Source: Solicola gregarius (GTDB lineage Bacteria > Actinomycetota > Actinomycetes > Propionibacteriales > Nocardioidaceae). Taken from it: a DNA stretch of 64,000 nt. The stretch lies in NCBI RefSeq assembly GCF_025790165.1, contig NZ_CP094970.1, positions 2,976,001 through 3,040,000 on the forward strand, written 5' to 3'. A program made the position numbers and the translations under genes. Below, in pieces: positions 1-64,000 of the stretch; positions within the stretch are counted from its first letter, which is position 1; each line of letters starts with the position of its first letter. The notes beneath the pieces are model-generated. The model did no database searches and was not told the origin of the DNA. It saw only the letters and a list, made by a program, of their open reading frames with translations.

Positions 1-35
1 GTGGTCACGTGACACTCGCGTCGGTAGGGTGTCGG

Positions 36-47
36 ATTGTCAACAAA
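36..47 (+). promoter_or_regulatory. Near-match GntR operator upstream of symporter
   Basis: ATTGTCAACAAA matches the island-wide palindrome (ATTGTCAACAAT on this strand) at 11 of 12 bases. It lies 62 bases before the symporter start, which suggests the symporter belongs to the same regulon. With one mismatch and only one copy this is weaker than the four perfect sites at 2907, 9349, 12596 and 20409. Confidence 0.5.
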
Positions 48-109
48 ACTACGAACCTTGTACGACGGCCGCGTGAACGCGTCGGTCGACTCGACTGAGG
101 GAGTGGGCG

Positions 110-1492
110 ATGGCCTCCACCGGACCGGACGAAGCGACGGGGAATGCGCAGGAAGACGTGCCCCCGGGCGTCCTCAAGCGCGCCGTTGCCGCCTCTGCGA
201 TGGGCAACGCGACCGAGTGGTTCGACTACGGTGTATACGCCTACGTTGCTACCGAGATCGGCGCCAACTTCTTCCCGGGCGACCATGAGAACCTTGGCGC
301 GTTGCTCGGTTTCGCCGTTTCCTTTGTGTTGCGCCCGATCGGCGGGATCGTCTGGGGTCCGCTCGGCGACAAGCTCGGTCGATCGACCGTGCTCGCGACG
401 ACGATCCTGTTGATGAGCTCCGCGACGTTCTGTGTCGGCCTCGTACCGAGTTACGACACGATCGGTATCTGGGCACCGATCATCCTGATTCTGCTCCGAA
501 TCGTCCAAGGGTTCTCCACCGGCGGCGAGTACGGAGGCGCGGCGACGTTCATGGCGGAGTACTCGCCGGACAAGCGGCGGGGGTTCTGGGGCAGCTTCCT
601 CGAGTTCGGAACCCTTGCGGGGTTCTCGGCAGGATTGATCGTTGTCGGTGGCCTGCGCCTCTGGATCGGCGACGACGCTATGGAGGACTGGGGATGGCGT
701 ATCCCCTTCTTCATCGCTGGTCCGCTCGGAGCGATCGGCCTCTATCTACGGATCAAGATGGAGGACACCCCGGTCTTCCGCGACCTCGAGGAGAAGGGCG
801 AGGTCGAGCACGAGGCAACCGGCGCCCTGAAGGACCTGCTGGCGCAGTACTGGAAGCCGATTCTCCAGCTCTTCGGGCTGGTCATCGCGCTCAACGTCGC
901 GAACTACACATTGCTGGCGTACATGCCGACCTATCTCCCGGACACCATCGGCATGGACAAAGGCAAGGCCGAGTTCATGGTGCTCATCGGGCAACTCTGC
1001 ATGATGCTGGTCATCCCCTTCGCAGGGTCCCTTTCCGACCGGATCGGACGAAAGCCATGCTGGTGGTACTCGCTGGTCGGGCTGTTCGTTCTCGCGCTCC
1101 CGATGTTCTGGCTGATGGCCCAGAACCTGGCACTCGCGATCGTTGGGTTCACGGTGCTGGGTGTCGTGTACGTACTGCAACTCGGCACCATCTCGGCGAC
1201 GTTCCCGGCAATGTTCCCGACGCACGTGCGCTATGCGGGTATGGCGATCTCGTACAACGTCGCGACGGCCGCGTTCGGAGGCACAGCCCCACTGGTGAAT
1301 GAGGCCCTCATCGATGCGACCGGAAACTCCTATATCCCGGCGTTCTACATGATGGGTGCATGTGTCATCGGGATGATCGGGCTGTACTACGTCGTTGAGA
1401 CGAAGGGCGCGTCTCTCCAGGGACGAGGCGTACCCGGGGTCCCGGCGACGCCGCCCGGGCCACTCCCTGGCGACCGCACCGCCGACGCCTGA
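110..1492 (+). CDS. MFS transporter, metabolite:H+ symporter (MHS) family
   Basis: A 460-residue membrane carrier that should move an organic acid or zwitterionic solute inward with protons. The MHS hallmarks are visible: NATEWFDYGVY at residues 33-43 before the first helix, and the loop motif RIVQGFSTGGEYGGA after helix 4, followed by alternating hydrophobic segments consistent with twelve helices. ProP and KgtP belong to this branch, but the substrate cannot be read from sequence. The ATG at 110 is preceded by a purine-rich GAGGGAG. A near-match to the island operator lies at 36-47, so it may import a substrate of the pathway encoded downstream. It converges on the transaminase gene, with a strong hairpin between them. 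Confidence 0.85.
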   Translation: MASTGPDEATGNAQEDVPPGVLKRAVAASAMGNATEWFDYGVYAYVATEIGANFFPGDHENLGALLGFAVSFVLRPIGGIVWGPLGDKLGRSTVLATTILLMSSATFCVGLVPSYDTIGIWAPIILILLRIVQGFSTGGEYGGAATFMAEYSPDKRRGFWGSFLEFGTLAGFSAGLIVVGGLRLWIGDDAMEDWGWRIPFFIAGPLGAIGLYLRIKMEDTPVFRDLEEKGEVEHEATGALKDLLAQYWKPILQLFGLVIALNVANYTLLAYMPTYLPDTIGMDKGKAEFMVLIGQLCMMLVIPFAGSLSDRIGRKPCWWYSLVGLFVLALPMFWLMAQNLALAIVGFTVLGVVYVLQLGTISATFPAMFPTHVRYAGMAISYNVATAAFGGTAPLVNEALIDATGNSYIPAFYMMGACVIGMIGLYYVVETKGASLQGRGVPGVPATPPGPLPGDRTADA

Positions 1493-1511
1493 CCGTCAAG
1501 CAGGCAACAAG

Positions 1512-1541
1512 GAGGGCCCCCGCCGCATGGCGGGGGCCCTC
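1512..1541. terminator. Bidirectional terminator hairpin
   Basis: A perfect 13-bp GC-rich stem (arms 1512-1524 and 1529-1541) with a GCAT loop and a short pyrimidine run after it. It sits between the convergent symporter and transaminase genes, so it can end both transcripts. Confidence 0.85.
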
Positions 1542-1563
1542 TTCTGCTCGTACGAGCGAAGCG

Positions 1564-2817
1564 TCAGCCGACGACGGCGTCGACCGCCTCGCCCCAGAGG
1601 CCGGCGGCCTCGTCGACGTTCGCGGTCTCGACCACGAGCGCCGGGATGAACCGGACGACCTGACCCCAGGCGCCGCAGGTGAGCAGCAGCAGTCCGCGCT
1701 TGGCGGCCTCCTGCTGCGCGGCCGCAGCGGTCGCGCCGTCGGGGTTGCCGTCGGCGTCACGGAACTCGTTGCCGAGCATCAGCCCGAGCCCGCGTACGTC
1801 GGTGATCTGGTCGTGCTTGGCCGCGACCGCGGACAGCGCCGAGCGCAGCTCGTCGCCGCGGTCGGCGGCGTTCTGCACGAGCTTCTCCTCCTCGATCACG
1901 TCGAGGGTGGCGAGGGCGGCGGCGCAGGCGACGGCGTTCGCGCCGTACGTGCCGCCCTGCGAGCCCGGCCACGCCTTCGCCATCAGCTCCGGAGACGCCG
2001 CGATCGCCGACAGGGGGAAACCGGACGCGATGCCCTTGGCCGTGACGAGCACATCGGGCTTGGCGTTGAAGTGGTCGAGGCCCCAGAACTTGCCCGTGCG
2101 GCCCCAGCCGGTCTGCACCTCGTCGAGGACGAGCAGGATGCCGTGCTTGTCGGCGCGCTCGCGCAGGCCGGCGAGGAAGCGCTCGTTGGCAGGTACGTAG
2201 CCGCCCTCGCCGAGGACCGGCTCGACCAGGAACGCCGCGGTGTCCTGCGGCGACGACATGGTCTGCAGGGTGTAGTCGAGCTGCTTGAGCGCGAAGTCGG
2301 TCGCCTCGTCCTGCGTCCAGCCGAAGTGGGTCGGGTCGGGGAACGGCGAGACGTGCACGCCGGACATCAGCGGGCTGAAGCCCGCGCGGAACTTCGTACC
2401 CGACGTCGTGAGCGACGCGGCGGCGACCGTACGCCCGTGGAAGCCGCCATGGAAGACGATGATGTTCGGGCGGCCGGTGGCCTGCCGGGTCAGGCGGAGC
2501 GCGGCTTCGATCGCTTCGGAGCCGGAGTTGGAGAAGAACACCCGCTCGAGCCCGGACGGGAGCACCTCGCTGAGCCGCTCGGTGAGCGTGAGCAGCGGCC
2601 GGTGCATCACCGTGGTGTACTGCGCATGGATCACCTTCGCGACCTGTTCCTGCGCGGCCGCGACGACGCGCGGATGGCAGTGCCCGGTGCTGGTGACTCC
2701 GATACCGGCGGTGAAGTCGAGAAAGCGGCGTCCGTCCTCGTCGAAAAGGTGGACGCCCTCGCCGCGCTCGACGACGACGCCGGTCGCTTGCTTGAGTATC
2801 TGGGACAGTTCGGCCAC
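1564..2817 (-). CDS. Class III aminotransferase (GabT/DoeD-like)
   Basis: A 417-residue PLP enzyme that transfers the omega-amino group of a diamine or gamma-amino acid to a 2-oxo acid. The class III signature is present: LDEVQTGWGRTG around residues 231-242 (Asp232 would bind the pyridine nitrogen) and Lys261 in TAKGIASGFP as the Schiff-base lysine. The GTG at 2817 was chosen because GAGGAG lies about 8 bases upstream and the protein then aligns with the normal N-terminus. It is divergent from an aldehyde dehydrogenase across a perfect GntR operator. In ectoine catabolism this pair would be diaminobutyrate transaminase and aspartate-semialdehyde dehydrogenase. GABA or another omega-amino acid is an alternative substrate. 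Confidence 0.85.
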   Translation of the reverse strand: MAELSQILKQATGVVVERGEGVHLFDEDGRRFLDFTAGIGVTSTGHCHPRVVAAAQEQVAKVIHAQYTTVMHRPLLTLTERLSEVLPSGLERVFFSNSGSEAIEAALRLTRQATGRPNIIVFHGGFHGRTVAAASLTTSGTKFRAGFSPLMSGVHVSPFPDPTHFGWTQDEATDFALKQLDYTLQTMSSPQDTAAFLVEPVLGEGGYVPANERFLAGLRERADKHGILLVLDEVQTGWGRTGKFWGLDHFNAKPDVLVTAKGIASGFPLSAIAASPELMAKAWPGSQGGTYGANAVACAAALATLDVIEEEKLVQNAADRGDELRSALSAVAAKHDQITDVRGLGLMLGNEFRDADGNPDGATAAAAQQEAAKRGLLLLTCGAWGQVVRFIPALVVETANVDEAAGLWGEAVDAVVG

Positions 2818-2906
2818 GGACGCTCCTCTGCTAGGCGGGTCGACGCTGATGCGCGGTGTGCAGTGGTCGATCCCGGTGGTTGGTTGCTGGTCGGGGACGC
2901 TGGTAG

Positions 2907-2918
2907 ATTGTCGACAAT
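2907..2918. promoter_or_regulatory. GntR (FadR-type) operator between transaminase and dehydrogenase
   Basis: ATTGTCGACAAT, a perfect palindrome that extends to 14 bases with flanking G and C. It lies in the 184-base divergent gap, about 90 bases from either start, and so can control both genes. It is the same motif as at 9349, 12596 and 20409, apart from the central C for T. Confidence 0.8.
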
Positions 2919-3001
2919 CAGCGTAACAGGGCTGCGCGCTCGCGGGAATCCCGCGGCCGTAACGTTGCGCCAAGACGCCTCGAACCCCCGGGAGAGTGAC
3001 C

Positions 3002-4489
3002 ATGACCGACAACGACGCCCGCAGCACGACCGCCGGCTCCGCCGAGGCGGTGATCGCATCCGTGCCGAAGCAGCTGTACGTAGGGGGTGAGTGGCGTGCG
3101 GCGCAGGGCGGCGCAACGTTCGACGTACTCGACCCGTCCACGGGTGATGTGCTGTGTGCCGTGGCCGATGCGACGCCGGCCGACGGTCGCGCCGCGCTGG
3201 ACGCCGCCGTCGGAGCGCAGGCGTCGTTCGCCGCGGTCCCGCCGCGCCAGCGCGCCGACATGCTCACCAAGGCGTTCGACCTCCTGCACGAGCGCATCGA
3301 CGACCTCGCCCGGCTGATGACCCTCGAGATGGGCAAGCCTCTTGCCGAGGCGAAGGGTGAGATCGCCTACGCCGCGGAGTTCTTCCGGCATTTCGCCGCG
3401 GAGGCCGTACGTATCGACGGCGGCTACCAGACGGCACCTGCGGGTGGGTCCCGGTTCCTGGTCGCCAAACAGCCGGTCGGCCCGTGCCTGCTGATCACGC
3501 CGTGGAACTTCCCGATGGCGATGGGTACGCGCAAGCTCGGCCCCGCGATCGCGGCCGGTTGTACGTCGGTGATCAAGCCCGCGCACCAGACCCCGTTGTC
3601 GATGCTGGCCCTGGTCGACATCCTCCGCGAGGCCGGCGTACCCGACGGCGTCGTCAACGTCGTGCAGACCAGCGACCCCAACGGCGTGATGGAGCCGCTG
3701 ATCCGCTCCGGTGAGGCCCGCAAGCTGTCGTTCACCGGTTCGACTAAGGTCGGCCGGATCCTGCTCGAGCAGTGCGCCGACAAGGTCCTTCGTACGTCGA
3801 TGGAGCTCGGTGGCAATGCGCCGTTCGTCGTGTTCGAGGACGCCGACCTCGACGAGGCGGTCGAGGGCGCGGTCGCCGCGAAGATGCGCAACATGGGCGA
3901 GGCGTGCACCGCCGCCAACCGGATCTACGTACACGAGAGCGTGATCGAGGAGTTCGGCGACAAGCTTGCGAAGGCGATGGCCGCGATGCCGGTCGGGCGC
4001 GGACTCGACGACGGTACGCGTGTGGGTCCGTTGATCGACGACGCGGCGCTGCGCAAGGTCTCCGAGCTGGTCGAGGACGCCGTTGAGCGGGGCGCGAGCG
4101 TGCTCACCGGTGGCGAGCCCGGGCAGGGCGCCGGATACTTCTACCCGCCGACGGTGCTCACCGGCGTACCCGAGACGGCCACGATGGCGAGCGAGGAGAT
4201 CTTCGGCCCGGTCGCGCCGCTCACGTCGTTCTCCACCGAGGACGAGGCGATCGCGGCCGCCAACAACACCGAGTACGGCCTGGTTTCGTACGTCTACACC
4301 AACGACCTGCGGCGCTCGCTGCGCGTCGCGGAGGCGCTCGAGACCGGCATGGTCGGGCTCAACCAGGGCGTCGTGTCGAACCCCGCAGCGCCGTTCGGCG
4401 GCGTGAAGATGTCGGGTCTCGGCCGCGAGGGCGGGTCGACGGGCATCGACGAGTTCCTCGAGATCAAGTACATCGGCATCACCACCTGA
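3002..4489 (+). CDS. Aldehyde dehydrogenase, succinate/aspartate-semialdehyde type
   Basis: A 495-residue NAD(P)-dependent aldehyde dehydrogenase. The general base Glu268 (in MELGGNAPF) and nucleophile Cys302 (in GEACTAANR) fall exactly at classical family positions, and ITPWNFPMA near residues 165-173 is the cofactor-site motif. GabD-type enzymes oxidise succinate semialdehyde; DoeC of ectoine breakdown belongs to the same group and oxidises aspartate semialdehyde. The ATG at 3002 is preferred over the GTG at 2996 because GGGAG sits 7 bases upstream of it. The divergent transaminase gene would supply its substrate, and the shared operator suggests co-induction. Confidence 0.87.
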   Translation: MTDNDARSTTAGSAEAVIASVPKQLYVGGEWRAAQGGATFDVLDPSTGDVLCAVADATPADGRAALDAAVGAQASFAAVPPRQRADMLTKAFDLLHERIDDLARLMTLEMGKPLAEAKGEIAYAAEFFRHFAAEAVRIDGGYQTAPAGGSRFLVAKQPVGPCLLITPWNFPMAMGTRKLGPAIAAGCTSVIKPAHQTPLSMLALVDILREAGVPDGVVNVVQTSDPNGVMEPLIRSGEARKLSFTGSTKVGRILLEQCADKVLRTSMELGGNAPFVVFEDADLDEAVEGAVAAKMRNMGEACTAANRIYVHESVIEEFGDKLAKAMAAMPVGRGLDDGTRVGPLIDDAALRKVSELVEDAVERGASVLTGGEPGQGAGYFYPPTVLTGVPETATMASEEIFGPVAPLTSFSTEDEAIAAANNTEYGLVSYVYTNDLRRSLRVAEALETGMVGLNQGVVSNPAAPFGGVKMSGLGREGGSTGIDEFLEIKYIGITT

Positions 4490-4498
4490 CCCATCACG

Positions 4499-4590
4499 GT
4501 GAGGAGAGGATTCTGGCCCCGCGAGGAGAGGGTTCGGCCCGCTTTCGGGGCCAGAAGTCTCTCGCGGGAGGGCCAGAATCCTCTCCTCAC
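4499..4590. repeat. Nested inverted repeat after aldehyde dehydrogenase
   Basis: Perfect 20-bp arms at 4499-4518 and 4571-4590, with a second 7-bp pair inside (4519-4525 with 4561-4567) and a GGCCC/GGGCC pair near the centre. The transcript would form a long branched rod. It may end the dehydrogenase mRNA, although there is no T-run. It resembles other long intergenic hairpins in the window in size but not in sequence. Confidence 0.75.
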
Positions 4591-4605
4591 TGTGGGTGGT
4601 GTGGA

Positions 4606-6972
4606 ATGTGCGGCGTGACCGATCTCGACCGCACCGCCCACGACCGGACCAGGCTCCCGCTCGACGTACGCTCTGCGACCCGTGACGCCGCCACCGGCGC
4701 CGCGACGCAGAGCCCGCCGCAGCCGGTCGTCCCGGTACGCCCGCCCGCCGGTGCGCCGAATGTCGTGATCGTGCTGGTCGATGACATGGGCTTCGGCGCG
4801 TCGAGTGCGTACGGCGGGCCGTGTGAGATGCCGACGGCCGAGCGTCTCGCCGGGGGCGGCTTGCGCTACAGCCGCTTCCACGTGACCGCACTGTGCTCGC
4901 CGACCCGGCAGGCCCTGATGACGGGACGCAACCATCACTCGGTCGGCATGGGCGTCACCTCGGAGATGGCGACCCCGCAGGCCGGGTACACCGGCTACCG
5001 GCCGCCGAGCGCCGCGACCATCGCGCAGACCCTGTCCGGCAACGGCTACAGCACGGCTGCGTTCGGCAAGTGGCACCAGACGCCGCCTGCCGAGGTGAAT
5101 CCGTCAGGTCCCTTCACCCGTTGGCCGACGGGCGAGGGGTTCGATGCGTTCTACGGGTTCATGGCATGCGAGATGAACCACTGGTACCCGCAGCTGTACG
5201 ACGGCACCACACCGGTCGAGACCGACCGCACGCCCGAAGACGGCTACCACCTGTCCGAGGACCTCGTCGACCACGCGATCGACTGGGTCAACACCCACCA
5301 GTCGCTCACGCCCGACAAGCCGTTCTTCACCTACCTCGCGTTGGGCGCGACCCATGCGCCGTTCCACGTCGCACCGGAGTGGACACGCAAGTATGCCGGC
5401 CGGTTCGCCGCCGGCTGGGATGCGCAACGCGAGCAGACCCTCGTACGCCAGAAGGAGCTGCGCCTCGTACCCGAGTCCGCCGAGCTCGCGCCATGGGCCG
5501 CCGGCGTACCGCACTGGGACGAGCTCGATGAGGCGGAGCGGCGCGTTGCCGCGCGGTTCATGGAGACGTACGCCGGATTCGCCGAGCACGCCGACGCACA
5601 GGTCGGCCGGTTCGTCGATGCTCTGGAAGGCGTGGGCGTACTCGAAGACACCTTGTTCGTCTACCTCCTGGGCGACAACGGCGCCTCGGGCGAGGGCGGC
5701 ATCGAGGGCACGTTCCGCGAGCACCTGGTGGGTCATGGCCTCGCCGACGACACGGCGTACATGGACGCTCATCTCGACCAGCTCGGCGACCCTTCGACGT
5801 ACCCGATCTACCCGGTCGGCTGGGCGCTAGCGATGAACACGCCGTACCAGTGGACGAAGCAGGTCGCCTCGCACTACGGCGGTACGCGCGACGGGATGAT
5901 CGTGCACTGGGGGAGCGGGATCGAGGCGCGTGGCGAGATCAGACACCAGTGGCACCACGTGATCGACGTACTTCCGACGGTGCTCGACGCGGCGGGAGTT
6001 CCGCAACCGGCGTACGTCAACGGCTTTGCCCAGCAGCCGATCGAGGGCGTCAGCATGCGCTACTCGTTCGACGACCCGAGCGCGCCCGACCGGCGTACGA
6101 CGCAGTACTTCGAGATGGTCGGCAACCGCGGTATCTACCACGAGGGTTGGACTGCGGTGACCCGCCACGGTGTGCCGTGGCAGATGGTGCCCGAGGGCGA
6201 CCGGCCGTTCGACGACGACGTGTGGGAGCTGTACGACACGACGACCGACTGGACGCAGGCGTACGACCTCGCCGCCGACCGCCCCGACAAACTGCGCGAG
6301 CTCCAGGAGCTGTTCGTCGTCGAGGCCGAGCGGTACAACGTGTTCCCGCTTGACGATCGGGTGACCGAACGAGAGAACCCGCAGATCGCCGGGCGCCTCG
6401 ACCTGCACCACGGGCGTACGTCGATCGCCCTGGGTGCTGGCGCTGGTCGACTGTCGGAGGACGCAGCGCCGAACGTCAAGAACCGCTCGCATGCGGTCAT
6501 CGTCGACCTCGAGTGTGGGGACTCGCCCGACGGTGTGCTGGTCGCTCAGGGCGGGCGCTTCGGCGGGTGGTCGCTGTACTGCCGCGGCGGCCTCCTCACG
6601 TACGCGTACAACTGCTACGGCCGCGATCGGACTCTCGTGCGTGCGACCAAGCCGTTGACGTCGGGGCAGCACGAGGTCGCGATGCGGTTCGCGTACGACG
6701 GCGGGCCGCCCGGGAGCGGAGGAGTCGTACGCCTGGAGATCGACGGCGAGGTCGTCGGCGAGGGGCGGGTCGAGCGCACGACCGCGTACTACTTCAGCTT
6801 CGACGAGACGCTCAACGTCGGTGTCGACCGCGGTACGCCGGTTTCCGAGGAGTACGCGCCGGGCACCAACGCGTTCACCGACACGATCCATCGCGTGCGG
6901 TTCGACCTCGACGCCGACGGCGCCGGGCCCACCAACGCCGAGCGCATGCGGACGCGCCTCGCCCACCACTAA
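4606..6972 (+). CDS. Arylsulfatase (type I, formylglycine-dependent)
   Basis: A 788-residue sulfatase that hydrolyses sulfate esters. Cys97 in CSPTR (97-101) is the residue converted to formylglycine. VLVDDMGFG at about 57-65 supplies metal-binding aspartates, and GDNGAS further on fits the second metal site. The last 200 or so residues (from about 590) look like a beta-sandwich domain typical of long AtsA-like arylsulfatases. No signal peptide is evident, so it may be cytoplasmic. ATG 4606 is assumed; a GTG at 4615 is possible and neither has a convincing ribosome site. It ends back-to-back with hepT with no spacer. Its link to the ectoine-type island is unclear, and no GntR site is adjacent. 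Confidence 0.88.
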   Translation: MCGVTDLDRTAHDRTRLPLDVRSATRDAATGAATQSPPQPVVPVRPPAGAPNVVIVLVDDMGFGASSAYGGPCEMPTAERLAGGGLRYSRFHVTALCSPTRQALMTGRNHHSVGMGVTSEMATPQAGYTGYRPPSAATIAQTLSGNGYSTAAFGKWHQTPPAEVNPSGPFTRWPTGEGFDAFYGFMACEMNHWYPQLYDGTTPVETDRTPEDGYHLSEDLVDHAIDWVNTHQSLTPDKPFFTYLALGATHAPFHVAPEWTRKYAGRFAAGWDAQREQTLVRQKELRLVPESAELAPWAAGVPHWDELDEAERRVAARFMETYAGFAEHADAQVGRFVDALEGVGVLEDTLFVYLLGDNGASGEGGIEGTFREHLVGHGLADDTAYMDAHLDQLGDPSTYPIYPVGWALAMNTPYQWTKQVASHYGGTRDGMIVHWGSGIEARGEIRHQWHHVIDVLPTVLDAAGVPQPAYVNGFAQQPIEGVSMRYSFDDPSAPDRRTTQYFEMVGNRGIYHEGWTAVTRHGVPWQMVPEGDRPFDDDVWELYDTTTDWTQAYDLAADRPDKLRELQELFVVEAERYNVFPLDDRVTERENPQIAGRLDLHHGRTSIALGAGAGRLSEDAAPNVKNRSHAVIVDLECGDSPDGVLVAQGGRFGGWSLYCRGGLLTYAYNCYGRDRTLVRATKPLTSGQHEVAMRFAYDGGPPGSGGVVRLEIDGEVVGEGRVERTTAYYFSFDETLNVGVDRGTPVSEEYAPGTNAFTDTIHRVRFDLDADGAGPTNAERMRTRLAHH

Positions 6973-7365
6973 TCACGATGAGTTGAAGGGTTCCTCACGC
7001 CGACCGAGGATGCGCCGAATCTCAGCCACATCGCGCGGAAGGGCATCGGTGAGGGCGCGCCAGACGATGCGGTAGTCGATGAACCCGTACTCGTGTGCAA
7101 CGACATTCCGCATTCGTTTCATCTTCAGCCATTCGACCTCTGGGTTGATTGCGATGAAGTCGGCGTCGAGGCGGGAGACTGCTTCTCCGATCCGGTGCAG
7201 CAATGCCTCGGCGACCAGCTGTGTCTGCCGGTGGTCGTGAAAGTTCTGCTCCCCCAGCGAGATCACGTACGCGTCGATCTCATCGGCGAAGGTGAGCATG
7301 TCGGTGAGAATGCGCTCCGTCCGGTTGTCGGGGTGCGAGCCGGTCGGTGCACCCGAGACGTTCAT
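6973..7365 (-). CDS. hepT: HepT-like ribonuclease toxin (DUF86)
   Basis: A 130-residue HEPN-fold protein. The toxin signature R-x4-H-x-Y is intact (Arg86, His91, Tyr93, in RNVVAHEY), so RNA cleavage is plausible. The start codon overlaps the end of the upstream nucleotidyltransferase gene by 4 bases (ATGA), the usual MNT/HepT arrangement in which the nucleotidyltransferase inactivates HepT by AMPylating the motif tyrosine. It converges directly on the sulfatase gene with no gap. Function is known for the family, not tested for this pair. Confidence 0.85.
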   Translation of the reverse strand: MNVSGAPTGSHPDNRTERILTDMLTFADEIDAYVISLGEQNFHDHRQTQLVAEALLHRIGEAVSRLDADFIAINPEVEWLKMKRMRNVVAHEYGFIDYRIVWRALTDALPRDVAEIRRILGRREEPFNSS

Positions 7366-7793
7366 ACGGCCACGGGTCGGTCGATCTGATCGACGCCGAC
7401 TGCGCCGTCTGAGATGACATCGACGCGGATCCCGAGTATGGCCTCTAGATCCTCGGTGAATCCGATCTGGTCGTACAGGCTCGCCTCGTCGGAGAAGTGG
7501 ACCAAGAGGTCCAGGTCCGACGATGTGGTGTCTGCGCCCGTCGCGGACGACCCGAAGACCCGGACGTTGCTCGCGTGGTGCCGCGCGGCGATGGCCAGGA
7601 TCTGCTCGCGCATCTGTGCGAGCAGCACGGAGGGACGCACTCGAGTTGCTGTCTCGATTCGCGCGAGAGTGGTCGGGCTCGGGGTGAGCCTGCCGGATTC
7701 GTATGCCGAGATATTGGGCTGGGCGATTCCGGTCAGGTCGGCGAGCCGGCGCTGAGACAGGCCAGCACGGAGCCGCAACTGTCGTACGTCCAT
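7362..7793 (-). CDS. HTH-MNT fusion antitoxin (nucleotidyltransferase)
   Basis: A 143-residue protein with an XRE-type helix-turn-helix at residues 1-55 (RLRAGLSQRRLADLTGI region) fused to a minimal nucleotidyltransferase at about 60-143. The catalytic signature GS-x10-DxD is complete (Gly81-Ser82, Asp93, Asp95) and a third acidic residue is present (Asp125 in RVDVISD). It should AMPylate and silence the HepT partner, and its DNA-binding half probably autoregulates the pair. A TATCAT box at 7800-7805 with six bases before the ATG predicts a leaderless mRNA. The fusion of regulator and antitoxin into one chain is the unusual point. Confidence 0.85.
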   Translation of the reverse strand: MDVRQLRLRAGLSQRRLADLTGIAQPNISAYESGRLTPSPTTLARIETATRVRPSVLLAQMREQILAIAARHHASNVRVFGSSATGADTTSSDLDLLVHFSDEASLYDQIGFTEDLEAILGIRVDVISDGAVGVDQIDRPVAV

Positions 7794-7799
7794 GGACCC

Positions 7800-7805
7800 A
7801 TGATA
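7800..7805 (-). promoter_or_regulatory. -10 box of the leaderless toxin-antitoxin promoter
   Basis: On the minus strand, TATCAT (5 of 6 consensus) ends six bases before the ATG at 7793. The predicted transcription start is therefore the first base of the start codon. AT-rich flanking sequence (GATATC, TTTATAT) could hold the autoregulatory site. Confidence 0.55.
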
Positions 7806-7842
7806 TCAGCGTTTATATGGCCAGCTCTAACGCGCGCGCCGC

Positions 7843-8523
7843 TCACTCCTCGCCGCGGGGTACGACGGTCGACAGCCTCTCGACGGCGTCGTCCATGTGC
7901 GCGACGAGCAGCCGGTCGACGAGCGCCGGATCGTCCGCTGCGAAGGCATCGGCGATCGCCTGGTGCTCGGGTACGCGAATGTCCGGTGCGGGGTACGTGC
8001 TGCCGAGCGCGTTGATGCACATGCGGGTCTCGGTCAGCAGCGTGTCGTGCATCCGCGACAGGCGTGGACTATGCGCGCCGGCAACCAGACAGTCGTGGAA
8101 GTCGAGGTCCGATTCGCCAACCTGGTCTGAGCGTTCGCGATCGGAGGCGGCCGACATCCGGTCGGCGATCTTGCGCAGGTCGCCGGCGGTCTTGGTCGGG
8201 TCGTGGTCGAACACCTGCGCCGCCGCGGCCCGCTCGACCGCACTACGCGCGACGTACATATCGCGTACGTCGGCCTCGGTCATCTCGACCACGAACAACC
8301 CGCGGTTGGGGATCGAGACCAGGAGTCCTTCCTGGGTGAGTCGCTGCATCCCTTCGCGCAGCGGACCCCGGCTCACGCCGAGCTCGCGGGCGAGCTCTGC
8401 CTCGCCGAGCTGGGCTCCCGCGGGGAGCTCGCCGCCCCGGATGGCATCGCGCAGCTTGGCTGCGATGATGCTCGGCGTCGATTCGCGTACGACGGGCTCG
8501 AGATGGCGGCGGGTAGACGGCAC
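7843..8523 (-). CDS. GntR-family regulator, FadR/FCD subfamily
   Basis: A 226-residue repressor with a winged helix at about 14-82 (ELARELGVSRGPLREGMQRL) and an FCD ligand-binding domain at about 90-220. FCD metal-site residues are visible: Asp and His in DLDFH, then His in PEHQAI and HMDDAV. Proteins of this class bind short palindromes of the TTGTnnACAA type and release them when a small organic acid binds. It is cotranscribed behind the EutA-like gene (31-base gap, AGGAG before its GTG) and so lies under the operator at 9349, implying autoregulation. It is the obvious candidate to bind all ATTGTYGACAAT sites in the island. Confidence 0.9.
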   Translation of the reverse strand: MPSTRRHLEPVVRESTPSIIAAKLRDAIRGGELPAGAQLGEAELARELGVSRGPLREGMQRLTQEGLLVSIPNRGLFVVEMTEADVRDMYVARSAVERAAAAQVFDHDPTKTAGDLRKIADRMSAASDRERSDQVGESDLDFHDCLVAGAHSPRLSRMHDTLLTETRMCINALGSTYPAPDIRVPEHQAIADAFAADDPALVDRLLVAHMDDAVERLSTVVPRGEE

Positions 8524-8554
8524 GGCGGCTCCTATCGGTTCGACGAATCGGCGG

Positions 8555-9277
8555 TCACCGTCGGAACAGCGTCCCGAGGCCGTCGAGCGGGGGTACGTCG
8601 CCGATCAGGTCGAGGCCCTTCCACACCGTTACCTGGTTGGCGGTCAGCACGACCTTCCCGGCGGCCTCTTCGAGGTCGTCGAGCCACGCGAGCGAGTGCA
8701 TCGCGGTGTCGGGTACGAGCACGGCCTCCGCCTCGGGTACGTCCGCCGCGTGGATCATCGAGACCACGGCGTCCTTGCCGAGCGTACCCACCTCGGCGGC
8801 GGTGATGATGCCGTTGCTCCGCATGGTGAGGACGTCGGTGCCGCCCTTGCGCATGAAGTCGACGAAGTGGGTCGCGACGTCCTCGGGGTACGAAGCGGCG
8901 ACCGCGACCTTGGTGAGGCCGAGGTGCGCGATGGCATCGGCGAACGCGATCGACGTCGACGACACCGGTACGTCGAGCTCGGCGGCGATGCCGTCGACCT
9001 GCTCGTGCGCGCCGTCCCAACCGAACACGAAGCTGCCCGACGTACAAGCCCACATGACCGCGTCCGGCTCGTACTGCGAGAGGGCCTTGGCGCCCTCGGC
9101 GAGCCGCGGTGCACTGCCGAGGTCGAGCAGCGCGTCGACGCGGTGTGCGTCCTCACCGACGGAGGTGTGGACCAGCGGTAGCCGGACGGCGCCGTCGAGA
9201 CGCTGCTCCAGCGCGGGGTAGTCGTCCTCGGCGCTATAGCCTGGGTACAGCAGCCCGATCGTCGGACGGTTCTTCAT
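8555..9277 (-). CDS. EutA-like Asp/Glu racemase-superfamily protein, first copy
   Basis: A 240-residue member of the maleate isomerase / arylmalonate decarboxylase / EutA group. The first active-site cysteine is present (Cys78 in WACTSGSF). The second cysteine position, normally in a SCTN motif, is Asp190-Thr191 (VPDTAMHSL). The two-cysteine racemase/isomerase chemistry is therefore unlikely, and a one-cysteine reaction or binding role is possible. It is the first gene of a two-gene operon with the GntR regulator, reading away from the ABC importer across the shared operator at 9349. The paralogue at 19607-20383 keeps both cysteines. Confidence 0.8.
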   Translation of the reverse strand: MKNRPTIGLLYPGYSAEDDYPALEQRLDGAVRLPLVHTSVGEDAHRVDALLDLGSAPRLAEGAKALSQYEPDAVMWACTSGSFVFGWDGAHEQVDGIAAELDVPVSSTSIAFADAIAHLGLTKVAVAASYPEDVATHFVDFMRKGGTDVLTMRSNGIITAAEVGTLGKDAVVSMIHAADVPEAEAVLVPDTAMHSLAWLDDLEEAAGKVVLTANQVTVWKGLDLIGDVPPLDGLGTLFRR

Positions 9278-9348
9278 AGGTGCTCCTCGTGACGGCGTCG
9301 ATGCGATGTGTGACCATCACCTTTCGTCGAGGTCACAATACGATGCAG

Positions 9349-9360
9349 ATTGTTGACAAT
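9349..9360. promoter_or_regulatory. GntR operator overlapping importer I promoter
   Basis: ATTGTTGACAAT contains TTGACA (9353-9358), which serves as the -35 box. TAGTTT follows after 18 bases (9377-9382 region) as a weak -10. The same TTGACA-18-TAG arrangement is seen at 12596 and 20409. A repressor on the palindrome would block RNA polymerase for the importer and, on the other strand, for the EutA-like/GntR operon. Confidence 0.82.
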
Positions 9361-9427
9361 GCTACTGCTCCTCGTTAGTTTCCAAGAAATCCGCAACCGT
9401 TCTCGGATCGCACGACGAAGGGCTCGC

Positions 9428-10366
9428 ATGTACCGCACCGGACCAACGACACGACGTCACCGAATCGGAGTCGCCGCGATCGGAGCCTTGCTCTCCGTCG
9501 GCCTGGTGGCCGCGTGCGGTGGTGAGACCGACGACTCCGGCGATCGAGGTGCCAGTGGCGATACCGACAAGAACGCCACCCTGGAGTCGCTGAAGGACAA
9601 CGGCACCATCACCGTCGGTATCGCCGGCGAGGAGCCCTACAGCTACACCGACGAGGACGGTGAGCTCACCGGTGCCACGATCGCGTTGCACAAGAAGATC
9701 TGGGGCGACCTCGGCATCGACAACGTCGAGGCCGAGCAGGTGGAGTGGGACGCCCTGATCCCGGGTCTGAACGCCGGCCGGTACGACGCGATCAGCGCCG
9801 GCATGTCGATCCTGCCCGACCGCTGCGAGCAGGCTGACTTCGGTGACCCGGAGATCATGTACACCACCGCCTTGATGGTCCCGGAGGGCAACCCCGAAGA
9901 CCTGCACGACATGCAGGACATCAAGGACTCCGACGTGTCGTTCTCGGCCATGAACGGTGCCATCGAGCAGGGCTACGCCGACACGATGGGGATCAAAACG
10001 ATCACCGTCCAGACCCCGGAGGACGGGATGGAGGCCGTGGAGACTGGTCGCGCCGACGTCTACGCGCTGACCGGCATCTCGCTGCGTGCCCTGGCCGAGA
10101 AGAACCCCGATGCCAACGTCGAGGTGACCGATCCGTTCACCGCCGTCGTCGACGGCAAGCTTCAGGTCGGCGCCGGCGCCACGGTGTTCCGCAAGGACAG
10201 CGACGATCTGCGCGAGGCGTACAACAAGGAGCTCGCCAAGATCGTCGGCGACAAGCAGTCCTTCGAGGACGTCGTCGGCGAGTTCGGCTTCACCGAGGCC
10301 GAGCGTCCGAAGGGCGACGTGGACACCGAGATGCTCTGCGCCGGCGACCTGCCGGACGCCGAGTGA
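9428..10366 (+). CDS. EhuB-like ABC importer I, solute-binding lipoprotein
   Basis: A 312-residue periplasmic-type binding protein (bacterial SBP family 3). A lipoprotein signal is clear: basic MYRTGPTTRRHR, a hydrophobic stretch, then the lipobox LVAAC. The mature domain begins ITVGIAGEEPYSYTD and contains the WDALIPGLNAGRYDAISAGM and RC segments seen in ectoine-binding EhuB and its amino-acid relatives. The ATG at 9428 follows GAAGGG and is chosen because it gives the proper signal peptide. It is the first gene of a four-gene importer operon under the operator at 9349. Ligand assignment to ectoine/hydroxyectoine rests on family resemblance and context. Confidence 0.85.
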   Translation: MYRTGPTTRRHRIGVAAIGALLSVGLVAACGGETDDSGDRGASGDTDKNATLESLKDNGTITVGIAGEEPYSYTDEDGELTGATIALHKKIWGDLGIDNVEAEQVEWDALIPGLNAGRYDAISAGMSILPDRCEQADFGDPEIMYTTALMVPEGNPEDLHDMQDIKDSDVSFSAMNGAIEQGYADTMGIKTITVQTPEDGMEAVETGRADVYALTGISLRALAEKNPDANVEVTDPFTAVVDGKLQVGAGATVFRKDSDDLREAYNKELAKIVGDKQSFEDVVGEFGFTEAERPKGDVDTEMLCAGDLPDAE

Positions 10367-10387
10367 CTCTGACGGCCGGGCGCCGCC

Positions 10388-11113
10388 TTGTCTGAGATTC
10401 TCGATGCCCTGAGCGACTACGGGCCACAGATCCGAGACGGCCTCTCGGTCACCTTGCAGCTCTCGCTGGGCGGCGCGGTTCTTGCGTTCATCGTTGCGGT
10501 GATCCTCGGTCTCGCCGCGATCTCCGGACACGCGGTACCGCGGACGATCTCCCGCATCATCGTGGAGTTCTTCCGCGGCACCTCGCTCGTGGTGCAGCTG
10601 TTCTTCATCTACTACGTGTTCCCTGGGTTCGGCCTGGAGCTCGATGCAATTACCTGTGGCGTGATCGCGCTCGGGCTGAACTACGGGGCGTACGGGTCCG
10701 AGGTAGTCCGCGGTTCACTCAATGCTGTGCCCAAGGGGCAATGGGAGACAGCCACGGCGCTCTCGATGCCGTGGGTGACCAAGGTCCGCCGGATCATCTG
10801 GCCGCAGGCGTGGGCGCTGATGCTGCCCGGCCTGAACAACCTGATGATCATGCTGATCAAGGGGACCGCGATCGCGTTCCTCATCGGGCTGCACGACCTG
10901 ACGTACGCGACCAACGAGATGCGTAAGGATGGCGTCGAGGTAATGGCGGCGTACACCATCGGGTTTGTCATCTACTACCTGATCTCGCTCGTGTTCTACG
11001 GCCTGCTGCGGGTGTTGGAGCGTCGAGCACAGCGCCGGCTCGGGATCACGGTCACGACCAGCGATCCGGCCCAAACGGCTGGCGCGGCAGCAACTGCAGG
11101 GGCGGTGGCCTGA
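10388..11113 (+). CDS. ABC importer I permease (EhuC-like)
   Basis: A 241-residue HisM/GlnP-type permease with about five hydrophobic helices. The EAA loop, which contacts the ATPase, is visible in the middle (VPKGQWETATALSM followed by PQAWALMLPGL). The start is a TTG at 10388, because no ATG or GTG gives the first helix; the ribosome site is weak (GGCCGGG). It follows the binding protein by 21 bases and overlaps the next permease (TGATG). The two permeases form the membrane channel. Confidence 0.87.
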   Translation: MSEILDALSDYGPQIRDGLSVTLQLSLGGAVLAFIVAVILGLAAISGHAVPRTISRIIVEFFRGTSLVVQLFFIYYVFPGFGLELDAITCGVIALGLNYGAYGSEVVRGSLNAVPKGQWETATALSMPWVTKVRRIIWPQAWALMLPGLNNLMIMLIKGTAIAFLIGLHDLTYATNEMRKDGVEVMAAYTIGFVIYYLISLVFYGLLRVLERRAQRRLGITVTTSDPAQTAGAAATAGAVA

Positions 11114-11796
11114 TGAACTGGCACTGGGATATCGCCGGGGACGCGTTCCCCGTCATGCTGGAGGCCTTCCTCAAGACCACTCTGCTGGTCACGGTGGTGG
11201 GCTCGCTGCTGGCCGCCGTCCTCGGATTGGTCTGGGCGATGGGGCAGCGCGAGCTGCCGGGGCCGGCGAGCAAGCTCCTCGGCTGGGTGCTCGGTGTCAT
11301 CCGGATGACGCCGCTGCCGCTTCAGCTGCTCTTCGTCGTCGCGTTGTTCGCGTACCAATTCGACGGATACCAGCGTTTCGACAGCATCGACTCCACAACG
11401 ATCCTGACCATCATCGGAATCCTCGTCTTTGGGATTCACTACTCGACGTACATGGCGGAGTCGTACCGCGCCGGTATCGAGTCGATCCCGAAGGGGCAGT
11501 GGGAGGCCGCAACGGCTCTCTCCTTGCCATTGGGCCGTACGTGGCGGGCGGTGATGATCCCGCAGGCCGTCCGGGCCACGTTGCCGTCGTTGGGCAACTG
11601 GGCCATCGCGATGTTCAAGGACACGCCGTTCCTGCTCGCGATCTCCGTACCGGAGATGGTCGCGGAGGCCAGACGTATCGGTGGTGCGCAATTCTCGTAC
11701 ACCGAAGCCTTCACCATCGCCGGTCTGATCTTCCTGGCGGCGAGCTATCCGACCGCCATCCTGATGCGCAAATTGGAGAAGAAGCTTGCCTACTGA
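11113..11796 (+). CDS. ABC importer I permease (EhuD-like)
   Basis: A 227-residue second permease of the polar-amino-acid type, with five predicted helices and the EAA motif PKGQWEAATALSLPLG near residues 125-140. The start codon overlaps the stop of the first permease, and its own end overlaps the ATPase gene by 11 bases, so the three are translationally coupled. Confidence 0.88.
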   Translation: MNWHWDIAGDAFPVMLEAFLKTTLLVTVVGSLLAAVLGLVWAMGQRELPGPASKLLGWVLGVIRMTPLPLQLLFVVALFAYQFDGYQRFDSIDSTTILTIIGILVFGIHYSTYMAESYRAGIESIPKGQWEAATALSLPLGRTWRAVMIPQAVRATLPSLGNWAIAMFKDTPFLLAISVPEMVAEARRIGGAQFSYTEAFTIAGLIFLAASYPTAILMRKLEKKLAY

Positions 11797-12565
11797 GAAC
11801 GCATCACCGCGAATCGTGTTCGAGGACGTGCTGAAGCAGTTCGGCAAGAACACCGTCCTGAACAACCTCAACTTCTCCGTGGAACAGGGGGAGAGGGTCA
11901 CCCTGATCGGCCCGAGTGGGTCCGGCAAGACGACGATCCTTCGGTTGCTGATGACGCTGGAGGACCTCACCGGCGGCTACATCTATGTCGACGGCGACCC
12001 GCTCTCGTACGCCAAGCGGGACGGCAAGCGGGTCAAGCTGCGGCCGAAGGAGATCAGCCGGATCCGGCGCCGGATCGGGATGGTCTTCCAGCAGTTCAAC
12101 CTGTTTCCGAACATGTCGGTGCTCGACAACGTCATCGAGGCACCGGTGCACGTACTCGGCATTGACAAGGACGAGGCCCGAGAAAAGGCGGAGAAGCGAC
12201 TGGAGCAGGTCGGCCTCGGCGACAAGACGAACGCCCATCCGACTCAGCTCTCGGGCGGACAGCAACAGCGGGTCGCGATCGCGCGTGCACTGGCGATGGA
12301 GCCGGAGATCCTGCTGCTGGACGAGGTCACCTCGGCCCTCGACCCGGAACTGGTCAAGGACGTCCTCGGGGTACTCCGCGACCTTGCGGACACCACCGAC
12401 ATCACCATGCTGATCGTGACGCACGAGATGCAGTTCGCCCGAGACGTCTCGAACCGCGTACTGATGTTCGACCAGGGGCACATCATCGAGGAGGCGAAGC
12501 CCGACGTGATGTTCACCGACCCGACGCATCGACGTACTCGGGAGTTCCTCGAGGCGATCCTCTAG
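11786..12565 (+). CDS. ABC importer I ATP-binding protein (EhuA-like)
   Basis: A 259-residue ABC ATPase that powers importer I from the cytoplasmic face. Walker A GPSGSGKTT, signature LSGGQQQR and Walker B LLLDEVTSALDPE are intact. Between them is an insertion (DGDPLSYAKRDGKRVKLRP) also typical of EhuA-type ATPases. The start is a TTG at 11786 with GGAGAAG upstream, 11 bases inside the permease gene. It ends the operon. The GntR site of importer II begins 31 bases later. Confidence 0.88.
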   Translation: MPTENASPRIVFEDVLKQFGKNTVLNNLNFSVEQGERVTLIGPSGSGKTTILRLLMTLEDLTGGYIYVDGDPLSYAKRDGKRVKLRPKEISRIRRRIGMVFQQFNLFPNMSVLDNVIEAPVHVLGIDKDEAREKAEKRLEQVGLGDKTNAHPTQLSGGQQQRVAIARALAMEPEILLLDEVTSALDPELVKDVLGVLRDLADTTDITMLIVTHEMQFARDVSNRVLMFDQGHIIEEAKPDVMFTDPTHRRTREFLEAIL

Positions 12566-12595
12566 GAGTTCGCGCGATTCTCAGATGCTGTGCAG

Positions 12596-12607
12596 ATTGT
12601 TGACAAT
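12596..12607. promoter_or_regulatory. GntR operator overlapping importer II promoter
   Basis: ATTGTTGACAAT, extended by CAG/CTG flanks to an 18-base palindrome (12593-12610) broken only at the centre. TTGACA (12600-12605) and TAGTTT (12624-12629) are spaced 18 bases. It gives importer II its own repressed promoter, 90 bases before the gene. Confidence 0.83.
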
Positions 12608-12696
12608 CTGTTCGGTCGGTCGCTAGTTTGCCGGAACGGTCAGCCTGCGCACATCAATGACGCTGTGCGCGCTGACCGTTCTTCGCGCCCGTCGCC

Positions 12697-13602
12697 ATGA
12701 TTGGACCGAGCCACATGACGCACGACCCATCCAGACGCCGGCTGCTGCGCGGAATCGGTGCAGCGACCGTCGGCGTCCCGCTACTGGGCTGGTCGACCGG
12801 CTGTACGTTCACCGAACCCGGTACCGGCGCCCCGAAGGGCAGCGTGCTGGACCGCGGCCGCGACCAGGGCTACCTCAAGGTGGCGATCTTCAACGAGCCG
12901 CCGTACACCAAGCTCGAGGTCGACGGCACCGTCACCGGCGCCGAGCCAGACGTACTCCGTGCGGTGCTCAAGAGGCTCGGCATCGACGACATCGACGGCG
13001 TACGCATCGAGTACGACGCGATGATCCCGGCGCTCAAGTCTGGCCAGGTCGACGTGATCGCCGCGGGGCTGTTCATGAAGCAGTCAAGGTGTTCCGAGGT
13101 TGCGTACACAGAGCCGGTGATCGTGTCGACCGAGTCGTTCGCGGTGCCGCCGGGCAACCCGGACAAGGTCACCACCATCCAGGACGTACTCGACAACCCG
13201 AAGCTGAAGATCGCGGTGCTACCGGGAGGCTTCGAGGAGGGCATCCTGATTTCCGCCAAGGTGCCCGAGTCGCAGCGGGTGATCGTCCGCGACAACGTCA
13301 CGGGCGTCGAGGCGCTGGAGGCGGGCCGCGCCGACGCGTTCCTGCTTCCGACGCTGTCGCTGGAGGGCCTGGCGAAGGACAACGACAGCTTCGAGGTCAC
13401 CGATCCGGTCGAGGACGCCCCGGCCACCGGCTCCGGTGCGGCGTTCGAGCAGTCGCAGACCGACGACGTCGCCGAGTACAACGACGAGCTCGCGAAGTTC
13501 AAGCAGACAAGCGATTTCGACGAGCTGATGGACAAGTGGGGGTTCGACGCCGACGCGGCGCGCAACGCCACCACCGAAGAACTCTGCAAGGCAGAGGGGT
13601 GA
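12697..13602 (+). CDS. EhuB-like ABC importer II, solute-binding protein
   Basis: A 301-residue SBP family 3 protein. The N-terminus carries a twin-arginine motif (SRRRLLRG) before a hydrophobic run and a cysteine (WSTGC), so it is probably exported by Tat. The lipobox is not canonical. The body repeats the EhuB pattern: IEYDAMIPALKSGQVDVIAAG, an RC pair and a GNP segment. It is only distantly similar to the importer I protein. An ATG at 12715 would still leave the twin arginines. First gene of the second importer operon. Confidence 0.83.
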   Translation: MIGPSHMTHDPSRRRLLRGIGAATVGVPLLGWSTGCTFTEPGTGAPKGSVLDRGRDQGYLKVAIFNEPPYTKLEVDGTVTGAEPDVLRAVLKRLGIDDIDGVRIEYDAMIPALKSGQVDVIAAGLFMKQSRCSEVAYTEPVIVSTESFAVPPGNPDKVTTIQDVLDNPKLKIAVLPGGFEEGILISAKVPESQRVIVRDNVTGVEALEAGRADAFLLPTLSLEGLAKDNDSFEVTDPVEDAPATGSGAAFEQSQTDDVAEYNDELAKFKQTSDFDELMDKWGFDADAARNATTEELCKAEG

Positions 13603-13608
13603 CCGCCG

Positions 13609-14298
13609 ATGTCTGATGTCCTCGAATACCAAAGCCTGCTCTGGGACGGCCTCTGGACCACCGTCGTCGCATCGTTCTTCGGGATCCTGCTGACGATTGT
13701 GGTCGCGTTCGTGGTCGGCATGATGCGGCTGTCGAAGACCCGATGGCTGCGCGCTCCGTCGTACGTCTTCGTGGAGTTCTTCCGCGGTACGTCGATCCTC
13801 GTGCAGCTGTTCTGGGTGGTGTACGCGCTTCCCTTCCTGGGCGTGCGGTTCACCGACAACCTCGTTGCAGGCATCGTCGTGCTCGGGCTGAACGAGGGGG
13901 CGTACGCCTCGGAGGTCGTACGTGGTGCGATCGCGTCGCGGCCGCGCGGCCAGACCGAGGCCGGGATCGCTCTCGGGCTCACGCCCGGGCAGCGAATGCG
14001 TCGCATCCTCATCCCGCAGTCGATCCCGGTGATGCTGCCGTCGTTCGGCAACGTCGCCGTCGACCTGCTGAAGGCAACCCCGCTGCTGTACTTCATCACC
14101 GTCACGGAGTTCACCGCGGACGGCCTGGCGATTCGCACCGAGACCCAGGAGACGACCGCGGTCATGCTTTCGCTGCTCGTCGTCTACTTCGTCCTGTCGA
14201 TGATCCTGGCACTTCTCACGCGGTTGCTGGAGAACAGATTCGCCCTGGAACGTCGTACGCACCCGCTCCTGCGGCCGCTCGTCGGGAGTGCCTCATGA
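13609..14298 (+). CDS. ABC importer II permease 1
   Basis: A 229-residue HisM-type permease with five hydrophobic helices and a degenerate EAA loop (RGQTEAGIALGLTPGQ rather than the usual KGQWEAA). It starts 6 bases after the binding-protein stop and overlaps the next gene by 4 bases (ATGA). Partner of the permease at 14295. Confidence 0.87.
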   Translation: MSDVLEYQSLLWDGLWTTVVASFFGILLTIVVAFVVGMMRLSKTRWLRAPSYVFVEFFRGTSILVQLFWVVYALPFLGVRFTDNLVAGIVVLGLNEGAYASEVVRGAIASRPRGQTEAGIALGLTPGQRMRRILIPQSIPVMLPSFGNVAVDLLKATPLLYFITVTEFTADGLAIRTETQETTAVMLSLLVVYFVLSMILALLTRLLENRFALERRTHPLLRPLVGSAS

Positions 14299-14981
14299 AC
14301 GAATCGATGATCCTCGCCGCCGACGAGCTCTGGGACAACGGGTACGCGGCCGACATCTTCCCCGAGCTCCTCGACGCGTTCTGGCTGACGATCCGGTTGA
14401 CCCTCGTCGGTATGGCGATCGCGCTGGTGCTCGGGCTGATCGTTGCGGTGGTCCGTTACCCGCGGATACCCGTGCTGTCCCGGCTGTTCGACTTCTACGT
14501 GCTCTTCATCCGGGGCACGCCGCTGCTGGTGCAGATCTTCGCGGTCTACTTCATCCTGCCCGACTACGGCATCACGCTGTCGGGCTTCGTGACCGGCGTA
14601 CTCGTGCTCGGCATCAACTACAGCGCGTACACCGCGGAGGTCTATCGCGCTGGGATCGAGGCGTTGCCGAAGGGGCAATGGGAGGCGGCGACGGCGCTGA
14701 ACCTTCCGCGAGGGCGCACGTGGACCAAGATCGTGCTGCCGCAGTCGATCGCGCCGACCATCCCGGTGCTCGGCAACTACCTGATCCAGATGTTCAAGGA
14801 CACCGCGTTGCTGTACGCGATCGGCAGTCCCGAGGTGATGACCGTGGCGCGCCAGATCGGCCAGACGAACGGCGAGTTCCTGGAGCCGTTGACCATCGCC
14901 GGGATCATGTACCTGGTGATCAGCTACATCTCTTCGCTGGGGATCAAGCGACTGGAGCGTCACTATGCGCTGGCCGCCTGA
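14295..14981 (+). CDS. ABC importer II permease 2
   Basis: A 228-residue permease with the standard EAA loop (PKGQWEAATALNLPRG) and five helices. The ATG at 14295 overlaps the upstream TGA. An upstream in-frame extension exists but lies inside the first permease and is not plausible. Completes the channel of importer II. Confidence 0.87.
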   Translation: MNESMILAADELWDNGYAADIFPELLDAFWLTIRLTLVGMAIALVLGLIVAVVRYPRIPVLSRLFDFYVLFIRGTPLLVQIFAVYFILPDYGITLSGFVTGVLVLGINYSAYTAEVYRAGIEALPKGQWEAATALNLPRGRTWTKIVLPQSIAPTIPVLGNYLIQMFKDTALLYAIGSPEVMTVARQIGQTNGEFLEPLTIAGIMYLVISYISSLGIKRLERHYALAA

Positions 14982-15017
14982 CCTGCCCGCCCCCGTACGT
15001 ACCGAGAGGAACCCCCG

Positions 15018-15773
15018 ATGATCACCTTCGAGAACGTCAGCAAGAGTTGGGGCGACAACCACGTCCTGCGCTCGCTCAACTTCGAGGTCACCGCCGGTGA
15101 GAAGGTATCGATCATCGGGCCGTCGGGATCCGGTAAGACGACGATCCTGCGCGTCCTGATGACGCTGGAGACTCCGGACGACGGACTGGTCACGATCGAG
15201 GGCGACACGTTGTGGGATGCGCGCGACGGCAAGAAGCCCAAGGAGACCAAGCAGATGCGGGCCGTACGTAGCAAGGTCGGCATGGTCTTCCAGTCCTTCA
15301 ACCTGTTCCCGCACATGACGGCGTTCGAGAACCTCATCGAGGCGCCGATCCGCGTACTCGGCATGAGCAAGGACGAGGCGGGGGAGCGTGCGCGCGGGCT
15401 GCTCGAGCAGGTGGGCCTGAGCGATCACGCCGACCACAAGCCGCCGAAGCTGTCGGGCGGCCAGCAGCAGCGCGTCGCCATCGCGCGTGCAATGGCGATG
15501 CGACCGTCGATCCTGCTGTTCGACGAGCCGACGTCGGCGCTCGACCCCGAGCTGATCGGCGACGTGTTGGCGGTCATCCGCGATCTCGCGAACGACACCG
15601 ATATGACGATGCTGATGGTCACCCACGAGATGCGGTTCGCCGAGGAGATCTCCGACCGGGTCGTGATGTTCGACTCCGGTGCCGCGGTGGAGACCGGCCC
15701 GCCCGAGCAGGTGCTGAAGAACCCGACACACGAGCGTACGCAGCGCTTCCTGCACGCGGTGCTCGACCACTGA
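15018..15773 (+). CDS. ABC importer II ATP-binding protein (EhuA-like)
   Basis: A 251-residue ABC ATPase with Walker A GPSGSGKTT, signature LSGGQQQR and Walker B LLFDEPTSALDPE. The same short insertion (DGKKPKETKQ) as in the importer I ATPase is present, which supports a common origin of the two systems. GAGAGGAA precedes the ATG. Last gene of the operon; a 25-bp-stem hairpin follows. Confidence 0.89.
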   Translation: MITFENVSKSWGDNHVLRSLNFEVTAGEKVSIIGPSGSGKTTILRVLMTLETPDDGLVTIEGDTLWDARDGKKPKETKQMRAVRSKVGMVFQSFNLFPHMTAFENLIEAPIRVLGMSKDEAGERARGLLEQVGLSDHADHKPPKLSGGQQQRVAIARAMAMRPSILLFDEPTSALDPELIGDVLAVIRDLANDTDMTMLMVTHEMRFAEEISDRVVMFDSGAAVETGPPEQVLKNPTHERTQRFLHAVLDH

Positions 15774-15778
15774 ACTAC

Positions 15779-15842
15779 CCGCCGAGGTACGGATTCCCGC
15801 CAATAGAGCACCCCCATTTGGCGGGAATCCGTACCTCGGCGG
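15779..15842. terminator. Long perfect hairpin between convergent operons
   Basis: Arms 15779-15803 and 15818-15842 match over 25 bp without a mismatch around a 14-base loop. It fills most of the gap between importer II and the convergent M20 gene and is best read as a bidirectional terminator. The stem is unusually long and perfect, and no T-run is present. Confidence 0.8.
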
Positions 15843-15856
15843 CCCTGCGCCCTGCG

Positions 15857-17056
15857 CTACGCGCTCAGCAGTCGCATGGCAGCGAGCGCGTACGTGCGGG
15901 CGGCCACCACGAGTTCGTCGAGGCCGACCGACTCGTCGGGCTGATGCGCCTGCGTGCCCACGGATCCGGGCCCCAGTACGACGACCGGCGTCCCGTACGC
16001 CCGGGCGATGAAGCCGCCATCGCAGGCGGCCGTCCACCCGGCGAGCGGCAGACCCGGGCCCCCGGCCGCGCCGAGAGCGCCGTCGACCGCCGCCACGAAC
16101 CCATGCTCGGCGGGCGTCTCGAAGCCCGGCATCTCCATGGTCATTGCGATCTCGACACCGAGGCCACGCGAGTCGAGGCCCAGCGCGGCGATGCGTTCGC
16201 GCGTCGCCGCGAGCACCGGCGCCCCCTCCTCCGTCGGCAGCAGCCGTCGGTCGACCATCAGGTGACATTCGGCAGGCACGGTCGACGTACCGAGCCCACC
16301 GTCGACGCGCCCGACGTTCCACGTCGGTGGACCTACCAGCGGGTGGGAGTCGCCCGCGGCCAGCTCGTGGTGCCACGCCTCGAGGTCGGCAACGATCGCC
16401 GCCGCACCGTAGATCGCGTTGACGCCGTCGGCCGGGTTGCCCGAATGCGCCGCATGACCGGACACCGCGATCTCGATGTACGAGTCGCCACGGGCGGCGA
16501 TGATCGGCTGCAGGTCGGTCGGCTCGGCGACGATGCAGCCGCCGTAGCCTGCGCCACCGCCTCGCTCGATGTAGCGGCGGACGCCCTTGCCGGTCTCCTC
16601 CTCGTCCATGACGGCGGCGAGCTCGACCGGGCCGGCGAGCGAGATGCCGGCCGTACGAAGGGCCGCCATCGCGACCACGGAGGCGGCCAGACCGCCCTTC
16701 ATGTCGGTCGACCCGCGCCCGTACAGCCGCCCGTCGCGCACCTCGCCACCGACCGGATCGAGCGTCCAGCCGTCGCCGACCGGCACCACGTCGGTGTGCC
16801 CGAGCAGCAGCAGGCCCGGCTCGGACCCGCCCGCAAGCGTCGCCGACACGTTCGGCCGGCCCGGCTCGACCTCGTCGACCTCGACCGACAGCCCACGCGT
16901 ACGACACGCATCGGCAAGCACAGCTGCGGTCTCGGCCTCACCGCCGGGCGGATTCTGACCCGGTGCAGCGACGAGTGCGCTCGTCAGTGCGGCGACCTCG
17001 CCGACGGTGATCCGGTCGAGCACCTCGCGCTCGGCCGGCGTCAGGTCGCCCGTCAC
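15857..17056 (-). CDS. M20 family zinc deacetylase/peptidase (ArgE/DapE-like)
   Basis: A 399-residue M20 metallohydrolase that removes an acyl group from an amino acid amine. Metal ligands are visible: His87 and Asp89 in GHTDVVP, Asp118 in GRGSTDMKGG, and the acidic run DEEETG at 151-156. The GTG at 17056 is chosen because GTGA overlaps the aminotransferase stop. It is the last gene of the EutA-M24-aminotransferase-M20 operon. Ectoine hydrolysis yields N-acetyl-diaminobutyrate, an analogue of N-acetylornithine, so an ArgE-like enzyme could do the deacetylation normally carried out by the M14-type EutE/DoeB, which is absent here. That role is inference. Confidence 0.82.
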   Translation of the reverse strand: MTGDLTPAEREVLDRITVGEVAALTSALVAAPGQNPPGGEAETAAVLADACRTRGLSVEVDEVEPGRPNVSATLAGGSEPGLLLLGHTDVVPVGDGWTLDPVGGEVRDGRLYGRGSTDMKGGLAASVVAMAALRTAGISLAGPVELAAVMDEEETGKGVRRYIERGGGAGYGGCIVAEPTDLQPIIAARGDSYIEIAVSGHAAHSGNPADGVNAIYGAAAIVADLEAWHHELAAGDSHPLVGPPTWNVGRVDGGLGTSTVPAECHLMVDRRLLPTEEGAPVLAATRERIAALGLDSRGLGVEIAMTMEMPGFETPAEHGFVAAVDGALGAAGGPGLPLAGWTAACDGGFIARAYGTPVVVLGPGSVGTQAHQPDESVGLDELVVAARTYALAAMRLLSA

Positions 17057-18315
17057 CGAGCCACCTTGTCGCTGTTCGACGGTCGCGCTCGTCGACCCGC
17101 TCGTTCCTCGCTCTCTCCTTGCCGCTCGATCGCGCGACGCAGACGGCGTACGCCCTCCCGCGTACGCTCCGCATCGGTCGTCGCGAAGCACAGCCGCAGC
17201 GCGTCCGAGAAGTGGCCCTCCGGCGAGAACGCCGGACCCGGAATGTACGCGACGCCCTCCGCCAACGCGGTCTCGAAGAGCTCCTGGGTATCGACGCCGT
17301 TGGAGAGCGTCACCCACAGGAAGAACCCGCCCTCGGGATCGGTCCAGCGGGCGATGTCGCCGAGGTGCTCCTGAAGTGCGTCCTGCATCGCGTGCTTGCG
17401 CTTGCGGTACTGCTCGCGCTGGGTCGCCAGGTGCTTCTCGAGATGCCCGCCCTCGAGGAAGCCGGACACGAGCCGCTGCGCAGGCAGGTTGGTGCACGTG
17501 TCCATCGCCTGCTTGGCGTTGATCAGCAGCGACTGCAGCTCTGGCGCGGTGTCGACCCAGCCGACCCGCAGGCCAGGCGCGATGATCTTGGAGAACGTAC
17601 GTACGGAGAACACCAGCGGATCGCCCTCGCCGACCTCGCGCAGCGTCGGCAGGTCGTCGCCCTCGAAGCGCAGCATCCCGTACGGGTCGTCGTCGATGAC
17701 GACGGCGCCCCACGTACGAGCAAGCTCGAGCAGCTGGTGACGGCGCTCGAGCGACATCGTCGAACCGGACGGGTTCTGGAACGTCGGCACCGTGTAGATC
17801 GCCTTGGGTGTGCGTCCGGCGCGCTCGGCGATCGCTGGCAGAGCGTCGACCACCATGCCGTCGTCGTCGACGGGCACCTCGGCCAGCTCCGCGCCGTACG
17901 ACAGTGCCGTCGCGCTGCCGTTGGTGTACGTCGGGCCCTCGACGACGACGAGATCGCCCGGGTCGACGAACAGCTTGCACGCGAGGTCGAGCCCCTGCAT
18001 GCCGCCGGCCGTGATCGTCAGCCGGTCTTCCGTCGTCTCGTCGCTCGTACCCTTCAGCGTCGCGAGCAACGCCTCGCGCAGGGGCGGGTCGCCCTCGGTC
18101 GCGGCGTATCCGTACGCGTCGGCGGCGTCCGGCGCGAGAGCGGTCTCGGTGATACCGGCCAGGATCTGCGACGGTACGGCGTCGTCGGCCGGGCTCCCCA
18201 TCGCGAACCGCACGATGTCGTGGGTCTGCTGCTGCAGCAGCGAGGTGCTCGAGTCGATCACCGACCCGACGAGCTGATCGGCGCGCGCGGCGAGCGGGAG
18301 ATTCGTGGCGGTCAT
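17053..18315 (-). CDS. Fold-type-I aminotransferase (LysN/2-aminoadipate type)
   Basis: A 420-residue PLP aminotransferase without the N-terminal GntR domain of MocR proteins. PTFQNPSGS near residues 177-185, DDDPYG at 208-213 and Lys243 in RTFSKIIAPGLR are the expected active-site elements. The operon places it between the ectoine-hydrolase-like and M20 genes, so it may handle diaminobutyrate or another pathway amine. The last 22 residues or so (from [15 protein letters not shown]) are encoded by a copy of the 57-bp dispersed repeat and look added to a normal C-terminus. Stop and M20 start overlap. Confidence 0.85.
   Translation of the reverse strand: MTATNLPLAARADQLVGSVIDSSTSLLQQQTHDIVRFAMGSPADDAVPSQILAGITETALAPDAADAYGYAATEGDPPLREALLATLKGTSDETTEDRLTITAGGMQGLDLACKLFVDPGDLVVVEGPTYTNGSATALSYGAELAEVPVDDDGMVVDALPAIAERAGRTPKAIYTVPTFQNPSGSTMSLERRHQLLELARTWGAVVIDDDPYGMLRFEGDDLPTLREVGEGDPLVFSVRTFSKIIAPGLRVGWVDTAPELQSLLINAKQAMDTCTNLPAQRLVSGFLEGGHLEKHLATQREQYRKRKHAMQDALQEHLGDIARWTDPEGGFFLWVTLSNGVDTQELFETALAEGVAYIPGPAFSPEGHFSDALRLCFATTDAERTREGVRRLRRAIERQGESEERAGRRARPSNSDKVAR
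17081..17127 (-). repeat. 57-bp dispersed coding repeat, single copy
   Basis: On the minus strand this closely matches the unit seen twice in acpS (52690-52803) and about three times in truA (30534-30678). It encodes [13 protein letters not shown] in the aminotransferase tail, the same reading frame as in acpS. Confidence 0.75.
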
Positions 18316-18319
18316 GCGA

Positions 18320-19522
18320 TCACTTCCTGACGGTGAGTTCGTGCGGCAGGTCGGTCAGGTGCTCGACACCGTCGCCGGAGACGACGATCGGCTCGGACAG
18401 CTCGTAACCCCAGCCGTCCATCCAGATTCCCAGGATGACGTGGAAGGCCATCCCGGCTTCAAGCACGGTGGGGTCACCGGCGCGCAGGCTCACGGTGCGC
18501 TCGCCCCAGTCGGGCGGGTAGCCGATGCCGATCGAGTAGCCGATTCGCGATTCTTTGACCAGGCCCTGCCGGTTGAGGATGTCGTTGACGCTCGCGTGTA
18601 CGTCGGCGACGACGACGCCCGGCTTGATCGCCTCGCACCCGGCGGCGAGCGCCTCGTCGACGGCGTTCGCGGTGTCTGTCAGCAGCGGCGGCGGATCGCC
18701 GAGGTGGATGGTGCGCGCGAGTGGTGCGTGGTAGCGACCGAACGCGCCCGCGAGCTCGATCGTCGTTGCCTCGCCGGAGACGAACGGTTGCTCGCTCCAG
18801 GTCAGATGCGGAGTGCCTGCGGCCGCCCCGGTGGGGAGCATCGGCGGGATCGCGGGGTAGTCGCCGCCGTGCTCGGCCGTGCCTCGCGCCTGCGCCGCGA
18901 CGATGTCGCCCGCCACGTCACACTGGCGGCGACCCGGCCACACCGACTCCAGGGCCGCTTGCATCGTCGCCTCGGCGATCTGGCCGGCGATGCGCAGCTG
19001 GGCGATCTCGTGTTCGGACTTCACCAGACGTACCCAGTTGACCAGCTCCCCGCTGTCGACGACGCGGGCGCCGTCGAGGCCCTCGACGAGCGAGACGTAC
19101 GCGCGTGCGGAGAAGAAGTGCGAGTCGCACTCCGCGCCGATGACGGCATCGGGGCCTGCCGGGAGTACGCCACGCGCGCGAGCCGTCTCGGTGATCCAGC
19201 CGAACGGATGGATGTCCGGGCGGTGGACGAGCGTCTCGGGGTAGCCGACGATGTGCTCGTCGAGCAGGTTGCAGGTGTGCCGCGCGCCGGCGGCGTCCAT
19301 CGCCCGCGCGAAGAGCGTCGGCGGCCCGTCGGCCGGCAGGACCAGGCACTGCGGCGTGTAGAACGACCAGGCGTTGTAACCGGTCAGGTAGAACAGGTTC
19401 GCCGGGTCGGTCACGACCAGTGCAGACAGCGACCTCCTCTCCATCGATGCGCGTACGCGGCGCAGCCGCTCCGCGTACTCGGCGTCACTGGCCATGCTGG
19501 CCATCTCGGGCGAGCGAGTCAT
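18320..19522 (-). CDS. doeA: Ectoine hydrolase-like M24 family protein (DoeA/EutD)
   Basis: A 400-residue pita-bread-fold protein, the length of ectoine hydrolases. The N-terminal FYLTGYNAWSFYTPQ and the IPPMLPTG...GTPHLTW stretch (225-242) resemble EutD/DoeA. The metal ligands of M24 peptidases are lost: the first Asp is Glu256 (TIELAG) and the second falls on a proline. A metal-free enzyme with a catalytic glutamate near residue 255 is what I recall for EutD, which opens ectoine to N-acetyl-diaminobutyrate. Creatinase, also metal-free, is the main alternative. GGGAGGA precedes the ATG. Second gene of its operon, 4 bases before the aminotransferase. Confidence 0.75.
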   Translation of the reverse strand: MTRSPEMASMASDAEYAERLRRVRASMERRSLSALVVTDPANLFYLTGYNAWSFYTPQCLVLPADGPPTLFARAMDAAGARHTCNLLDEHIVGYPETLVHRPDIHPFGWITETARARGVLPAGPDAVIGAECDSHFFSARAYVSLVEGLDGARVVDSGELVNWVRLVKSEHEIAQLRIAGQIAEATMQAALESVWPGRRQCDVAGDIVAAQARGTAEHGGDYPAIPPMLPTGAAAGTPHLTWSEQPFVSGEATTIELAGAFGRYHAPLARTIHLGDPPPLLTDTANAVDEALAAGCEAIKPGVVVADVHASVNDILNRQGLVKESRIGYSIGIGYPPDWGERTVSLRAGDPTVLEAGMAFHVILGIWMDGWGYELSEPIVVSGDGVEHLTDLPHELTVRK

Positions 19523-19606
19523 CGGGTCCTCCCTTCGATTGTGAGTGGCGCATCCGAATGCACCGCAATTTGAGATTTCCGGCCCCTCGACACGGTGGCC
19601 GAACGG

Positions 19607-20383
19607 TCAGCTGTGCAGCAGCGCCTGCCCCTGGCCGATCGCGTTCTTGCCAATGGCCCGCAGTGCGGCCCACATCGTCGCCTGGTTGGCGGTCACGATC
19701 GGCTTGCCGAGCTCGCGCTCGAGCGGCGCGATGACGTCGTACGTCGGCAGGTTGGTGCACGAGACCACGATGGCGTCGGCTTCGGGCCGATCTGCCTGCC
19801 GGATCAGTCGCTTCGTGCGCGCGTACCCGACCTCCCAGATCTTCTCGTGCAGGCCCAGGCAGGCCTTGCCGACGACGTCGATCTCGGCCTCGTTGAGGTA
19901 CTCGTCGAGCAGGGCGGTCATCGGCTCGTCGTACGGCGTGGCGATCGAGACCTGCTTGGCGCCGAGGTGGCTGATCGCCTGCAGCACGGCGCCGGAGGTC
20001 GTGAGTGCCTTTGCCGCGCCGGCGGTCTCCATCGACGACACCAGGCTGTTCTCGCCGAGGATGCCGTTCGCGAAGCTGCCCGAGGTGCAGCCGTACGCGA
20101 CGACGGCCGGCTCGATCACGGACAGGTCGGCCACGCACTGGGCGATCGCGGTCGGGTCACCGATCAGCATCGCCATCTCGACGGTGACCGGCAGCGGTAC
20201 GAAGGCCTCCCGGGTGAAGTGCAGCGTGACCCCTTTCGGAGTCCAGCGCCACATCTCGCCGTCCAGTGCCATGTCGTGGGGCACGACGATGCCGACGCGC
20301 AGCGGCATCGAGGGACCGACGAGGTCGTCGACCTCGACGGGCGCGTCCGCGGCTTCGTTGCCGGCGGGGATCGAGGTCGTCAT
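19607..20383 (-). CDS. eutA: EutA-like Asp/Glu racemase-superfamily protein, second copy
   Basis: A 258-residue protein with both catalytic cysteines of the racemase/maleate-isomerase fold: Cys99 in GCTSGSFANG and Cys209 in VVSCTNLPT. Family members named EutA accompany ectoine hydrolase genes, and a role with hydroxyectoine stereochemistry has been proposed. The ATG at 20383 is chosen because an upstream extension would run through the operator at 20409. It is the first gene of the operon running through the M24, aminotransferase and M20 genes, 84 bases before the M24 start. Confidence 0.78.
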   Translation of the reverse strand: MTTSIPAGNEAADAPVEVDDLVGPSMPLRVGIVVPHDMALDGEMWRWTPKGVTLHFTREAFVPLPVTVEMAMLIGDPTAIAQCVADLSVIEPAVVAYGCTSGSFANGILGENSLVSSMETAGAAKALTTSGAVLQAISHLGAKQVSIATPYDEPMTALLDEYLNEAEIDVVGKACLGLHEKIWEVGYARTKRLIRQADRPEADAIVVSCTNLPTYDVIAPLERELGKPIVTANQATMWAALRAIGKNAIGQGQALLHS

Positions 20384-20408
20384 GCGGAAATGATGCACTA
20401 GCGAAGGG

Positions 20409-20420
20409 ATTGTTGACAAT
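20409..20420. promoter_or_regulatory. GntR operator in the EutA/dehydrogenase divergon
   Basis: ATTGTTGACAAT flanked by GG and CC, giving a 16-base near-palindrome. For the rightward gene TTGACA (20413-20418) and TAGGCT (20437-20442) are 18 bases apart, and the GTG begins exactly six bases after TAGGCT. For the leftward operon TTGTCA on the other strand lies 18 bases from CATCAT. One repressor dimer would silence both operons. Confidence 0.84.
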
Positions 20421-20448
20421 CCTACGGGCCGCTTCCTAGGCTCCCTGC

Positions 20449-21453
20449 GTGAATCCACTTGCCGCCCGACCCGTCATCGCCGTGCTCACCGCGCCCGGGG
20501 TCGACAACCCTGCGGGCATCGAAACGATCGAGGCGCGCGCCGACGTGCGCTATACGTACGCCGACGGGCTGGCCGATGCGGTCGCCGGTGCGGACGCGTT
20601 GCTGCTGTGGGACTTCTTCTCGACGGCGGTACGCGACGCGTGGCCGCGGGCCGACTCGCTGCGCTGGATCCACATCGCGGCGGCGGGCCTCGACAAGCTG
20701 CTGTTCGACGAGCTGCGTGAGTCCGAGGTGGTCGTCACCAATGCGCGGGGCGTGTTCGACCGGCCGATCGCGGAGTTCGTGCTCGCGTCGATCCTCGCGC
20801 GGGCCAAGGGCCTGCACGTCAGCCACGACCACCAGCTCGAGCGTCGCTGGGAGCACCGCGAGACGCGTACGCTCGTCGGCGAGAAGGCGCTGGTGGTCGG
20901 CACCGGAGCGATCGGTCGCGAGTCCGCCCGCCTGCTGGCCGCCGTCGGCATGGAGGTACGCGGCGCCGGGCGTACGGCCCGCAGCGGAGACCCGGACTTC
21001 GGCGAGGTCGTCGAGAGCGCCTCGCTCGCCGAGCAGGTCGGCTGGGCCGACCACGTCGTCGTCGCGGCGCCACTCACGGAGCAGACGCGCGGGCTCGTCG
21101 GCGCGGACGTCATCGATGCGATGCAGCCGTCCGCGCATCTGGTCAACATCGGGCGCGGCGAGATCGTCGACGAAGATGCCCTGCTTGCGGCGCTGAGCTC
21201 CGGCGGCATCGCGGCCGCGTCGCTCGACGTGTTCTGCCATGAGCCGCTCCCCGACGACAGCCCGATGTGGACCACGCCGGGAGTCGTCGTCTCGCCGCAC
21301 ATGTCGGGTGACGTGCTCGGCTGGCGTGAGACGCTCGCCCGGCAGTTCGTCGACAACGCGCGCCGGTTCCTCGACGGGGAACCGCTGGCTAACGTCGTCG
21401 ACAAGCGTCTCGGTTTCGTGCCTGCCGACACCTCAAGGAGCCCCCGTGCCTGA
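20449..21453 (+). CDS. D-2-hydroxyacid dehydrogenase
   Basis: A 334-residue NAD-dependent dehydrogenase that interconverts a 2-oxo acid and a D-2-hydroxy acid. The nucleotide motif GTGAIG lies at 151-156. The catalytic set is visible as Arg in NIGRGEIVD, Glu in FCHEPLP and His in SPHMSG. The GTG at 20449 coincides with the predicted transcription start (TAGGCT plus six bases), so the mRNA should be leaderless. It overlaps the amidase gene by 8 bases. Its substrate is unknown; within the island it might reduce an oxo acid released from a hydroxylated ectoine-like compound. Confidence 0.85.
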   Translation: MNPLAARPVIAVLTAPGVDNPAGIETIEARADVRYTYADGLADAVAGADALLLWDFFSTAVRDAWPRADSLRWIHIAAAGLDKLLFDELRESEVVVTNARGVFDRPIAEFVLASILARAKGLHVSHDHQLERRWEHRETRTLVGEKALVVGTGAIGRESARLLAAVGMEVRGAGRTARSGDPDFGEVVESASLAEQVGWADHVVVAAPLTEQTRGLVGADVIDAMQPSAHLVNIGRGEIVDEDALLAALSSGGIAAASLDVFCHEPLPDDSPMWTTPGVVVSPHMSGDVLGWRETLARQFVDNARRFLDGEPLANVVDKRLGFVPADTSRSPRA

Positions 21454-22852
21454 TCCGAACCTCTGGTCCGTGTCCGAGCTGACCGCCGCGTACCGCTCGC
21501 GAGAGGTCTCGCCCGTCGAGGCGACGCAGGCGGCGCTCGACGCGATCGCCGCGCACGACGGCGACGTGAACGCGTTCGTACGCGTCGAGGACGAGTACGC
21601 GCTGGAGTCGGCGCGTGCCTCGGAGAAGCGGTGGGCCGCCGGGGAGCCGGTCGGTGCGGCGGACGGCGTACCGACCTCCATCAAGGACATCTTCCTCACC
21701 CGCGACTGGCCGACCCTGCGCGGCAGCGCGCTGATCGACGAGGGCGGGCCGTGGCCGGAGGACGCGCCGGCCGTCGCGCGGCTTCGCGAGTCGGGTGCGG
21801 TCTTCCTGGGCAAGACGACGACACCGGAGTTCGCCTGGAAGGGTGTCACCGACTCGCCTCGCTTCGGCGCAACCGGCAACCCGTGGGGCGCCGGCCTCAC
21901 CGCCGGCGGTTCGAGCGGCGGCAGCGCGTCGGCCGTCGGTCTCGGCATGGGGACGTGGTCGGTCGGCACCGACGGCGGGGGCTCCGTACGGATCCCGGCG
22001 GCGTTCACGGGCACGGTGGCGATCAAGCCGACGTACGGCCTCATCCCGCTGTATCCGGCGAGCCCGTTCGGCACCCTCGCGCACGCGGGGCCGATGACCC
22101 GCTCGGTGACCGACACGGCCGCGATGCTCGACATCATCACCGGCTTCGACGCGCGCGACTGGTCGGCGATGCCGACGCCGACGACGTCGTTCCTCGACGG
22201 TCTCGACGACGGTGTCGCCGGGATGCGGATCGCGTACTCGCCGAACCTCGGATTCGTGCGGAACGACCCCGAGGTCGACGCTGCGGTACGAGCGGCGGTG
22301 GCGGCGCTCGCGGACGCCGGTGCCGTGGTCGAGGAGGTCGATCCCGGGTTCGACGACCCGGTCGAGGCGTTCGAGGTGCTGTGGTTCAGCGGCGCAGCGA
22401 AGGTGATCGAGCCGTACGGCGACGGCGCGCTCGAGCGCATCGACCCGGGGCTGCGCGAAGGTGTCGAGCGAGGCCGGCAGCTGTCGGCCGGCGACTACCT
22501 CGACGCGACCGCGGTACGAATGGCGCTCGGCAAGCGGATGAGCGAGTTCCACGAGGCGTACGACGTGCTGCTGACACCGACGATGCCGATCGCGGCCTTC
22601 GAGACCGGCCGCGACGCGCCGGCGGGCTCAGCCTCGTCGGCGTGGACGAGCTGGACGCCGTACACGTACCCGTTCAACCTGACCCAGCAGCCCGCGCTGA
22701 GCGTGCCCTGCGGCTTCACGTCCGCTGGGCTGCCCGTCGGCCTGCACGTCGTCGGCCCGCGCCACGCCGATGCCCGGGTGCTCCGTGTCGGCCGGGCGTA
22801 CGAGCGCGCGGGCGACTGGTCGAGCGTGGTGCCCGCCCTGCTGCAGACCTGA
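21446..22852 (+). CDS. Amidase (amidase-signature family)
   Basis: A 468-residue amide hydrolase. The Ser-cisSer-Lys triad is complete: Lys80 (PTSIKDIF), Ser156 (GGSSGGS) and Ser180 (GTDGGGSVRIPA). AAGGAG stands just before the GTG at 21446, inside the end of the dehydrogenase gene. It may cleave an amide intermediate or an N-acetyl group in the island's pathway. Broad specificity in this family prevents a firm substrate call. A hairpin repeat follows the stop. Confidence 0.87.
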   Translation: MPDPNLWSVSELTAAYRSREVSPVEATQAALDAIAAHDGDVNAFVRVEDEYALESARASEKRWAAGEPVGAADGVPTSIKDIFLTRDWPTLRGSALIDEGGPWPEDAPAVARLRESGAVFLGKTTTPEFAWKGVTDSPRFGATGNPWGAGLTAGGSSGGSASAVGLGMGTWSVGTDGGGSVRIPAAFTGTVAIKPTYGLIPLYPASPFGTLAHAGPMTRSVTDTAAMLDIITGFDARDWSAMPTPTTSFLDGLDDGVAGMRIAYSPNLGFVRNDPEVDAAVRAAVAALADAGAVVEEVDPGFDDPVEAFEVLWFSGAAKVIEPYGDGALERIDPGLREGVERGRQLSAGDYLDATAVRMALGKRMSEFHEAYDVLLTPTMPIAAFETGRDAPAGSASSAWTSWTPYTYPFNLTQQPALSVPCGFTSAGLPVGLHVVGPRHADARVLRVGRAYERAGDWSSVVPALLQT

Positions 22853-22866
22853 CCCCCGCCGCAACG

Positions 22867-22906
22867 AATAGACATTTGTTACGCCAGGGCATGACAAATG
22901 TCTATT
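22867..22906. repeat. AATAGACATTTGT hairpin, copy 1
   Basis: Arms 22867-22879 and 22894-22906 (13 bp, perfect) enclose a GCC/GGC inner pair. Nearly the same sequence recurs at 44609-44652 after glmM. Both follow a stop codon closely, so a terminator role or a small dispersed element is possible. The AT-rich arms stand out from the surrounding GC-rich sequence. Confidence 0.75.
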
Positions 22907-22946
22907 TGTCCGGCGGACCTTGCCACTCCCCGACGGAAGGACCCAG

Positions 22947-23447
22947 ATGACCCGCTACCTGACCGTGAGCCTGGACAAGCGCGGGGTGCAGTGCACCGCG
23001 AAGCTGCTCGACGACGAGGCGCCGCGTACGGCCGGCGCCGTGTGGGACGCGCTGCCGCAGTCGGGGCAGGTGTACCACGGCAAATACGCGCGCAACGAGA
23101 TCTACAACCTGGTGGCGCCGTTCGCCGAGACCGCCCCCGGGCCGGAGAACACCACGATCACGCCGATTCCCGGTGACCTGTGCTACTTCGACTTCACCGG
23201 TGGGCAGCTCAGCAACCCGGCGTACGGGTACGCCGACGGCGGGGCGGAGGACGACACCAGCGGGGTGATCGACCTCGCGGTGTTCTACGGGCGCAACAAC
23301 CTGCTGATCAACGGCGACCAGGGCTGGGTGCCGGGCAACGTGTTCGGCACGATCGTCGAGGGCTTCGAGGAGTTCGCGCTCGCCTGCCAGGACATCTGGA
23401 TGGGCGGCGCCCGCGGCGAGAGCCTCACCTTCGCGCGTAAGGAGTGA
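22947..23447 (+). CDS. DUF3830 family protein (cyclophilin-like fold)
   Basis: A 166-residue protein I recognise as DUF3830. Features include the stretch PQSGQVYHGKYARNEIYN near residues 40-57 and the segment DLAVFYGRNNLL at about 113-124. No biochemical role is established. GAAGGA lies six bases before the ATG at 22947. It is the third gene of the operon with the dehydrogenase and amidase, separated from the amidase by a hairpin, and its inclusion in the operator-controlled unit argues for a part in the same catabolism. It is the last gene before the ribosomal region. Confidence 0.75.
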   Translation: MTRYLTVSLDKRGVQCTAKLLDDEAPRTAGAVWDALPQSGQVYHGKYARNEIYNLVAPFAETAPGPENTTITPIPGDLCYFDFTGGQLSNPAYGYADGGAEDDTSGVIDLAVFYGRNNLLINGDQGWVPGNVFGTIVEGFEEFALACQDIWMGGARGESLTFARKE

Positions 23448-23750
23448 CGCGCCCCTTACATTGACACCGACACGGGGTGAGGTTCTGGCGCCTTGCGCGG
23501 CGAACGTACGCTTTGCGTGGCGAATCTGCCATGCACAGTGCATGTTTACCATGTGAACATGGTAAACGGACCTCGCGGGCCCCCGATTTGGGATTCATCC
23601 ACAGCCTGCCGTAAGATGACACGTCGGCCCAAGGTTGGCTCTTGTCATGATGCCCCGCGGCTGCCGCTCGATACCCCTCATGGTCCGTGCGGAGGGGTAC
23701 GCGTGCGCCAACCGGCCGGATCAGTAGCGGACGAACAGATTGCGGAGGCT
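23448..23750 (+). promoter_or_regulatory. infA operon upstream region
   Basis: No gene is visible in this 303-base gap. It holds a 24-base palindrome at 23544-23567 (TTACCATG-N4-CATGGTAA core) and a promoter candidate TTGGGA (23588-23593), 18-base spacer, TAAGAT (23612-23617). The leader from about 23624 to the ATG at 23751 is then roughly 125 bases. The 30 bases before the palindrome resemble those before the rplM palindrome at 42051. Confidence 0.65.
23544..23567. promoter_or_regulatory. TTACCATG-N4-CATGGTAA palindrome before infA
   Basis: Perfect 11-bp arms (GTTTACCATGT and its complement) around a GA centre. It lies 20 bases upstream of the infA -35 box. The identical arms stand 21 bases upstream of the rplM -35 box at 42051-42074, and the same 8-base half-sites with N4 spacing recur at 63878-63897. 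Likely a protein-binding site. Confidence 0.65.
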
Positions 23751-23972
23751 ATGCCGAAGAAGGAAGGTGTCATCGAGATCGAGGGCTCGGTCATCGAGGC
23801 GCTCCCGAACGCCATGTTCCGGGTTGAGCTGAGCAACGGGCACAAGGTTCTCGCGCACATCAGCGGCAAGATGCGCCAGCACTACATCCGGATCCTCCCC
23901 GAGGATCGCGTGGTGGTGGAGCTCTCGCCATACGACCTCACGCGAGGTCGCATCGTCTACCGCTACAAGTAG
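23751..23972 (+). CDS. infA: Translation initiation factor IF-1
   Basis: A 73-residue OB-fold protein that binds the ribosomal A site during initiation. The sequence is near universal ([19 protein letters not shown], then [13 protein letters not shown] and ending RGRIVYRYK). GCGGAGGC precedes the ATG at 23751. It heads the operon continuing with rpmJ, rpsM, rpsK, rpsD, rpoA and rplQ. No adk or map gene lies upstream here. Confidence 0.97.
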
Positions 23973-24018
23973 CAGCCCGCATTCCGAATCAAGCCAACCC
24001 ACGACCAAAGAGAGCTCG

Positions 24019-24132
24019 ATGAAGGTTCAGCCGAGCGTCAAGAAGATCTGTGACAAGTGCAAGGTGATCCGGCGTCACGGCCGGGTCATGGTCATCTGCG
24101 AGAACCCCCGCCACAAGCAGCGTCAGGGCTGA
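24019..24132 (+). CDS. rpmJ: 50S ribosomal protein L36 (bL36)
   Basis: A 37-residue protein, [14 protein letters not shown] at the start and ending HKQRQG. Three cysteines and a histidine make it the zinc-binding (C+) form. It lies 46 bases after infA, with AGAGAG upstream. Structural component of the large subunit. Confidence 0.97.
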
Positions 24133-24338
24133 CCGCAGGCACGACAGCAGGCTTCGGCACCAACAACTGAAGAAGAGCGTGATCGCTCGCGTCGCCCCAG
24201 CAGCACCGGGTCGACGTGCCACCCCCGGAAGCGATGGCCGGGGCCCTCTCTACGAGGCCTCCTCACTTCGAGGACGCTGAAGAGACGCAGGGACGCGACA
24301 CGTCGGACACCGTCGCCCAATGGAAGGAACACCGCCAC

Positions 24339-24716
24339 ATGGCACGCCTCCTCGGGGTCGATCTTCCGCGCGAGAAGCGCGTCGAGATCGGGCTCACGTA
24401 CATCTTCGGCATCGGCCGAACGCGCGCCCAGCAGACGCTCGTCGCAACCGGCATCAGCCCGGCCATGCGCGTGCACGAGCTCGGCGACGACGAGCTGATG
24501 AAGCTCCGCGACTACATCGAAGAGAACTTCCAGATCGAGGGTGACCTGCGCCGCGAGGTCGCCGCAGACATCCGCCGCAAGGTCGAGATCGGAAGCTACC
24601 AGGGTCGCCGTCACCGCTCGGGTCTGCCCGTACGCGGCCAGCGCACCAAGACCAATGCGCGTACCCGCAAGGGCCCCAAGCGCACCGTTGCCGGCAAGAA
24701 GAAGGTAGGTAGGTAA
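24339..24716 (+). CDS. rpsM: 30S ribosomal protein S13 (uS13)
   Basis: A 125-residue head protein of the small subunit contacting P-site t[29 protein letters not shown] and the basic [16 protein letters not shown] tail are diagnostic. GGAAGGA lies about 11 bases before the ATG at 24339. The stop overlaps the rpsK start by one base. The 206 bases between rpmJ and rpsM contain no other gene. Confidence 0.97.
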
Positions 24717-25114
24717 TGCCTCCGCGTCCGTCCGGCGCCAAGAAGGTGCGCCGTAAGGAAAAGAAGAACGTCGCCGTGGGCGAGGCCCACATCAAGAGCA
24801 CGTTCAACAACACCATCGTCACGATCACCGACCCGTCCGGTGCGGTGATCTCGTGGGCCAGCGCCGGCACCGTCGGCTTCAAGGGCTCCCGCAAGTCCAC
24901 TCCGTACGCCGCGCAGATGGCCGCCGAGGCGGCGGGTCGTCGTGCGATGGAGCACGGGATGAAGAAGATCGACGTCTTCGTGAAGGGCCCGGGTTCGGGC
25001 CGCGAGACGGCCATCCGGTCACTGGGTGCCGTCGGCCTCGAGGTCGGCACCATCCAGGACGTCACCCCCAGCCCGCACAACGGATGCCGGCCGCCCAAGC
25101 GGCGACGCGTCTGA
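24716..25114 (+). CDS. rpsK: 30S ribosomal protein S11 (uS11)
   Basis: A 132-residue small-subunit platform protein. [20 protein letters not shown] and the C-terminal [13 protein letters not shown] are typical. The ATG shares its A with the rpsM stop codon, so the two are coupled. Confidence 0.97.
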
Positions 25115-25144
25115 TCCGGCCAAGAAGAGGAGCACCGAACTCAC

Positions 25145-25753
25145 ATGGCCCGTTACACCGGACCCATCACCAAGAAGTCCCGTCGTTTTGGCGTTGACCT
25201 CGTCGGTGGCGATCAGGCGTTCGAGCGTCGCCCCTACCCGCCCGGCATGCATGGCCGCGGCCGGGTCAAGGAGAGCGAGTACCGCAACCAGCTGATCGAG
25301 AAGCAGAAGGCGCGCTTCACCTACGGCGTGCTCGAGAAGCAGTTCCGCAAGTACTACGAGGAGGCAAACCGTCGTCCGGGCAAGACCGGTGACAACCTGC
25401 TGCAGATCCTCGAGTGCCGGCTCGACAACGTCGTCTACCGCGCCGGGTTCGCCCGTACGCGGCGTCACGCCCGTCAGCTCGTCGTGCACGGACACTTCGT
25501 GGTCAATGGCCAGAAGGTCGACGTGCCGTCGTACCAGGTGACGGCCAAGGACATCGTCGACGTACGCACGAAGTCGCATGAGATGACACCGTTCATCATC
25601 GCGCGTGAGACGCACGGTGAGCGGCTTGTCCCCGGCTGGATGGACGCGCTGCCCGACAAGATGCGCATCCTCGTCCACCAGTTGCCCGTACGCGAGCAGA
25701 TCGAGGTGCCCGTCCAGGAGCAGCTCATCGTGGAGTACTACTCCAAGATCTGA
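25145..25753 (+). CDS. rpsD: 30S ribosomal protein S4 (uS4)
   Basis: A 202-residue primary rRNA-binding protein. The N-terminus ([18 protein letters not shown]) lacks the zinc cysteines, so this is the C- form. The S4 RNA-binding domain ([20 protein letters not shown]) is at about 92-111. AAGAGGAG precedes the ATG at 25145. Confidence 0.97.
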
Positions 25754-25832
25754 TCGGTTCGCGCACCACTACAGATCAGTCAACACCGAACCGCGCGCGT
25801 CAAATAGTGGGCCGCGCGGAAAGGAACGCACC

Positions 25833-26843
25833 ATGCTCATCGCCCAACGCCCCACCCTCGCAGAAGACGTCATCGACGACTACCGCTCCCGGTTCGTCAT
25901 CGAGCCGCTCGAGCCCGGCTTCGGCTACACGCTCGGCAACTCGCTGCGCCGTACGCTGCTGTCGTCGATCCCCGGCGCCTCGATCACGTCGATCAAGATC
26001 GACGGTGTGCTGCACGAGTTCTCGACCGTCCCCGGCGTGACCGAGGACGTCACCGAGGTCATCCTCAACCTCAAAGACCTCGTCGTCTCCTCCGAGCACG
26101 ACGAGCCGGTCGTGATGTACCTGCGCAAGCAGGGCCCCGGCGACGTCACCGCCGCCGACATCGCGCCCCCGGCCGGTGTCGAGGTGCACAACCCCGAGCT
26201 GAAGATCGCCTCGCTCAACGACAAGGGCAAGCTCGAGATGGAGCTCGTCGTCGAGCGCGGCCGCGGCTACATCTCCGCGGTCCAGAACAAGACCGGCGAC
26301 GAAGAGATCGGCCGGATGCCGGTCGACTCCATCTACTCGCCGGTGCTGAAGGTGTCGTACAAGGTCGAGGCGACCCGAGTCGAGCAGCGCACCGACTTCG
26401 ACAAGCTGATCGTCGACGTCGAGACGAAGCGATCGATGCGTCCGCGCGACGCGATCGCGTCGGCGGGCAAGACGCTCGTGGAGCTGTTCGGCCTCGCCCG
26501 CGAGCTCAACGTCGAGGCGGAGGGCATCGACATCGGCCCGTCGCCGGTCGACGAGCAGCTCGCCGCCGACCTCGCCCTGCCGGTCGAGGACCTTCAGCTG
26601 ACCGTGCGCTCGTACAACTGCCTCAAGCGCGAGGGCATCCATACGGTCGGCGAGCTGATCTCGCGCAGCGAGCAGGACCTCCTCGACATCCGCAACTTCG
26701 GTTCGAAGTCGATCGACGAGGTCAAGGCGAAGCTGGTCGAGATGGGCCTCGCGCTCAAGGACAGCCCGGCCGGGTTCGACCCCGCCGCCGCGCTGTCGTC
26801 GTACGACGACGACGAGTCGTTCGCCGAGGACGAGCAGTACTAG
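25833..26843 (+). CDS. rpoA: DNA-directed RNA polymerase subunit alpha
   Basis: A 336-residue subunit that nucleates polymerase assembly and whose C-terminal domain contacts UP elements and activators. N-terminal dimerisation domain about 1-225 ([20 protein letters not shown]), C-terminal domain from about 245 ([15 protein letters not shown] would be its start, followed by [14 protein letters not shown]). GGAAAGGA precedes the ATG at 25833. Confidence 0.97.
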
Positions 26844-26891
26844 GCCAACAGCCGTTCAGCAACTATATCCAAGGTTCCACAGGAGACAACG

Positions 26892-27470
26892 ATGCCCACC
26901 CCCACCAAGGGACCGCGCCTCGGCGGTAGTCCGGCGCACCAGCGGTTGATGCTGGCCAACCTCGCGACGAGCCTGTTCGAGCACGGTCAGATCACCACCA
27001 CCGAGGCCAAGGCGAGGCGGCTGCGTCCGTACGCGGAGAAGCTGATCAGCAAGGCCCGCGTCGACACGCTGCACAACCGGCGCCAGGTGCTCAAGGTCAT
27101 CCGCGACAAGTCCGTCGTGCACGAGCTGTTCACCGAGATCGGCCCGGGCTACGCGTCGCGGCCGGGCGGCTACACCCGGATCACCAAGGTCGGCCCGCGT
27201 AAGGGCGACAATGCCCCGATGGCCGTGATCGAGCTGGTCGAGTCGGTCGACTTCTCCGGGCGCGCGCAGACGGTCGAGGCGCCGGCAGCGGCGGCTCCGG
27301 TCGAGGCCGCAGCCGACGCCGAGCCGGTCGCGGACGACGAGACCGCGACGGAGGTGCCGGTGGTCGAGGCCGCCGACAACGCACCCGATGCCGCCGACGA
27401 CGCGACCACGGACGCCGAGGTCGACAGCGACGACACGGATTCAGCCGACGGAGACGCCGACAAGGCCTGA
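26892..27470 (+). CDS. rplQ: 50S ribosomal protein L17 (bL17) with acidic tail
   Basis: A 192-residue protein: the conserved L17 core is residues 1-120 or so ([20 protein letters not shown]), followed by about 70 residues rich in Ala, Asp and Glu that are absent from the E. coli protein. Such tails occur in several actinobacteria. Last gene of the ribosomal operon, followed by a strong hairpin at 27486-27525. Confidence 0.96.
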
Positions 27471-27485
27471 TCCGCGAGAACCGCC

Positions 27486-27525
27486 GACAACGGCGCCCAT
27501 CCCGAGCGGGGTGGGCGCCGTTGTC
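27486..27525 (+). terminator. Terminator of the ribosomal/rpoA operon
   Basis: A perfect 14-bp stem (27486-27499 with 27512-27525) with a 12-base loop, directly downstream of rplQ. GC-rich and followed by GTATCG, without a T-run. Confidence 0.85.
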
Positions 27526-27624
27526 GTATCGATACCTCGACCCGTACAACCACGGACGCGTATCGTGCGTCGTTTCATCCAAAGCCAGGTCATCGGGGGC
27601 CGTGACACAACGGGGAGAAAGCAC

Positions 27625-28188
27625 ATGTCAGTCACGAGAATTGCGCTGGTCGGGATTGCCGCGATCGCATTAGCGGGCTCGGTCGCCGCACCCGCCGACG
27701 CGGACGTCGCCGTCGTCAAGGACAAGCGAGGCGATGTGTCGGGTCAGGTCGACATCCGCTCGGTGCGCGTCGACAACACCGGCAAGTGGATCGACATCCG
27801 CAGCCACCATCGCAACCTCACGTACGGCCCGCACGCGCCGGGGCTTGGCGCCAGTCTGTTCATCGACACCAACGGCAAGCGCAAGGGTCCGGAGTTCATC
27901 ATCGGCGGCCCGGTCGGCTCCGACGGCGACTACCACCTGAGCAAGCTCCGTGGCTGGAACCACTTCGGCCGCTCGCTCGGCTGCAAAATGACGTACCGCG
28001 TCAACTACAAGCGCGACGTCGTCCGGTTCGCCGCGAAGAGACCGTGCCTTGCCCGAGCGTACGACCGTCCGGTCAACGCCATCCGGGTGTCGGTGCGGAT
28101 CTCGCAGGAGAACCGGCACGGTCCGGGGACGCTCACCGATTGGGCACCGCGGTTCCACCGGTTCCATCCGCCGGTCGGACGCGCCTGA
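27625..28188 (+). CDS. Secreted protein of unknown function, paralogue A
   Basis: A 187-residue exported protein. Signal peptide MSVTRIALVGIAAIALAGSV with likely cleavage after PADA. The mature part begins VAVVKDKRGDVSGQVDIRSVRVDN and contains KGPEFIIGGPVGSDGDYHLSK. Two cysteines (in GCKMTYRVNY and RPCLARAYD) could form a disulfide. The next gene encodes a protein of exactly the same length with the same layout, so this is a tandem duplication. GGGGAGAAA lies before the ATG. I do not recognise the family. Confidence 0.75.
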   Translation: MSVTRIALVGIAAIALAGSVAAPADADVAVVKDKRGDVSGQVDIRSVRVDNTGKWIDIRSHHRNLTYGPHAPGLGASLFIDTNGKRKGPEFIIGGPVGSDGDYHLSKLRGWNHFGRSLGCKMTYRVNYKRDVVRFAAKRPCLARAYDRPVNAIRVSVRISQENRHGPGTLTDWAPRFHRFHPPVGRA

Positions 28189-28324
28189 CCGTGCCGTGGA
28201 GCGCCTCGGGGCGCCGCCCGAGCACGAAATCCTGCCAATGTGGCCATTCCCCTGAAACCCGCGCCGGGATGTGGCGTCGTAGAGGAGTGACCACATTGGG
28301 GGGTCGAACCATTGGAGGAACGAC

Positions 28325-28888
28325 ATGGTACGTAAACGCAGCGCGCTCGCCGTCATCGCGGCGATCGCACTGGCAGCATCCGTATCGGCGCCGGCAGGTG
28401 CCGACACGGGGGTGTTCAAGGATAAGAAGGGGGACATCAAGGGTGGCTTGGACATCCACTCGGTGCGCGTCGACAACGACGGGCCGCGAGTGGGCGTTCG
28501 GTCGACCCACCGAAACCTGAAGTACGGCCCGAAGGTGCGCGGCGGGAGCGCGGCGGCGTTCATCGACATCGCCGCGAAGCGCAAGGGCCCGGAGTTCATC
28601 ATCGCGGGACCGGTCGGCTCCGACGGTGACTACCACATCAGCAAGGTGCGGCGCTGGAAGATGGTGGGCGACCCGCTCGCCTGCAAGGGGCTCCGCTTCC
28701 ACGTCAACTACAAGCGGGACGTGGTGACCTTCTCGGCTCCGCGTCGGTGCCTGGATCGCGCGTACGACCACAAGGTCGGCAAGATCCGCGCCGCGGTGCG
28801 CGCATCGCAGAACCGTGCGCACGGCCAGCCGAAGAACGACTGGTGGCCGAAGCGCCGCCACCTCTCGCAGGCGGTTGCCGCCAACTGA
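28325..28888 (+). CDS. Secreted protein of unknown function, paralogue B
   Basis: A 187-residue paralogue of the upstream gene, sharing the VFKDKKGDIKGGLDIHSVRVDN start of the mature part, KGPEFIIAGPVGSDGDYH, and the two cysteine positions. Signal peptide MVRKRSALAVIAAIALAASV. GAGGAACGAC precedes the ATG. The pair lies between rplQ and truA, a position that usually holds no secreted proteins. The 136-base gap between them shows no clear terminator, so they may be cotranscribed or separately driven. Confidence 0.75.
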   Translation: MVRKRSALAVIAAIALAASVSAPAGADTGVFKDKKGDIKGGLDIHSVRVDNDGPRVGVRSTHRNLKYGPKVRGGSAAAFIDIAAKRKGPEFIIAGPVGSDGDYHISKVRRWKMVGDPLACKGLRFHVNYKRDVVTFSAPRRCLDRAYDHKVGKIRAAVRASQNRAHGQPKNDWWPKRRHLSQAVAAN

Positions 28889-28898
28889 GGTCGATTCT

Positions 28899-28932
28899 GT
28901 GGCGTTCGCACACCCGGGTGTGCGAACGCCAC
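28899..28932. repeat. 34-bp perfect palindrome
   Basis: An uninterrupted dyad centred on CCCGGG, with no loop. It lies 11 bases after the stop of paralogue B. It could terminate transcription as a cruciform-like hairpin or be a protein-binding site. It is distinct in sequence from the other hairpins. Confidence 0.8.
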
Positions 28933-28981
28933 GGAACTCCCGGTGAACCTCGGGGTGCATCGGCGCATCCCACCGGTGAGG

Positions 28982-29021
28982 GGTCCGTTCCTGGCTGTAC
29001 AGGGGAGGTCAGGAACGGACC
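28982..29021. terminator. Hairpin between convergent genes
   Basis: Perfect 12-bp arms at 28982-28993 and 29010-29021 with a 16-base loop, just before the end of the convergent methyltransferase gene. It probably terminates that gene and the secreted-protein pair. Confidence 0.7.
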
Positions 29022-29032
29022 GCTCTGTCATG

Positions 29033-29629
29033 TCAGGACGACCGCGCCTCCAGCACCCGGAAGCCCTTCGCGCTGGTGATCCGCTCGGTCGGATAGCCCC
29101 GCTCGATCAGCCACCGTTGGAGCGAGTCCGAGCCGAGGTTCTTGCCGACGACGAGTCGCGCGACGCCGCCGTCCGACAGCCGGGCGAGCCAGGTCAGCAG
29201 CAGTTCGTGCAGCGCCGGCTTGCCGATCCGGATCGGCGGGTTCGACCAGATCTCGTCGTACGTCGTGGCCGGCGCCTCATCAGGGGCGTACGCCAGCACC
29301 CGCTCGCGTACGCCGAGCCGGTCGGCGTTGCGGCGTACCAGGTCGAGGGCGCGCTCGTTCGTGTCAACCGCGTGCACGACCACGTCGGAGCATTCGCGGG
29401 CGATCGCGCACGCGACGGGTCCCCAGCCACACCCAAGGTCGAGCACCGTGCGCGCCGTACGCGGCGGATCGCAGGTGTCGAGGAGAACGGCGGTCGCCTT
29501 GTCGAGACCGTCGCGCGCGAACACGCCCCGTGCGGTGGTGAACGTGTATTCGCGACCCCAGATGTGCGCGTTGACGTCGCGTCGTACGTCGCCGGCCGCG
29601 GGCTGCGCGCTGAAATAGTGATCGCCCAC
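29033..29629 (-). CDS. Class I SAM methyltransferase, RsmC-like
   Basis: A 198-residue methyltransferase. LDLGCGWGPVA is the SAM-binding motif I and SNPPIRIG is the NPPx motif of base N-methyltransferases. RsmC-type enzymes make N2-methylguanosine in 16S rRNA. This short form lacks the N-terminal half of E. coli RsmC, as is common in actinobacteria. The GTG at 29629 is chosen because it starts the recognisable VGDHYFSAQP region. Confidence 0.8.
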   Translation of the reverse strand: MGDHYFSAQPAAGDVRRDVNAHIWGREYTFTTARGVFARDGLDKATAVLLDTCDPPRTARTVLDLGCGWGPVACAIARECSDVVVHAVDTNERALDLVRRNADRLGVRERVLAYAPDEAPATTYDEIWSNPPIRIGKPALHELLLTWLARLSDGGVARLVVGKNLGSDSLQRWLIERGYPTERITSAKGFRVLEARSS

Positions 29630-29646
29630 GGCGCCAGCGTAGTGGC

Positions 29647-29695
29647 CATGACGTTTGGGTGGGGAAGCTCGGCGTGTCGCCTCGCAAACGTCATG
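29647..29695. repeat. CATGACGTTT hairpin family, copy 1
   Basis: Arms CATGACGTTTG (29647-29657) and its complement (29685-29695), followed by CCCACGGGGC. The same CATGACGTTT arm and the trailing C-CAC-GGGGC are found at 35281-35334 and 54225-54299. It lies between the methyltransferase start and the truA end. Confidence 0.7.
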
Positions 29696-29712
29696 CCCAC
29701 GGGGCAGCGGGG

Positions 29713-30684
29713 TCAGGACGTGGGCTCGTCGCGGCGACGGCGGGTCTCGTACGTACGTGCGGCGAGGCGATCGTCCGCGGGGTAGACGACCTCCTCGAGG
29801 GTGAGCCCGTGCGCAGGCATCACCGTGACGTATGGGCTGCGGACCTGCGCGTCGAGGATCTCCGCGACCCACTCGGCGTCGCGTCGGCCCTCGCCGACCG
29901 AGACGAGACCGCCGACGAGCGAACGAACCATCGAGTGGCAGAAGGCATCGGCCTCGACCGTCACGTCGAGCTGCGCGCCGCGGCGTACGGTGTCGAGCCG
30001 CAACAACGTGCGCACGGTGGTGGCGCCGGCCCGCCGCTTGCAGAACGCGGCGAAGTCACGCTCGCCGAGCAGCAACCGTCCGGCCCGTTGCATCGCGTCG
30101 GCGTCGAGCGTACGCCGGCGGGCGACGACGTAGCGGCGCTCCAGCGGGTCGGGCCCGGACGGGTCGTCGCAGAGGCGGTACACGTAGCGCCGGTGGAGTG
30201 CGCCGAAGCGCGCGTCGAACCCCTCCGGAGCCGGTCGCGCGTCGCCTACCCGGATGTCGCTCGGCAGCACCCGAGCGAGGCGATGCAGCAGCCGCGCCGG
30301 CTCGATCTCGTACCGATCGGCGACGTCGACGTGGACGACCTGACCGCGAGCGTGGACGCCTGCGTCGGTACGCCCGGCGCAGACCGTCGTCGGTGGAGCG
30401 GGCAGTCGCAGAACCTTGCCCAGCGCGTCCTCGAGGGTCGCCTGCACCGTCCGAAGCCCGGGCTGGGTCGCCCAGCCGTGGAAGTCCGTGCCCTCGTACC
30501 CGAGGTCGATTCGCCAACGGCGCAACCGGTCCCGCTCGTCCGTTGCTCTCTCCTCGCCGCTGGGGTGTTTTTGGTCGCGCTCGTCGAGCCGCTCGTCCGT
30601 TGCTCTCTTCTCGCCGCTGGGGTGTTTTTGGTCGCGCTCGTCGAGCCGCTCGTCCCTCGCTCTCTCCTCGCCGCTCCGGTGCAC
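29713..30684 (-). CDS. truA: tRNA pseudouridine38-40 synthase with repeat-encoded N-terminus
   Basis: A 323-residue protein that isomerises uridines 38-40 in the anticodon arm. The TruA body starts at about residue 55 ([18 protein letters not shown]), and the catalytic Asp107 is in [11 protein letters not shown]. Residues 3-52 are about two and a half copies of a 19-residue unit ([19 protein letters not shown]) encoded by the 57-bp dispersed repeat. The GTG at 30684 is supported because TACGGT on the same strand ends exactly six bases upstream, the leaderless pattern of this genome. A TTG at 30525 would give a normal 270-residue TruA but has no ribosome site. Confidence 0.88.
30534..30678 (-). 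repeat. 57-bp dispersed coding repeat, tandem in truA
   Basis: Units at 30534-30590 and 30591-30647 and a partial one at 30648-30678, period exactly 57 bases (19 codons). The core matches the repeats in acpS and in the aminotransferase tail but is read in a different frame here, giving GEERA(R/T)DER. Confidence 0.85.
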
Positions 30685-30729
30685 GCCGACACCGTATCTG
30701 TTGGGTTACGGTGCTATCGGAGGTATCCG

Positions 30730-32001
30730 ATGGCCACGGTACGTACGTCGGCGCGAGCCGCAGGGTTGGCCGCCGCGGTTGTCGCGCTCATCGCCTCGGC
30801 CTGCCAGGCCGACGAGGCACCCGACAGCGGCGCGACGCGCGCCGCAGCGCCGGGCTCCCACCCGACCCGCGTCATGCTGACGGTGGCGACGCATCCGCGT
30901 ACGTCGCAGGCATTCTCCTGGCGTACGGGGAAGTCCACGAAACGCGGCGTGGTCCAGCTCCGCCGCGTCGGCCGCCCGAAGGTGCGCGTCGTCCGGGCGA
31001 ACGGCAGCCGCACGGTCACCTTCCCCGACTGGCAGTACACCTCGCGCCACCACCGCACCGTCGTGCACGGCCTGCGACCCGACACGCGCTACCGCTACCG
31101 GGTCGGCAGACCAGGGGCATGGACCGGCTGGCGTACGTTCCGCACGGCGCACGGGCCGCACCAACCCTGGATGTTCGCGTACTTCGGCGACTCGCAGAAG
31201 AACGTCGGCGGCGCGTGGAACCGCGCGGCCGACCGCGCACTCCGGCATCGCCCCGGCGTCGACCTGATGCTGCACGCCGGCGACCTCGTCGACGAGCCGA
31301 CCGACGACCGACAGTGGACCGACTGGTTCCGCGCACTCGCGCCGTACCGGCGTACGACGAGCTCGCTACCGGCCGTCGGCAACCACGAGCTGCGCGACGA
31401 CCCGCAGCTGCGGCAGTTCCGCGCACTGTTCCGACTGCCCCGCAACGGACCGCGCCGGACCGCGTACAGCGTCGACTACCAGGGCGTGCGGTTCATCGTG
31501 CTCGACGCCAACAACACCTCCGACGGCGCACAGCGCCGGTACCTCGCGCGCAAGCTCCGCAAGGCGGGTCACCGCTGGACCGTCGTGCTGTTCCACAAGC
31601 CGATCTTCGCCGGCGCCGTCGGCCGAGACAGCAACCCCCAGCGCAAGGCCTGGCTGAGGACGCTCGAGCGGCGCGGCGCCGATCTGGTCCTGCAGGGGCA
31701 CGATCACGTGTACGCGCGCGGCTATCTCCGTCGTGGTGCCCCGCACGAGGCCGGCGAGCGCAAGCGACCGATGTACGCCGACTCGGTATCGGGAGGAAAG
31801 TACTATCCGCTCGACCGTGGTCGTAACGACTGGACCCGACACGGAGCCAAGCGGGTCGAAGCCGAGCAGGACGTCTCGACGTACCAGCTGATCCGGATCA
31901 CCCGCGGTGCGCTCACGTACCGCTCGGTCGTCGTCGCGACGGGCGACGGCACCGACGAGCACGTCGGCGACGTCATCGACCGATTCCGGCTGAAGCGGTA
32001 G
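30730..32001 (+). CDS. Secreted purple-acid-phosphatase-like metallophosphoesterase
   Basis: A 423-residue exported phosphoesterase. Signal region residues 1-25 or so end in IASAC, a near-lipobox. An N-terminal fibronectin-III-like domain (about 45-135, with VHGLRPDTRYRYRVG) precedes the catalytic domain. Metal-binding blocks are in order: FGDSQ, HAGDLVD, GNHE, FHKP and GHDHVYAR. GGAGG precedes the ATG at 30730. Divergent from truA with a 45-base gap; convergent with the GH114 gene 7 bases away. Confidence 0.85.
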   Translation: MATVRTSARAAGLAAAVVALIASACQADEAPDSGATRAAAPGSHPTRVMLTVATHPRTSQAFSWRTGKSTKRGVVQLRRVGRPKVRVVRANGSRTVTFPDWQYTSRHHRTVVHGLRPDTRYRYRVGRPGAWTGWRTFRTAHGPHQPWMFAYFGDSQKNVGGAWNRAADRALRHRPGVDLMLHAGDLVDEPTDDRQWTDWFRALAPYRRTTSSLPAVGNHELRDDPQLRQFRALFRLPRNGPRRTAYSVDYQGVRFIVLDANNTSDGAQRRYLARKLRKAGHRWTVVLFHKPIFAGAVGRDSNPQRKAWLRTLERRGADLVLQGHDHVYARGYLRRGAPHEAGERKRPMYADSVSGGKYYPLDRGRNDWTRHGAKRVEAEQDVSTYQLIRITRGALTYRSVVVATGDGTDEHVGDVIDRFRLKR

Positions 32002-32008
32002 ACACGAC

Positions 32009-32821
32009 CTAGCACCAGCGGTAGCGATAGGCGGGATTGCCCCGTGGCACCACGTCACGGTCGCGCAGTAGTACGGATATCCGGCCGCCACGCTTGCGGC
32101 AGGCACGCTTGAACGCGCGGCGGCCGTTGTCGGTGTACTCGATCTCGATGACCCGGCGCCCGTACGTACGCGTGTACCGGCCGCACTCGCGATAGACCTC
32201 GCACTCCTCCGCCACGGCGAAGTCGAAGCCGACCCTGCGCGACTGCCGGCGGCTCAGCTGCGGCGTGTTCTTCTGCGCGATCGCCAACCCGTTGTGGTGG
32301 GCGAGCCGAGTCAGCCGGCGGGCGAGCGCGACGTTGTCGCGGCGGGTCAGGAGCCGCCGCGAGCGTGTCCACGAGTCGAGGTTGTCGGGTTCGACGGCAT
32401 CGAAGCCGGTACGTGCGCAGCCGGCGTACCAACGCTTCTGCGCGCGTGCGATCGCGCGCCGCTTCGACGTGGCCGAGGTGTCGAGCAGGACCTCGCCCGG
32501 CCAGCCGGGATCGTGCACCAACTGACCGCGCCGGTTGCGCAAGAGCAGGCGCGGATGGTGGCGTTTCCACCAGCGCAGCGATCCGGGCTGCGTCTGGAAC
32601 GAGTTGACGTAGCAGATGTTGTAGCGGCCCTTGGCCGGGAGGGCCGAACGGTCGCGGGTGACGATGTCGACGCCCTTCGCGGGTCGGTACGCGCCGCCGA
32701 GCTGGTAGTCGGCCCGCCCGTTGACCGGCGGCTTGTGTACGCCGGCGGTCGCGGGCGACACGAGCGAGAACGCGAGCAGGGCGGCCAACGGCGGGACGAC
32801 GGATCTCAGCAACGTGCGCAC
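32009..32821 (-). CDS. Secreted GH114-family glycosidase (endo-alpha-1,4-polygalactosaminidase type)
   Basis: A 270-residue exported protein with a (beta/alpha)8 fold of the GH114 / TM1410 type. YQLGGAY starts the domain after the signal peptide. GFDAVEPDNLDSW near residues 138-150 carries the presumed catalytic acid, and AIAQKNTPQ is also family-typical. Substrates of characterised members are galactosamine polymers; this one is not defined. GTG start at 32821. Confidence 0.75.
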   Translation of the reverse strand: MRTLLRSVVPPLAALLAFSLVSPATAGVHKPPVNGRADYQLGGAYRPAKGVDIVTRDRSALPAKGRYNICYVNSFQTQPGSLRWWKRHHPRLLLRNRRGQLVHDPGWPGEVLLDTSATSKRRAIARAQKRWYAGCARTGFDAVEPDNLDSWTRSRRLLTRRDNVALARRLTRLAHHNGLAIAQKNTPQLSRRQSRRVGFDFAVAEECEVYRECGRYTRTYGRRVIEIEYTDNGRRAFKRACRKRGGRISVLLRDRDVVPRGNPAYRYRWC

Positions 32822-32866
32822 CTCGCCATCCTGCCAGGCGAGCCGAACCTGATGCTCGCGTCGCCC

Positions 32867-33475
32867 CTACAGGGCCGTGAGGGAGTGCACTCTCATCGAG
32901 CGGCGGAGCTTGCTCGCCGATCGCTTGGTCGCCTTCCAGGTACGCTGCGGCGAGCGGACCGCGAAAACGACTCGCGAGTCTCCGTGGACGCGGACGTGCT
33001 GCCGCTTGCCGTGCTTGCGATACGTGTATTCCAGCACGGTCCGCTTACCCTTGCTGGACGGCACCTTGCTGCCTTTGCCGAGGCGGATCAACGTGAACCC
33101 CGGCTTGCTCCGTGCCTTGAAGTACCGCTTGGTCATCTTGGCCCTGGTGCCGGGGCGGTACGTCGCGGACAGCGTCAGCCTGGCGCCCGGGGCCGCGCGT
33201 TTGAAGACGCAGACCTTCTTGCCTTCGTGGCTCCTGCGAAAGCCACGCATCTTCTTGATCGCGACCCGCATCGTCGTCGAGCCGATATCTATCACCGGTG
33301 GGCCGTCGGGATCGACGGGCTCCTCGGGTGGGTTCGCCTGGTGCGAGCACCGGACGTGCTTCGGCACGGGAAGGTTCGAGTCGGCGGCGCTTGCACTCGC
33401 CGCGCCCGCGTACGCGGTGCTCCCGGCGACCAGGCAGGTCGCGGCGACGGCTACGGGCAGCTGGGTACGACGCAT
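32867..33475 (-). CDS. Secreted basic protein of unknown function
   Basis: A 202-residue exported protein. Signal peptide MRRTQLPVAVAATCLVAGST, cleavage probably near ASA-SA. The mature part is very basic, with many Arg and Lys, and has two cysteines (VRCSHQ and KVCVFK). AGGAGA precedes the ATG at 33475. No family recognised. Its style resembles the paralogous secreted pair at 27625-28888 but I see no clear homology. Confidence 0.65.
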   Translation of the reverse strand: MRRTQLPVAVAATCLVAGSTAYAGAASASAADSNLPVPKHVRCSHQANPPEEPVDPDGPPVIDIGSTTMRVAIKKMRGFRRSHEGKKVCVFKRAAPGARLTLSATYRPGTRAKMTKRYFKARSKPGFTLIRLGKGSKVPSSKGKRTVLEYTYRKHGKRQHVRVHGDSRVVFAVRSPQRTWKATKRSASKLRRSMRVHSLTAL

Positions 33476-33601
33476 GATCGGTCTCCTGATCGGGGACGGC
33501 TCGCGACGAGCATAGGGTCGGGTGGGGTCACGAACGCGCGGCGTGGGTATCCGCCGGAATTCGGTCGCCTCGCGGCCGGCCATGCCGGACACTGGTCTCT
33601 C

Positions 33602-35281
33602 GTGGGACATATCGATCTGGCCGGCATCCGCTACGAGCTGCCCGATGGTCGGGTGCTGCTCGACGACGTGTCGCTTCGGGTCGGCGACGGCGCCAAGATC
33701 GCGTTGGTCGGGGCCAACGGCGCGGGCAAGACGACGCTGCTCCGGATCGTCACCGCCGAGCTCGCGCCGCACGCCGGTGCCGTGACGCGTACCGGCGGAC
33801 TCGGCGTGATGCGACAGCTGGTCGGCGAGGGGAGCGAGACTGTACGTGATCTGCTGCTCTCGGTCGCGCCTCCGCGCGTACGTGCGGCGACCGCAGCCGT
33901 CGACGCGGTCGAGCTGGAGCTGATGGAGCGAGACGACGAGGCGACGCAGCTGCGGTACGCCACCGCCCTAGCGGAGTTCGCCGACGCGGGCGGGTACGAC
34001 ATCGAGGTGCTGTGGGACACCTGCTGCACGGCGGCACTCGGCGTTCCGTACGACCGCGCGAAGTGGCGCTCGCTCACGACGCTGTCGGGCGGCGAGCAGA
34101 AGCGGCTCGTGCTCGAGGCGCTGCTGCGCGGACCCGACGAGGTGCTGCTGCTCGACGAGCCGGACAACTTCCTCGACGTACCCGGCAAGCGCTGGCTCGA
34201 AGAGCGCATCAACGCATCCGCCAAGACGGTGCTGTACGTGAGCCACGACCGCGAGCTGTTGAGCAACACCGCGACCCGGGTGGCGACGATCGAGCTCGGC
34301 GCCGCGGGCAACACGCTGTGGGTGCATCCCGGGGGCTTCGGCACGTATCACGATGCGCGCGCGGCCCGGTTCGAGCGGCTCGAGGAGCTGCGGCGACGCT
34401 GGGACGAGGAGCATACGAAGCTCCGTGAGCTGGTGGTGATGTACAAGCAGAAGGCGGCGTACAACTCCGATATGGCCGCGCGCTATCAGGCCGCTCAGAC
34501 CCGGTTGCGCAAGTTCGAGGAGGCCGGGCCCCCCGAAGCGATCCCGCGTGAGCAGAAGGTCTCGATGCGGCTGACCGGTGGGCGTACGGGCAAGCGCGCC
34601 GTGATCTGCGAGGGACTTGAACTCACCGGGCTGATGAAGCCGTTCGACCTCGAGGTCTGGTACGGCGAGCGGGTCGCCGTGCTCGGGTCGAACGGCTCCG
34701 GCAAGTCGCACTTCCTGCGGCTCCTCGCAGCCGGTGGCTCCGACCCCGACGTCGAGCATCGCCCGGTCGGCGAGGTGGCGATCGAGCCGGTACGCCACCA
34801 GGGACGCGCACGGCTCGGCGCGCGCGTACGACCGGGGTGGTTCGTGCAGACGCACGCCCATCCCGAGCTGTTGGGACGGACGCTGCTCGAGGTCCTGCAT
34901 CGCGGTGATGCCCGTCGCGACGGCATGGGGCGCGAGCTCGCATCGCGCAAGCTCGACCGTTACGAGCTGGCGGGAGCCGCCGAGCAGCGCTTCGAGGCGC
35001 TGTCGGGCGGGCAGCAGGCGCGGTTCCAGATCCTGCTGCTGGAGCTGTCGGGCGCGACGCTGCTGCTGCTCGACGAGCCGACCGACAACCTCGATGTCCA
35101 GTCGGCCGAGGCGCTCGAGGAGGGCCTCGACCAGTTCGACGGCACGGTGCTGGCGGTGACCCACGACCGCTGGTTCGCGCGCGGGTTCGACCGCTACCTG
35201 GTGTTCGGTGCCGACGGCTCGGTGTACGAGAGCGACGAACCGGTATGGGACGAGGCTCGGGTCGAGCGCGCCCGCCCCTGA
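33602..35281 (+). CDS. ABC-F family ATPase
   Basis: A 559-residue soluble protein with two ABC domains and no membrane segment. Domain 1: GANGAGKTT Walker A, LSGGEQKRLVLEALL, then LLLDEPDNFLDVPG. A charged linker at about 255-320 (YKQKAAYNSDMAARYQ) follows, then domain 2 with GSNGSGKSHFL, LSGGQQARFQ and LLLDEPTDNLD. ABC-F proteins act on ribosomes as translation factors or antibiotic-resistance proteins; which applies is not readable here. GTG 33602 is the only start giving a normal N-terminus (HIDLAGIRYELPDG). The stop lies inside a hairpin. Confidence 0.87.
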   Translation: MGHIDLAGIRYELPDGRVLLDDVSLRVGDGAKIALVGANGAGKTTLLRIVTAELAPHAGAVTRTGGLGVMRQLVGEGSETVRDLLLSVAPPRVRAATAAVDAVELELMERDDEATQLRYATALAEFADAGGYDIEVLWDTCCTAALGVPYDRAKWRSLTTLSGGEQKRLVLEALLRGPDEVLLLDEPDNFLDVPGKRWLEERINASAKTVLYVSHDRELLSNTATRVATIELGAAGNTLWVHPGGFGTYHDARAARFERLEELRRRWDEEHTKLRELVVMYKQKAAYNSDMAARYQAAQTRLRKFEEAGPPEAIPREQKVSMRLTGGRTGKRAVICEGLELTGLMKPFDLEVWYGERVAVLGSNGSGKSHFLRLLAAGGSDPDVEHRPVGEVAIEPVRHQGRARLGARVRPGWFVQTHAHPELLGRTLLEVLHRGDARRDGMGRELASRKLDRYELAGAAEQRFEALSGGQQARFQILLLELSGATLLLLDEPTDNLDVQSAEALEEGLDQFDGTVLAVTHDRWFARGFDRYLVFGADGSVYESDEPVWDEARVERARP

Positions 35282-35334
35282 GCATGACGTTTCGGACGGC
35301 CCACATCGTTTTGGGACAACCGAAACGTCATGCT
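35281..35334. repeat. CATGACGTTT hairpin family, copy 2
   Basis: Perfect 15-bp arms at 35281-35295 and 35320-35334, starting at the last base of the ABC-F stop codon. It contains the CATGACGTTTC arm shared with 29647 and 54225. It sits between convergent genes and is likely a terminator as well as a repeat-family member. Confidence 0.75.
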
Positions 35335-35345
35335 CACCGGGGCGA

Positions 35346-35786
35346 TCAGGCCGCGCCGATCAGGTCGTCGGGCGCCAGCACCCGCACGGCCTCGTCGTTC
35401 GCGAGGTGGAGCGGATGCGCTCGTACGTCGTGTGCGCGGGCTGTTGCCGCGATGCCCGCGCCCCAGGCCCGGTCGGCGTCGGTCAGCACGTCATGCCCAG
35501 GCCGCGACAGCAGCATCGCGACGGCGGCCCCGGCGCCGAGGATGTCCAGCTCGCGGCCGCAGACCTCGATCAGCGAGTCGAGGTTCGGTGCCGTCGGGTA
35601 GGTCGGCAGCTCGGCGACCTGCACGATGTGCGGCACCATCGCGCCGTCGGGCTCGAGGAAGGTCACCCACAGCGTGCGGTCGGAGAACCCGAGCTCGCCC
35701 ATCAAGGTGCGCCAGCGTGCGTGCAGGTCACGAGGGGTGCGGATCGGAGGTAGCTGGTCGGGCCGGGGGTGGTGGTTGTCGTTCAT
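35346..35786 (-). CDS. Conserved hypothetical protein
   Basis: A 146-residue cytoplasmic protein without recognised motifs. It has the pattern WVTFLEPDGAMVPHIVQV near residues 37-54 and ends DEAVRVLAPDDLIG. Hydrophobic and charged residues alternate as in a small alpha/beta domain. ATG 35786 is preferred over an upstream start at 35831; CACGCT lies six bases before it, so a leaderless transcript is possible. Codon usage matches its neighbours. Confidence 0.6.
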   Translation of the reverse strand: MNDNHHPRPDQLPPIRTPRDLHARWRTLMGELGFSDRTLWVTFLEPDGAMVPHIVQVAELPTYPTAPNLDSLIEVCGRELDILGAGAAVAMLLSRPGHDVLTDADRAWGAGIAATARAHDVRAHPLHLANDEAVRVLAPDDLIGAA

Positions 35787-35858
35787 GCCGTCAGCGTGCC
35801 GCGCGGTACGTCGATGGTGTCGGTCGTCCACAGTCGGCCCTCGATCGCCTGTGGATGC

Positions 35859-36488
35859 TCAGTCGTCATCGACCGACGAAGACGTGCGTACGCCCGCTTC
35901 GGCGGCGGGCTCGTGCCGGTAGGCGTAGGCGTCCAGGGCGAGCCGGCGCAGCTCGCGGGTGTCGGCGGCCAGCGCCGAGCCGTCGAGCGAGGTTGCCACG
36001 AGTCGCATCGGGATCCGCCAGGTGCCGCCGTCGTCGGACCCTACGTACTCGCCGATCGGCTGCAGCGAGCCACCGACACGTTCGTAGATGCCGATCCTCC
36101 GCAACTGCACCTCTCGGTCGCCCGGCTCGGTGGGTGGCTCGTCGGGTTGCGCGACGTCCCAAACGAGTCGGCAGAAGCCACGGTCGGTGGCGTAGCCGGT
36201 CACGTACCGCCACAGCACCTCACCCAGCTCGTGACCGCGTTGTGAGCCGTCGATGAGGAGCTGCCGCACGACGACGGTGCTGGTATCGGCAACTGCGCGG
36301 ATCAGTGCGAGGCCGACGGGGACATCGTCGTGCAACAGCGCGAGCGCGTCGTCGGCATTCTCGCCGTCCGCCAACAGCCTGCTCCACGCGGTGCGTTGGT
36401 CGGCGGGACAGCCGGCTTCGTAGATCGCCCGCAGCACTCGAGTCTGGTCGCCGTCCAACGAACTCGCCGGCACCAGCTCGTACGTCAT
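35859..36488 (-). CDS. GNAT family N-acetyltransferase
   Basis: A 209-residue protein with a GNAT-like core: VGLALIRAVADTSTVVVRQLLID, then SQRGHELGEVLWRYVTGYA as the acetyl-CoA binding region at about 90-108, and IGIYERVGG later. GAGGAGG lies directly before the ATG at 36488. Substrate unknown. The N-acetyl-acceptor assignment is by fold only. Confidence 0.65.
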   Translation of the reverse strand: MTYELVPASSLDGDQTRVLRAIYEAGCPADQRTAWSRLLADGENADDALALLHDDVPVGLALIRAVADTSTVVVRQLLIDGSQRGHELGEVLWRYVTGYATDRGFCRLVWDVAQPDEPPTEPGDREVQLRRIGIYERVGGSLQPIGEYVGSDDGGTWRIPMRLVATSLDGSALAADTRELRRLALDAYAYRHEPAAEAGVRTSSSVDDD

Positions 36489-36599
36489 GCAGCCTCCTCG
36501 AGGTCGTACACGCGCCCCCGTGGTTCTCGCAGCGTACGCCGCACACACGCTGTGACCGCGGGTAGGCTCCTGCGCGGCGACTCGTGGTCCGTGCCTGCG

Positions 36600-37094
36600 T
36601 CAGGGTGACTCCAGCGCCGCGGACAGCCGGCCGAGCAGGTCGGCGAGCCGGGCACACTGCGCGTCGCTCAGACCGGCGAGCAGTTCGCGCTCTCGGTCGA
36701 GGTGGTCGGCAATGAGGTCGTCGACGAGCTGGACGCCACGCGGAGTGAGGGTGACGAGTCGGCCACGAGCATCGCCCGCCGCAACCGCGCGCTCGACGAG
36801 CGCCCGCCGCTCGAGCCGGTCGATCCGCTTGGTCACGGCTCCGGTCGTCACCAGCATCGCGCGGCTCAGCTCGCCGGGCGTCAACGTGTACGGGGAGCCC
36901 GCACGGCGCAGTGCCGCCAGCACGTCGAAGTCGCCGTTGCCGAGCTGCGCTGCGGCGAAGGGCGGCCGGAGGAGGCCGTCGATCGTCTCCGCAAGACGGC
37001 CGATCCGCCCGATCACCAGCATCGGATCGGGGTCGAGATCGGGGCGTTCGGCGCGCCACTGGTCCACGATCCTCGCAACCGCGTCGTCGTCCAC
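36600..37094 (-). CDS. MarR family transcriptional regulator
   Basis: A 164-residue winged-helix repressor (LTPGELSRAMLVTTGAVTKR is the recognition region at about 72-91; RLVTLTPRGVQLVDDL is the wing end). It is divergent from a DsbA-family reductase across a 39-base gap that holds two palindromes. TATAGT ends six bases before the GTG at 37094, so its mRNA should be leaderless. It most likely represses itself and the reductase, with thiol or electrophile stress as the plausible signal. Confidence 0.85.
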   Translation of the reverse strand: MDDDAVARIVDQWRAERPDLDPDPMLVIGRIGRLAETIDGLLRPPFAAAQLGNGDFDVLAALRRAGSPYTLTPGELSRAMLVTTGAVTKRIDRLERRALVERAVAAGDARGRLVTLTPRGVQLVDDLIADHLDRERELLAGLSDAQCARLADLLGRLSAALESP

Positions 37095-37104
37095 CCCTTG
37101 ACTA

Positions 37105-37143
37105 TACCTTCCAGGGAAACTAAATTATCTTCCATGGAAGATA
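37105..37143. promoter_or_regulatory. Paired MarR operators and divergent promoters
   Basis: TATCTTCCATGGAAGATA (37126-37143) is a perfect 18-base palindrome. TACCTTCCAGGGAAACTA (37105-37122) is an imperfect version 21 bases away, two helical turns. Rightward promoter: TTGACT (37099-37104), 16 bases, TAAATT (37121-37126). Leftward -10: TATAGT (37106-37101). The reductase ATG lies inside the right palindrome. Confidence 0.75.
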
Positions 37144-37745
37144 CGACTGTGGTGACGATGTACTTCGACCCGTCCTGCCCGTTCGCGTGGATCACCTCAC
37201 GCTGGTTGCTCGAGGTCGAACGGCAGCGGTCGATCGAGCTGGAGCTGCGGATCATGAGCCTGTCGGTGCTCAACGAGCATCGGGAGCTGGAGGCGTGGTA
37301 CCGCGAGTTCAACGACCGTGCGTGGGGTCCGGCGCGGGTGTTCGCCGCCGTCTCCGAGCGGCACGACGCGGGCGTGAGTCGTGAGCTGTACACCGCGTTC
37401 GGTCGCCGGTGGCACGTCGAGCGCAGCCGCGATGTCGACGCTGCGCTGGCCGCGGCGCTCGCCGAGACGGACCTGCCGGGCGAGCTCGCCGCGGCGGCGC
37501 ACGACTCGTCGCTCGACGCGGTGGTGCGCAAGCGCCACGCCGAGGGGCAGGACGCGGTCGGCGAGGAGGCCGGAACACCGGTCGTCGTGCTCGACGGGCA
37601 CGCATTCTTCGGTCCCGTGCTCACGGGCATCCCGCGTGGCGACGACGCGCTCGCGATGTTCGACGGTCTGCGTACGCTCATCGCCTCGCCGCACTTCAGC
37701 GAGCTCAAGCGGCACCGAGACGACAATGCGCTCGCCGTCGCCTGA
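37134..37745 (+). CDS. DsbA-family mycothiol-dependent reductase (Rv2466c-like)
   Basis: A 203-residue thioredoxin-fold protein. MYFDPSCPFAWITSRWLLEV at the N-terminus matches the mycobacterial mycothiol-dependent nitroreductase Rv2466c, with Cys15 as the single key cysteine (CPFA). The C-terminal cis-proline region is GTPVVVLDG. Such enzymes reduce nitro compounds or disulfides with mycothiol. Its start codon is embedded in the MarR operator and the mRNA should be leaderless. It overlaps the start of the MFS gene by 20 bases. Confidence 0.82.
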   Translation: MEDTTVVTMYFDPSCPFAWITSRWLLEVERQRSIELELRIMSLSVLNEHRELEAWYREFNDRAWGPARVFAAVSERHDAGVSRELYTAFGRRWHVERSRDVDAALAAALAETDLPGELAAAAHDSSLDAVVRKRHAEGQDAVGEEAGTPVVVLDGHAFFGPVLTGIPRGDDALAMFDGLRTLIASPHFSELKRHRDDNALAVA

Positions 37746-38976
37746 GTCGACCTCTACCGCCGTCGTGGCGATGACCAGGTCGCAGCTCGCGAGCGCCGTC
37801 GGCGACGGCAGCTTCTACGTCGCGTCGGCCCTGTTCTTCGCACACGTCGTCGGGCTGTCCGCTGCCCAACTTGGCGCCGCGCTCACCGTCTCGTGGACCA
37901 TCGGATTCCTGCTGACGACACCGATCGGGCAGCTCGGCGATCGGGTCGGTCTCCGCGGCAGCGCGGTCGTATTGTCGCTGCTCACCGGTCTCGCGCTGCT
38001 GTTGTTCGTGCTCGCGCCGTCGACGGTCGTACTGGTCGTGGCGATGTCGTTGTACGCGGTGGCGCAGAGCGCGGCGTCGGCGATACGCCAGGCCCTGCTG
38101 GTGCGGCTCGTGTCGCCGGCCGAGCGCGTCGTCGTACGTGCGCGCCTGCAGTCGATCGTCAACGGAGGCATCGCGTTCGGTGCCGGCCTCGGCGGCCTCG
38201 CGCTCTACGTCGGAGCGACGTGGGCGTACGTGGGTGTCATCGCGATCGATGCTGTTGCGTTCGGGTGCAGCGCGTTGCTCCTGCTGCGCCTGCCGAGCGT
38301 GGCGCCCGCGCGTGCGAACGCGACGACGCGTGGTGCCGTGCTCCGCGACCGTCCGTACGTCGTCGCGGCCGGTCTCAACGCGGTGCTCTATCTGTACATG
38401 CCGATGCTGAGCGTTGCGCTTCCCCTGTACATCGCGCACAGTACGGGTGCTCCGGGCTGGATGGTTGCGGTGCTGTTCGTGGCCAACACGCTCGGCGTAC
38501 TCGCCCTGCAGGTGCCCGCCGCTCGCCGCGTGTCCGACCTTGCCGGAGCCGTCGCGAGCGTACGTCGGGCCGGACTGTTGCTGCTCGCGGCCTGCCTCGC
38601 GTTCTGGGCGGCCGCTGCGCCGTCGTCGGCCGTGCTCGCCGGACTCGTGCTCCTGCTCGGTATCGCGTTGCAGGTCGTCGGTGAGGTATTCCTCGCGGCC
38701 GGTTCCTGGGAGATCGGGTTCGGACTCGCCGACCCCGATCGGCCCGGCCAGTGGCAGGGGCTCTACGGCTGCGGGGTGCCGGTCGCGCGTGCGCTCGGGC
38801 CGCTGGCGCTCGCGGCCCTCGTACTCGGTTGGTCGGGGCCAGGGTGGCTGGTGCTCGGCGCGGTCTTCGTCGTGGTCTCGCTCGCGCTGTCCCCGGTCGT
38901 CGCGTGGGGCCAGCGACGCTTGGCCGCCGACGCAGACGACCACCCGGTCTCGGTCACTGGTGGGCGAGTACGTTGA
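37726..38976 (+). CDS. MFS transporter, probable drug exporter
   Basis: A 416-residue membrane protein with about twelve hydrophobic helices. Residues 25-80 contain the FVASALFF-type first helix and the loop motif A region (GQLGDRVGLRG). The ATG at 37726 overlaps the reductase gene; ATG 37771 (MTRSQLASAVGD) is an equally plausible start 15 codons later. Coupling to the MarR-controlled reductase suggests export of the compound that induces the pair. It overlaps the convergent VOC gene by 23 bases. Confidence 0.8.
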   Translation: MRSPSPESTSTAVVAMTRSQLASAVGDGSFYVASALFFAHVVGLSAAQLGAALTVSWTIGFLLTTPIGQLGDRVGLRGSAVVLSLLTGLALLLFVLAPSTVVLVVAMSLYAVAQSAASAIRQALLVRLVSPAERVVVRARLQSIVNGGIAFGAGLGGLALYVGATWAYVGVIAIDAVAFGCSALLLLRLPSVAPARANATTRGAVLRDRPYVVAAGLNAVLYLYMPMLSVALPLYIAHSTGAPGWMVAVLFVANTLGVLALQVPAARRVSDLAGAVASVRRAGLLLLAACLAFWAAAAPSSAVLAGLVLLLGIALQVVGEVFLAAGSWEIGFGLADPDRPGQWQGLYGCGVPVARALGPLALAALVLGWSGPGWLVLGAVFVVVSLALSPVVAWGQRRLAADADDHPVSVTGGRVR

Positions 38977-39301
38977 CCACGCGACCGTTCGGGTCGCGGA
39001 CGAAGAAGCGGCGAACGCCCCACTCCTCGTCCTGTAAGGGATGCACGATCTCCGCACCGCTCTCGAGGACGGCCGTGTAGGCGGCGTCCACGTCGTCGAC
39101 CTCGACGCTCATATCGGGTACGACGGGCCCGCTCTCGTCGTGGGTCATGAACGTGACCTGCGCCGTCGGATTGGACGGGGACGCGAGCGTCATGACCCAG
39201 CCGAGGTTCATGACCTCCTCGAATCCCAACAGGCCGTAGAACTCCCGGCTCTCGGTCATTGCATCCGAACGGATATCGGGCATCACGCGGCGGACGGACA
39301 T
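38954..39301 (-). CDS. VOC (glyoxalase/dioxygenase superfamily) protein
   Basis: A 115-residue single VOC module (beta-alpha-beta-beta-beta). ESREFYGLLGFEEVMNLGWV at the first half and FFVRDPNGRVVNVLAHQ at the end are typical. AGGAGG precedes the ATG at 39301. Members bind metals or antibiotics; function unassigned. Its 3' end overlaps the MFS exporter gene in antisense. Confidence 0.8.
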   Translation of the reverse strand: MSVRRVMPDIRSDAMTESREFYGLLGFEEVMNLGWVMTLASPSNPTAQVTFMTHDESGPVVPDMSVEVDDVDAAYTAVLESGAEIVHPLQDEEWGVRRFFVRDPNGRVVNVLAHQ

Positions 39302-39388
39302 CGGAGGCCTCCTGCTGCTGTCGGCGATCACGTCGGAACGCTATCGCCGGGCTGGGGCGCGCGCTTGTACGAATCGGATGGGCCCGGG

Positions 39389-39865
39389 TCAGGCTCCGCC
39401 GCTCGACGAGGACGCCGCCGCGGTCGCGCGGCGCCGCATGATGAACGAGACCCAGAGCAGGAAGACCTGCTCGGCCTGCGGGATCGCCGGATCGACGTCG
39501 AGCGTCGGACGGTTGCTCCAGAAACTCGCCTTGCCGCCTGTGCCGACCTCCGACCCGTCGCGGAGTACGCGAAATCCGCTGTGCAGGAACCCCATCGGCT
39601 CGATGCGGTACGTGCGCGCGCCGGTCCGAATGTCCCATGCCTGCCGCAACACGGAGGGGCGCGATGCGACCAGCCGCGGTTCGGGCTCGCCGGCGAGCCC
39701 GGCGACCAGTTCGCCGTGCTGCTTGCGGAACGTCCACTGCCGGCCGTCGATCTGTGCCTCGGCCCGTTCGCGCATCGACGCCGGGCGGACCGAAGCCACC
39801 TCGCGACCGTCCCCGGTGATCGGTACAACGCCCGCCGAACGGCGTCCCCATTCGAGTGTCGGCAC
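39389..39865 (-). CDS. Hypothetical protein, tandem paralogue 2
   Basis: A 158-residue protein with a repeating beta-strand pattern (WTFRKQHGELVAGL, YRIEPMGFLHSGFRVLRDGSE shortened motifs) ending in a hydrophobic FLLWVSFIMRRR. The layout recalls tubby/LURP-like lipid-binding folds, but I am not sure. The GTG start follows the TAG of the upstream gene with no gap, and the two proteins share FLLW near the C-terminus and the R-DGSE-GT pattern. Confidence 0.6.
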   Translation of the reverse strand: MPTLEWGRRSAGVVPITGDGREVASVRPASMRERAEAQIDGRQWTFRKQHGELVAGLAGEPEPRLVASRPSVLRQAWDIRTGARTYRIEPMGFLHSGFRVLRDGSEVGTGGKASFWSNRPTLDVDPAIPQAEQVFLLWVSFIMRRRATAAASSSSGGA

Positions 39866-40369
39866 CTACATCCCGCCGCCGGCGGCGAACCCACCGTCGA
39901 ACGCACTCGGGCTCGGTCCCATCGTGGAGGCACCGGGGCCGGCGGTGTGCTTGGCGCCGCGGTGTTTCGCGCCGACGAGCCAGAGCAGGAACACCTCGTG
40001 CTCGACCGGGATGCCGATCGAGATCTCGACCGCGGCGCGTGCCGGCCGGCCGCCCGACGCGGTGCCGATCTCGCTCCCGTCGCGGCGTACCACGTAGCGG
40101 CGAGCGCCCGAGCGTTCGACGTCGTACGCGACGTCGGCGGTCTGGATCCGCCACGACCTGCGGCCCTTGCGGACGGCCTGCAGCGTAGGCTTCTCCGCGC
40201 CGCTGCGTTCGGCCCAGAGCGCGCCACGAGCGGCGTAGAACAGCCACCTCGCACCGCCGATCTCGACCTGCGCGTCGTCGCGCTGGGCCGCCGGGCTCAG
40301 GGTCGCGACGGTGGAACCGTCACGTACGACGGGTCTCGTGCCCGCCTTGGTTGGTCCCCACGTGGTCAT
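39866..40369 (-). CDS. Hypothetical protein, tandem paralogue 1
   Basis: A 167-residue protein, paralogous to the next gene: WLFYAARGALWAERSG, RRYVVRRDGSEIGTASGG, then EHEVFLLWLVGAKHR. The C-terminal 30 residues are low-complexity Gly/Ala/Ser ending AAGGGM. GAGGTGAG precedes the ATG at 40369. Beta-rich, no signal peptide. The pair lies downstream of gltA, separated from it by a hairpin. Confidence 0.6.
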   Translation of the reverse strand: MTTWGPTKAGTRPVVRDGSTVATLSPAAQRDDAQVEIGGARWLFYAARGALWAERSGAEKPTLQAVRKGRRSWRIQTADVAYDVERSGARRYVVRRDGSEIGTASGGRPARAAVEISIGIPVEHEVFLLWLVGAKHRGAKHTAGPGASTMGPSPSAFDGGFAAGGGM

Positions 40370-40390
40370 GAACTCACCTCGGAAACAATT

Positions 40391-40443
40391 GTGGCGGGTC
40401 TTCGACGGCATCGCCACTGCGATACCGCCGAGAAACCCGCCAC
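40391..40443 (-). terminator. gltA terminator
   Basis: Arms GTGGCGGGT (40391-40399) and ACCCGCCAC (40435-40443), with an internal TTC-GGC/GCC-GAA pairing. On the minus strand it lies just after the gltA stop. Confidence 0.65.
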
Positions 40444-40461
40444 GTCGACGCTTGGCTCAGC

Positions 40462-41784
<1,323 letters not shown>

Positions 41785-42241
41785 GACGGCTCTCCTAGGG
41801 GTCTCAGGGCCCGCGGTCGCAGGCCGGAACGCCCCGACCGACAAGTCCGCGGTTGCGCAACCCAGCTCAGGACGTCTTGCGTCTTAGATTCTTTAGTGGA
41901 GTCCAACCTAAACCCGATCGGATGGTGGGACGATGGGGGGTGCGCGTACGCGCACGAGGGGCTGCGGCCGCGTACGTACGACGGGCCGACCGACGCGCTC
42001 TGCATGGCAAGCGGCTGCATTGCACGGCGAATTCGGCATGCACGGTGACTGTTTACCATGTTTACATGGTAAACATCCGTCGACCGCTCCCCGTTTTGAC
42101 CGCCTCCAGCCTCGGGAGGTACCCTGAGTGGTCGTTGTGCTCATCGCCGACGAACTCCCGCCTGCGGCAATCCGGTTGACTGGCCGATGCGCTCTGGGTG
42201 GGCCAGACAGACTCATCGATTCGAAACGAAGGTCAACCACC
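41785..42241. promoter_or_regulatory. gltA / rplM divergent upstream region
   Basis: No gene is visible in this 457-base gap. Toward rplM: a 24-base palindrome at 42051-42074, then TTGACC (42096-42101), 18-base spacer and TACCCT (42120-42125). Toward gltA: an AT-richer stretch at 41884-41912 with TTTAG and CTAAA half-sites 11 bases apart that may hold the gltA promoter or operator, but I cannot place its boxes firmly. Confidence 0.6.
42051..42074. promoter_or_regulatory. TTACCATG-N4-CATGGTAA palindrome before rplM
   Basis: The same 11-bp arms as at 23544-23567 with a TT centre. It stands 21 bases upstream of the rplM -35 box. The preceding 30 bases (GGCGAAT, GCATGCAC, GTG patterns) also resemble the infA copy, so position and flanks are both conserved. 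Confidence 0.65.
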
Positions 42242-42685
42242 GTGCCTACGTACAGCCCGAAGCCTGGCGACGTCCAGCGTGAGTGGCGCGTCATCGACGC
42301 CGAAGACGTCGTGCTCGGCAAGCTCGCCGTCCAGGCTGCGACGCTGCTACGCGGCAAGCACAAGCCGACGTTCGCGCCGCATCTCGATACCGGCGACTTC
42401 GTCGTCATCGTGAACGCGGACAAGGTCGCACTGTCGGGCAACAAGCGCGCCGACAAGGTGGCGTACCGGCACAGCGGTTTCCCGGGCGGGCTGAAGTCGG
42501 CATCGGTCGGCGACCTGCTCGAGAAGGACTCGCGGAAGGTCGTCGAGAAGGCGGTCTGGGGCATGCTGCCGAAGAACCGTCTCGGCCGCGCCCTGATGAA
42601 GAAGCTCAAGGTGTACGGCGGCCCGGAGCATCCGCACAAGGCGCAGCAGCCGCAGCCGTACGAGATCACCCAGATCGCTCAGTAG
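42242..42685 (+). CDS. rplM: 50S ribosomal protein L13 (uL13)
   Basis: A 147-residue large-subunit assembly protein. [35 protein letters not shown] and the C-terminal [14 protein letters not shown] are diagnostic. GAAGGTC precedes the GTG at 42242. First gene of the rplM-rpsI-glmM run. Confidence 0.96.
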
Positions 42686-42717
42686 AGCCCGACCCGTAAG
42701 TCCGAGTGAGGAACCCC

Positions 42718-43239
42718 GTGGCAGACACGACATCGCAGACCGCCGCCGAGACAGAGGCCGAGGCCGTCGAGTACACCACCGACGACCGCGGTGTGGCGTA
42801 CAGCTCCGAGAGCGCGGCGTCGGCCGATGCTCCCCTTCGCCCGGCGACGATCGCCCCGGCGGCGGCGACCGGTCGGCGCAAGCAGGCGATCGCGCGCGTT
42901 CGCATCGTCCCCGGTAGCGGTCAGTGGTCGGTCAACGGTCGCGACCTCGCCGGCTACTTCCCGAACAAGCTGCACCAGCAGATCGTCAACGAGCCGTTCG
43001 TGCTCGCCGAGCTCTCCGACCGGTTCGACGTGATCGCCCGCGTGAGCGGCGGCGGCATCACCGGCCAGGCGGGTGCGCTGCGCCTCGGTGTTGCTCGCGC
43101 GCTCAACTCGGTCGACGCCGACGCGAACCGTCCGACGCTGAAGAAGGCCGGCCTGCTGACCCGTGACGCGCGCGTCAAGGAACGCAAGAAGGCCGGTCTG
43201 AAGAAGGCCCGCAAGGCGCCGCAGTACAGCAAGCGCTGA
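42718..43239 (+). CDS. rpsI: 30S ribosomal protein S9 (uS9)
   Basis: A 173-residue small-subunit head protein. The conserved core begins near residue 51 ([16 protein letters not shown]) and ends [12 protein letters not shown]. The first 50 residues are an acidic/Ala-rich extension, often seen in actinobacteria. GTG 42718 is preferred over ATG-like starts upstream because GAGGAA lies 7 bases before it. Confidence 0.96.
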
Positions 43240-43253
43240 TTCCCGGCGGCATC

Positions 43254-44600
43254 GTGGGCCGGTTGTTCGGCACCGATGGGGTTCGCGGGGTCGCCAACCG
43301 CGATCTGACCGCCGAGGTCGCGGTCGACCTCGCGGTGGCGGCGGCGCATGTGCTCGGCGAGGCAGGTGCGTTCGCCGACCAGCGGCCGGTCGCGGTCATC
43401 GGCACCGATTCCCGCGCCTCCGGTGAGTTCTTGGAGTCCGCGGTCGTCGCGGGCCTTGCTTCTGCCGGTGTCGACGTCCATCGGATCGGCATCCTGCCGA
43501 CGCCCGGCGTCGCGTACCTCACCGCGGCGCTCGAGGCCGATATCGGCGTGATGATCTCGGCCAGCCACAACCCGATGCCCGACAACGGCATCAAGTTCCT
43601 CACCCGTGGCGGTCACAAGCTCGACGACTCCGTCGAGGACGCGATCGAGCGGCGCCTCCGTGAGCCGTGGGACCGCCCGACCGGGGCTCGGGTCGGGCGA
43701 GTCGGCCTCAGCGACACGGCGCGCGCGACGTACGTCCGCCACCTGATCGGTACGGCCGACGTCTGGCTCGACGGGCTCACGATCGTGGTCGACTGCGCCA
43801 ACGGTGCCGCCAGCCAGGTAGCGCCCGAGGTGCTCCGTGCGTGCGGGGCGGACGTGATCGCCATCAACGCTGCGCCCAACGGCATCAACATCAACGACGG
43901 CTGCGGTTCGACGCACATGGAGCAGCTGCTGGCCGCGGTCGTCGAGCATGGTGCGGCCGCGGGCTTCGCGTTCGACGGTGACGCCGACCGGTGCCTGGCG
44001 GTCGACGCCGAGGGCAACCTCGTCGACGGCGACCAGATCCTGGCGATCCTGGCGCTCGCCAGGCACGACGACGGTGAACTCGTCGACGACACCGTCGTCG
44101 GCACGGTGATGACCAACCTCGGGTTCGTGCAGGCGATGACCGCCGCCGGCATCGAGGTCGTACAGACCGCCGTCGGCGATCGCTACATCCTGGAGGCCAT
44201 GCGGTCGCGCGGGTTCAACCTGGGCGGCGAGCAGTCCGGTCACGTGATCATGTCCGACCACGCGACGACGGGTGACGGCGTGCTGACCGCGCTCCAGCTC
44301 GCCGTACGCATGGCGCGTACCGGCAGCTCGCTCGGTGAGCTCGCGGGCGCCATGACCCGACTCCCGCAGGTGCTGGTCAACGTCGACGGCGTCGACAAGA
44401 CCCGTACCCAGATCGAACCCCGCCTCGTCGCCGCGGTCGCCGCGGCCGAGGAGCGCCTCGGTGCGGACGGTCGCGTACTCCTGCGGCCGTCGGGCACCGA
44501 GCCGGTCGTACGCGTGATGGTCGAGGCCACCTCGCGGGAGACGGCGGAGGGTGTCGCGGGCGAGCTGGCGGGCGTCGTACGCGAGACGCTCTCGCTGTAG
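43254..44600 (+). CDS. glmM: Phosphoglucosamine mutase
   Basis: A 448-residue enzyme converting glucosamine-6-phosphate to glucosamine-1-phosphate for UDP-GlcNAc synthesis. The phosphorylated serine is Ser104 in [23 protein letters not shown] carries the magnesium-binding aspartates, and [12 protein letters not shown] is the phosphate-binding end. The GTG at 43254 begins [14 protein letters not shown]. It lies 14 bases after rpsI. glmS, the previous pathway step, is at 50388. Confidence 0.96.
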
Positions 44601-44608
44601 TGGTTGGT

Positions 44609-44652
44609 CAAATAGACATTTGTTATGCCAGGGCATGACAAATGTCTATTTG
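44609..44652. repeat. AATAGACATTTGT hairpin, copy 2
   Basis: Perfect 15-bp arms (44609-44623 and 44638-44652) with an inner ATGCC/GGCAT pair. It differs from the copy at 22867-22906 by one loop base and slightly longer arms. It lies eight bases after the glmM stop and 46 bases before the Nudix gene. Confidence 0.8.
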
Positions 44653-44698
44653 AGGTCGCGCGGATCGGGTCGCTGGAGGCCCGGGTACGGTGGCGGCC

Positions 44699-45166
44699 AT
44701 GCCGACCCCCGACTTCATTCTCGCGCTGCGCGAGAAGATCGGCCATGCGCCGCTGTGGCTTCCCGGAGTGACCGCGGTCGTCCTCGACGGCACCCGGGTG
44801 CTGCTGGTACGCCGCGCCGACAGCGGTGAGTGGACACCCGTCACCGGGATCGTCGACCCGGAGGAGCAGCCGGCCCGTGCTGCGATCCGCGAAGTGCTCG
44901 AGGAGACCGGTGTCGTCGCCGAGGCCGAACGCATCGCGGGCGTGGGCGTGGCCCCGTTGCGCGCACATGCGAACGGCGACCTCGCCGCGTACCTCGACCT
45001 GACGTTCCGGTGCCGTTACGTCGCGGGAGAGGCGCAGGTCGGCGACGACGAGTCGGTCGAGGTCGGCTGGTTCGAGCGCGACGCGCTGCCGTCGATGCGC
45101 GACGAGTTCCACGAGCGCATCGCCGCCGCACTCGACGACGTGCCCGCTGCGCACTTCGTACGCTGA
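44699..45166 (+). CDS. Nudix hydrolase
   Basis: A 155-residue pyrophosphohydrolase. The Nudix box is complete (G-x5-E-x7-REVLEETG, residues about 53-75 in TGIVDPEEQPARAAIREVL). Substrate unknown, perhaps a nucleotide or sugar nucleotide. TACGGT ends seven bases before the ATG at 44699, so it is probably leaderless with its own promoter despite following glmM. Confidence 0.85.
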   Translation: MPTPDFILALREKIGHAPLWLPGVTAVVLDGTRVLLVRRADSGEWTPVTGIVDPEEQPARAAIREVLEETGVVAEAERIAGVGVAPLRAHANGDLAAYLDLTFRCRYVAGEAQVGDDESVEVGWFERDALPSMRDEFHERIAAALDDVPAAHFVR

Positions 45167-45217
45167 CCGTCGACAAACCGGGTGCGGCGGCGCGTACCCA
45201 TCCGTACGCTGACGCGC

Positions 45218-46216
45218 GTGACGATCGAGACCGTCGACCTGTTCGACGACACCGCGTTGCGCGAGGCCCACGACGTGACCCTTGCCGACGCCGCCGCCCG
45301 GCCGTACGCGACGCCGTGGACCTGGCAGGAGTACCGCACCGCGGCACGGACGCCCGATCCGTGGTCGGTGCTGCGCATGCTCGGTGCTCGTGCCGCAGAC
45401 GGCGTGTTGGTCGGCGTCGCCGAGGCGTGGTTTCCCCAGCGCGACAACACCACGATGGTGTGGGCCGACCTGAGCATCCTGCCGTCGCGCGCGGACGACG
45501 TCGGTGTTGCCGCGCTCCTGGACGCGTTCCACGATCTGGCACGCAGGCACGGCCGGTCGGCCGTTCACGTCATGGCGGGCGTGAGTCGTGACGAACGGAC
45601 GAGCCCGAAGAGCCGTGCGCTGGAGTCGGCGGGCTACGGCCTCCTGCTGACGAACGCGCACCGCATCCTCGAGCTCCCGATCGATGTCGATGAGATGGGC
45701 TCTCTGAGCGACGCGGTTGCAGCGCGGCACGCCGCGTACCGGATCATCGCGTGGCACGGCACCTGCCCCGAGCAATGGATCGACGAGTACGCGGACCTGC
45801 GTGCCCGCATCCTGCTCGACGCACCCGACGGCGGAGCCGGTTTCGAGCGTGAGGACTACGACGCCGAGCGGGTGCGACACGAGGAGGCCGAGCTCGAGGC
45901 ACAGGAACGCGTGCTGTACACCGCGATCGCCATCGCGCCCGACGGCGCTGTGGCCGGGCACAGCCAGCTCGTCGTCCCGGGCACCGACGAGGCGAACGCG
46001 TTCCAGTGGGACACCCTGGTGCTCGCCGCGCATCGCGGCCATCGACTCGGCATTGCCCTCAAGGCGCGCAACCTGGGCGAGGCCGCCGACGCGTTCGGGC
46101 CGCGTACCGTGCTGCACACGTTCAACGCCGAGGAGAACGCACCGATGATCGCCGTCAACGAGCGGCTCGGGTTTCGGCTGGTTGACTACCTGGGTGAGTT
46201 CCGGATCGAGCTCTGA
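45218..46216 (+). CDS. Two-domain GNAT acetyltransferase
   Basis: A 332-residue protein with tandem GNAT folds, similar in build to mycothiol synthase MshD and other actinobacterial double GNATs. The second domain has the acetyl-CoA loop AAHRGHRLGIALKARNL near residues 266-282 and TVLHTFNAEENAPMIAVNERLGF after it. TACGCT ends seven bases before the GTG at 45218; the upstream in-frame GTG at 45182 has no support. Substrate unknown. Confidence 0.75.
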   Translation: MTIETVDLFDDTALREAHDVTLADAAARPYATPWTWQEYRTAARTPDPWSVLRMLGARAADGVLVGVAEAWFPQRDNTTMVWADLSILPSRADDVGVAALLDAFHDLARRHGRSAVHVMAGVSRDERTSPKSRALESAGYGLLLTNAHRILELPIDVDEMGSLSDAVAARHAAYRIIAWHGTCPEQWIDEYADLRARILLDAPDGGAGFEREDYDAERVRHEEAELEAQERVLYTAIAIAPDGAVAGHSQLVVPGTDEANAFQWDTLVLAAHRGHRLGIALKARNLGEAADAFGPRTVLHTFNAEENAPMIAVNERLGFRLVDYLGEFRIEL

Positions 46217-46229
46217 CTCGCCCCGGTCG

Positions 46230-46652
46230 TCAGGCGAGCGGATCGAGCGTACGAAGGCCCGGGAACCGGGCGAAAGCACGATCGAGCGTCACGAACGTCG
46301 CCCCGTGCTCCATCGCGATCGCCGCGAGGTACGCGTCGGGCACGTCGTTACCCCGCAGTCGGTGTGTCGTGACCAGCTCGCCAAAGATCGACCAATGCCG
46401 CGCGCCGGGTCGAACGGCACTGACGGCGGGGGCGTCGAGCAGGGCGTTGCCGAACCGGACGCAGTCCTCCGGCGTGGACGGGTCGGCGAAGATCCGCCGT
46501 TGGGTGACGATCCGCGTCATCGCCGCCAGTACGAACTCGGTGACTCCGATCGGCTCGGTGCCGTTGACCCGATCGCTCAGCCAGGTCTCGATCCGCCCGG
46601 ATTCGGTGGATCGGATCGCGTGGACGCAGATGTTGACGTCAAGGAAGAGCAC
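46230..46652 (-). CDS. vapC: VapC-type PIN-domain toxin
   Basis: A 140-residue PIN ribonuclease. Acidic site residues are visible: Asp5 (FLDVNI), Glu in VTEFVL at about 39, Asp in NDVPDAYLAA at about 105, and Asp in TLDRAFARF near the end. It overlaps the antitoxin gene by 14 bases, the standard VapBC layout. It would cleave RNA when free of VapB. Confidence 0.88.
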   Translation of the reverse strand: MLFLDVNICVHAIRSTESGRIETWLSDRVNGTEPIGVTEFVLAAMTRIVTQRRIFADPSTPEDCVRFGNALLDAPAVSAVRPGARHWSIFGELVTTHRLRGNDVPDAYLAAIAMEHGATFVTLDRAFARFPGLRTLDPLA

Positions 46653-46908
46653 GGGTGTCGCGTTCGTCGTCGCCCAGTAGCTCCGCCATCTGGTCCTTGT
46701 CGTAGAGGTCGACCCCCGGTCGCAGGCCCGGCGGGTCGTACTCGAAATGCGGCAGCTCGTAGCGCTCGCCGGTCTGCCGTGTCTCGTACTCGTCGATCAG
46801 CCTTCGCAACGCATCCTCCAGCACCGACCCGATGGTGCGATGGCTGCGCGCGGCGATGAGCTTCGCCTCGGCGAGGAGATGCTCGTCGATATTGACCGTC
46901 GTACGCAT
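46639..46908 (-). CDS. vapB: VapB-type ribbon-helix-helix antitoxin
   Basis: An 89-residue antitoxin: MRTTVNIDEHLLAEAKLIAA is the ribbon-helix-helix start, and the C-terminal half (YDKDQMAELLGDDERD) would neutralise the toxin. TATGAT ends six bases before the ATG at 46908, so the operon mRNA is leaderless. An inverted repeat covers the -10 box. Confidence 0.88.
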   Translation of the reverse strand: MRTTVNIDEHLLAEAKLIAARSHRTIGSVLEDALRRLIDEYETRQTGERYELPHFEYDPPGLRPGVDLYDKDQMAELLGDDERDTRALP

Positions 46909-46912
46909 GGAT

Positions 46913-46946
46913 GCATCATATCATCACGCCACTGTCATCATGATGC
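46913..46946. promoter_or_regulatory. VapBC operator/promoter
   Basis: GCATCAT (46913-46919) and ATGATGC (46940-46946) form an inverted repeat, with extra TCATCA half-sites between. The left arm overlaps the TATGAT -10 box (46920-46915, minus strand), so VapB binding would block transcription. Confidence 0.6.
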
Positions 46947-47030
46947 GGATGCTCGGTCGGCGCAGTACGTACGCGGGCCGCGGTCGGCATACGCTCGGGC
47001 GCCGCCGCTCGACCGATTCCCGAGGACCCC

Positions 47031-48164
47031 ATGAGACGTACGCTCGTCACCGCCGCACTCGCCATCGCACTCGTCGCACCCGTTGCTGCACCCGCGCAGA
47101 GCGCACCCGACGATCCGCACGTCGCGACCCAGGAGTCCCTGGACGCACTGCGCAGCGACTGGACCGCACCCGGAGGTGTCGTCGTGGCGGGAGATCGCGA
47201 CGACGAGTGGACGGTCAGCAGCGGCACCGCTGCCATCGGACAGGATCGGCCGATCACGGCGACCGACAAGTTCCGCGTCGGGAGTCTGACCAAGACGTTC
47301 ACCGCGTCGATCGTGTTGCAGCTTGTCGACGAGGGCGAGGTCGATCTCGACGAGCCGATCGAGACCTACCTTCCGGGCGTCGTTCAGGGCGCGAACGACG
47401 GCACCGAGATCACCGTCCGCAACCTGCTGCAGCACACCAGTGGCATTCCCGACTACCTGCAGATCGAGCGGATGCTCGACCCGCGCAACCAGTTCCGTCC
47501 GCACACGCTGGCCGAGATCGCGTCGTGGGGTCTGGAGAAGCCGTCGGAGTTCGAGCCGGGCACGGAGTACCGATACTCGAATACCAACTACATCGTCGCC
47601 GGAATGCTGATCGAGAAGGTCACGGGCAGGTCGTACGACCAGGAGCTGAACGACCGCATCATCGGGCCGCTCGGCCTCACTGACACGTACCTGCCGGAAC
47701 CGCAGCACAAGCAGCTCGTCGGACCGCAGGTGCGCGGATACTTCGGCCAGCAGTTCGCGTACCTCGATGTCACAGAGCTGATCGAGCCGTCGATGGGACT
47801 CAGCGGCGGGGGGATCGTCTCCACCGGCGCCGATGTGGCGGCGTTCATGCAGGCTCTCGCGGACGGCACGGTGGTACCGCGACCCCTCCTGCCCGAGATG
47901 CGTACGCCGAACGACCTGCCGGGAAGCGCGCCGAAGTACGGCCTCGGCGTCGACGAGTTCGAGTTGCCGTGCGGCGGCGTCGCGTACGGGCACTACGGCA
48001 TCTGGCCCGGCTACCAGACGATCGCGGCGGCGACCGACGACGGCAGGCACGCGTTCGTCGGGATGAACGTGCTCAACTTCGCAGACGGCAGTGCGGGCAT
48101 GAGCGGACGCGAGATCCTCGGCCGTGCGAACACCATGGTCACCGCGCTCTGCGACAACGGGTGA
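47031..48164 (+). CDS. Secreted serine hydrolase, beta-lactamase / D,D-carboxypeptidase family
   Basis: A 377-residue class C beta-lactamase-like hydrolase. Signal peptide residues 1-25 (MRRTLVTAALAIALVAPVAA) with cleavage near AQSA. Active-site motifs: Ser85-x-x-Lys88 (SLTK), Tyr182-Ser-Asn (YSN), and HYG near residue 320. Members include D-alanyl-D-alanine carboxypeptidases and esterases. GAGGACCCC precedes the ATG. Confidence 0.85.
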   Translation: MRRTLVTAALAIALVAPVAAPAQSAPDDPHVATQESLDALRSDWTAPGGVVVAGDRDDEWTVSSGTAAIGQDRPITATDKFRVGSLTKTFTASIVLQLVDEGEVDLDEPIETYLPGVVQGANDGTEITVRNLLQHTSGIPDYLQIERMLDPRNQFRPHTLAEIASWGLEKPSEFEPGTEYRYSNTNYIVAGMLIEKVTGRSYDQELNDRIIGPLGLTDTYLPEPQHKQLVGPQVRGYFGQQFAYLDVTELIEPSMGLSGGGIVSTGADVAAFMQALADGTVVPRPLLPEMRTPNDLPGSAPKYGLGVDEFELPCGGVAYGHYGIWPGYQTIAAATDDGRHAFVGMNVLNFADGSAGMSGREILGRANTMVTALCDNG

Positions 48165-48172
48165 TCGTCGGC

Positions 48173-48529
48173 TCACTCCCCGCGGAGCGTGTGCAGCGAG
48201 TCCGCCAGGCGGTCGCGCTGATTCTGCAGATCCGCCAGCCGACCCTCGACAACCGCCAGCCGCTCGGCGTACGTCTCAACGGCGTCGCCGGGTTCGTCGC
48301 AGTCGTTGAGGTCTCGCAGCCTCAGACAAGGCTCGAGTCGTTTGATCCCCTCGATCGTCAGCCCGCGACCGAGGAGCGCCGTGATGTTGCCTACGCGCTG
48401 CACGGCCGACTCGTCGTACTCGCGCCAACCGGCGGGGCTTCGAACCGTGGAGATCAGCCCGCATTGCTCGTAGTAGCGCAGGGACCGCCGGCTCGCGCCG
48501 GTCCGTTCGGCGAGCTGTCCGATCCGCAT
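48173..48529 (-). CDS. MerR family regulator
   Basis: A 118-residue MerR protein: winged helix at 1-70 (MRIGQLAERTGASRRSLRYY, then GLISTVRSPAGWREYDE) and a dimerisation helix. A CLRLRDLNDCDEPG stretch with two cysteines could bind a metal or thiol. GGAGG lies 7 bases before the ATG at 48529. Divergent from a short-chain dehydrogenase, whose promoter carries a TGACAC-CC-GTGTCA palindrome. Confidence 0.85.
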   Translation of the reverse strand: MRIGQLAERTGASRRSLRYYEQCGLISTVRSPAGWREYDESAVQRVGNITALLGRGLTIEGIKRLEPCLRLRDLNDCDEPGDAVETYAERLAVVEGRLADLQNQRDRLADSLHTLRGE

Positions 48530-48549
48530 CCGCATCCTCCGACTTGCAC

Positions 48550-48575
48550 TTGACACCCGTGTCAGTACCTAGCGT
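48550..48575 (+). promoter_or_regulatory. MerR-type promoter of the dehydrogenase
   Basis: TTGACA (48550-48555) overlaps the palindrome TGACACCCGTGTCA (48551-48564); TAGCGT (48570-48575) lies seven bases before the ATG at 48583. The apparent spacer is 14 bases, unlike the 19-20 typical for MerR promoters, so either repression or a different -35 is used. Confidence 0.5.
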
Positions 48576-48582
48576 CGACACC

Positions 48583-49344
48583 ATGGAGATTCATTCCGAA
48601 GAACGGCCGGCACGCACCGCCCTCGTGACCGGGGGCGGGTCGGGCATCGGTCGCGCGACGGCGTTCGCCCTGGCCACGGTCGGTTTGGACGTACTCGTCA
48701 CCGGGCGCAGACCGGATCCGATCTCAGAGACGGCGTCAACGCATGCCAATATCCGTGCGTTCACCGCGGATGCGGCGTCCGCCGCCGACGTCGACGAAGC
48801 CGTACGCATCGCCGCCGAGCGGCACGGCCGGATCGACGTCGTCGTGAACAACGCCGGAACAATGCACCCGGGCGGCCTCGACGAGTTCGTACGCGCGGAC
48901 GCGGTCGAGATGTGGGAGACGAACGTGCTCGGGCCGACTCTCGTCGCGCGAGCGGCCCTGGAACACCTTCGTGCGACCTGGGGCGTGATCGTCAACGTGT
49001 CGAGCACCTTCGGCGCGAAGCCGGCGCCGTACATCGGGCAGTACGGTGCGACCAAGGCGGCACTCGAGCAGCTGACGCGAAGCTGGGCGCTCGAGCTCGC
49101 CGGTGACGGTATCCGCGTCAACGCCGTCGCTCCGGGCCCGACGGAGAGCGATGCCCTCGCGGCCAGCGGGATGTCGGAGGCCACCATCGAACAGGTGAAG
49201 GCGACCGAGCGCGAGCGCATCCCGCTCGGTCGCCGCGGTTCCCCCGACGACATCGCGGCGATCGTGGTCGCCCTGTGCGATCCGTCCGCTGCCTGGGTCA
49301 CCGGTCAGGTGATCGGCGTGGACGGTGGGTTCGCGCTCGCCTGA
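48583..49344 (+). CDS. Short-chain dehydrogenase/reductase
   Basis: A 253-residue Rossmann oxidoreductase. TGGGSGIG (cofactor), NNAGTM, Ser in NVSSTFG and YGATK (Tyr-x3-Lys) are all present. The NADP/NAD preference and substrate are not evident. Under the divergent MerR regulator, so likely part of a detoxification response. The mRNA is probably leaderless. Confidence 0.88.
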   Translation: MEIHSEERPARTALVTGGGSGIGRATAFALATVGLDVLVTGRRPDPISETASTHANIRAFTADAASAADVDEAVRIAAERHGRIDVVVNNAGTMHPGGLDEFVRADAVEMWETNVLGPTLVARAALEHLRATWGVIVNVSSTFGAKPAPYIGQYGATKAALEQLTRSWALELAGDGIRVNAVAPGPTESDALAASGMSEATIEQVKATERERIPLGRRGSPDDIAAIVVALCDPSAAWVTGQVIGVDGGFALA

Positions 49345-49350
49345 ACCCGA

Positions 49351-50310
49351 TCACAGCTTGCGCAGCCGTACCCACCGCACCGAGTGGTCGGAGTCCTTGC
49401 GGAGCACGAGCGTCGCACGGCCGCGGGTCGGTGCGATGTTCTGCTTCAGGTTGGGCCCGTTGATCGTGTCCCACAGCGTCTCGGCCCGCTCGATCGCCTG
49501 GTTGTGGTCGAGCCCTGCGTACCGCACGAAGTACGACGCGGGGTCGCGGAACGCCGTCTCGCGCAGGCGCAGGAACCGGTTGACGTACCACTGCCGGATG
49601 TCGCGGTGGGACGCGTCGACGTAGATCGAGAAGTCGAAGAAGTCGCTGATCGCCAGCCCTGGGCGTCCGTCTCCGCGCATCCGTGCGGGCTGCAGCACGT
49701 TGAGGCCCTCGACGATCACGATGTCGGGGTGGTCGAGCGTCACGACGTCGTCGGTCACGTCGTACTTCAGGTGTGAGTACAGCGGCGCCTCGATCACCTC
49801 GCGGCCGGACTTGACGTTCATCACGAACCGCAACAGGGCCTTGCGGTCGTACGACTCGGGGAAGCCCTTGCGTTCGAGCAGCTCGCGTCGACGCAGCTCG
49901 GCGTTCGGCAACAGGAACCCGTCGGTGGTGACGAGGTCGACCCTTGCCTTCGGGGCCGTGTGCGAGAGCAGCTCGCGGAGCAGCCGCGCCGTCGTGGACT
50001 TGCCGACGGCGACCGACCCGGCGAGTCCGATGACGTACGGCGTGCGCTGGGGCTGCGGTCGATCGAGAAAGCGCTCGGTAGCGGCGTGCAGCTCGTGCGC
50101 GAGTCGTACCCGCATCAGGATCAGCTTGGTCAGCGCGAGGTACACCTCGCGTACCTCGTCGAGGTCGAGCTCGTCGCCGAGTCCGCGAACCGCGTCGATC
50201 TCCTTCTCCGACAGCGGTTGCGACGTTCCGTCGGCGAGCCGGGACCAGTCGGATCGGTCGAGCTCGACGTACGGGGACGTGTCGTGCCGGGACATCGAGG
50301 GGTCCGCCAT
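49351..50310 (-). CDS. coaA: Pantothenate kinase, type I
   Basis: A 319-residue kinase catalysing the first step of coenzyme A synthesis. Walker A GSVAVGKST is at about 100-108; TTDGFLLPN, KGFPESYD and GPNLKQNI are CoaA-specific. ATG 50310 is chosen; GACAAT ends seven bases upstream, and the 77-base gap to glmS holds both promoters. Confidence 0.95.
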   Translation of the reverse strand: MADPSMSRHDTSPYVELDRSDWSRLADGTSQPLSEKEIDAVRGLGDELDLDEVREVYLALTKLILMRVRLAHELHAATERFLDRPQPQRTPYVIGLAGSVAVGKSTTARLLRELLSHTAPKARVDLVTTDGFLLPNAELRRRELLERKGFPESYDRKALLRFVMNVKSGREVIEAPLYSHLKYDVTDDVVTLDHPDIVIVEGLNVLQPARMRGDGRPGLAISDFFDFSIYVDASHRDIRQWYVNRFLRLRETAFRDPASYFVRYAGLDHNQAIERAETLWDTINGPNLKQNIAPTRGRATLVLRKDSDHSVRWVRLRKL

Positions 50311-50387
50311 GGCGACCATTGTCCCGTGCCCCCGTGGCGTGCGGCGCAGCGCATCGGAGAGAGACGCCACTGGGTAGGCTGTCGGGC

Positions 50388-52235
50388 ATGTGTGGAATCG
50401 TCGGGTACGCGGGTTCGCGGTCTGCCCAAGACGTCGTCGTCGGCGGGTTGCGCAGGCTCGAGTACCGCGGGTACGACTCCGCGGGGGTCGCGCTCGTCAC
50501 GCCCGGCGGCCTGGTCTCGCGCAAGCGCGCAGGGAAGCTGACAAATCTCGACAAGCTGCTCGCAGAGGCACCGCTGCCGACCGCGCACACGGGCATCGGG
50601 CACACCCGTTGGGCGACCCACGGTGCCCCGAACGACCTGAACGCGCACCCCCACCTCGACTCGTCGGGACGGTTCGCGGTCGTACACAACGGCATCATCG
50701 AGAACTTCGCCGAGTTACGTGCCGAGCTGGAGGCGAAGGGCCGTGAGTTCGCCTCCGAGACCGACACCGAGACCGTCGCCCACCTGCTTGCCGAGGAGAT
50801 CGGACCGGCGGGCGACGACCTCGCCGAGGCGGTACGCGCGGTCGCTCGCCGACTCGAGGGGGCGTTCACGCTGGTGATCGCCGATGGCGAGCAGCCGGGC
50901 CTCGTGGTCGGGGCGCGCCGCAACTCACCGCTCGTCGCTGGACGCGGTGACGGTGAGAACTTCCTCGCCTCCGACGTCGCCGCGTTCATCGACTACACCC
51001 GCGAGGCCGTCGAGCTCGGCCAGGATCAGGTCGTCGCGATCACCGCCGACGCGATCTCGGTCACCGACTTCTCCGGTGAGTCGGTCGAGCCGAGCACGTA
51101 CCACGTCGACTGGGATGCCTCTGCCGCCGAGAAGGGCGGCTTCGACTGGTTCATGCTCAAGGAGATCGACGAACAGCCGCAGGCGGTCGCCGACACGTTG
51201 CTCGGCCGGTACGCCGCCGACGGCAGCCTGCAGCTCGACGAGATGCGGTTGTCCGACGACGAGCTGCGCGATATCGACAAGGTGATCATCATCGCGTGCG
51301 GCACGGCGTTCTATGCCGGTCTGGTCGCGAAGTACGCGATCGAGCACTGGACCCGCGTGCCCTGCGAGGTCGAGCTGGCGTCGGAGTTCCGGTATCGCGA
51401 TCCGATCGTCGACCGCTCGACTCTGGTCGTCGCCATCAGCCAGTCCGGCGAGACGATGGACACGCTGATGGCGATCCGCCACGCTCGTACGCAGCGCGCC
51501 AACGTCCTCGCGATCTGCAACACCAACGGCTCGACCATCCCGCGGGAGTCCGACGCGGTGATCTACACCCACGCGGGCCCGGAGATCGCGGTCGCGTCGA
51601 CGAAGGGCTTCCTGTCTCAGGTGGTCGCGTGCTACCTGCTCGGGCTGTATCTCGCGCAGGTACGCGGTGCGAAGTTCGGCGACGAGATCACCGCGATCAT
51701 GCACGAGCTGGAGAGCCTCCCGGCGGCGATCCGGCGCGTCCTCGACGACGGCGAGCAGGTACGCGAGCTTGCTCGCGAGCTGGTCGACAAGCGGTCCGTG
51801 CTGTTCCTCGGCCGGCATGCGGGCTACCCGGTCGCGCTCGAGGGGGCGTTGAAGCTCAAGGAGCTCGCGTACATCCATGCCGAGGGTTTCGCCGCGGGTG
51901 AGCTCAAACACGGGCCGATCGCCCTGATCGAGGACGACCTTCCGGTGTTCGTGATCGTCCCGCCGCGCGGTCGCGACCAGCTGAACGAGAAGGTCATCAG
52001 CAACGTGCAGGAGATCCGCGCCCGCGGGGCACGCACGATCGTGCTGGCCGAGGACGGTGACGAGCATGTCGTCCCGTATGCCGACCACCTGATCCGGCTG
52101 CCGCGCGTACCGACGCTGATGCAGCCGCTCGTGGCGACCGTGCCGCTGCAGCTGTTCGCGTGTGAGCTCGCCGATCGGCTCGGTCACGACGTCGACCAGC
52201 CGCGCAACCTGGCCAAGTCGGTCACCGTCGAGTGA
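50388..52235 (+). CDS. glmS: Glutamine-fructose-6-phosphate aminotransferase
   Basis: A 615-residue enzyme making glucosamine-6-phosphate. N-terminal glutaminase with Cys2 (MCGIVGYAG), then two SIS domains ([22 protein letters not shown]) and C-terminal [14 protein letters not shown] ends seven bases before the ATG, leaving no room for the glmS ribozyme found in Gram-positives. glmM is 5.8 kb upstream. Confidence 0.96.
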
Positions 52236-52266
52236 GCGCGCCCGTGCGTACGCCCGTTCGCTCGAG

Positions 52267-52345
52267 CTCCCGCCCGCTGGGCCGGACGTTCGAGCGCGAC
52301 ACGCCGGGCGTTTCCCACTCGAACGTCCGGCCCACGGGGCGGGAG
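52267..52345. repeat. Long hairpin between glmS and acpS
   Basis: Perfect 16-bp arms (52279-52294 with 52318-52333), enclosed by 9-bp outer arms CTCCCGCCC (52267-52275) and GGGCGGGAG (52337-52345). The CCCACGGGGCGGG at the right edge is also found at the 54225 and 58832 hairpins. It fills most of the gap and ends six bases before the acpS start. Confidence 0.75.
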
Positions 52346-52350
52346 AGCCC

Positions 52351-52815
52351 ATGATCGTCGGGATCGGCATCGACGTGGTCGAGATCGAGCGCTTCGCCGA
52401 GACGCTGCGCCGCTCGCCCGCGGTGGTCGAGCGGCTCTTCCTGCCGGCCGAGGCGGAGCTGGCGCCGGGCTCGCTCGCGGGGAGGTTCGCGGCCAAGGAG
52501 GCGCTCGCAAAGGCGCTCGGCGCTCCCGCCGGACTCCACTGGGTCGACGTCGAGACGTACGTCGAGAACTCCGGACAGCCACGGCTCGCGATGCGCGGCA
52601 CGGTGCTCGCGCGGGCAACGGAGCTCGGCGTCGTCAGCTCGCACGTGTCGATCTCCCATGACGGCGGGATCGCGTCGTCGGTCGTCGTTCTGGAGGGGCG
52701 AGGAGAGAGCGAGGAACGAGCGGGTCGACGAGCGCGACCATCAAGTCTGGAGGGGCGAGGAGAGAGCGAGGAACGAGCGGGTCGACGAGCGCGACCATCA
52801 GGTCGGGAGGGCTGA
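52351..52815 (+). CDS. acpS: Holo-ACP synthase with repeat-encoded C-terminus
   Basis: A 154-residue phosphopantetheinyl transferase that activates acyl carrier protein. The catalytic core is residues 1-113 ([40 protein letters not shown]). Normal AcpS is about 120 residues; here two copies of [18 protein letters not shown] follow, encoded by the 57-bp repeat. The tail ends in GGGAGG, which serves as ribosome site for nnr, whose ATG shares the last base of the stop. Confidence 0.93.
52690..52803 (+). repeat. 57-bp dispersed coding repeat, tandem in acpS
   Basis: Two units, 52690-52746 and 52747-52803, nearly identical. Exactly 19 codons each, in frame with acpS. The core GCGAGGAGAGAGCGAGGAAC is shared with the copies at 17081 and 30534. 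Confidence 0.9.
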
Positions 52816-54242
52816 TGCGGTACGCGCACACGGTCGAGTCGGTACGCCGCGCAGAGGCGGCCCTGATGGCGACGCTGCCTGCCGGCGCTCTCATGCAACG
52901 CGCCGCCGCCGGGCTGGCAGCCGTGTGCATCGACGTGCTCGGATCGGTGTACGGCGCCCGAGTCGTTGTCCTGGTCGGCTCCGGCGACAACGGTGGCGAT
53001 GCGCTGTACGCGGCCGCACGGCTCGCCTCTCGCGGGGCCGCGGTCGAGCTCGTCGTCCTCAAACCCGAGGCCGCGCACCCCGACGGACTCGCGGCCGCGC
53101 TCCGGGCCGGCGCCCGACGTACCGACAAGCCCGCATGGGACGGTGTCGACCTGCTGGTCGACGGGGTCGTCGGCATCGGGGGGCGACCCGGCTTGCGCGA
53201 CCCGGCGCGCACGCTGATCGAGGACGCGCGGGCCGCAGGCACGTACGTCGTCGCGGTCGACGTACCGAGCGGTGTCGACGTCGACGGTGCGACGCTGCCC
53301 GAACCGCACGTCACGGCCGATATCACGGTGACGTTCGGCACCCACAAACCCGCGCTGCTGGCCGCGCCGGCGGTACGGGCAGCCGGTTGGGTCCAGCTCG
53401 TCGACATCGGCCTCGTGCCGTACCTCGACGAGGCCGGGCTCGAGTCCGTCGAGTCGGCCGACGTACGCGCCGCGTACCCGTTGCCGTCGGGAGAGTCGCA
53501 CAAGTACACCCGCGGCGTCGTCGGTGTCGACGCGGGATCCGACCGCTACGCCGGCGCGGCCGAGCTGTGCGTTCGCGGTGCGCAGGCGGGTCCGGCGGGC
53601 ATGGTTCGCTTCGGCGGGCCGGACTCCGTCGCGGCCGAGATCGTCGCCCGTCGGCCGGAGGCGGTGGCGGGGCGCGGACGTGTGCAGGCCTGGGTCGTCG
53701 GGTCCGGTACTGCCGACCGTGCCGATTCGGCGCTGCGGGCCGCCGCGGCCGACGAGGTGCCGGTCGTCGTCGATGCCGACGCGCTCGCGTACTGGCGGCC
53801 CGGCATGGTTCGCGGCGCGCTGCTCACACCGCACGCGGGTGAGCTCGCGCGAATGCTCGACGTCGAGCGCTCGGTCGTCGAGGCCGCGCCGCTCGCGTAC
53901 GCCCGGCAAGCAGCCGAGCGGCTCGACGCGACCGTGCTGCTCAAGGGCAGCAACACCCTGATCGCCGAACGCGATCGACCGACCCGGGTCGTTTCGACGG
54001 GTACGCCCTGGCTCGCGACGGCCGGTGCGGGCGACGTACTCGCGGGACTCGCCGGCTCGCTGCTCGCCGCCGGACTTCCTGCTCGCGACGCCGGGTCCCT
54101 GGCCGCCTGGCTGCACGGTGCGGCGAGCCGGCGCGCCGCCGAGTACGGTCGGCCGATCACGGCCGGAGACGTCGCGGGGGCGATTCCGGCCGCAACCGCG
54201 GCCGTCCTGTCCGCACCCGCCACCCCCGCCCCGTGGGCATGA
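52815..54242 (+). CDS. nnr: Bifunctional NAD(P)HX epimerase/dehydratase
   Basis: A 475-residue metabolite-repair enzyme. N-terminal NnrE (epimerase) domain about 1-205 with VGSGDNGGDALYAA; C-terminal NnrD (ATP/ADP-dependent dehydratase) domain from about 215 with LLTPHAGELARML and TAGAGDVLAGLAGSLLAAG. It repairs hydrated NADH and NADPH. The C-terminal codons and the stop are part of a 24-bp hairpin arm. Confidence 0.93.
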   Translation: MRYAHTVESVRRAEAALMATLPAGALMQRAAAGLAAVCIDVLGSVYGARVVVLVGSGDNGGDALYAAARLASRGAAVELVVLKPEAAHPDGLAAALRAGARRTDKPAWDGVDLLVDGVVGIGGRPGLRDPARTLIEDARAAGTYVVAVDVPSGVDVDGATLPEPHVTADITVTFGTHKPALLAAPAVRAAGWVQLVDIGLVPYLDEAGLESVESADVRAAYPLPSGESHKYTRGVVGVDAGSDRYAGAAELCVRGAQAGPAGMVRFGGPDSVAAEIVARRPEAVAGRGRVQAWVVGSGTADRADSALRAAAADEVPVVVDADALAYWRPGMVRGALLTPHAGELARMLDVERSVVEAAPLAYARQAAERLDATVLLKGSNTLIAERDRPTRVVSTGTPWLATAGAGDVLAGLAGSLLAAGLPARDAGSLAAWLHGAASRRAAEYGRPITAGDVAGAIPAATAAVLSAPATPAPWA

Positions 54243-54299
54243 CGTTTCAGCCCGATTCCTCGCGAGACAAGGGCAGAAACGTCATGCCCACGGGGCGGG
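54225..54299. repeat. CATGACGTTT hairpin family, copy 3
   Basis: Perfect 24-bp arms (54225-54248 and 54276-54299) that include CATGACGTTTC and CCCCGTGGGC. The left arm runs through the nnr stop codon. Longest member of the family also present at 29647 and 35281. Confidence 0.85.
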
Positions 54300-54350
54300 A
54301 GCGCGGGCAGTGTGCGGTACGCAAAGGCGCACCTGAGAGAATCGACCGCG

Positions 54351-55487
54351 ATGTCACGCCACGATCCGGCCGCTGAGGCCGTCGTCGATCTCGACGCGTA
54401 CGCCCACAACCTCTCCGTCCTCGGTGAGGCGGCGCGTGGTGCGCGCATGATGGCGGTGCTCAAGGCCGACGCATACGGGCACGGGCTGGTGGAGTGTGCG
54501 CGTACCGCGCGCGCCAACAGCGTCTCGTGGCTCGGCGTGACGACGATCGCGGAGGCGCTCGAGCTGCGCGAGGTCGCCGACGAGGGCCGCATCCTGTGCT
54601 GGCTGTACCCGCCGGGCGCCGACTTCGCCTCCGCCGTCGAGCATGACATCGACCTCGCTGCATCGTCGGCGGCGCAGCTCGGCGAGATCGTCGCCGCGGC
54701 GGCCGGACGCCGCGCGCGCGTCCACCTCAAGGTCGATACGGGCATGTCGCGCAACGGCGCGCTCGGCGCCGACTGGTCGCATCTGGTGACGGCGGCGGCC
54801 ACGGCCCAGCGCAAGGGCGCGATCGAGGTGGTCGGCGTGTGGTCCCACCTGGCGTGTGCGGACGAGCCCACGCACCCGTCCGTCGCCGCCCAGGAGCAGG
54901 TGTTCCGCGAGGCGGTCGTCGAGCTCGCCTCCGCCGGCATCGAGCCGGAGCTGCGACACCTCGCCAACTCGGCCGCAACACTCACCCGGCCCAGCGCACA
55001 CTTCGACCTCGTACGCGTCGGAATCGCCAGCTACGGCCTGACGCCGGCACCCAATGTCGCGTCTTCGAGCGAGTACGGCCTGCGGCCGGCGATGACCCTG
55101 CGCGCCCGGCTCGCACACGTCAAGCGGGTGCCCGCCGGATCGGGCGTCTCGTACGGCCACACCCACGTCACGTCGGCCGACACGACCCTCGGCCTCGTTC
55201 CGGTCGGTTACGGCGACGGCGTGCTCCGCGCGCTGTCCAACCGGGCGTCCGTGTGGTGCGCAGGCGACCGGCGTCCGATCGTCGGCCGGGTCTGCATGGA
55301 CCAGTTCATGATCGACCTCGGCGACACGGAGATCGAGGTCGGCGAACCAGTGACCCTGTTCGGCGCCGGCGCGGAGGGCGACCCGACGGCACAAGACTGG
55401 GCGGACGCCGCCGACACCATTTCGTACGAGGTCGTCACCCGCATCGGCGGTCGCATCGAGCGCCGCCATCTCGGAGCAAGAGCATGA
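54351..55487 (+). CDS. alr: Alanine racemase
   Basis: A 378-residue PLP enzyme providing D-alanine for the cell wall. Lys38 in VLKADAYGHG is the Schiff-base lysine, and the tyrosine of SGVSYGHT is the second base. GRVCMDQFMIDLG is also diagnostic. GAGAAT ends eight bases before the ATG at 54351. The start of the next gene overlaps its stop (ATGA). Confidence 0.95.
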   Translation: MSRHDPAAEAVVDLDAYAHNLSVLGEAARGARMMAVLKADAYGHGLVECARTARANSVSWLGVTTIAEALELREVADEGRILCWLYPPGADFASAVEHDIDLAASSAAQLGEIVAAAAGRRARVHLKVDTGMSRNGALGADWSHLVTAAATAQRKGAIEVVGVWSHLACADEPTHPSVAAQEQVFREAVVELASAGIEPELRHLANSAATLTRPSAHFDLVRVGIASYGLTPAPNVASSSEYGLRPAMTLRARLAHVKRVPAGSGVSYGHTHVTSADTTLGLVPVGYGDGVLRALSNRASVWCAGDRRPIVGRVCMDQFMIDLGDTEIEVGEPVTLFGAGAEGDPTAQDWADAADTISYEVVTRIGGRIERRHLGARA

Positions 55488-56560
55488 ACCTACTGACCAA
55501 ACGAACGCTCGGCATCTCCGCGGCGCTCGTGGGAGTAGCCGCGGCAGGCGTCGCGGCCGAGCTCGTCGGCCGTCGTCGGCAGTCGCGGCGACTCGAGGCG
55601 GGGGAGGAGATCCCCTTCGGGTCCCTGCACTCAGAACCCCAACCGGTCGTCGCGAGCGACGGCGTACGCCTGCACGTCGAGGTCGATGAACCCGATGTGC
55701 CGGTCGACCCGGCGGTGCCCGATGGTTCGCGTCTGCGGGGCTCGCAAGCTCACTCCTTGCCCCTCACGGTCGTCTTCGCGCACGGCTGGGTCCTCGACCT
55801 CGACAGCTGGCACTTCCAGCGCGCGGCTCTCCGGGGACGAGTACGGATGGTGTTCTACGACCAGCGCTCGCACGGCCGGTCACAACGTTCAACCCGCAAG
55901 GGCTCGAACTTCGACCAGCTCGGCCGCGACCTGCGCGACATCATCGAGGCGACCACGCCCGACGGCCCGGTGATTCTCGTCGGGCACTCGATGGGCGGAA
56001 TGACGATAATGTCGCTCGCCGAGCAGTTCCCCGACCTCGTACGCGAGCGGGTCGCCGGCGTACTCCTGTGCGGTACGAGCGCGGGTGGGTTGCTCCCGCC
56101 GGGCACGCCGCTGCGGCGCGCACAGCCCGTCGTCGAGAACCTCGCGGTCGCGATCACGCCCATGCTCGCGGTGGGTCGCCGGCTCGGCAGCAACCGGTCG
56201 TCGCGGCGCTTCACCGTCGGCCCGGATGCTCCGGTCGAGTACGCCGAGATGACCGCGCAGATGCTGCGGCGTACGCACACGCACGTACTCCTCGACTTCC
56301 TGCCCAACTTCGGCCGGCTCGACGCGTACGAGGCACTCGCCGCGCTGCCGGGCGAGGCGACCGTCGTCGTCAGCGGCACGCACGACCAGATCACGCCGCA
56401 CAAGCACAGCCAGCGCATCGTCGACCGGCTCCCGGGTGCGCGGCTCGTCGTCGCCGACCGCGCCGGGCACATGGTGCAGCTGGAGCGCCACGAGCTGGTC
56501 ACGGCGGTGCTCGAGGACCTCATCGAGCAGGCCGTCGAGACGCAGCAGGAGACGGCATGA
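55484..56560 (+). CDS. Membrane-anchored alpha/beta hydrolase
   Basis: A 358-residue hydrolase. An N-terminal hydrophobic segment at about 9-27 (LGISAALVGVAAAGVAAEL) probably anchors it. Ser169 in GHSMGG is the nucleophile; the oxyanion region is FAHGWVLD, and the last His is in RAGHMVQLERH. Conserved between alr and tsaE in related actinobacteria as I recall, role unknown. Coupled by 4-base overlaps on both sides. Confidence 0.87.
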   Translation: MNLLTKRTLGISAALVGVAAAGVAAELVGRRRQSRRLEAGEEIPFGSLHSEPQPVVASDGVRLHVEVDEPDVPVDPAVPDGSRLRGSQAHSLPLTVVFAHGWVLDLDSWHFQRAALRGRVRMVFYDQRSHGRSQRSTRKGSNFDQLGRDLRDIIEATTPDGPVILVGHSMGGMTIMSLAEQFPDLVRERVAGVLLCGTSAGGLLPPGTPLRRAQPVVENLAVAITPMLAVGRRLGSNRSSRRFTVGPDAPVEYAEMTAQMLRRTHTHVLLDFLPNFGRLDAYEALAALPGEATVVVSGTHDQITPHKHSQRIVDRLPGARLVVADRAGHMVQLERHELVTAVLEDLIEQAVETQQETA

Positions 56561-57534
56561 CCGCGCTCAACCGGCACGCGCTGAACGTACTCGACGCAAC
56601 CCCTGATGACGCCGAGGCAGTGCTCGCGGTGATCCGGCTGTCGTTCGGCGCGCGGCCGGTCCTCGACCCGCCGTCGACTGCCGGCGACGAGACGATCGAG
56701 TCGGTCGCGGCCGCGCTCGAGGAGTCCGGTGGCCTGCTCGTCGAGCGGCGTGGCAAGCCGATCGGGGCGATGCTGTTCGACGAGTCGCGGCCGCGGATGC
56801 TCGGCTTCCGCCGGGTGAGCGTCGATCCCGATCACCAGGACCGCGGTGTCGCGTCGGCAATGGTCGGCGTCGCCGAAGACACCGCCGAGGAACGCGGCTG
56901 CGACGGAATCTGGCTCAGCGTACGAGAGGAGCTGCCCGACAACGTCGAGTTCTGGACCCGTCGCCGCTACATCCCGATGCGGCGCAACGCCGAGATGATG
57001 GAGTTCGGGAAGACATTGTGGCTGGGCCGCGAGCTCCCGACCGCGCAGTCGACGCGGTCGTTCGGCGAGGCACTTGCGACGTTGCTGCAGCCGGGCGATG
57101 TGCTGCTGATGTCCGGCGAGCTCGGCGCCGGGAAGACGACGCTGACGCAGGGCATCGGTGCGGGGCTGGACATCCGCGGCCCCGTGACGTCGCCGACGTT
57201 CGTCATCTCCCGCAAGCATCCCAACCTCGGCGACGGCCCGCCGCTACAGCACGTCGACGCGTACCGCATCGGTGACTCCGCGGAGCTGGACGATCTCGAC
57301 CTCGACATGGCCACCGAGTCGTCGGTCACCGTCGTCGAGTGGGGCGAGGGCAAGGCCGAACAGCTCGCCGACTCGTGGCTCGAGGTACGTCTCGAGCGCC
57401 GCAAGGGCACGGTGCTCGATCCGCTCGGCACGATCGTGCCCGAGGACTCCGGTGAGGACATGCGGGTCGTCACGGTCAAGCCGCATGGCAAGCGCTGGGT
57501 GTGGGAGCCGCTGCGCTCGACGCTGCTCGCCTGA
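56557..57534 (+). CDS. tsaE: GNAT-TsaE fusion protein
   Basis: A 325-residue protein: a GNAT-like domain (about 1-150, with DPDHQDRGVASAMVGVAE as the acetyl-CoA loop) joined to TsaE (about 157-300). TsaE is the ATPase of the tRNA threonylcarbamoyladenosine (t6A37) machinery; its Walker A GELGAGKT is at 187-194, and TSPTFVISR follows. The reading frame is continuous, with no stop or start codon pattern between the parts. The tail (RKGTVLDPLGTIVPEDSG) is longer than in E. coli TsaE. Confidence 0.9.
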   Translation: MTALNRHALNVLDATPDDAEAVLAVIRLSFGARPVLDPPSTAGDETIESVAAALEESGGLLVERRGKPIGAMLFDESRPRMLGFRRVSVDPDHQDRGVASAMVGVAEDTAEERGCDGIWLSVREELPDNVEFWTRRRYIPMRRNAEMMEFGKTLWLGRELPTAQSTRSFGEALATLLQPGDVLLMSGELGAGKTTLTQGIGAGLDIRGPVTSPTFVISRKHPNLGDGPPLQHVDAYRIGDSAELDDLDLDMATESSVTVVEWGEGKAEQLADSWLEVRLERRKGTVLDPLGTIVPEDSGEDMRVVTVKPHGKRWVWEPLRSTLLA

Positions 57535-57542
57535 CCGGCGCG

Positions 57543-57692
57543 TTTGCGATCGGGGACGCCCGGCTCTCGTGCGGTTTGCGAGCGGGGACGCCCAGATCGC
57601 TACCTAGTGGATCGGGGACGCCCAGATCGCGATGCGTTGCGAGCGGGGACGCCCAGGTCGCGAAGGTTGCGATCGGGGACGCCCAGATCGCT
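57543..57692. repeat. Five tandem 31-bp hairpin units
   Basis: The core CGGGGACGCCC begins at 57551, 57583, 57613, 57644 and 57674 (periods 32, 30, 31, 30). Most units read GCGATC-GGGGACGCCC-A-GATCGC, so each is itself a dyad (GCGATC with GATCGC, GGG with CCC). The array lies between tsaE and tsaB. It has no CRISPR-like constant repeat with unique spacers. Confidence 0.85.
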
Positions 57693-57724
57693 AGCCGACC
57701 CCGCCGCTCCCGTACGCTGAGCGC

Positions 57725-58441
57725 GTGCTGCTCCTCGCGTTCGACACCGCCTCGCCGGCGATCACCGTCGCCCTGCACGATGGCAACGATGTCCTCGCGG
57801 CGACCGACTCGGTCGATGCCATGCGACACGGCGAGCTGCTCGCGCCCGGCATCCAACGCGTACTGGCAGAGGCGGGGGCCGATCGCCGCGACCTCACCGA
57901 CGTCGCTGTCGGCGTCGGGCCGGGGCCGTACACCGGACTGCGGGTAGGCGTCGTCACCGCGCGTACGCTCGCGGCGGCGCTGTCGGTCGCCTTGCACAGC
58001 GTGTGTTCGCTCGACATCATCGCTGCGGCGGTGCCCGCGGGCAGCCCGTTCGTGGTCGCGACCGACGCTCGCCGCAAGGAGGTCTACTGGGCGCGCTACG
58101 ACGCGACCGGGGCGCGGGTCACCGGCCCCGACGTCGCTCGGCCGGACGCGCTCGACCACCCGACCGCCATGCCTGCGTACGGTCGCGGGGCGAAGCTGTA
58201 CGCCGACGCGCTGCCGTACGCCGGCGGCCCGCTCGACCCCGACGCGCGCGTGCTCGCCGAGGCCGTCGCGCACGATCGCGTCCGCGAGGTCGACCCGGAG
58301 CCGATGTACCTCCGTCGCCCCGATGCGACGCCGCCGGGGAGCGTAAACGAGCGACCGGATGATCGCTCGCGCCACCGGCACCGACCTGGCCGCGCTCGTC
58401 GAGATCGAGCGCCTGTGCTTCGGCGCCGACGCGTGGTCTGA
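57725..58441 (+). CDS. tsaB: tRNA t6A37 biosynthesis protein TsaB
   Basis: A 238-residue ASKHA-fold partner of TsaD. LAFDTASPAITVAL at the start and VGVGPGPYTGLRVGVVTARTL are diagnostic. TACGCT ends exactly six bases before the GTG. The expected end is near YLRRPDA; the frame then runs 83 bases into rimI (an Arg-rich tail), suggesting that an earlier stop was lost. The following rimI is intact. Confidence 0.9.
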   Translation: MLLLAFDTASPAITVALHDGNDVLAATDSVDAMRHGELLAPGIQRVLAEAGADRRDLTDVAVGVGPGPYTGLRVGVVTARTLAAALSVALHSVCSLDIIAAAVPAGSPFVVATDARRKEVYWARYDATGARVTGPDVARPDALDHPTAMPAYGRGAKLYADALPYAGGPLDPDARVLAEAVAHDRVREVDPEPMYLRRPDATPPGSVNERPDDRSRHRHRPGRARRDRAPVLRRRRVV

Positions 58442-58799
58442 GACGCTCGTACGCGCCGAGCTCGATGCACTATCGCGGTCGGTCCTGGTCGCCCGCGAGG
58501 AGAGCGTCGTCGTGGGGTACGCGAGCGTGATGGCGACCGGCGATCTCGCCGACCTGCAACGCGTCGCGGTACGACCGGATCGCCGTGGCCGCGGGTACGG
58601 TCGGCGGCTGCTCGACGAGGCGATGCGGGTCGCGACGCTCGGTGGTGCCGACCGGATATTGCTCGAGGTGGCCGCCGACAACGGCCCCGCGATCGCCCTG
58701 TACCGCGCGGCGGGTTTCGAGGAGCTCGACCGACGCGTTGGGTACTACGGCGCCGGGCGTGACGCGCTCGTCCTCCGGGTCGACCTCGACGCCCGCTGA
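58359..58799 (+). CDS. rimI: Ribosomal-protein-alanine N-acetyltransferase
   Basis: A 146-residue GNAT that acetylates the N-terminal alanine of S18. VAVRPDRRGRGYGRRLLDEA is the acetyl-CoA loop and ALYRAAGFEELDRRVGYYG the C-terminal signature. It starts inside tsaB. The tsaD gene that normally follows is not in this window. Confidence 0.88.
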   Translation: MIARATGTDLAALVEIERLCFGADAWSETLVRAELDALSRSVLVAREESVVVGYASVMATGDLADLQRVAVRPDRRGRGYGRRLLDEAMRVATLGGADRILLEVAADNGPAIALYRAAGFEELDRRVGYYGAGRDALVLRVDLDAR

Positions 58800-58831
58800 C
58801 TCGAGAGTTCCGCAGTCGAGTCAGGCGTCAG

Positions 58832-58899
58832 CCCCCGTGGGCCTCCCGTTTCAGCCGCAGAAATCGTTCCGGCAGGGCCGAAACGCGCGGCTCACGGGG
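58832..58899. repeat. Imperfect hairpin related to the CGTTTC family
   Basis: CCCCGTGGGC pairs with GCTCACGGGG (58890-58899) and CGTTTC (58847-58852) with GAAACG (58880-58885). The outer GGGGC and inner GTTTC/GAAAC echo the CATGACGTTTC hairpins at 29647, 35281 and 54225. The remaining 80 bases to the next gene show nothing else clear. Confidence 0.6.
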
Positions 58900-58979
58900 C
58901 GGGAGTTCGCGCCGACCTCTGGCGAACAGGTCAATTGTCCGGTACTTTTGTCCCACTTTTTGTTACCCGGAGGTAACCC

Positions 58980-60881
58980 ATGCGTACGACTCGTCTGCTC
59001 GGATCCCTCACCCTCGCCGGGGCAATGCTGGTTGCCGCCGGGGTCACCTCCACCGGGCCCACGTCGGCCGAACCGTCGGCCCCCGTGAGTCGGTCACCTC
59101 ACGGGCCGAGGTACGACATCGTGGTGACCAAGGACGTCCCGATCACGATGCCCGACGGTCGGGTGCTGCGCGCCAATATCCACGCACCCGCCGACCCCGA
59201 GACGGGAAAGCCGGCGTCGGGGCCGTTCCCGGTCATCGTCGGACAGACCCCGTACGGCAAGTCCGGCGACCAGGGCTCACCGGGCTACAGCGGGCTCAAC
59301 CCGTACCTCGTCAAGCGCGGCTACATCGGCGTCGTCGTCGACGTCGCCGGCACCGGTGGCTCCGAGGGACAGTCGCAGCTGTTCGGGAAGTCCGAGGCGC
59401 GCGACGGGCGCGAGGTCGTCGAGTGGGCCGCCGACCTGCCGCACAGCAACGGCAAGGTGGGGCTGCTCGGCATCTCCTACCTCGCCATCGACCAGCTCTT
59501 CACCGCCGGCGCGGTCGGCCGGCACTCGCCGTTGAAGGCGATCTTCCCGATGGCGGCGTCGATCGACCCGTACCGTGACCTGTTCACCAGCGGCGGCGTC
59601 GTGAACCTCGAGTCATCGCTCGGCCTGATCGCCGCGTACTTCGGCGTGCGGACGACAACGCCGTTCTCCGAGCGGCCGAAGAACCCGCTCGATGCGCTGC
59701 GGCTCAGCCTGCAGCATGCGCTCGCGGGCATTCCGTTCGAGCTCAAGACCGGGCTCGACGTGCTGCTCCAGGGCGATCGCGTCTACGACGGCTCGTACTG
59801 GCACGAGCGGGCACCCGAGCGGGTGCTGCGCCGGATCGTACGAAACAACGTCGCGGTCTACCTCGTCGGCGGGCAGTGGGACGTGTTCCAGCGGGGCGAG
59901 CCGCTGCTCTACAGCGGACTGCAGAACGCCGCGGCCGGGCGACCGGTGACAGCGCCGATGGCGCCGGGACAGAAGGCGGATCCGAGGTTCCAGCTGCTCA
60001 CCGGACCGTGGACGCACGCGAATCCGGGAGCGGGTGCGCGCCTCAACCGCCTTCAGCTGCGCTGGTTCGACCGTTGGCTCAAGGGACGCAAGACCGGAAT
60101 CCTCGACACCCGCAAGCCCCTCCATGTGATCGAGCCGGGCGGGAAGACGTACGACGCCGCGCGCTATCCGCTCACGGGCGCGCCCACGAAGAGGCTGTAC
60201 CTCGAGCCCGATGGTGCGCTCGGAGGCAAGCCGGCGCCGGCGGACGGCGGTGGCGACCACGTCGTGTTCACCGGGCTGTCGCCGTTGTGTACGCGCTCGA
60301 CCGACCAGTGGGCGGCCGGCGCGCTCGGCGACCTGCTCGCGGGAACGCCGTTCGACTGCACGAAGCAGCGCTTCCCGCCGGGCCCGGAGCCGGGCGAGGT
60401 GGCGTACGCGACCAGGCCGCTGAAGAAGGCGACCACGCTCGCGGGACCGATCGGGGTGACGCTGCGCGCGCGGTCGACCCGGCCCGAGACGATGTTCGTC
60501 GTACGACTCGACGACGTCGCGCCGGATGGCACGGTCACGGAGCTCACCGGCGGCGCACAGCTGGGATCGCAGCGCGCGCTCGACCGTAGGCGCAGCTGGC
60601 GCTCCGACAAGCGTGCCGGGTACGCGCTGCCGTACCACCCGATGACGCGCGCGGCGCAGCGTCCGGTCACTCCCGGCAAGGTGACGCGCTACGACATCGA
60701 GGTCCGCCCGGCGTTCCTGACGGTGCCGGCGGGTCATCGGCTCCGCATGACGATCGGCACCGGCGACCTGCCCCACCTGCTCCCGCCGCCGTTGCGCCTA
60801 CCGCAGCTGCTCCTCGGTGTGTACGACGTGCGCCACGAGGCAGGGGCGCAGTCCTGGGTCGACCTGCCGATCCGGCGCTAG
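58980..60881 (+). CDS. Secreted CocE/NonD family hydrolase (X-Pro dipeptidyl-peptidase-like)
   Basis: A 633-residue exported alpha/beta hydrolase. Signal peptide residues 1-30 (MRTTRLLGSLTLAGAMLVAA). Ser166 in LLGISYLA is the nucleophile, with DVAGTGGSEG as the acidic loop before it. The C-terminal 220 residues are the jelly-roll seen in cocaine esterase and X-Pro peptidases. Substrate unknown. Its TAG stop and the TAG stop of the convergent WYL gene overlap in one CTAG (60878-60881). Confidence 0.86.
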   Translation: MRTTRLLGSLTLAGAMLVAAGVTSTGPTSAEPSAPVSRSPHGPRYDIVVTKDVPITMPDGRVLRANIHAPADPETGKPASGPFPVIVGQTPYGKSGDQGSPGYSGLNPYLVKRGYIGVVVDVAGTGGSEGQSQLFGKSEARDGREVVEWAADLPHSNGKVGLLGISYLAIDQLFTAGAVGRHSPLKAIFPMAASIDPYRDLFTSGGVVNLESSLGLIAAYFGVRTTTPFSERPKNPLDALRLSLQHALAGIPFELKTGLDVLLQGDRVYDGSYWHERAPERVLRRIVRNNVAVYLVGGQWDVFQRGEPLLYSGLQNAAAGRPVTAPMAPGQKADPRFQLLTGPWTHANPGAGARLNRLQLRWFDRWLKGRKTGILDTRKPLHVIEPGGKTYDAARYPLTGAPTKRLYLEPDGALGGKPAPADGGGDHVVFTGLSPLCTRSTDQWAAGALGDLLAGTPFDCTKQRFPPGPEPGEVAYATRPLKKATTLAGPIGVTLRARSTRPETMFVVRLDDVAPDGTVTELTGGAQLGSQRALDRRRSWRSDKRAGYALPYHPMTRAAQRPVTPGKVTRYDIEVRPAFLTVPAGHRLRMTIGTGDLPHLLPPPLRLPQLLLGVYDVRHEAGAQSWVDLPIRR

Positions 60882-61411
60882 TTCCGGAGGGCACGGTCGA
60901 GGCGGTCTCGGAGCGTCTCGCAGTGACGGCGGAAGTCGTCCGGCTCGTCGATGCCGAAGTCGACACCCATCGACAGCACGACGGCGGCCAGCCACTGGTA
61001 GGAGTGTCCCCATACGAGCGCCCGACAACGCTCGGGGCCGAGCGACTCGAGCTCGACCTCTTGGGTCAGTAGGCGATCGGCGACCGTCGAGGGACTGGCA
61101 TCGAACCGGAGTACCGTTCGGATCGGCGGAGTCGAGTCGAGCTGGTGGATCGCGGCGGAGTCGTCGGGGATCTCCCGTGGCTCGAACGTCGTCGCCCGCT
61201 CGAGGCCCGACATCCGGTCGATCCGAAACGTACGCCAGTCGTCGCGCTCGATGTCCCACGTGAGCAGGGACGAACGCGACTTGTGCACGACGATGCGGTA
61301 CGGCTCCACGCGGCGAACGCCGCGCTCGCCCTCGGATTCGTACTCGAAGGCGATCTCGGCATGGGCGTACGCCGCATCGGCGAGCTCGTCGAGCGGCGAA
61401 GCCTCACGCAT
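60878..61411 (-). CDS. Stand-alone WYL-domain protein
   Basis: A 177-residue protein consisting of a WYL-like fold: EPYRIVVHKSRSSLLTWDIE followed by FRIDRMSGLE (the Arg/Asp ligand-binding signature). The usual N-terminal winged helix of DeoR/YafY-type regulators is missing. It may be a ligand sensor without DNA binding, or a remnant. TAGCCT ends six bases before the ATG at 61411. The gap to the divergent acyltransferase is only 22 bases. Confidence 0.75.
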   Translation of the reverse strand: MREASPLDELADAAYAHAEIAFEYESEGERGVRRVEPYRIVVHKSRSSLLTWDIERDDWRTFRIDRMSGLERATTFEPREIPDDSAAIHQLDSTPPIRTVLRFDASPSTVADRLLTQEVELESLGPERCRALVWGHSYQWLAAVVLSMGVDFGIDEPDDFRRHCETLRDRLDRALRN

Positions 61412-61433
61412 AGTCGCAGGCTACGCTGCCGGG

Positions 61434-62189
61434 ATGCGCGATCTCACGTACCCGTCGGTGATCCGGACGGCCAAGGTGGCGTTCCGGCTGCTCGGGCTGA
61501 AGTTCCAGATGACCGGCACCGAGCACGTTCCGCGCACCGGCGGCGCGATCCTGGCGATGAACCACGTCAGCTATGTCGACTTCATCTTCGGCGGTCTCGC
61601 GGCGCATCCCAGCAAGCGGCTGGTGCGGTTCATGGCGAAGCGCGAGGTGTTCGACCACCGGATCGCCGGGCCGGTCATGCGGTCGATGCACCACATCTCC
61701 GTCGACCGGGCCGACGGGATCGCGTCGTACCGCGAGGGTGTCGAGTACGCGCGGCGCGGCGAGATCGTCGGCGTCTTCCCCGAAGCGACGATCAGCCGCT
61801 CGATGGAGCTCAAGGAGTTCAAGACCGGCGCGGTACGAATGGCCGCCGAGGCGGGCGTGCCGGTGCTCCCGATGGTGCTCTGGGGCACGCAGCTGATCAT
61901 GACCAAGGACCATCCACGCGACCTGTCCCGCGGCAAGACCCTCGCGTTGCACGTCGGTGAGCCGATCGTGCCCGACGCCGACGACCCGGTCGGCGAGACC
62001 GCGCGCGTACGTGAGGCGATGAGCGCCCTGCTGGACAACGCGATCCGTGCGTACCCGGTCGCGCCCGAGGGCCAATGGTGGGCTCCCGCGGCGTACGGAG
62101 GCACCGCGCCGACACCGGCAGAGGCGCAGCGGCTCGACCGGGAGGAGAAGCGCCGGCGCGCGGAACGCAAGGCGGCTTCGGCGACCTGA
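61434..62189 (+). CDS. 1-acylglycerol-3-phosphate O-acyltransferase (PlsC-like)
   Basis: A 251-residue membrane-associated acyltransferase. The catalytic H-x4-D motif is in NHVSYVDF and the second block is FPEATISRS, in place of the common FPEGT. It probably makes phosphatidic acid or a related lipid. TACGCT ends exactly six bases before the ATG. The C-terminal 40 residues are rich in charged residues. Confidence 0.85.
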   Translation: MRDLTYPSVIRTAKVAFRLLGLKFQMTGTEHVPRTGGAILAMNHVSYVDFIFGGLAAHPSKRLVRFMAKREVFDHRIAGPVMRSMHHISVDRADGIASYREGVEYARRGEIVGVFPEATISRSMELKEFKTGAVRMAAEAGVPVLPMVLWGTQLIMTKDHPRDLSRGKTLALHVGEPIVPDADDPVGETARVREAMSALLDNAIRAYPVAPEGQWWAPAAYGGTAPTPAEAQRLDREEKRRRAERKAASAT

Positions 62190-62280
62190 CGATGCGTCTG
62201 GCCCGGGTCACAGATAGTGACATCCGCGCCGGCCACGGTTAGGGTCCTGCTCGACCGGCTACACGCCTCGAGGAGGACCC

Positions 62281-63855
62281 ATGTCAGAGTCCAACCCGAT
62301 CGGTCGCGCCGCGACGTACCGCACCTTCGACGAGGTGCAGGAGACGTTGAGTCCGGCCGAGCAACGCTTCGAGCGCGGCCGCCGCACGATCGGTCTGATC
62401 GCCGGCCCCCTCGTGGGGATCGTCGTGTACCTCCTGTGCGCGCCGCTGGACGCGCCGCAGCAGCGCCTCGCCGGCATCCTCAGCTTCGTCATCATCTACT
62501 GGATCTCCGAGGCGATTCCGATCCCGGTGACGTCGATGCTCGCGATGTGCCTGATCGTGGTGACGAACGTCGCGCCGGCGGACGACGTCTTCGCGCTGTT
62601 CGGGAACTCGACGCTCTTCGTGTTCATCGGCGGGTTCATCATCGCGGAGTCGATGCGCAAACACGGGCTCGACCGGCGATTCGCGTTCGCGATGCTGAAG
62701 CTGCCGTGGGTCGGCGACTCGACCGTTCGCATCATCGTCGTGTTCGGCGTCATCACCGCGTTGTTGAGCGGATTCGTGTCGAATACGGCGACCGCCGCGA
62801 TGATGATGCCGATCGCTGCCGGCATGGTCGGGTTCCTGGCCAACCTCCTCGTCACCCAGTCGGGCGAGCATGCGGATCCCAACCGCTTGCGCTTCGCGAC
62901 CGCGCTGATGCTCATGACCGCGTACGGCGCGAGCGTGGGCGGACTGCTCACGCCGGTCGGCAGCCCGCCGAACCTGATCGGCCGCGAGTTCATCGAGCAG
63001 AACACCGACGAGTCGATCCCGTTCTTCACCTGGATGGTGCTCGCGTTCCCGCTGGTCGTCCTGATGTTCCTTGCGCTGTGCTTCCTGCTCGTCCGGTTGA
63101 ACAAGCCCGAGGCCAAGCGGATCGAAGGCGTCGAGCAGTACGTACGCGACGAACACGCGAAGCTCGGCACGATGGGCGCCGGCGGGCGCAACACCCTGAT
63201 CGCGTTCGGTGTCGCGGTCGCCTTGTGGGTGTTCCCCGGCGTGGTCGCGTTGTTCACCGGCGGCGAGGGCGAGTTCTACGACGAGGTCGCCGCGCACCTC
63301 GACGAGGGTGCGGTCGCGATCATCGCCGCCAGTCTGTTGTTCGTGCTGCCGATCGACTGGTCGCGACGCAAGTTCACCATCACCTGGAACGACGCCGCCC
63401 GCATCGACTGGGGAACGATCCTGCTGTTCGGCTCGGGAATCGCGCTCGGCGGGCTGCTCGGCTCGACCGGGCTCGCGAAGACGATGGGTGACGAGATCAG
63501 CGACCTACTGGGAGTTTCGTCCCTGCTCGGCCTGACGATCCTCGCGACGGTGATCGCCGTGGTCATCAGCGAGACGACGAGCAACACGGCCAGCGTCGGC
63601 GTCGTCGTACCGATCATCATCCCGCTCGCCGACGCAGCCGGCGTCAACCCGGTGATCCCTGCCCTGGCCGCGGTCTTCGGTGCCTCGTTCGGCTTTATGC
63701 TGCCGGTGTCGACGCCGCCGAACGCGATCGTCTACGGCACCGGCATGGTGCCGATCACCAAGATGGTGCGCTCGGGCATCGTGTTCGACCTGGTCGGCAT
63801 CGTGATCATCGTCGCGGGCGTGATGGGCATGGCGACCCTGCTCGACCTCGGCTGA
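62281..63855 (+). CDS. DASS family (SLC13) dicarboxylate:Na+ symporter
   Basis: A 524-residue transporter for C4-dicarboxylates or related anions. The two SNT motifs that bind sodium and carboxylate are present: SNTATAAMMMP near residue 170 and SNTASVGVVVP near residue 440. About eleven hydrophobic helices. CGAGGAGG lies before the ATG at 62281. The N-terminal 35 residues are hydrophilic. Confidence 0.88.
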   Translation: MSESNPIGRAATYRTFDEVQETLSPAEQRFERGRRTIGLIAGPLVGIVVYLLCAPLDAPQQRLAGILSFVIIYWISEAIPIPVTSMLAMCLIVVTNVAPADDVFALFGNSTLFVFIGGFIIAESMRKHGLDRRFAFAMLKLPWVGDSTVRIIVVFGVITALLSGFVSNTATAAMMMPIAAGMVGFLANLLVTQSGEHADPNRLRFATALMLMTAYGASVGGLLTPVGSPPNLIGREFIEQNTDESIPFFTWMVLAFPLVVLMFLALCFLLVRLNKPEAKRIEGVEQYVRDEHAKLGTMGAGGRNTLIAFGVAVALWVFPGVVALFTGGEGEFYDEVAAHLDEGAVAIIAASLLFVLPIDWSRRKFTITWNDAARIDWGTILLFGSGIALGGLLGSTGLAKTMGDEISDLLGVSSLLGLTILATVIAVVISETTSNTASVGVVVPIIIPLADAAGVNPVIPALAAVFGASFGFMLPVSTPPNAIVYGTGMVPITKMVRSGIVFDLVGIVIIVAGVMGMATLLDLG

Positions 63856-63871
63856 CCCGGGGACTTCGCCC

Positions 63872-63968
63872 CGCGGATTACCATGGGCCCATGGTAATCC
63901 GCGCCGCTACCCAGCAAACTTGGTACGTAGCGGCGCAGTTTGCTATGGGCCCATGGTAATCCGCGGGG
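63872..63968. repeat. Nested palindromes upstream of the last gene
   Basis: 63872-63903 is a perfect 32-bp palindrome with core TTACCATG-GGCC-CATGGTAA. The right half recurs at 63947-63968, so the left arm can pair with either copy. Between them GCGCCGCTAC (63901-63910) pairs with GTAGCGGCGC (63927-63936), and AGCAAACT (63913-63920) with AGTTTGCT (63937-63944); the last two stems are interleaved. Confidence 0.75.
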
Positions 63969-63980
63969 TAAAGTGAGCCG

Positions 63981-64000
63981 GTGCGATTTCTTCCGGAGCC
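63981..64000 (+). CDS. Start of a gene cut by the window edge
   Basis: GTG at 63981 begins VRFLPE and runs off the end. TAAAGT (63969-63974) lies exactly six bases before it, the leaderless pattern seen at several genes here. The palindrome copies overlap or abut this promoter. Product unknown from six codons. Confidence 0.4.

Follow-up and report, generated by a model that had tools for sequence, protein, structure and literature searches.

The closest described systems to the DUF3830 locus are the meliloti and R. pomeroyi ectoine clusters. As far as they are outlined in PMC5924519, these clusters share with the island studied here an Ehu importer, an EutA-like protein, an EutD-like M24 protein, a transaminase and a semialdehyde dehydrogenase, and the same outline places a hydroxyacid dehydrogenase of undefined role (hdhD) in some ectoine clusters. 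On this comparison the island differs in having an M20 protein that is not a recognised EutE and a FadR-type GntR protein in place of EnuR (MocR); EutB and EutC were not seen in it, whereas two EutA homologues, an amidase and DUF3830 are extra. EutD-based putative ectoine clusters, termed provisional by their authors, were also reported in Actinomycetota, Bacillota and Halobacteria (PMC13188858, 2026), where those of Bacillota are said to include abgB, a putative amidohydrolase; the word amidase occurs zero times in the main text of that paper. Since the clusters were, by the account given there, located via EutD and EutB, DUF3830 loci without M24 would have been missed. A crystal structure of DUF3830 (3kop, Arthrobacter sp. 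FB24) was released in 2009 with no function assigned in its title, the family has no known function, and a full-text search for DUF3830, PF12903 or 3KOP found no paper in the library searched. No title or beginning of an abstract among the papers searched pointed to the module of two EutA homologues (EutA1 and EutA2), amidase and DUF3830.

In the window, which is the whole 64,000-nucleotide stretch of Solicola gregarius DNA analysed, DUF3830 (22947..23447, plus strand) lies behind a D-2-hydroxyacid dehydrogenase, HDH (20449..21453, plus strand; Pfam 2-Hacid_dh_C, E 6.8e-49, and 2-Hacid_dh), and an amidase-signature amidase (21446..22852, plus strand; Pfam Amidase, E 9.4e-98; NCBIfam NF004815, 742.7 bits, cut-off 506). 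The top NCBIfam match of HDH, NF041369 with 221 bits, is under its cut-off of 400. The DUF3830 protein of 166 aa passes the curated cut-off of PF12903 (210.6 bits vs 26; profile 1-143 of 143; E 1.1e-62) and is a close homologue of 3kop (E 2.9e-78, 67% identity). The gene trio and the single operon proposed in the earlier note were both found from ORF coordinates and Pfam matches, while the description of this operon as tight fits HDH and amidase, which overlap by 8 bp, but not DUF3830, which follows here after a gap of 94 bp. The operator that, according to the same note, this operon shares with the ectoine-hydrolase-like operon is real and of GntR type: GATTGTTGACAATC (20408..20421) lies between EutA1 (assumed start 20392) and the start of HDH at 20449, with EutA1-M24-aminotransferase-M20 on the other side.

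The 94-bp spacing is accounted for by a dispersed 34-bp palindrome (22870..22903) that belongs to a family of 20 genome copies with exact 9-bp arms; the gap in which it sits folds into a strong hairpin (z -6.68). In a congener of the same genus (G296, locus L206) the palindrome is absent and the gap is 34 bp; the separation of DUF3830 from the amidase therefore looks like a recent event, judging from the two sequences. The palindrome was rejected as the regulon operator because its copies are scattered genome-wide. Among 17 copies inspected with a rough ORF caller, 11 lie within ~45 bp of the 3' end of a gene and 6 do not.

The operon is part of an island of ~23 kb between map and infA, with DUF3830 as the final gene ahead of infA in this genome. 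The island contains a ProP-like MFS carrier (110..1492, plus strand), two ABC importers, two EutA homologues, M24 and M20 proteins, transaminases, an SSADH-like dehydrogenase and a FadR-type regulator. The divergent operon, on the minus strand, consists of EutA1 (Amdase/EutA-like, 19607..20392, start assumed; 95.2 bits on the curated EutA model, under the cut-off of 318), the M24 hydrolase (18320..19522), a class I/II aminotransferase (17053..18315) and an M20 deacylase of the ArgE/DapE type (15857..17071; TIGR01910, 230.7 bits, cut-off 217.6). The nearest solved relative of the M24 hydrolase is the ectoine hydrolase DoeA (6twk, 4.8e-104), with 417 bits on the curated EutD model, under its cut-off of 613; the aminotransferase resembles the aminotransferase domain of MocR regulators and no HTH domain was found in it by Pfam. 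An ectoine-type ABC importer, EhuB-C-D-A (12697..15773, plus strand), passes the curated cut-offs for EhuB (233.2 vs 190.9 bits) and EhuA (352 vs 345.4 bits), and its EhuB matches 2q88 at 1.6e-60; EhuD was called from its permease domain, and EhuC solely from its place and from homology with related loci. The second importer, of family 3 and SBP1 type (9428..12565, plus strand), has an approximate start codon for its binding protein. The remaining genes are EutA2 (8555..9277, minus strand), which was assigned by Amdase-family homology and whose homologue in locus L053 reaches 105 bits on the EutA model (cut-off 318), an SSADH-like aldehyde dehydrogenase (2996..4489, plus strand; Aldedh; 79% identity to the protein of L040 with the best SSADH-model match) and a class III aminotransferase, AT3 (1564..2808, minus strand). 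Neither EutB nor EutC was found among the island genes scanned, about 0.85 kb between the sulfatase and GntR genes being unassigned.

The pattern TTGTTGACAA, allowing at most one mismatch, gave six matches at five distinct places of the window (one palindromic site is scored on both strands) against 0.43 expected, and none of 100 window shuffles attained six. Besides the site upstream of HDH, operators were found at 37 (ProP-like carrier), 9350 (second importer), 12597 (EhuB-C-D-A) and, as TTGTCGACAA, at 2908 between AT3 and SSADH. Four of the seven exact copies in the genome fall inside the window, and the congener locus keeps the operator at the equivalent position. Across 118 related loci, TTGT..ACAA occurs at 257 sites, compared with 8, 7, 5, 5 and 3 for five control patterns; it is found in 98 of these loci and missing from 20. 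Most of the stricter sites (219 of 237) lie upstream of a module gene, and such a site belongs to 93 of the 119 transcription units that include DUF3830. The operator is probably read by the FadR/FCD-type GntR protein (7843..8523, minus strand; GntR with an FCD domain), which is the regulator found in the island, an EnuR-type MocR regulator being absent there. A candidate target sequence of the GntR protein is GATTGTYGACAATC.

A close DUF3830 was found in 39 of 296 class genomes (48 were over the DUF3830 cut-off, from which nine distant ones were removed; one genome below the cut-off was also removed). The amidase is present in all 39, EutA1 and EutA2 in 38 each, and all four genes together in 38, with Fisher p values of 8e-39 to 2e-44 for the three partners, which overstate the association because the test ignores the kinship of these genomes. 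DUF3830 and EutA2 are both present even where they are unlinked, lying 86 kb apart in one genome (G002) and on separate contigs in another (G090). The neighbourhoods of 38 sampled loci contain HDH in 36, the amidase in 36, EutA in 35 and EutA2 in 35. Five of the 119 loci have no M24, EutA pair, amidase or HDH in reach, and one of the five (L076, in G090) has its partners on another contig (L169). The link of DUF3830 to the module is strong: in actinobacterial clusters that look suited to consuming ectoine-type protective solutes, it almost always accompanies an amidase and two EutA-like enzymes and shares their regulation.

The co-occurrence with EutA genes that the earlier note had suggested checking is therefore near-perfect and extends to the amidase, and these partners recur elsewhere, where a lack of association would have spoken against the idea. 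The suggested link with the ectoine-hydrolase-like M24 did not hold, as M24 occurs in only two of the 39 DUF3830 genomes, which are two of the six M24 genomes (Fisher p = 0.18); at an E-value of 1e-60 it is missing from the other 37, and DUF3830-M24 as a core pair was ruled out at class level. M24 linkage switches seven times along the DUF3830 tree (a quick tree with SH-aLRT only). M24 is present in 33 of the 80 loci most similar to the window, so the window represents one subset of the DUF3830 family. What stands of the proposed context is a catabolic regulon for which an amide- or ring-containing solute is plausible, but without the M24 tie.

The structure model of DUF3830 (pLDDT 82.6) has a cyclophilin-like/McbB-like fold, and its best matches after 3kop are the Pictet-Spenglerase domains of McbB (Z 18.6, rmsd 1.9 over 133 residues) and KslB (Z 18.4, E 6.5e-7, probability 1.00). 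The next other family is TM1367 (1zx8, Z 14.2), an atypical cyclophilin of similar fold that is shorter and a weaker match than McbB, whereas true cyclophilins score about 12.5-13.3. The likeness to McbB/KslB (cucumopine synthase family) lies in the catalytic-domain fold over 133-134 residues at ~20% identity; both have a helical bundle domain (PF18631) that DUF3830, with PF12903 as its sole Pfam match, lacks. Aligned by hhalign with McbB-like proteins, DUF3830 reached a probability of 96.9 against at most 1.8 for 30 column-shuffled controls; the E-values of this alignment refer to a comparison of two profiles and not to a database search. In a separate sequence-profile search, E was 2.3e-4 for the whole McbB chain, 0.03 (weak) for the best single McbB stretch and 0.52 (not significant) for KslB. 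DUF3830 is therefore a remote homologue of the bacterial Pictet-Spenglerase catalytic domain, a relationship that is new, and the family is less of an orphan than the earlier note had it, although its reaction can so far be proposed only by inference.

Polar residues conserved in at least 99% of 119 sequences are H44, K46, R49, N50, E51, Y53, E67, N68, D77, D109, Y114, R116, N117, N118, N122 and D124, and His44 aligns with McbB. The residues that we take to be catalytic in McbB (R72, H87 and E97) align in the profile alignment to T69, D109 and G126 of DUF3830. As they are not kept, DUF3830 was ruled out as a Pictet-Spenglerase member, while the kinship in fold stands.

Our preferred reading, to which we give a probability of about one half, places DUF3830 as a small enzyme in a conserved actinobacterial front-end module (EutA1, EutA2, amidase and DUF3830), where it would carry out C-N or ring chemistry jointly with the amidase in (hydroxy)ectoine-type catabolism. 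A FadR-type GntR repressor would probably switch this module together with a shared back end (HDH, AT3 and semialdehyde dehydrogenase) and the solute importers. The substrate would most likely be ectoine, 5-hydroxyectoine or a closely related ring compound. On this solute, or on an intermediate, DUF3830 would most likely form or break a C-N bond of the ring; the exposed amide would then be cleaved by the amidase, and transaminase and aldehyde dehydrogenase would carry the product towards aspartate. EhuB and EhuA, both over their curated cut-offs, argue for such a substrate in the window, while in 37 of the 39 DUF3830 genomes, where M24 is missing, only the back end and EutA suggest it. Points against the reading are the scores of M24 and EutA1 under the curated cut-offs, the failure to find EutB or EutC among the island genes scanned, the McbB residues that are not kept, the weak or non-significant profile values, the 20 loci lacking the operator and the other surroundings of distant DUF3830 genes. 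These links to a fixed set of partners, a conserved operator, a probable class of substrate and a fold whose chemistry is known make the function of DUF3830 directly testable. If DUF3830 does act on ectoines, the use of these protective solutes would extend to many soil actinobacteria beyond the reach of surveys based on EutD, and a Pictet-Spenglerase scaffold would be used in catabolism.

Less probable, yet a serious competitor, is that the module degrades another cyclic or amide solute, and that M24-M20 and EhuBCDA form a separate ectoine pathway placed under the same repressor in the subset to which the window belongs. The statistical independence of M24 from DUF3830 and its repeated changes of linkage are consistent with this, as are the importers, since an SBP1-type importer was found in 15 of the 38 sampled loci and an EhuB match in none, and distant DUF3830 genes have urea amidolyase or different transport genes as neighbours. 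Against it, two genomes (G266 and G139) with the M24 set but without amidase, EutA and DUF3830 share HDH, AT3 and SSADH homologues with the DUF3830 loci, which is most easily read as related substrates feeding one route; this argument comes from those two of the M24-only genomes, as the whole back end is not seen in G221 and G138.

A further reading, which we hold only tentatively and consider rather improbable, makes DUF3830 a second, non-homologous ring opener for ectoine or 5-hydroxyectoine, namely a cyclic-amidine hydrolase on a Pictet-Spenglerase fold that together with the amidase replaces EutD and EutE. Such a replacement would explain the many actinobacteria with the back end but without M24.

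Slightly more doubtful still is a non-catalytic DUF3830 that serves the amidase or the EutA pair as a chaperone, an accessory subunit or a peptidyl-prolyl isomerase. The cyclophilin-like fold, the amidase in every one of the 39 DUF3830 genomes and the 53 of 119 loci with the amidase gene immediately before DUF3830 would suit such a role, but Pictet-Spenglerase domains score clearly above true cyclophilins, many of the most conserved residues are polar, and DUF3830 follows AT3 and not the amidase in 18 of the 119 loci. That the association is due to chance or to DUF3830 being a passenger of the infA/ribosomal region, as its position before infA might suggest, is very improbable and largely refuted by the comparative data, since only five of the loci L039-L158 lie near secY-adk-map and yet the partners recur with the associations given above.

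Among the distant DUF3830 genes, that of Novosphingobium adjoins SSADH and urea amidolyase genes, and that of Rhizobium has an FCD regulator, an aldo/keto reductase and a branched-chain-type ABC transporter nearby. Four of the nine loci of the distant class genomes were fetched; L175 (3.4 kb) gave no module match, L077 and L078 gave only EhuA-like ABC matches from the module, with a GntR protein of the same cluster also in L078, and in L174 DUF3830 is accompanied by SSADH- and EhuC-like matches of 32-36%. Only three plasmid records were found in the wider family (27-30% identity), two of them from the same Rhizobium strain. Haloferax volcanii, a named control, was positive for both PF12903 and the EutD model.

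A total of 48 of the 296 genomes sampled from one class were found to encode a DUF3830 protein (PF12903) scoring over the family cut-off, and the co-occurrence analysis covered 39 close orthologues, among them that of the window genome, with nine distant ones left out. The thresholds were an E-value of up to 1e-120 for the amidase, up to 1e-25 for each of the two Amdase-family EutA homologues (EutA1 and EutA2) and up to 1e-60 with the EutD model for the ectoine-hydrolase-like M24 protein. The amidase was present in 39/39 of these genomes and EutA1 and EutA2 in 38 each, all four genes occurring together in 38; the exception (G282) contains DUF3830 and the amidase with no EutA matches. Outside the close-DUF3830 genomes, the amidase was found in five genomes, EutA1 in two (one a short match, the other 32% identical) and EutA2 in eight. 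At the EutA2 locus of these eight an ABC importer is always present and the 2-hydroxyacid dehydrogenase (HDH) in five, while EutA1, the amidase and DUF3830 are all absent there. As DUF3830 and EutA2 lie 86 kb apart in one genome (G002) and on separate contigs in another (G090), their co-occurrence is not a matter of mere linkage.

The earlier note had named both EutA and M24 as partners to be checked for co-occurrence with DUF3830, and only the EutA association was borne out. M24 occurs in six of the 296 genomes, two of them with DUF3830 (p = 0.18, phyletic p-values here ignoring kinship). Two of the M24 genomes lacking DUF3830 (G266 and G139) carry M24, the MocR-like aminotransferase (AT1), the M20 deacylase, HDH, the succinate-semialdehyde-dehydrogenase-like protein (SSADH) and the class III aminotransferase (AT3); a third (G221) has M24 and M20 plus a weak ABC match, the fourth (G138) weak matches only, and at the thresholds used none of the four has the amidase, EutA1 or EutA2. 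Because HDH, SSADH and AT3 are found without the amidase, EutA or DUF3830, the gene contents suggest two front ends, one of M24 type and one of EutA/amidase/DUF3830 type, on a single back end, with the M24-only side represented by two genomes.

Among 38 sampled neighbourhoods (of 40 fetched, two distant loci gave no tblastn match and were dropped), HDH and the amidase were each found in 36, EutA and EutA2 each in 35, AT3 and GntR each in 20, SSADH in 18 and M24 in one. The best 80 of at least 587 loci, ranked by similarity to the window and several of them ending at contig ends, all come from actinobacterial genera and contain EutA (70), amidase (61), EutA2 (60), HDH (53), GntR (49), SSADH (35), M24 (33), AT1 (32), M20 (31) and AT3 (30). 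M24 is linked to DUF3830 in 29 of 100 loci of at least 17 kb, window included, and on a quick DUF3830 tree this linkage takes seven changes, at least four of them forced by well-supported branches, versus 25 in shuffles. PF12903 occurs in six of 39 close relatives, counting the window genome: the congener G296 has the same island, G308 and G298 (a short contig) the M24 form plus the amidase, G299 EutA1, EutA2, HDH, amidase and GntR with M24 absent, and G303 (a 13-kb contig) EutA2, GntR, SSADH, AT3 and the ProP-like carrier, with amidase, HDH and EutA1 absent on that contig. Distant DUF3830 proteins were found in other gene settings, and the whole family therefore need not share one substrate. 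One such gene (10001-10468 of a locus on Novosphingobium plasmid pLA3) directly precedes an SSADH gene with urea carboxylase/allophanate hydrolase genes nearby, a hint of amide nitrogen catabolism.

In the window, whose genome is a single contig of 4.9 Mb and, judged by its relatives, actinobacterial, HDH (20449-21453), the amidase (21446-22852) and DUF3830 (22947-23447) lie on the plus strand, each with a Pfam match far over cut-off, and this predicted three-gene operon recurs in other genomes. Its description as tight holds for HDH and the amidase, whose reading frames overlap by 8 bp, but not for DUF3830, which starts 94 bp after the amidase stop. The gap contains a 34-bp palindrome (22870-22903) and is predicted to form a strong hairpin, with a folding energy of -41.7 kcal/mol and a z-score of -6.68. 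Of 119 loci, 53 have the amidase directly upstream of DUF3830, and in 42 of these the alignment ends are 9-60 nt apart; by this measure the window gap is 98 nt, the sixth largest. Since the corresponding gap in G296 is 34 bp without the palindrome and gaps elsewhere are mostly short, the wide gap looks like a recent insertion. The palindrome arms GACATTTGT and ACAAATGTC flank a 14-bp centre, the arms being longer in most of the copies listed, and a second window copy lies at 44614-44647. A genome search for 9-bp arms gave 20 places, every one with a 14-bp centre; 11 of 17 inspected copies are near the 3' end of a gene, some between convergent genes, and none was found in six loci of relatives (L205-L210). 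The family resembles REP- or terminator-like elements.

For an AlphaFold2 model of DUF3830 (pLDDT 82.6), the top structural match is the solved Arthrobacter homologue 3kop (Z 27.5), followed by the Pictet-Spenglerases McbB (Z 18.6, with 133 residues aligned at rmsd 1.9) and KslB (Z 18.4), the atypical cyclophilin TM1367 (Z 14.2) and ordinary cyclophilins (Z about 12.5-13.3). In the Foldseek ranking, too, KslB came next after 3kop, with McbB 25th and TM1367 30th. The DUF3830 sequence profile matched McbB with E 2.3e-4 for the whole chain and 0.03 for the best stretch, archaeal AF2241 with 0.0049 and KslB with only 0.52. In profile-profile alignments, three McbB-like proteins (L177-L179) gave probabilities of 96.9 local and 97.5 global for a 14-row DUF3830 alignment, and 93.5 local (56 columns) and 86.5 global for 12 close rows, against at most 1.8 for 30 column-shuffled controls and at most 1.9 for ten module proteins as single sequences. 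L177 is an McbB homologue nearly letter for letter the same as the McbB stretch matched by the profile, and its genome (G206) also carries the DUF3830 module (L052).

Although the fold is shared, R72, H87 and E97, the catalytic residues of McbB in a numbering that fits L177, correspond to T69, D109 and G126 in the profile alignment, and the chemistry of DUF3830 must therefore differ. Residues at least 99% conserved in 119 close DUF3830 sequences include H44, K46, R49, N50, E51, Y53, E67, N68, D77, D109, Y114, R116, N117, N118, N122 and D124, of which H44, E67 and Y114 are shared by the two distant members of alignment A1. The Pictet-Spengler reaction involves an imine intermediate and ring closure, and ectoine is a cyclic amidine, formally an amine and an acetamide condensed. 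KslB and McbB are reported to join tryptophan to a keto acid or aldehyde in a Pictet-Spengler reaction (PMC12513458, PMC7024544). Given this fold and the neighbouring amidase, EutA proteins, transaminase and semialdehyde dehydrogenase, DUF3830 would most simply catalyse ring opening, closure or isomerisation on an ectoine-like cyclic compound, after which the amidase would cut the amide.

Other island genes were compared with ectoine catabolism, in which, according to two reports, ring opening of ectoine by EutD gives N-acetyl-diaminobutyrate, a deacetylase then yields diaminobutyrate, and a transaminase and a semialdehyde dehydrogenase lead to aspartate (PMC5924519, PMC13188858). EhuB and EhuA score over the curated ectoine-importer cut-offs. 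The nearest solved relative of M24 is the ectoine hydrolase DoeA (E 4.8e-104), with a score of 417 bits, below the curated cut-off of 613. EutA1 and EutA2 are both assigned to the Amdase family; EutA1 is under the curated EutA cut-off, as is an EutA2 homologue scored in place of the window protein. With the M20 deacylase, MocR-like and class III aminotransferases and SSADH-like dehydrogenase as the remaining enzymes, the window would hold a candidate gene for each step from ectoine to aspartate. The aminotransferase of the M24 operon (17053-18315) best matches models of the MocR-type regulators PdxR and YczR, below cut-offs, over their aminotransferase part, with no Pfam HTH domain.

The roughly 23-kb catabolic island (1-23447) lies between secY-adk-map and infA within the ribosomal gene region, as it does in G296; infA also follows DUF3830 in locus L207, and secY-adk-map is near the cluster in five others (L056, L107, L123, L138 and L147), of which four are labelled as mycobacterial. 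A sulfatase gene (PF00884; 4606-6972) between SSADH and GntR is kept in G296 and otherwise, among the loci compared, only in L140.

The operator GATTGTTGACAATC, which had been held to be shared with the ectoine-hydrolase-like operon, lies at 20410, in the stretch from which EutA1 and HDH are read in opposite directions. Further sites are located before the carrier (37), between AT3 and SSADH (2908), between EutA2 and the second importer ABC-1 (9350) and before EhuBCDA (12597), and all five positions have a site in G296 as well. A GntR regulator with an FCD domain, encoded in the island, is the likely reader of the operator. TTGT..ACAA occurs 257 times in 118 related loci, versus 8, 7, 5, 5 and 3 times for five control patterns, with at least one site in 98 loci and none in 20. 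The stricter TTGT[CT][GA]ACAA was counted within 10.5 kb of DUF3830, in the window as well, and of its 237 sites 219 fall between 350 nt upstream of and 60 nt inside the start of a module gene. Such a site is present for 93 of 119 transcription units containing DUF3830, the other 26 comprising 23 with DUF3830 alone and three amidase-DUF3830 pairs. The three exact sites that the genome has outside the window are at 906123, close to a TPR protein gene, at 1089857, close to a MazG-domain gene, and at 3391492, with a D-serine-dehydratase-like gene on one side and an isochorismatase/nicotinate phosphoribosyltransferase pair on the other.
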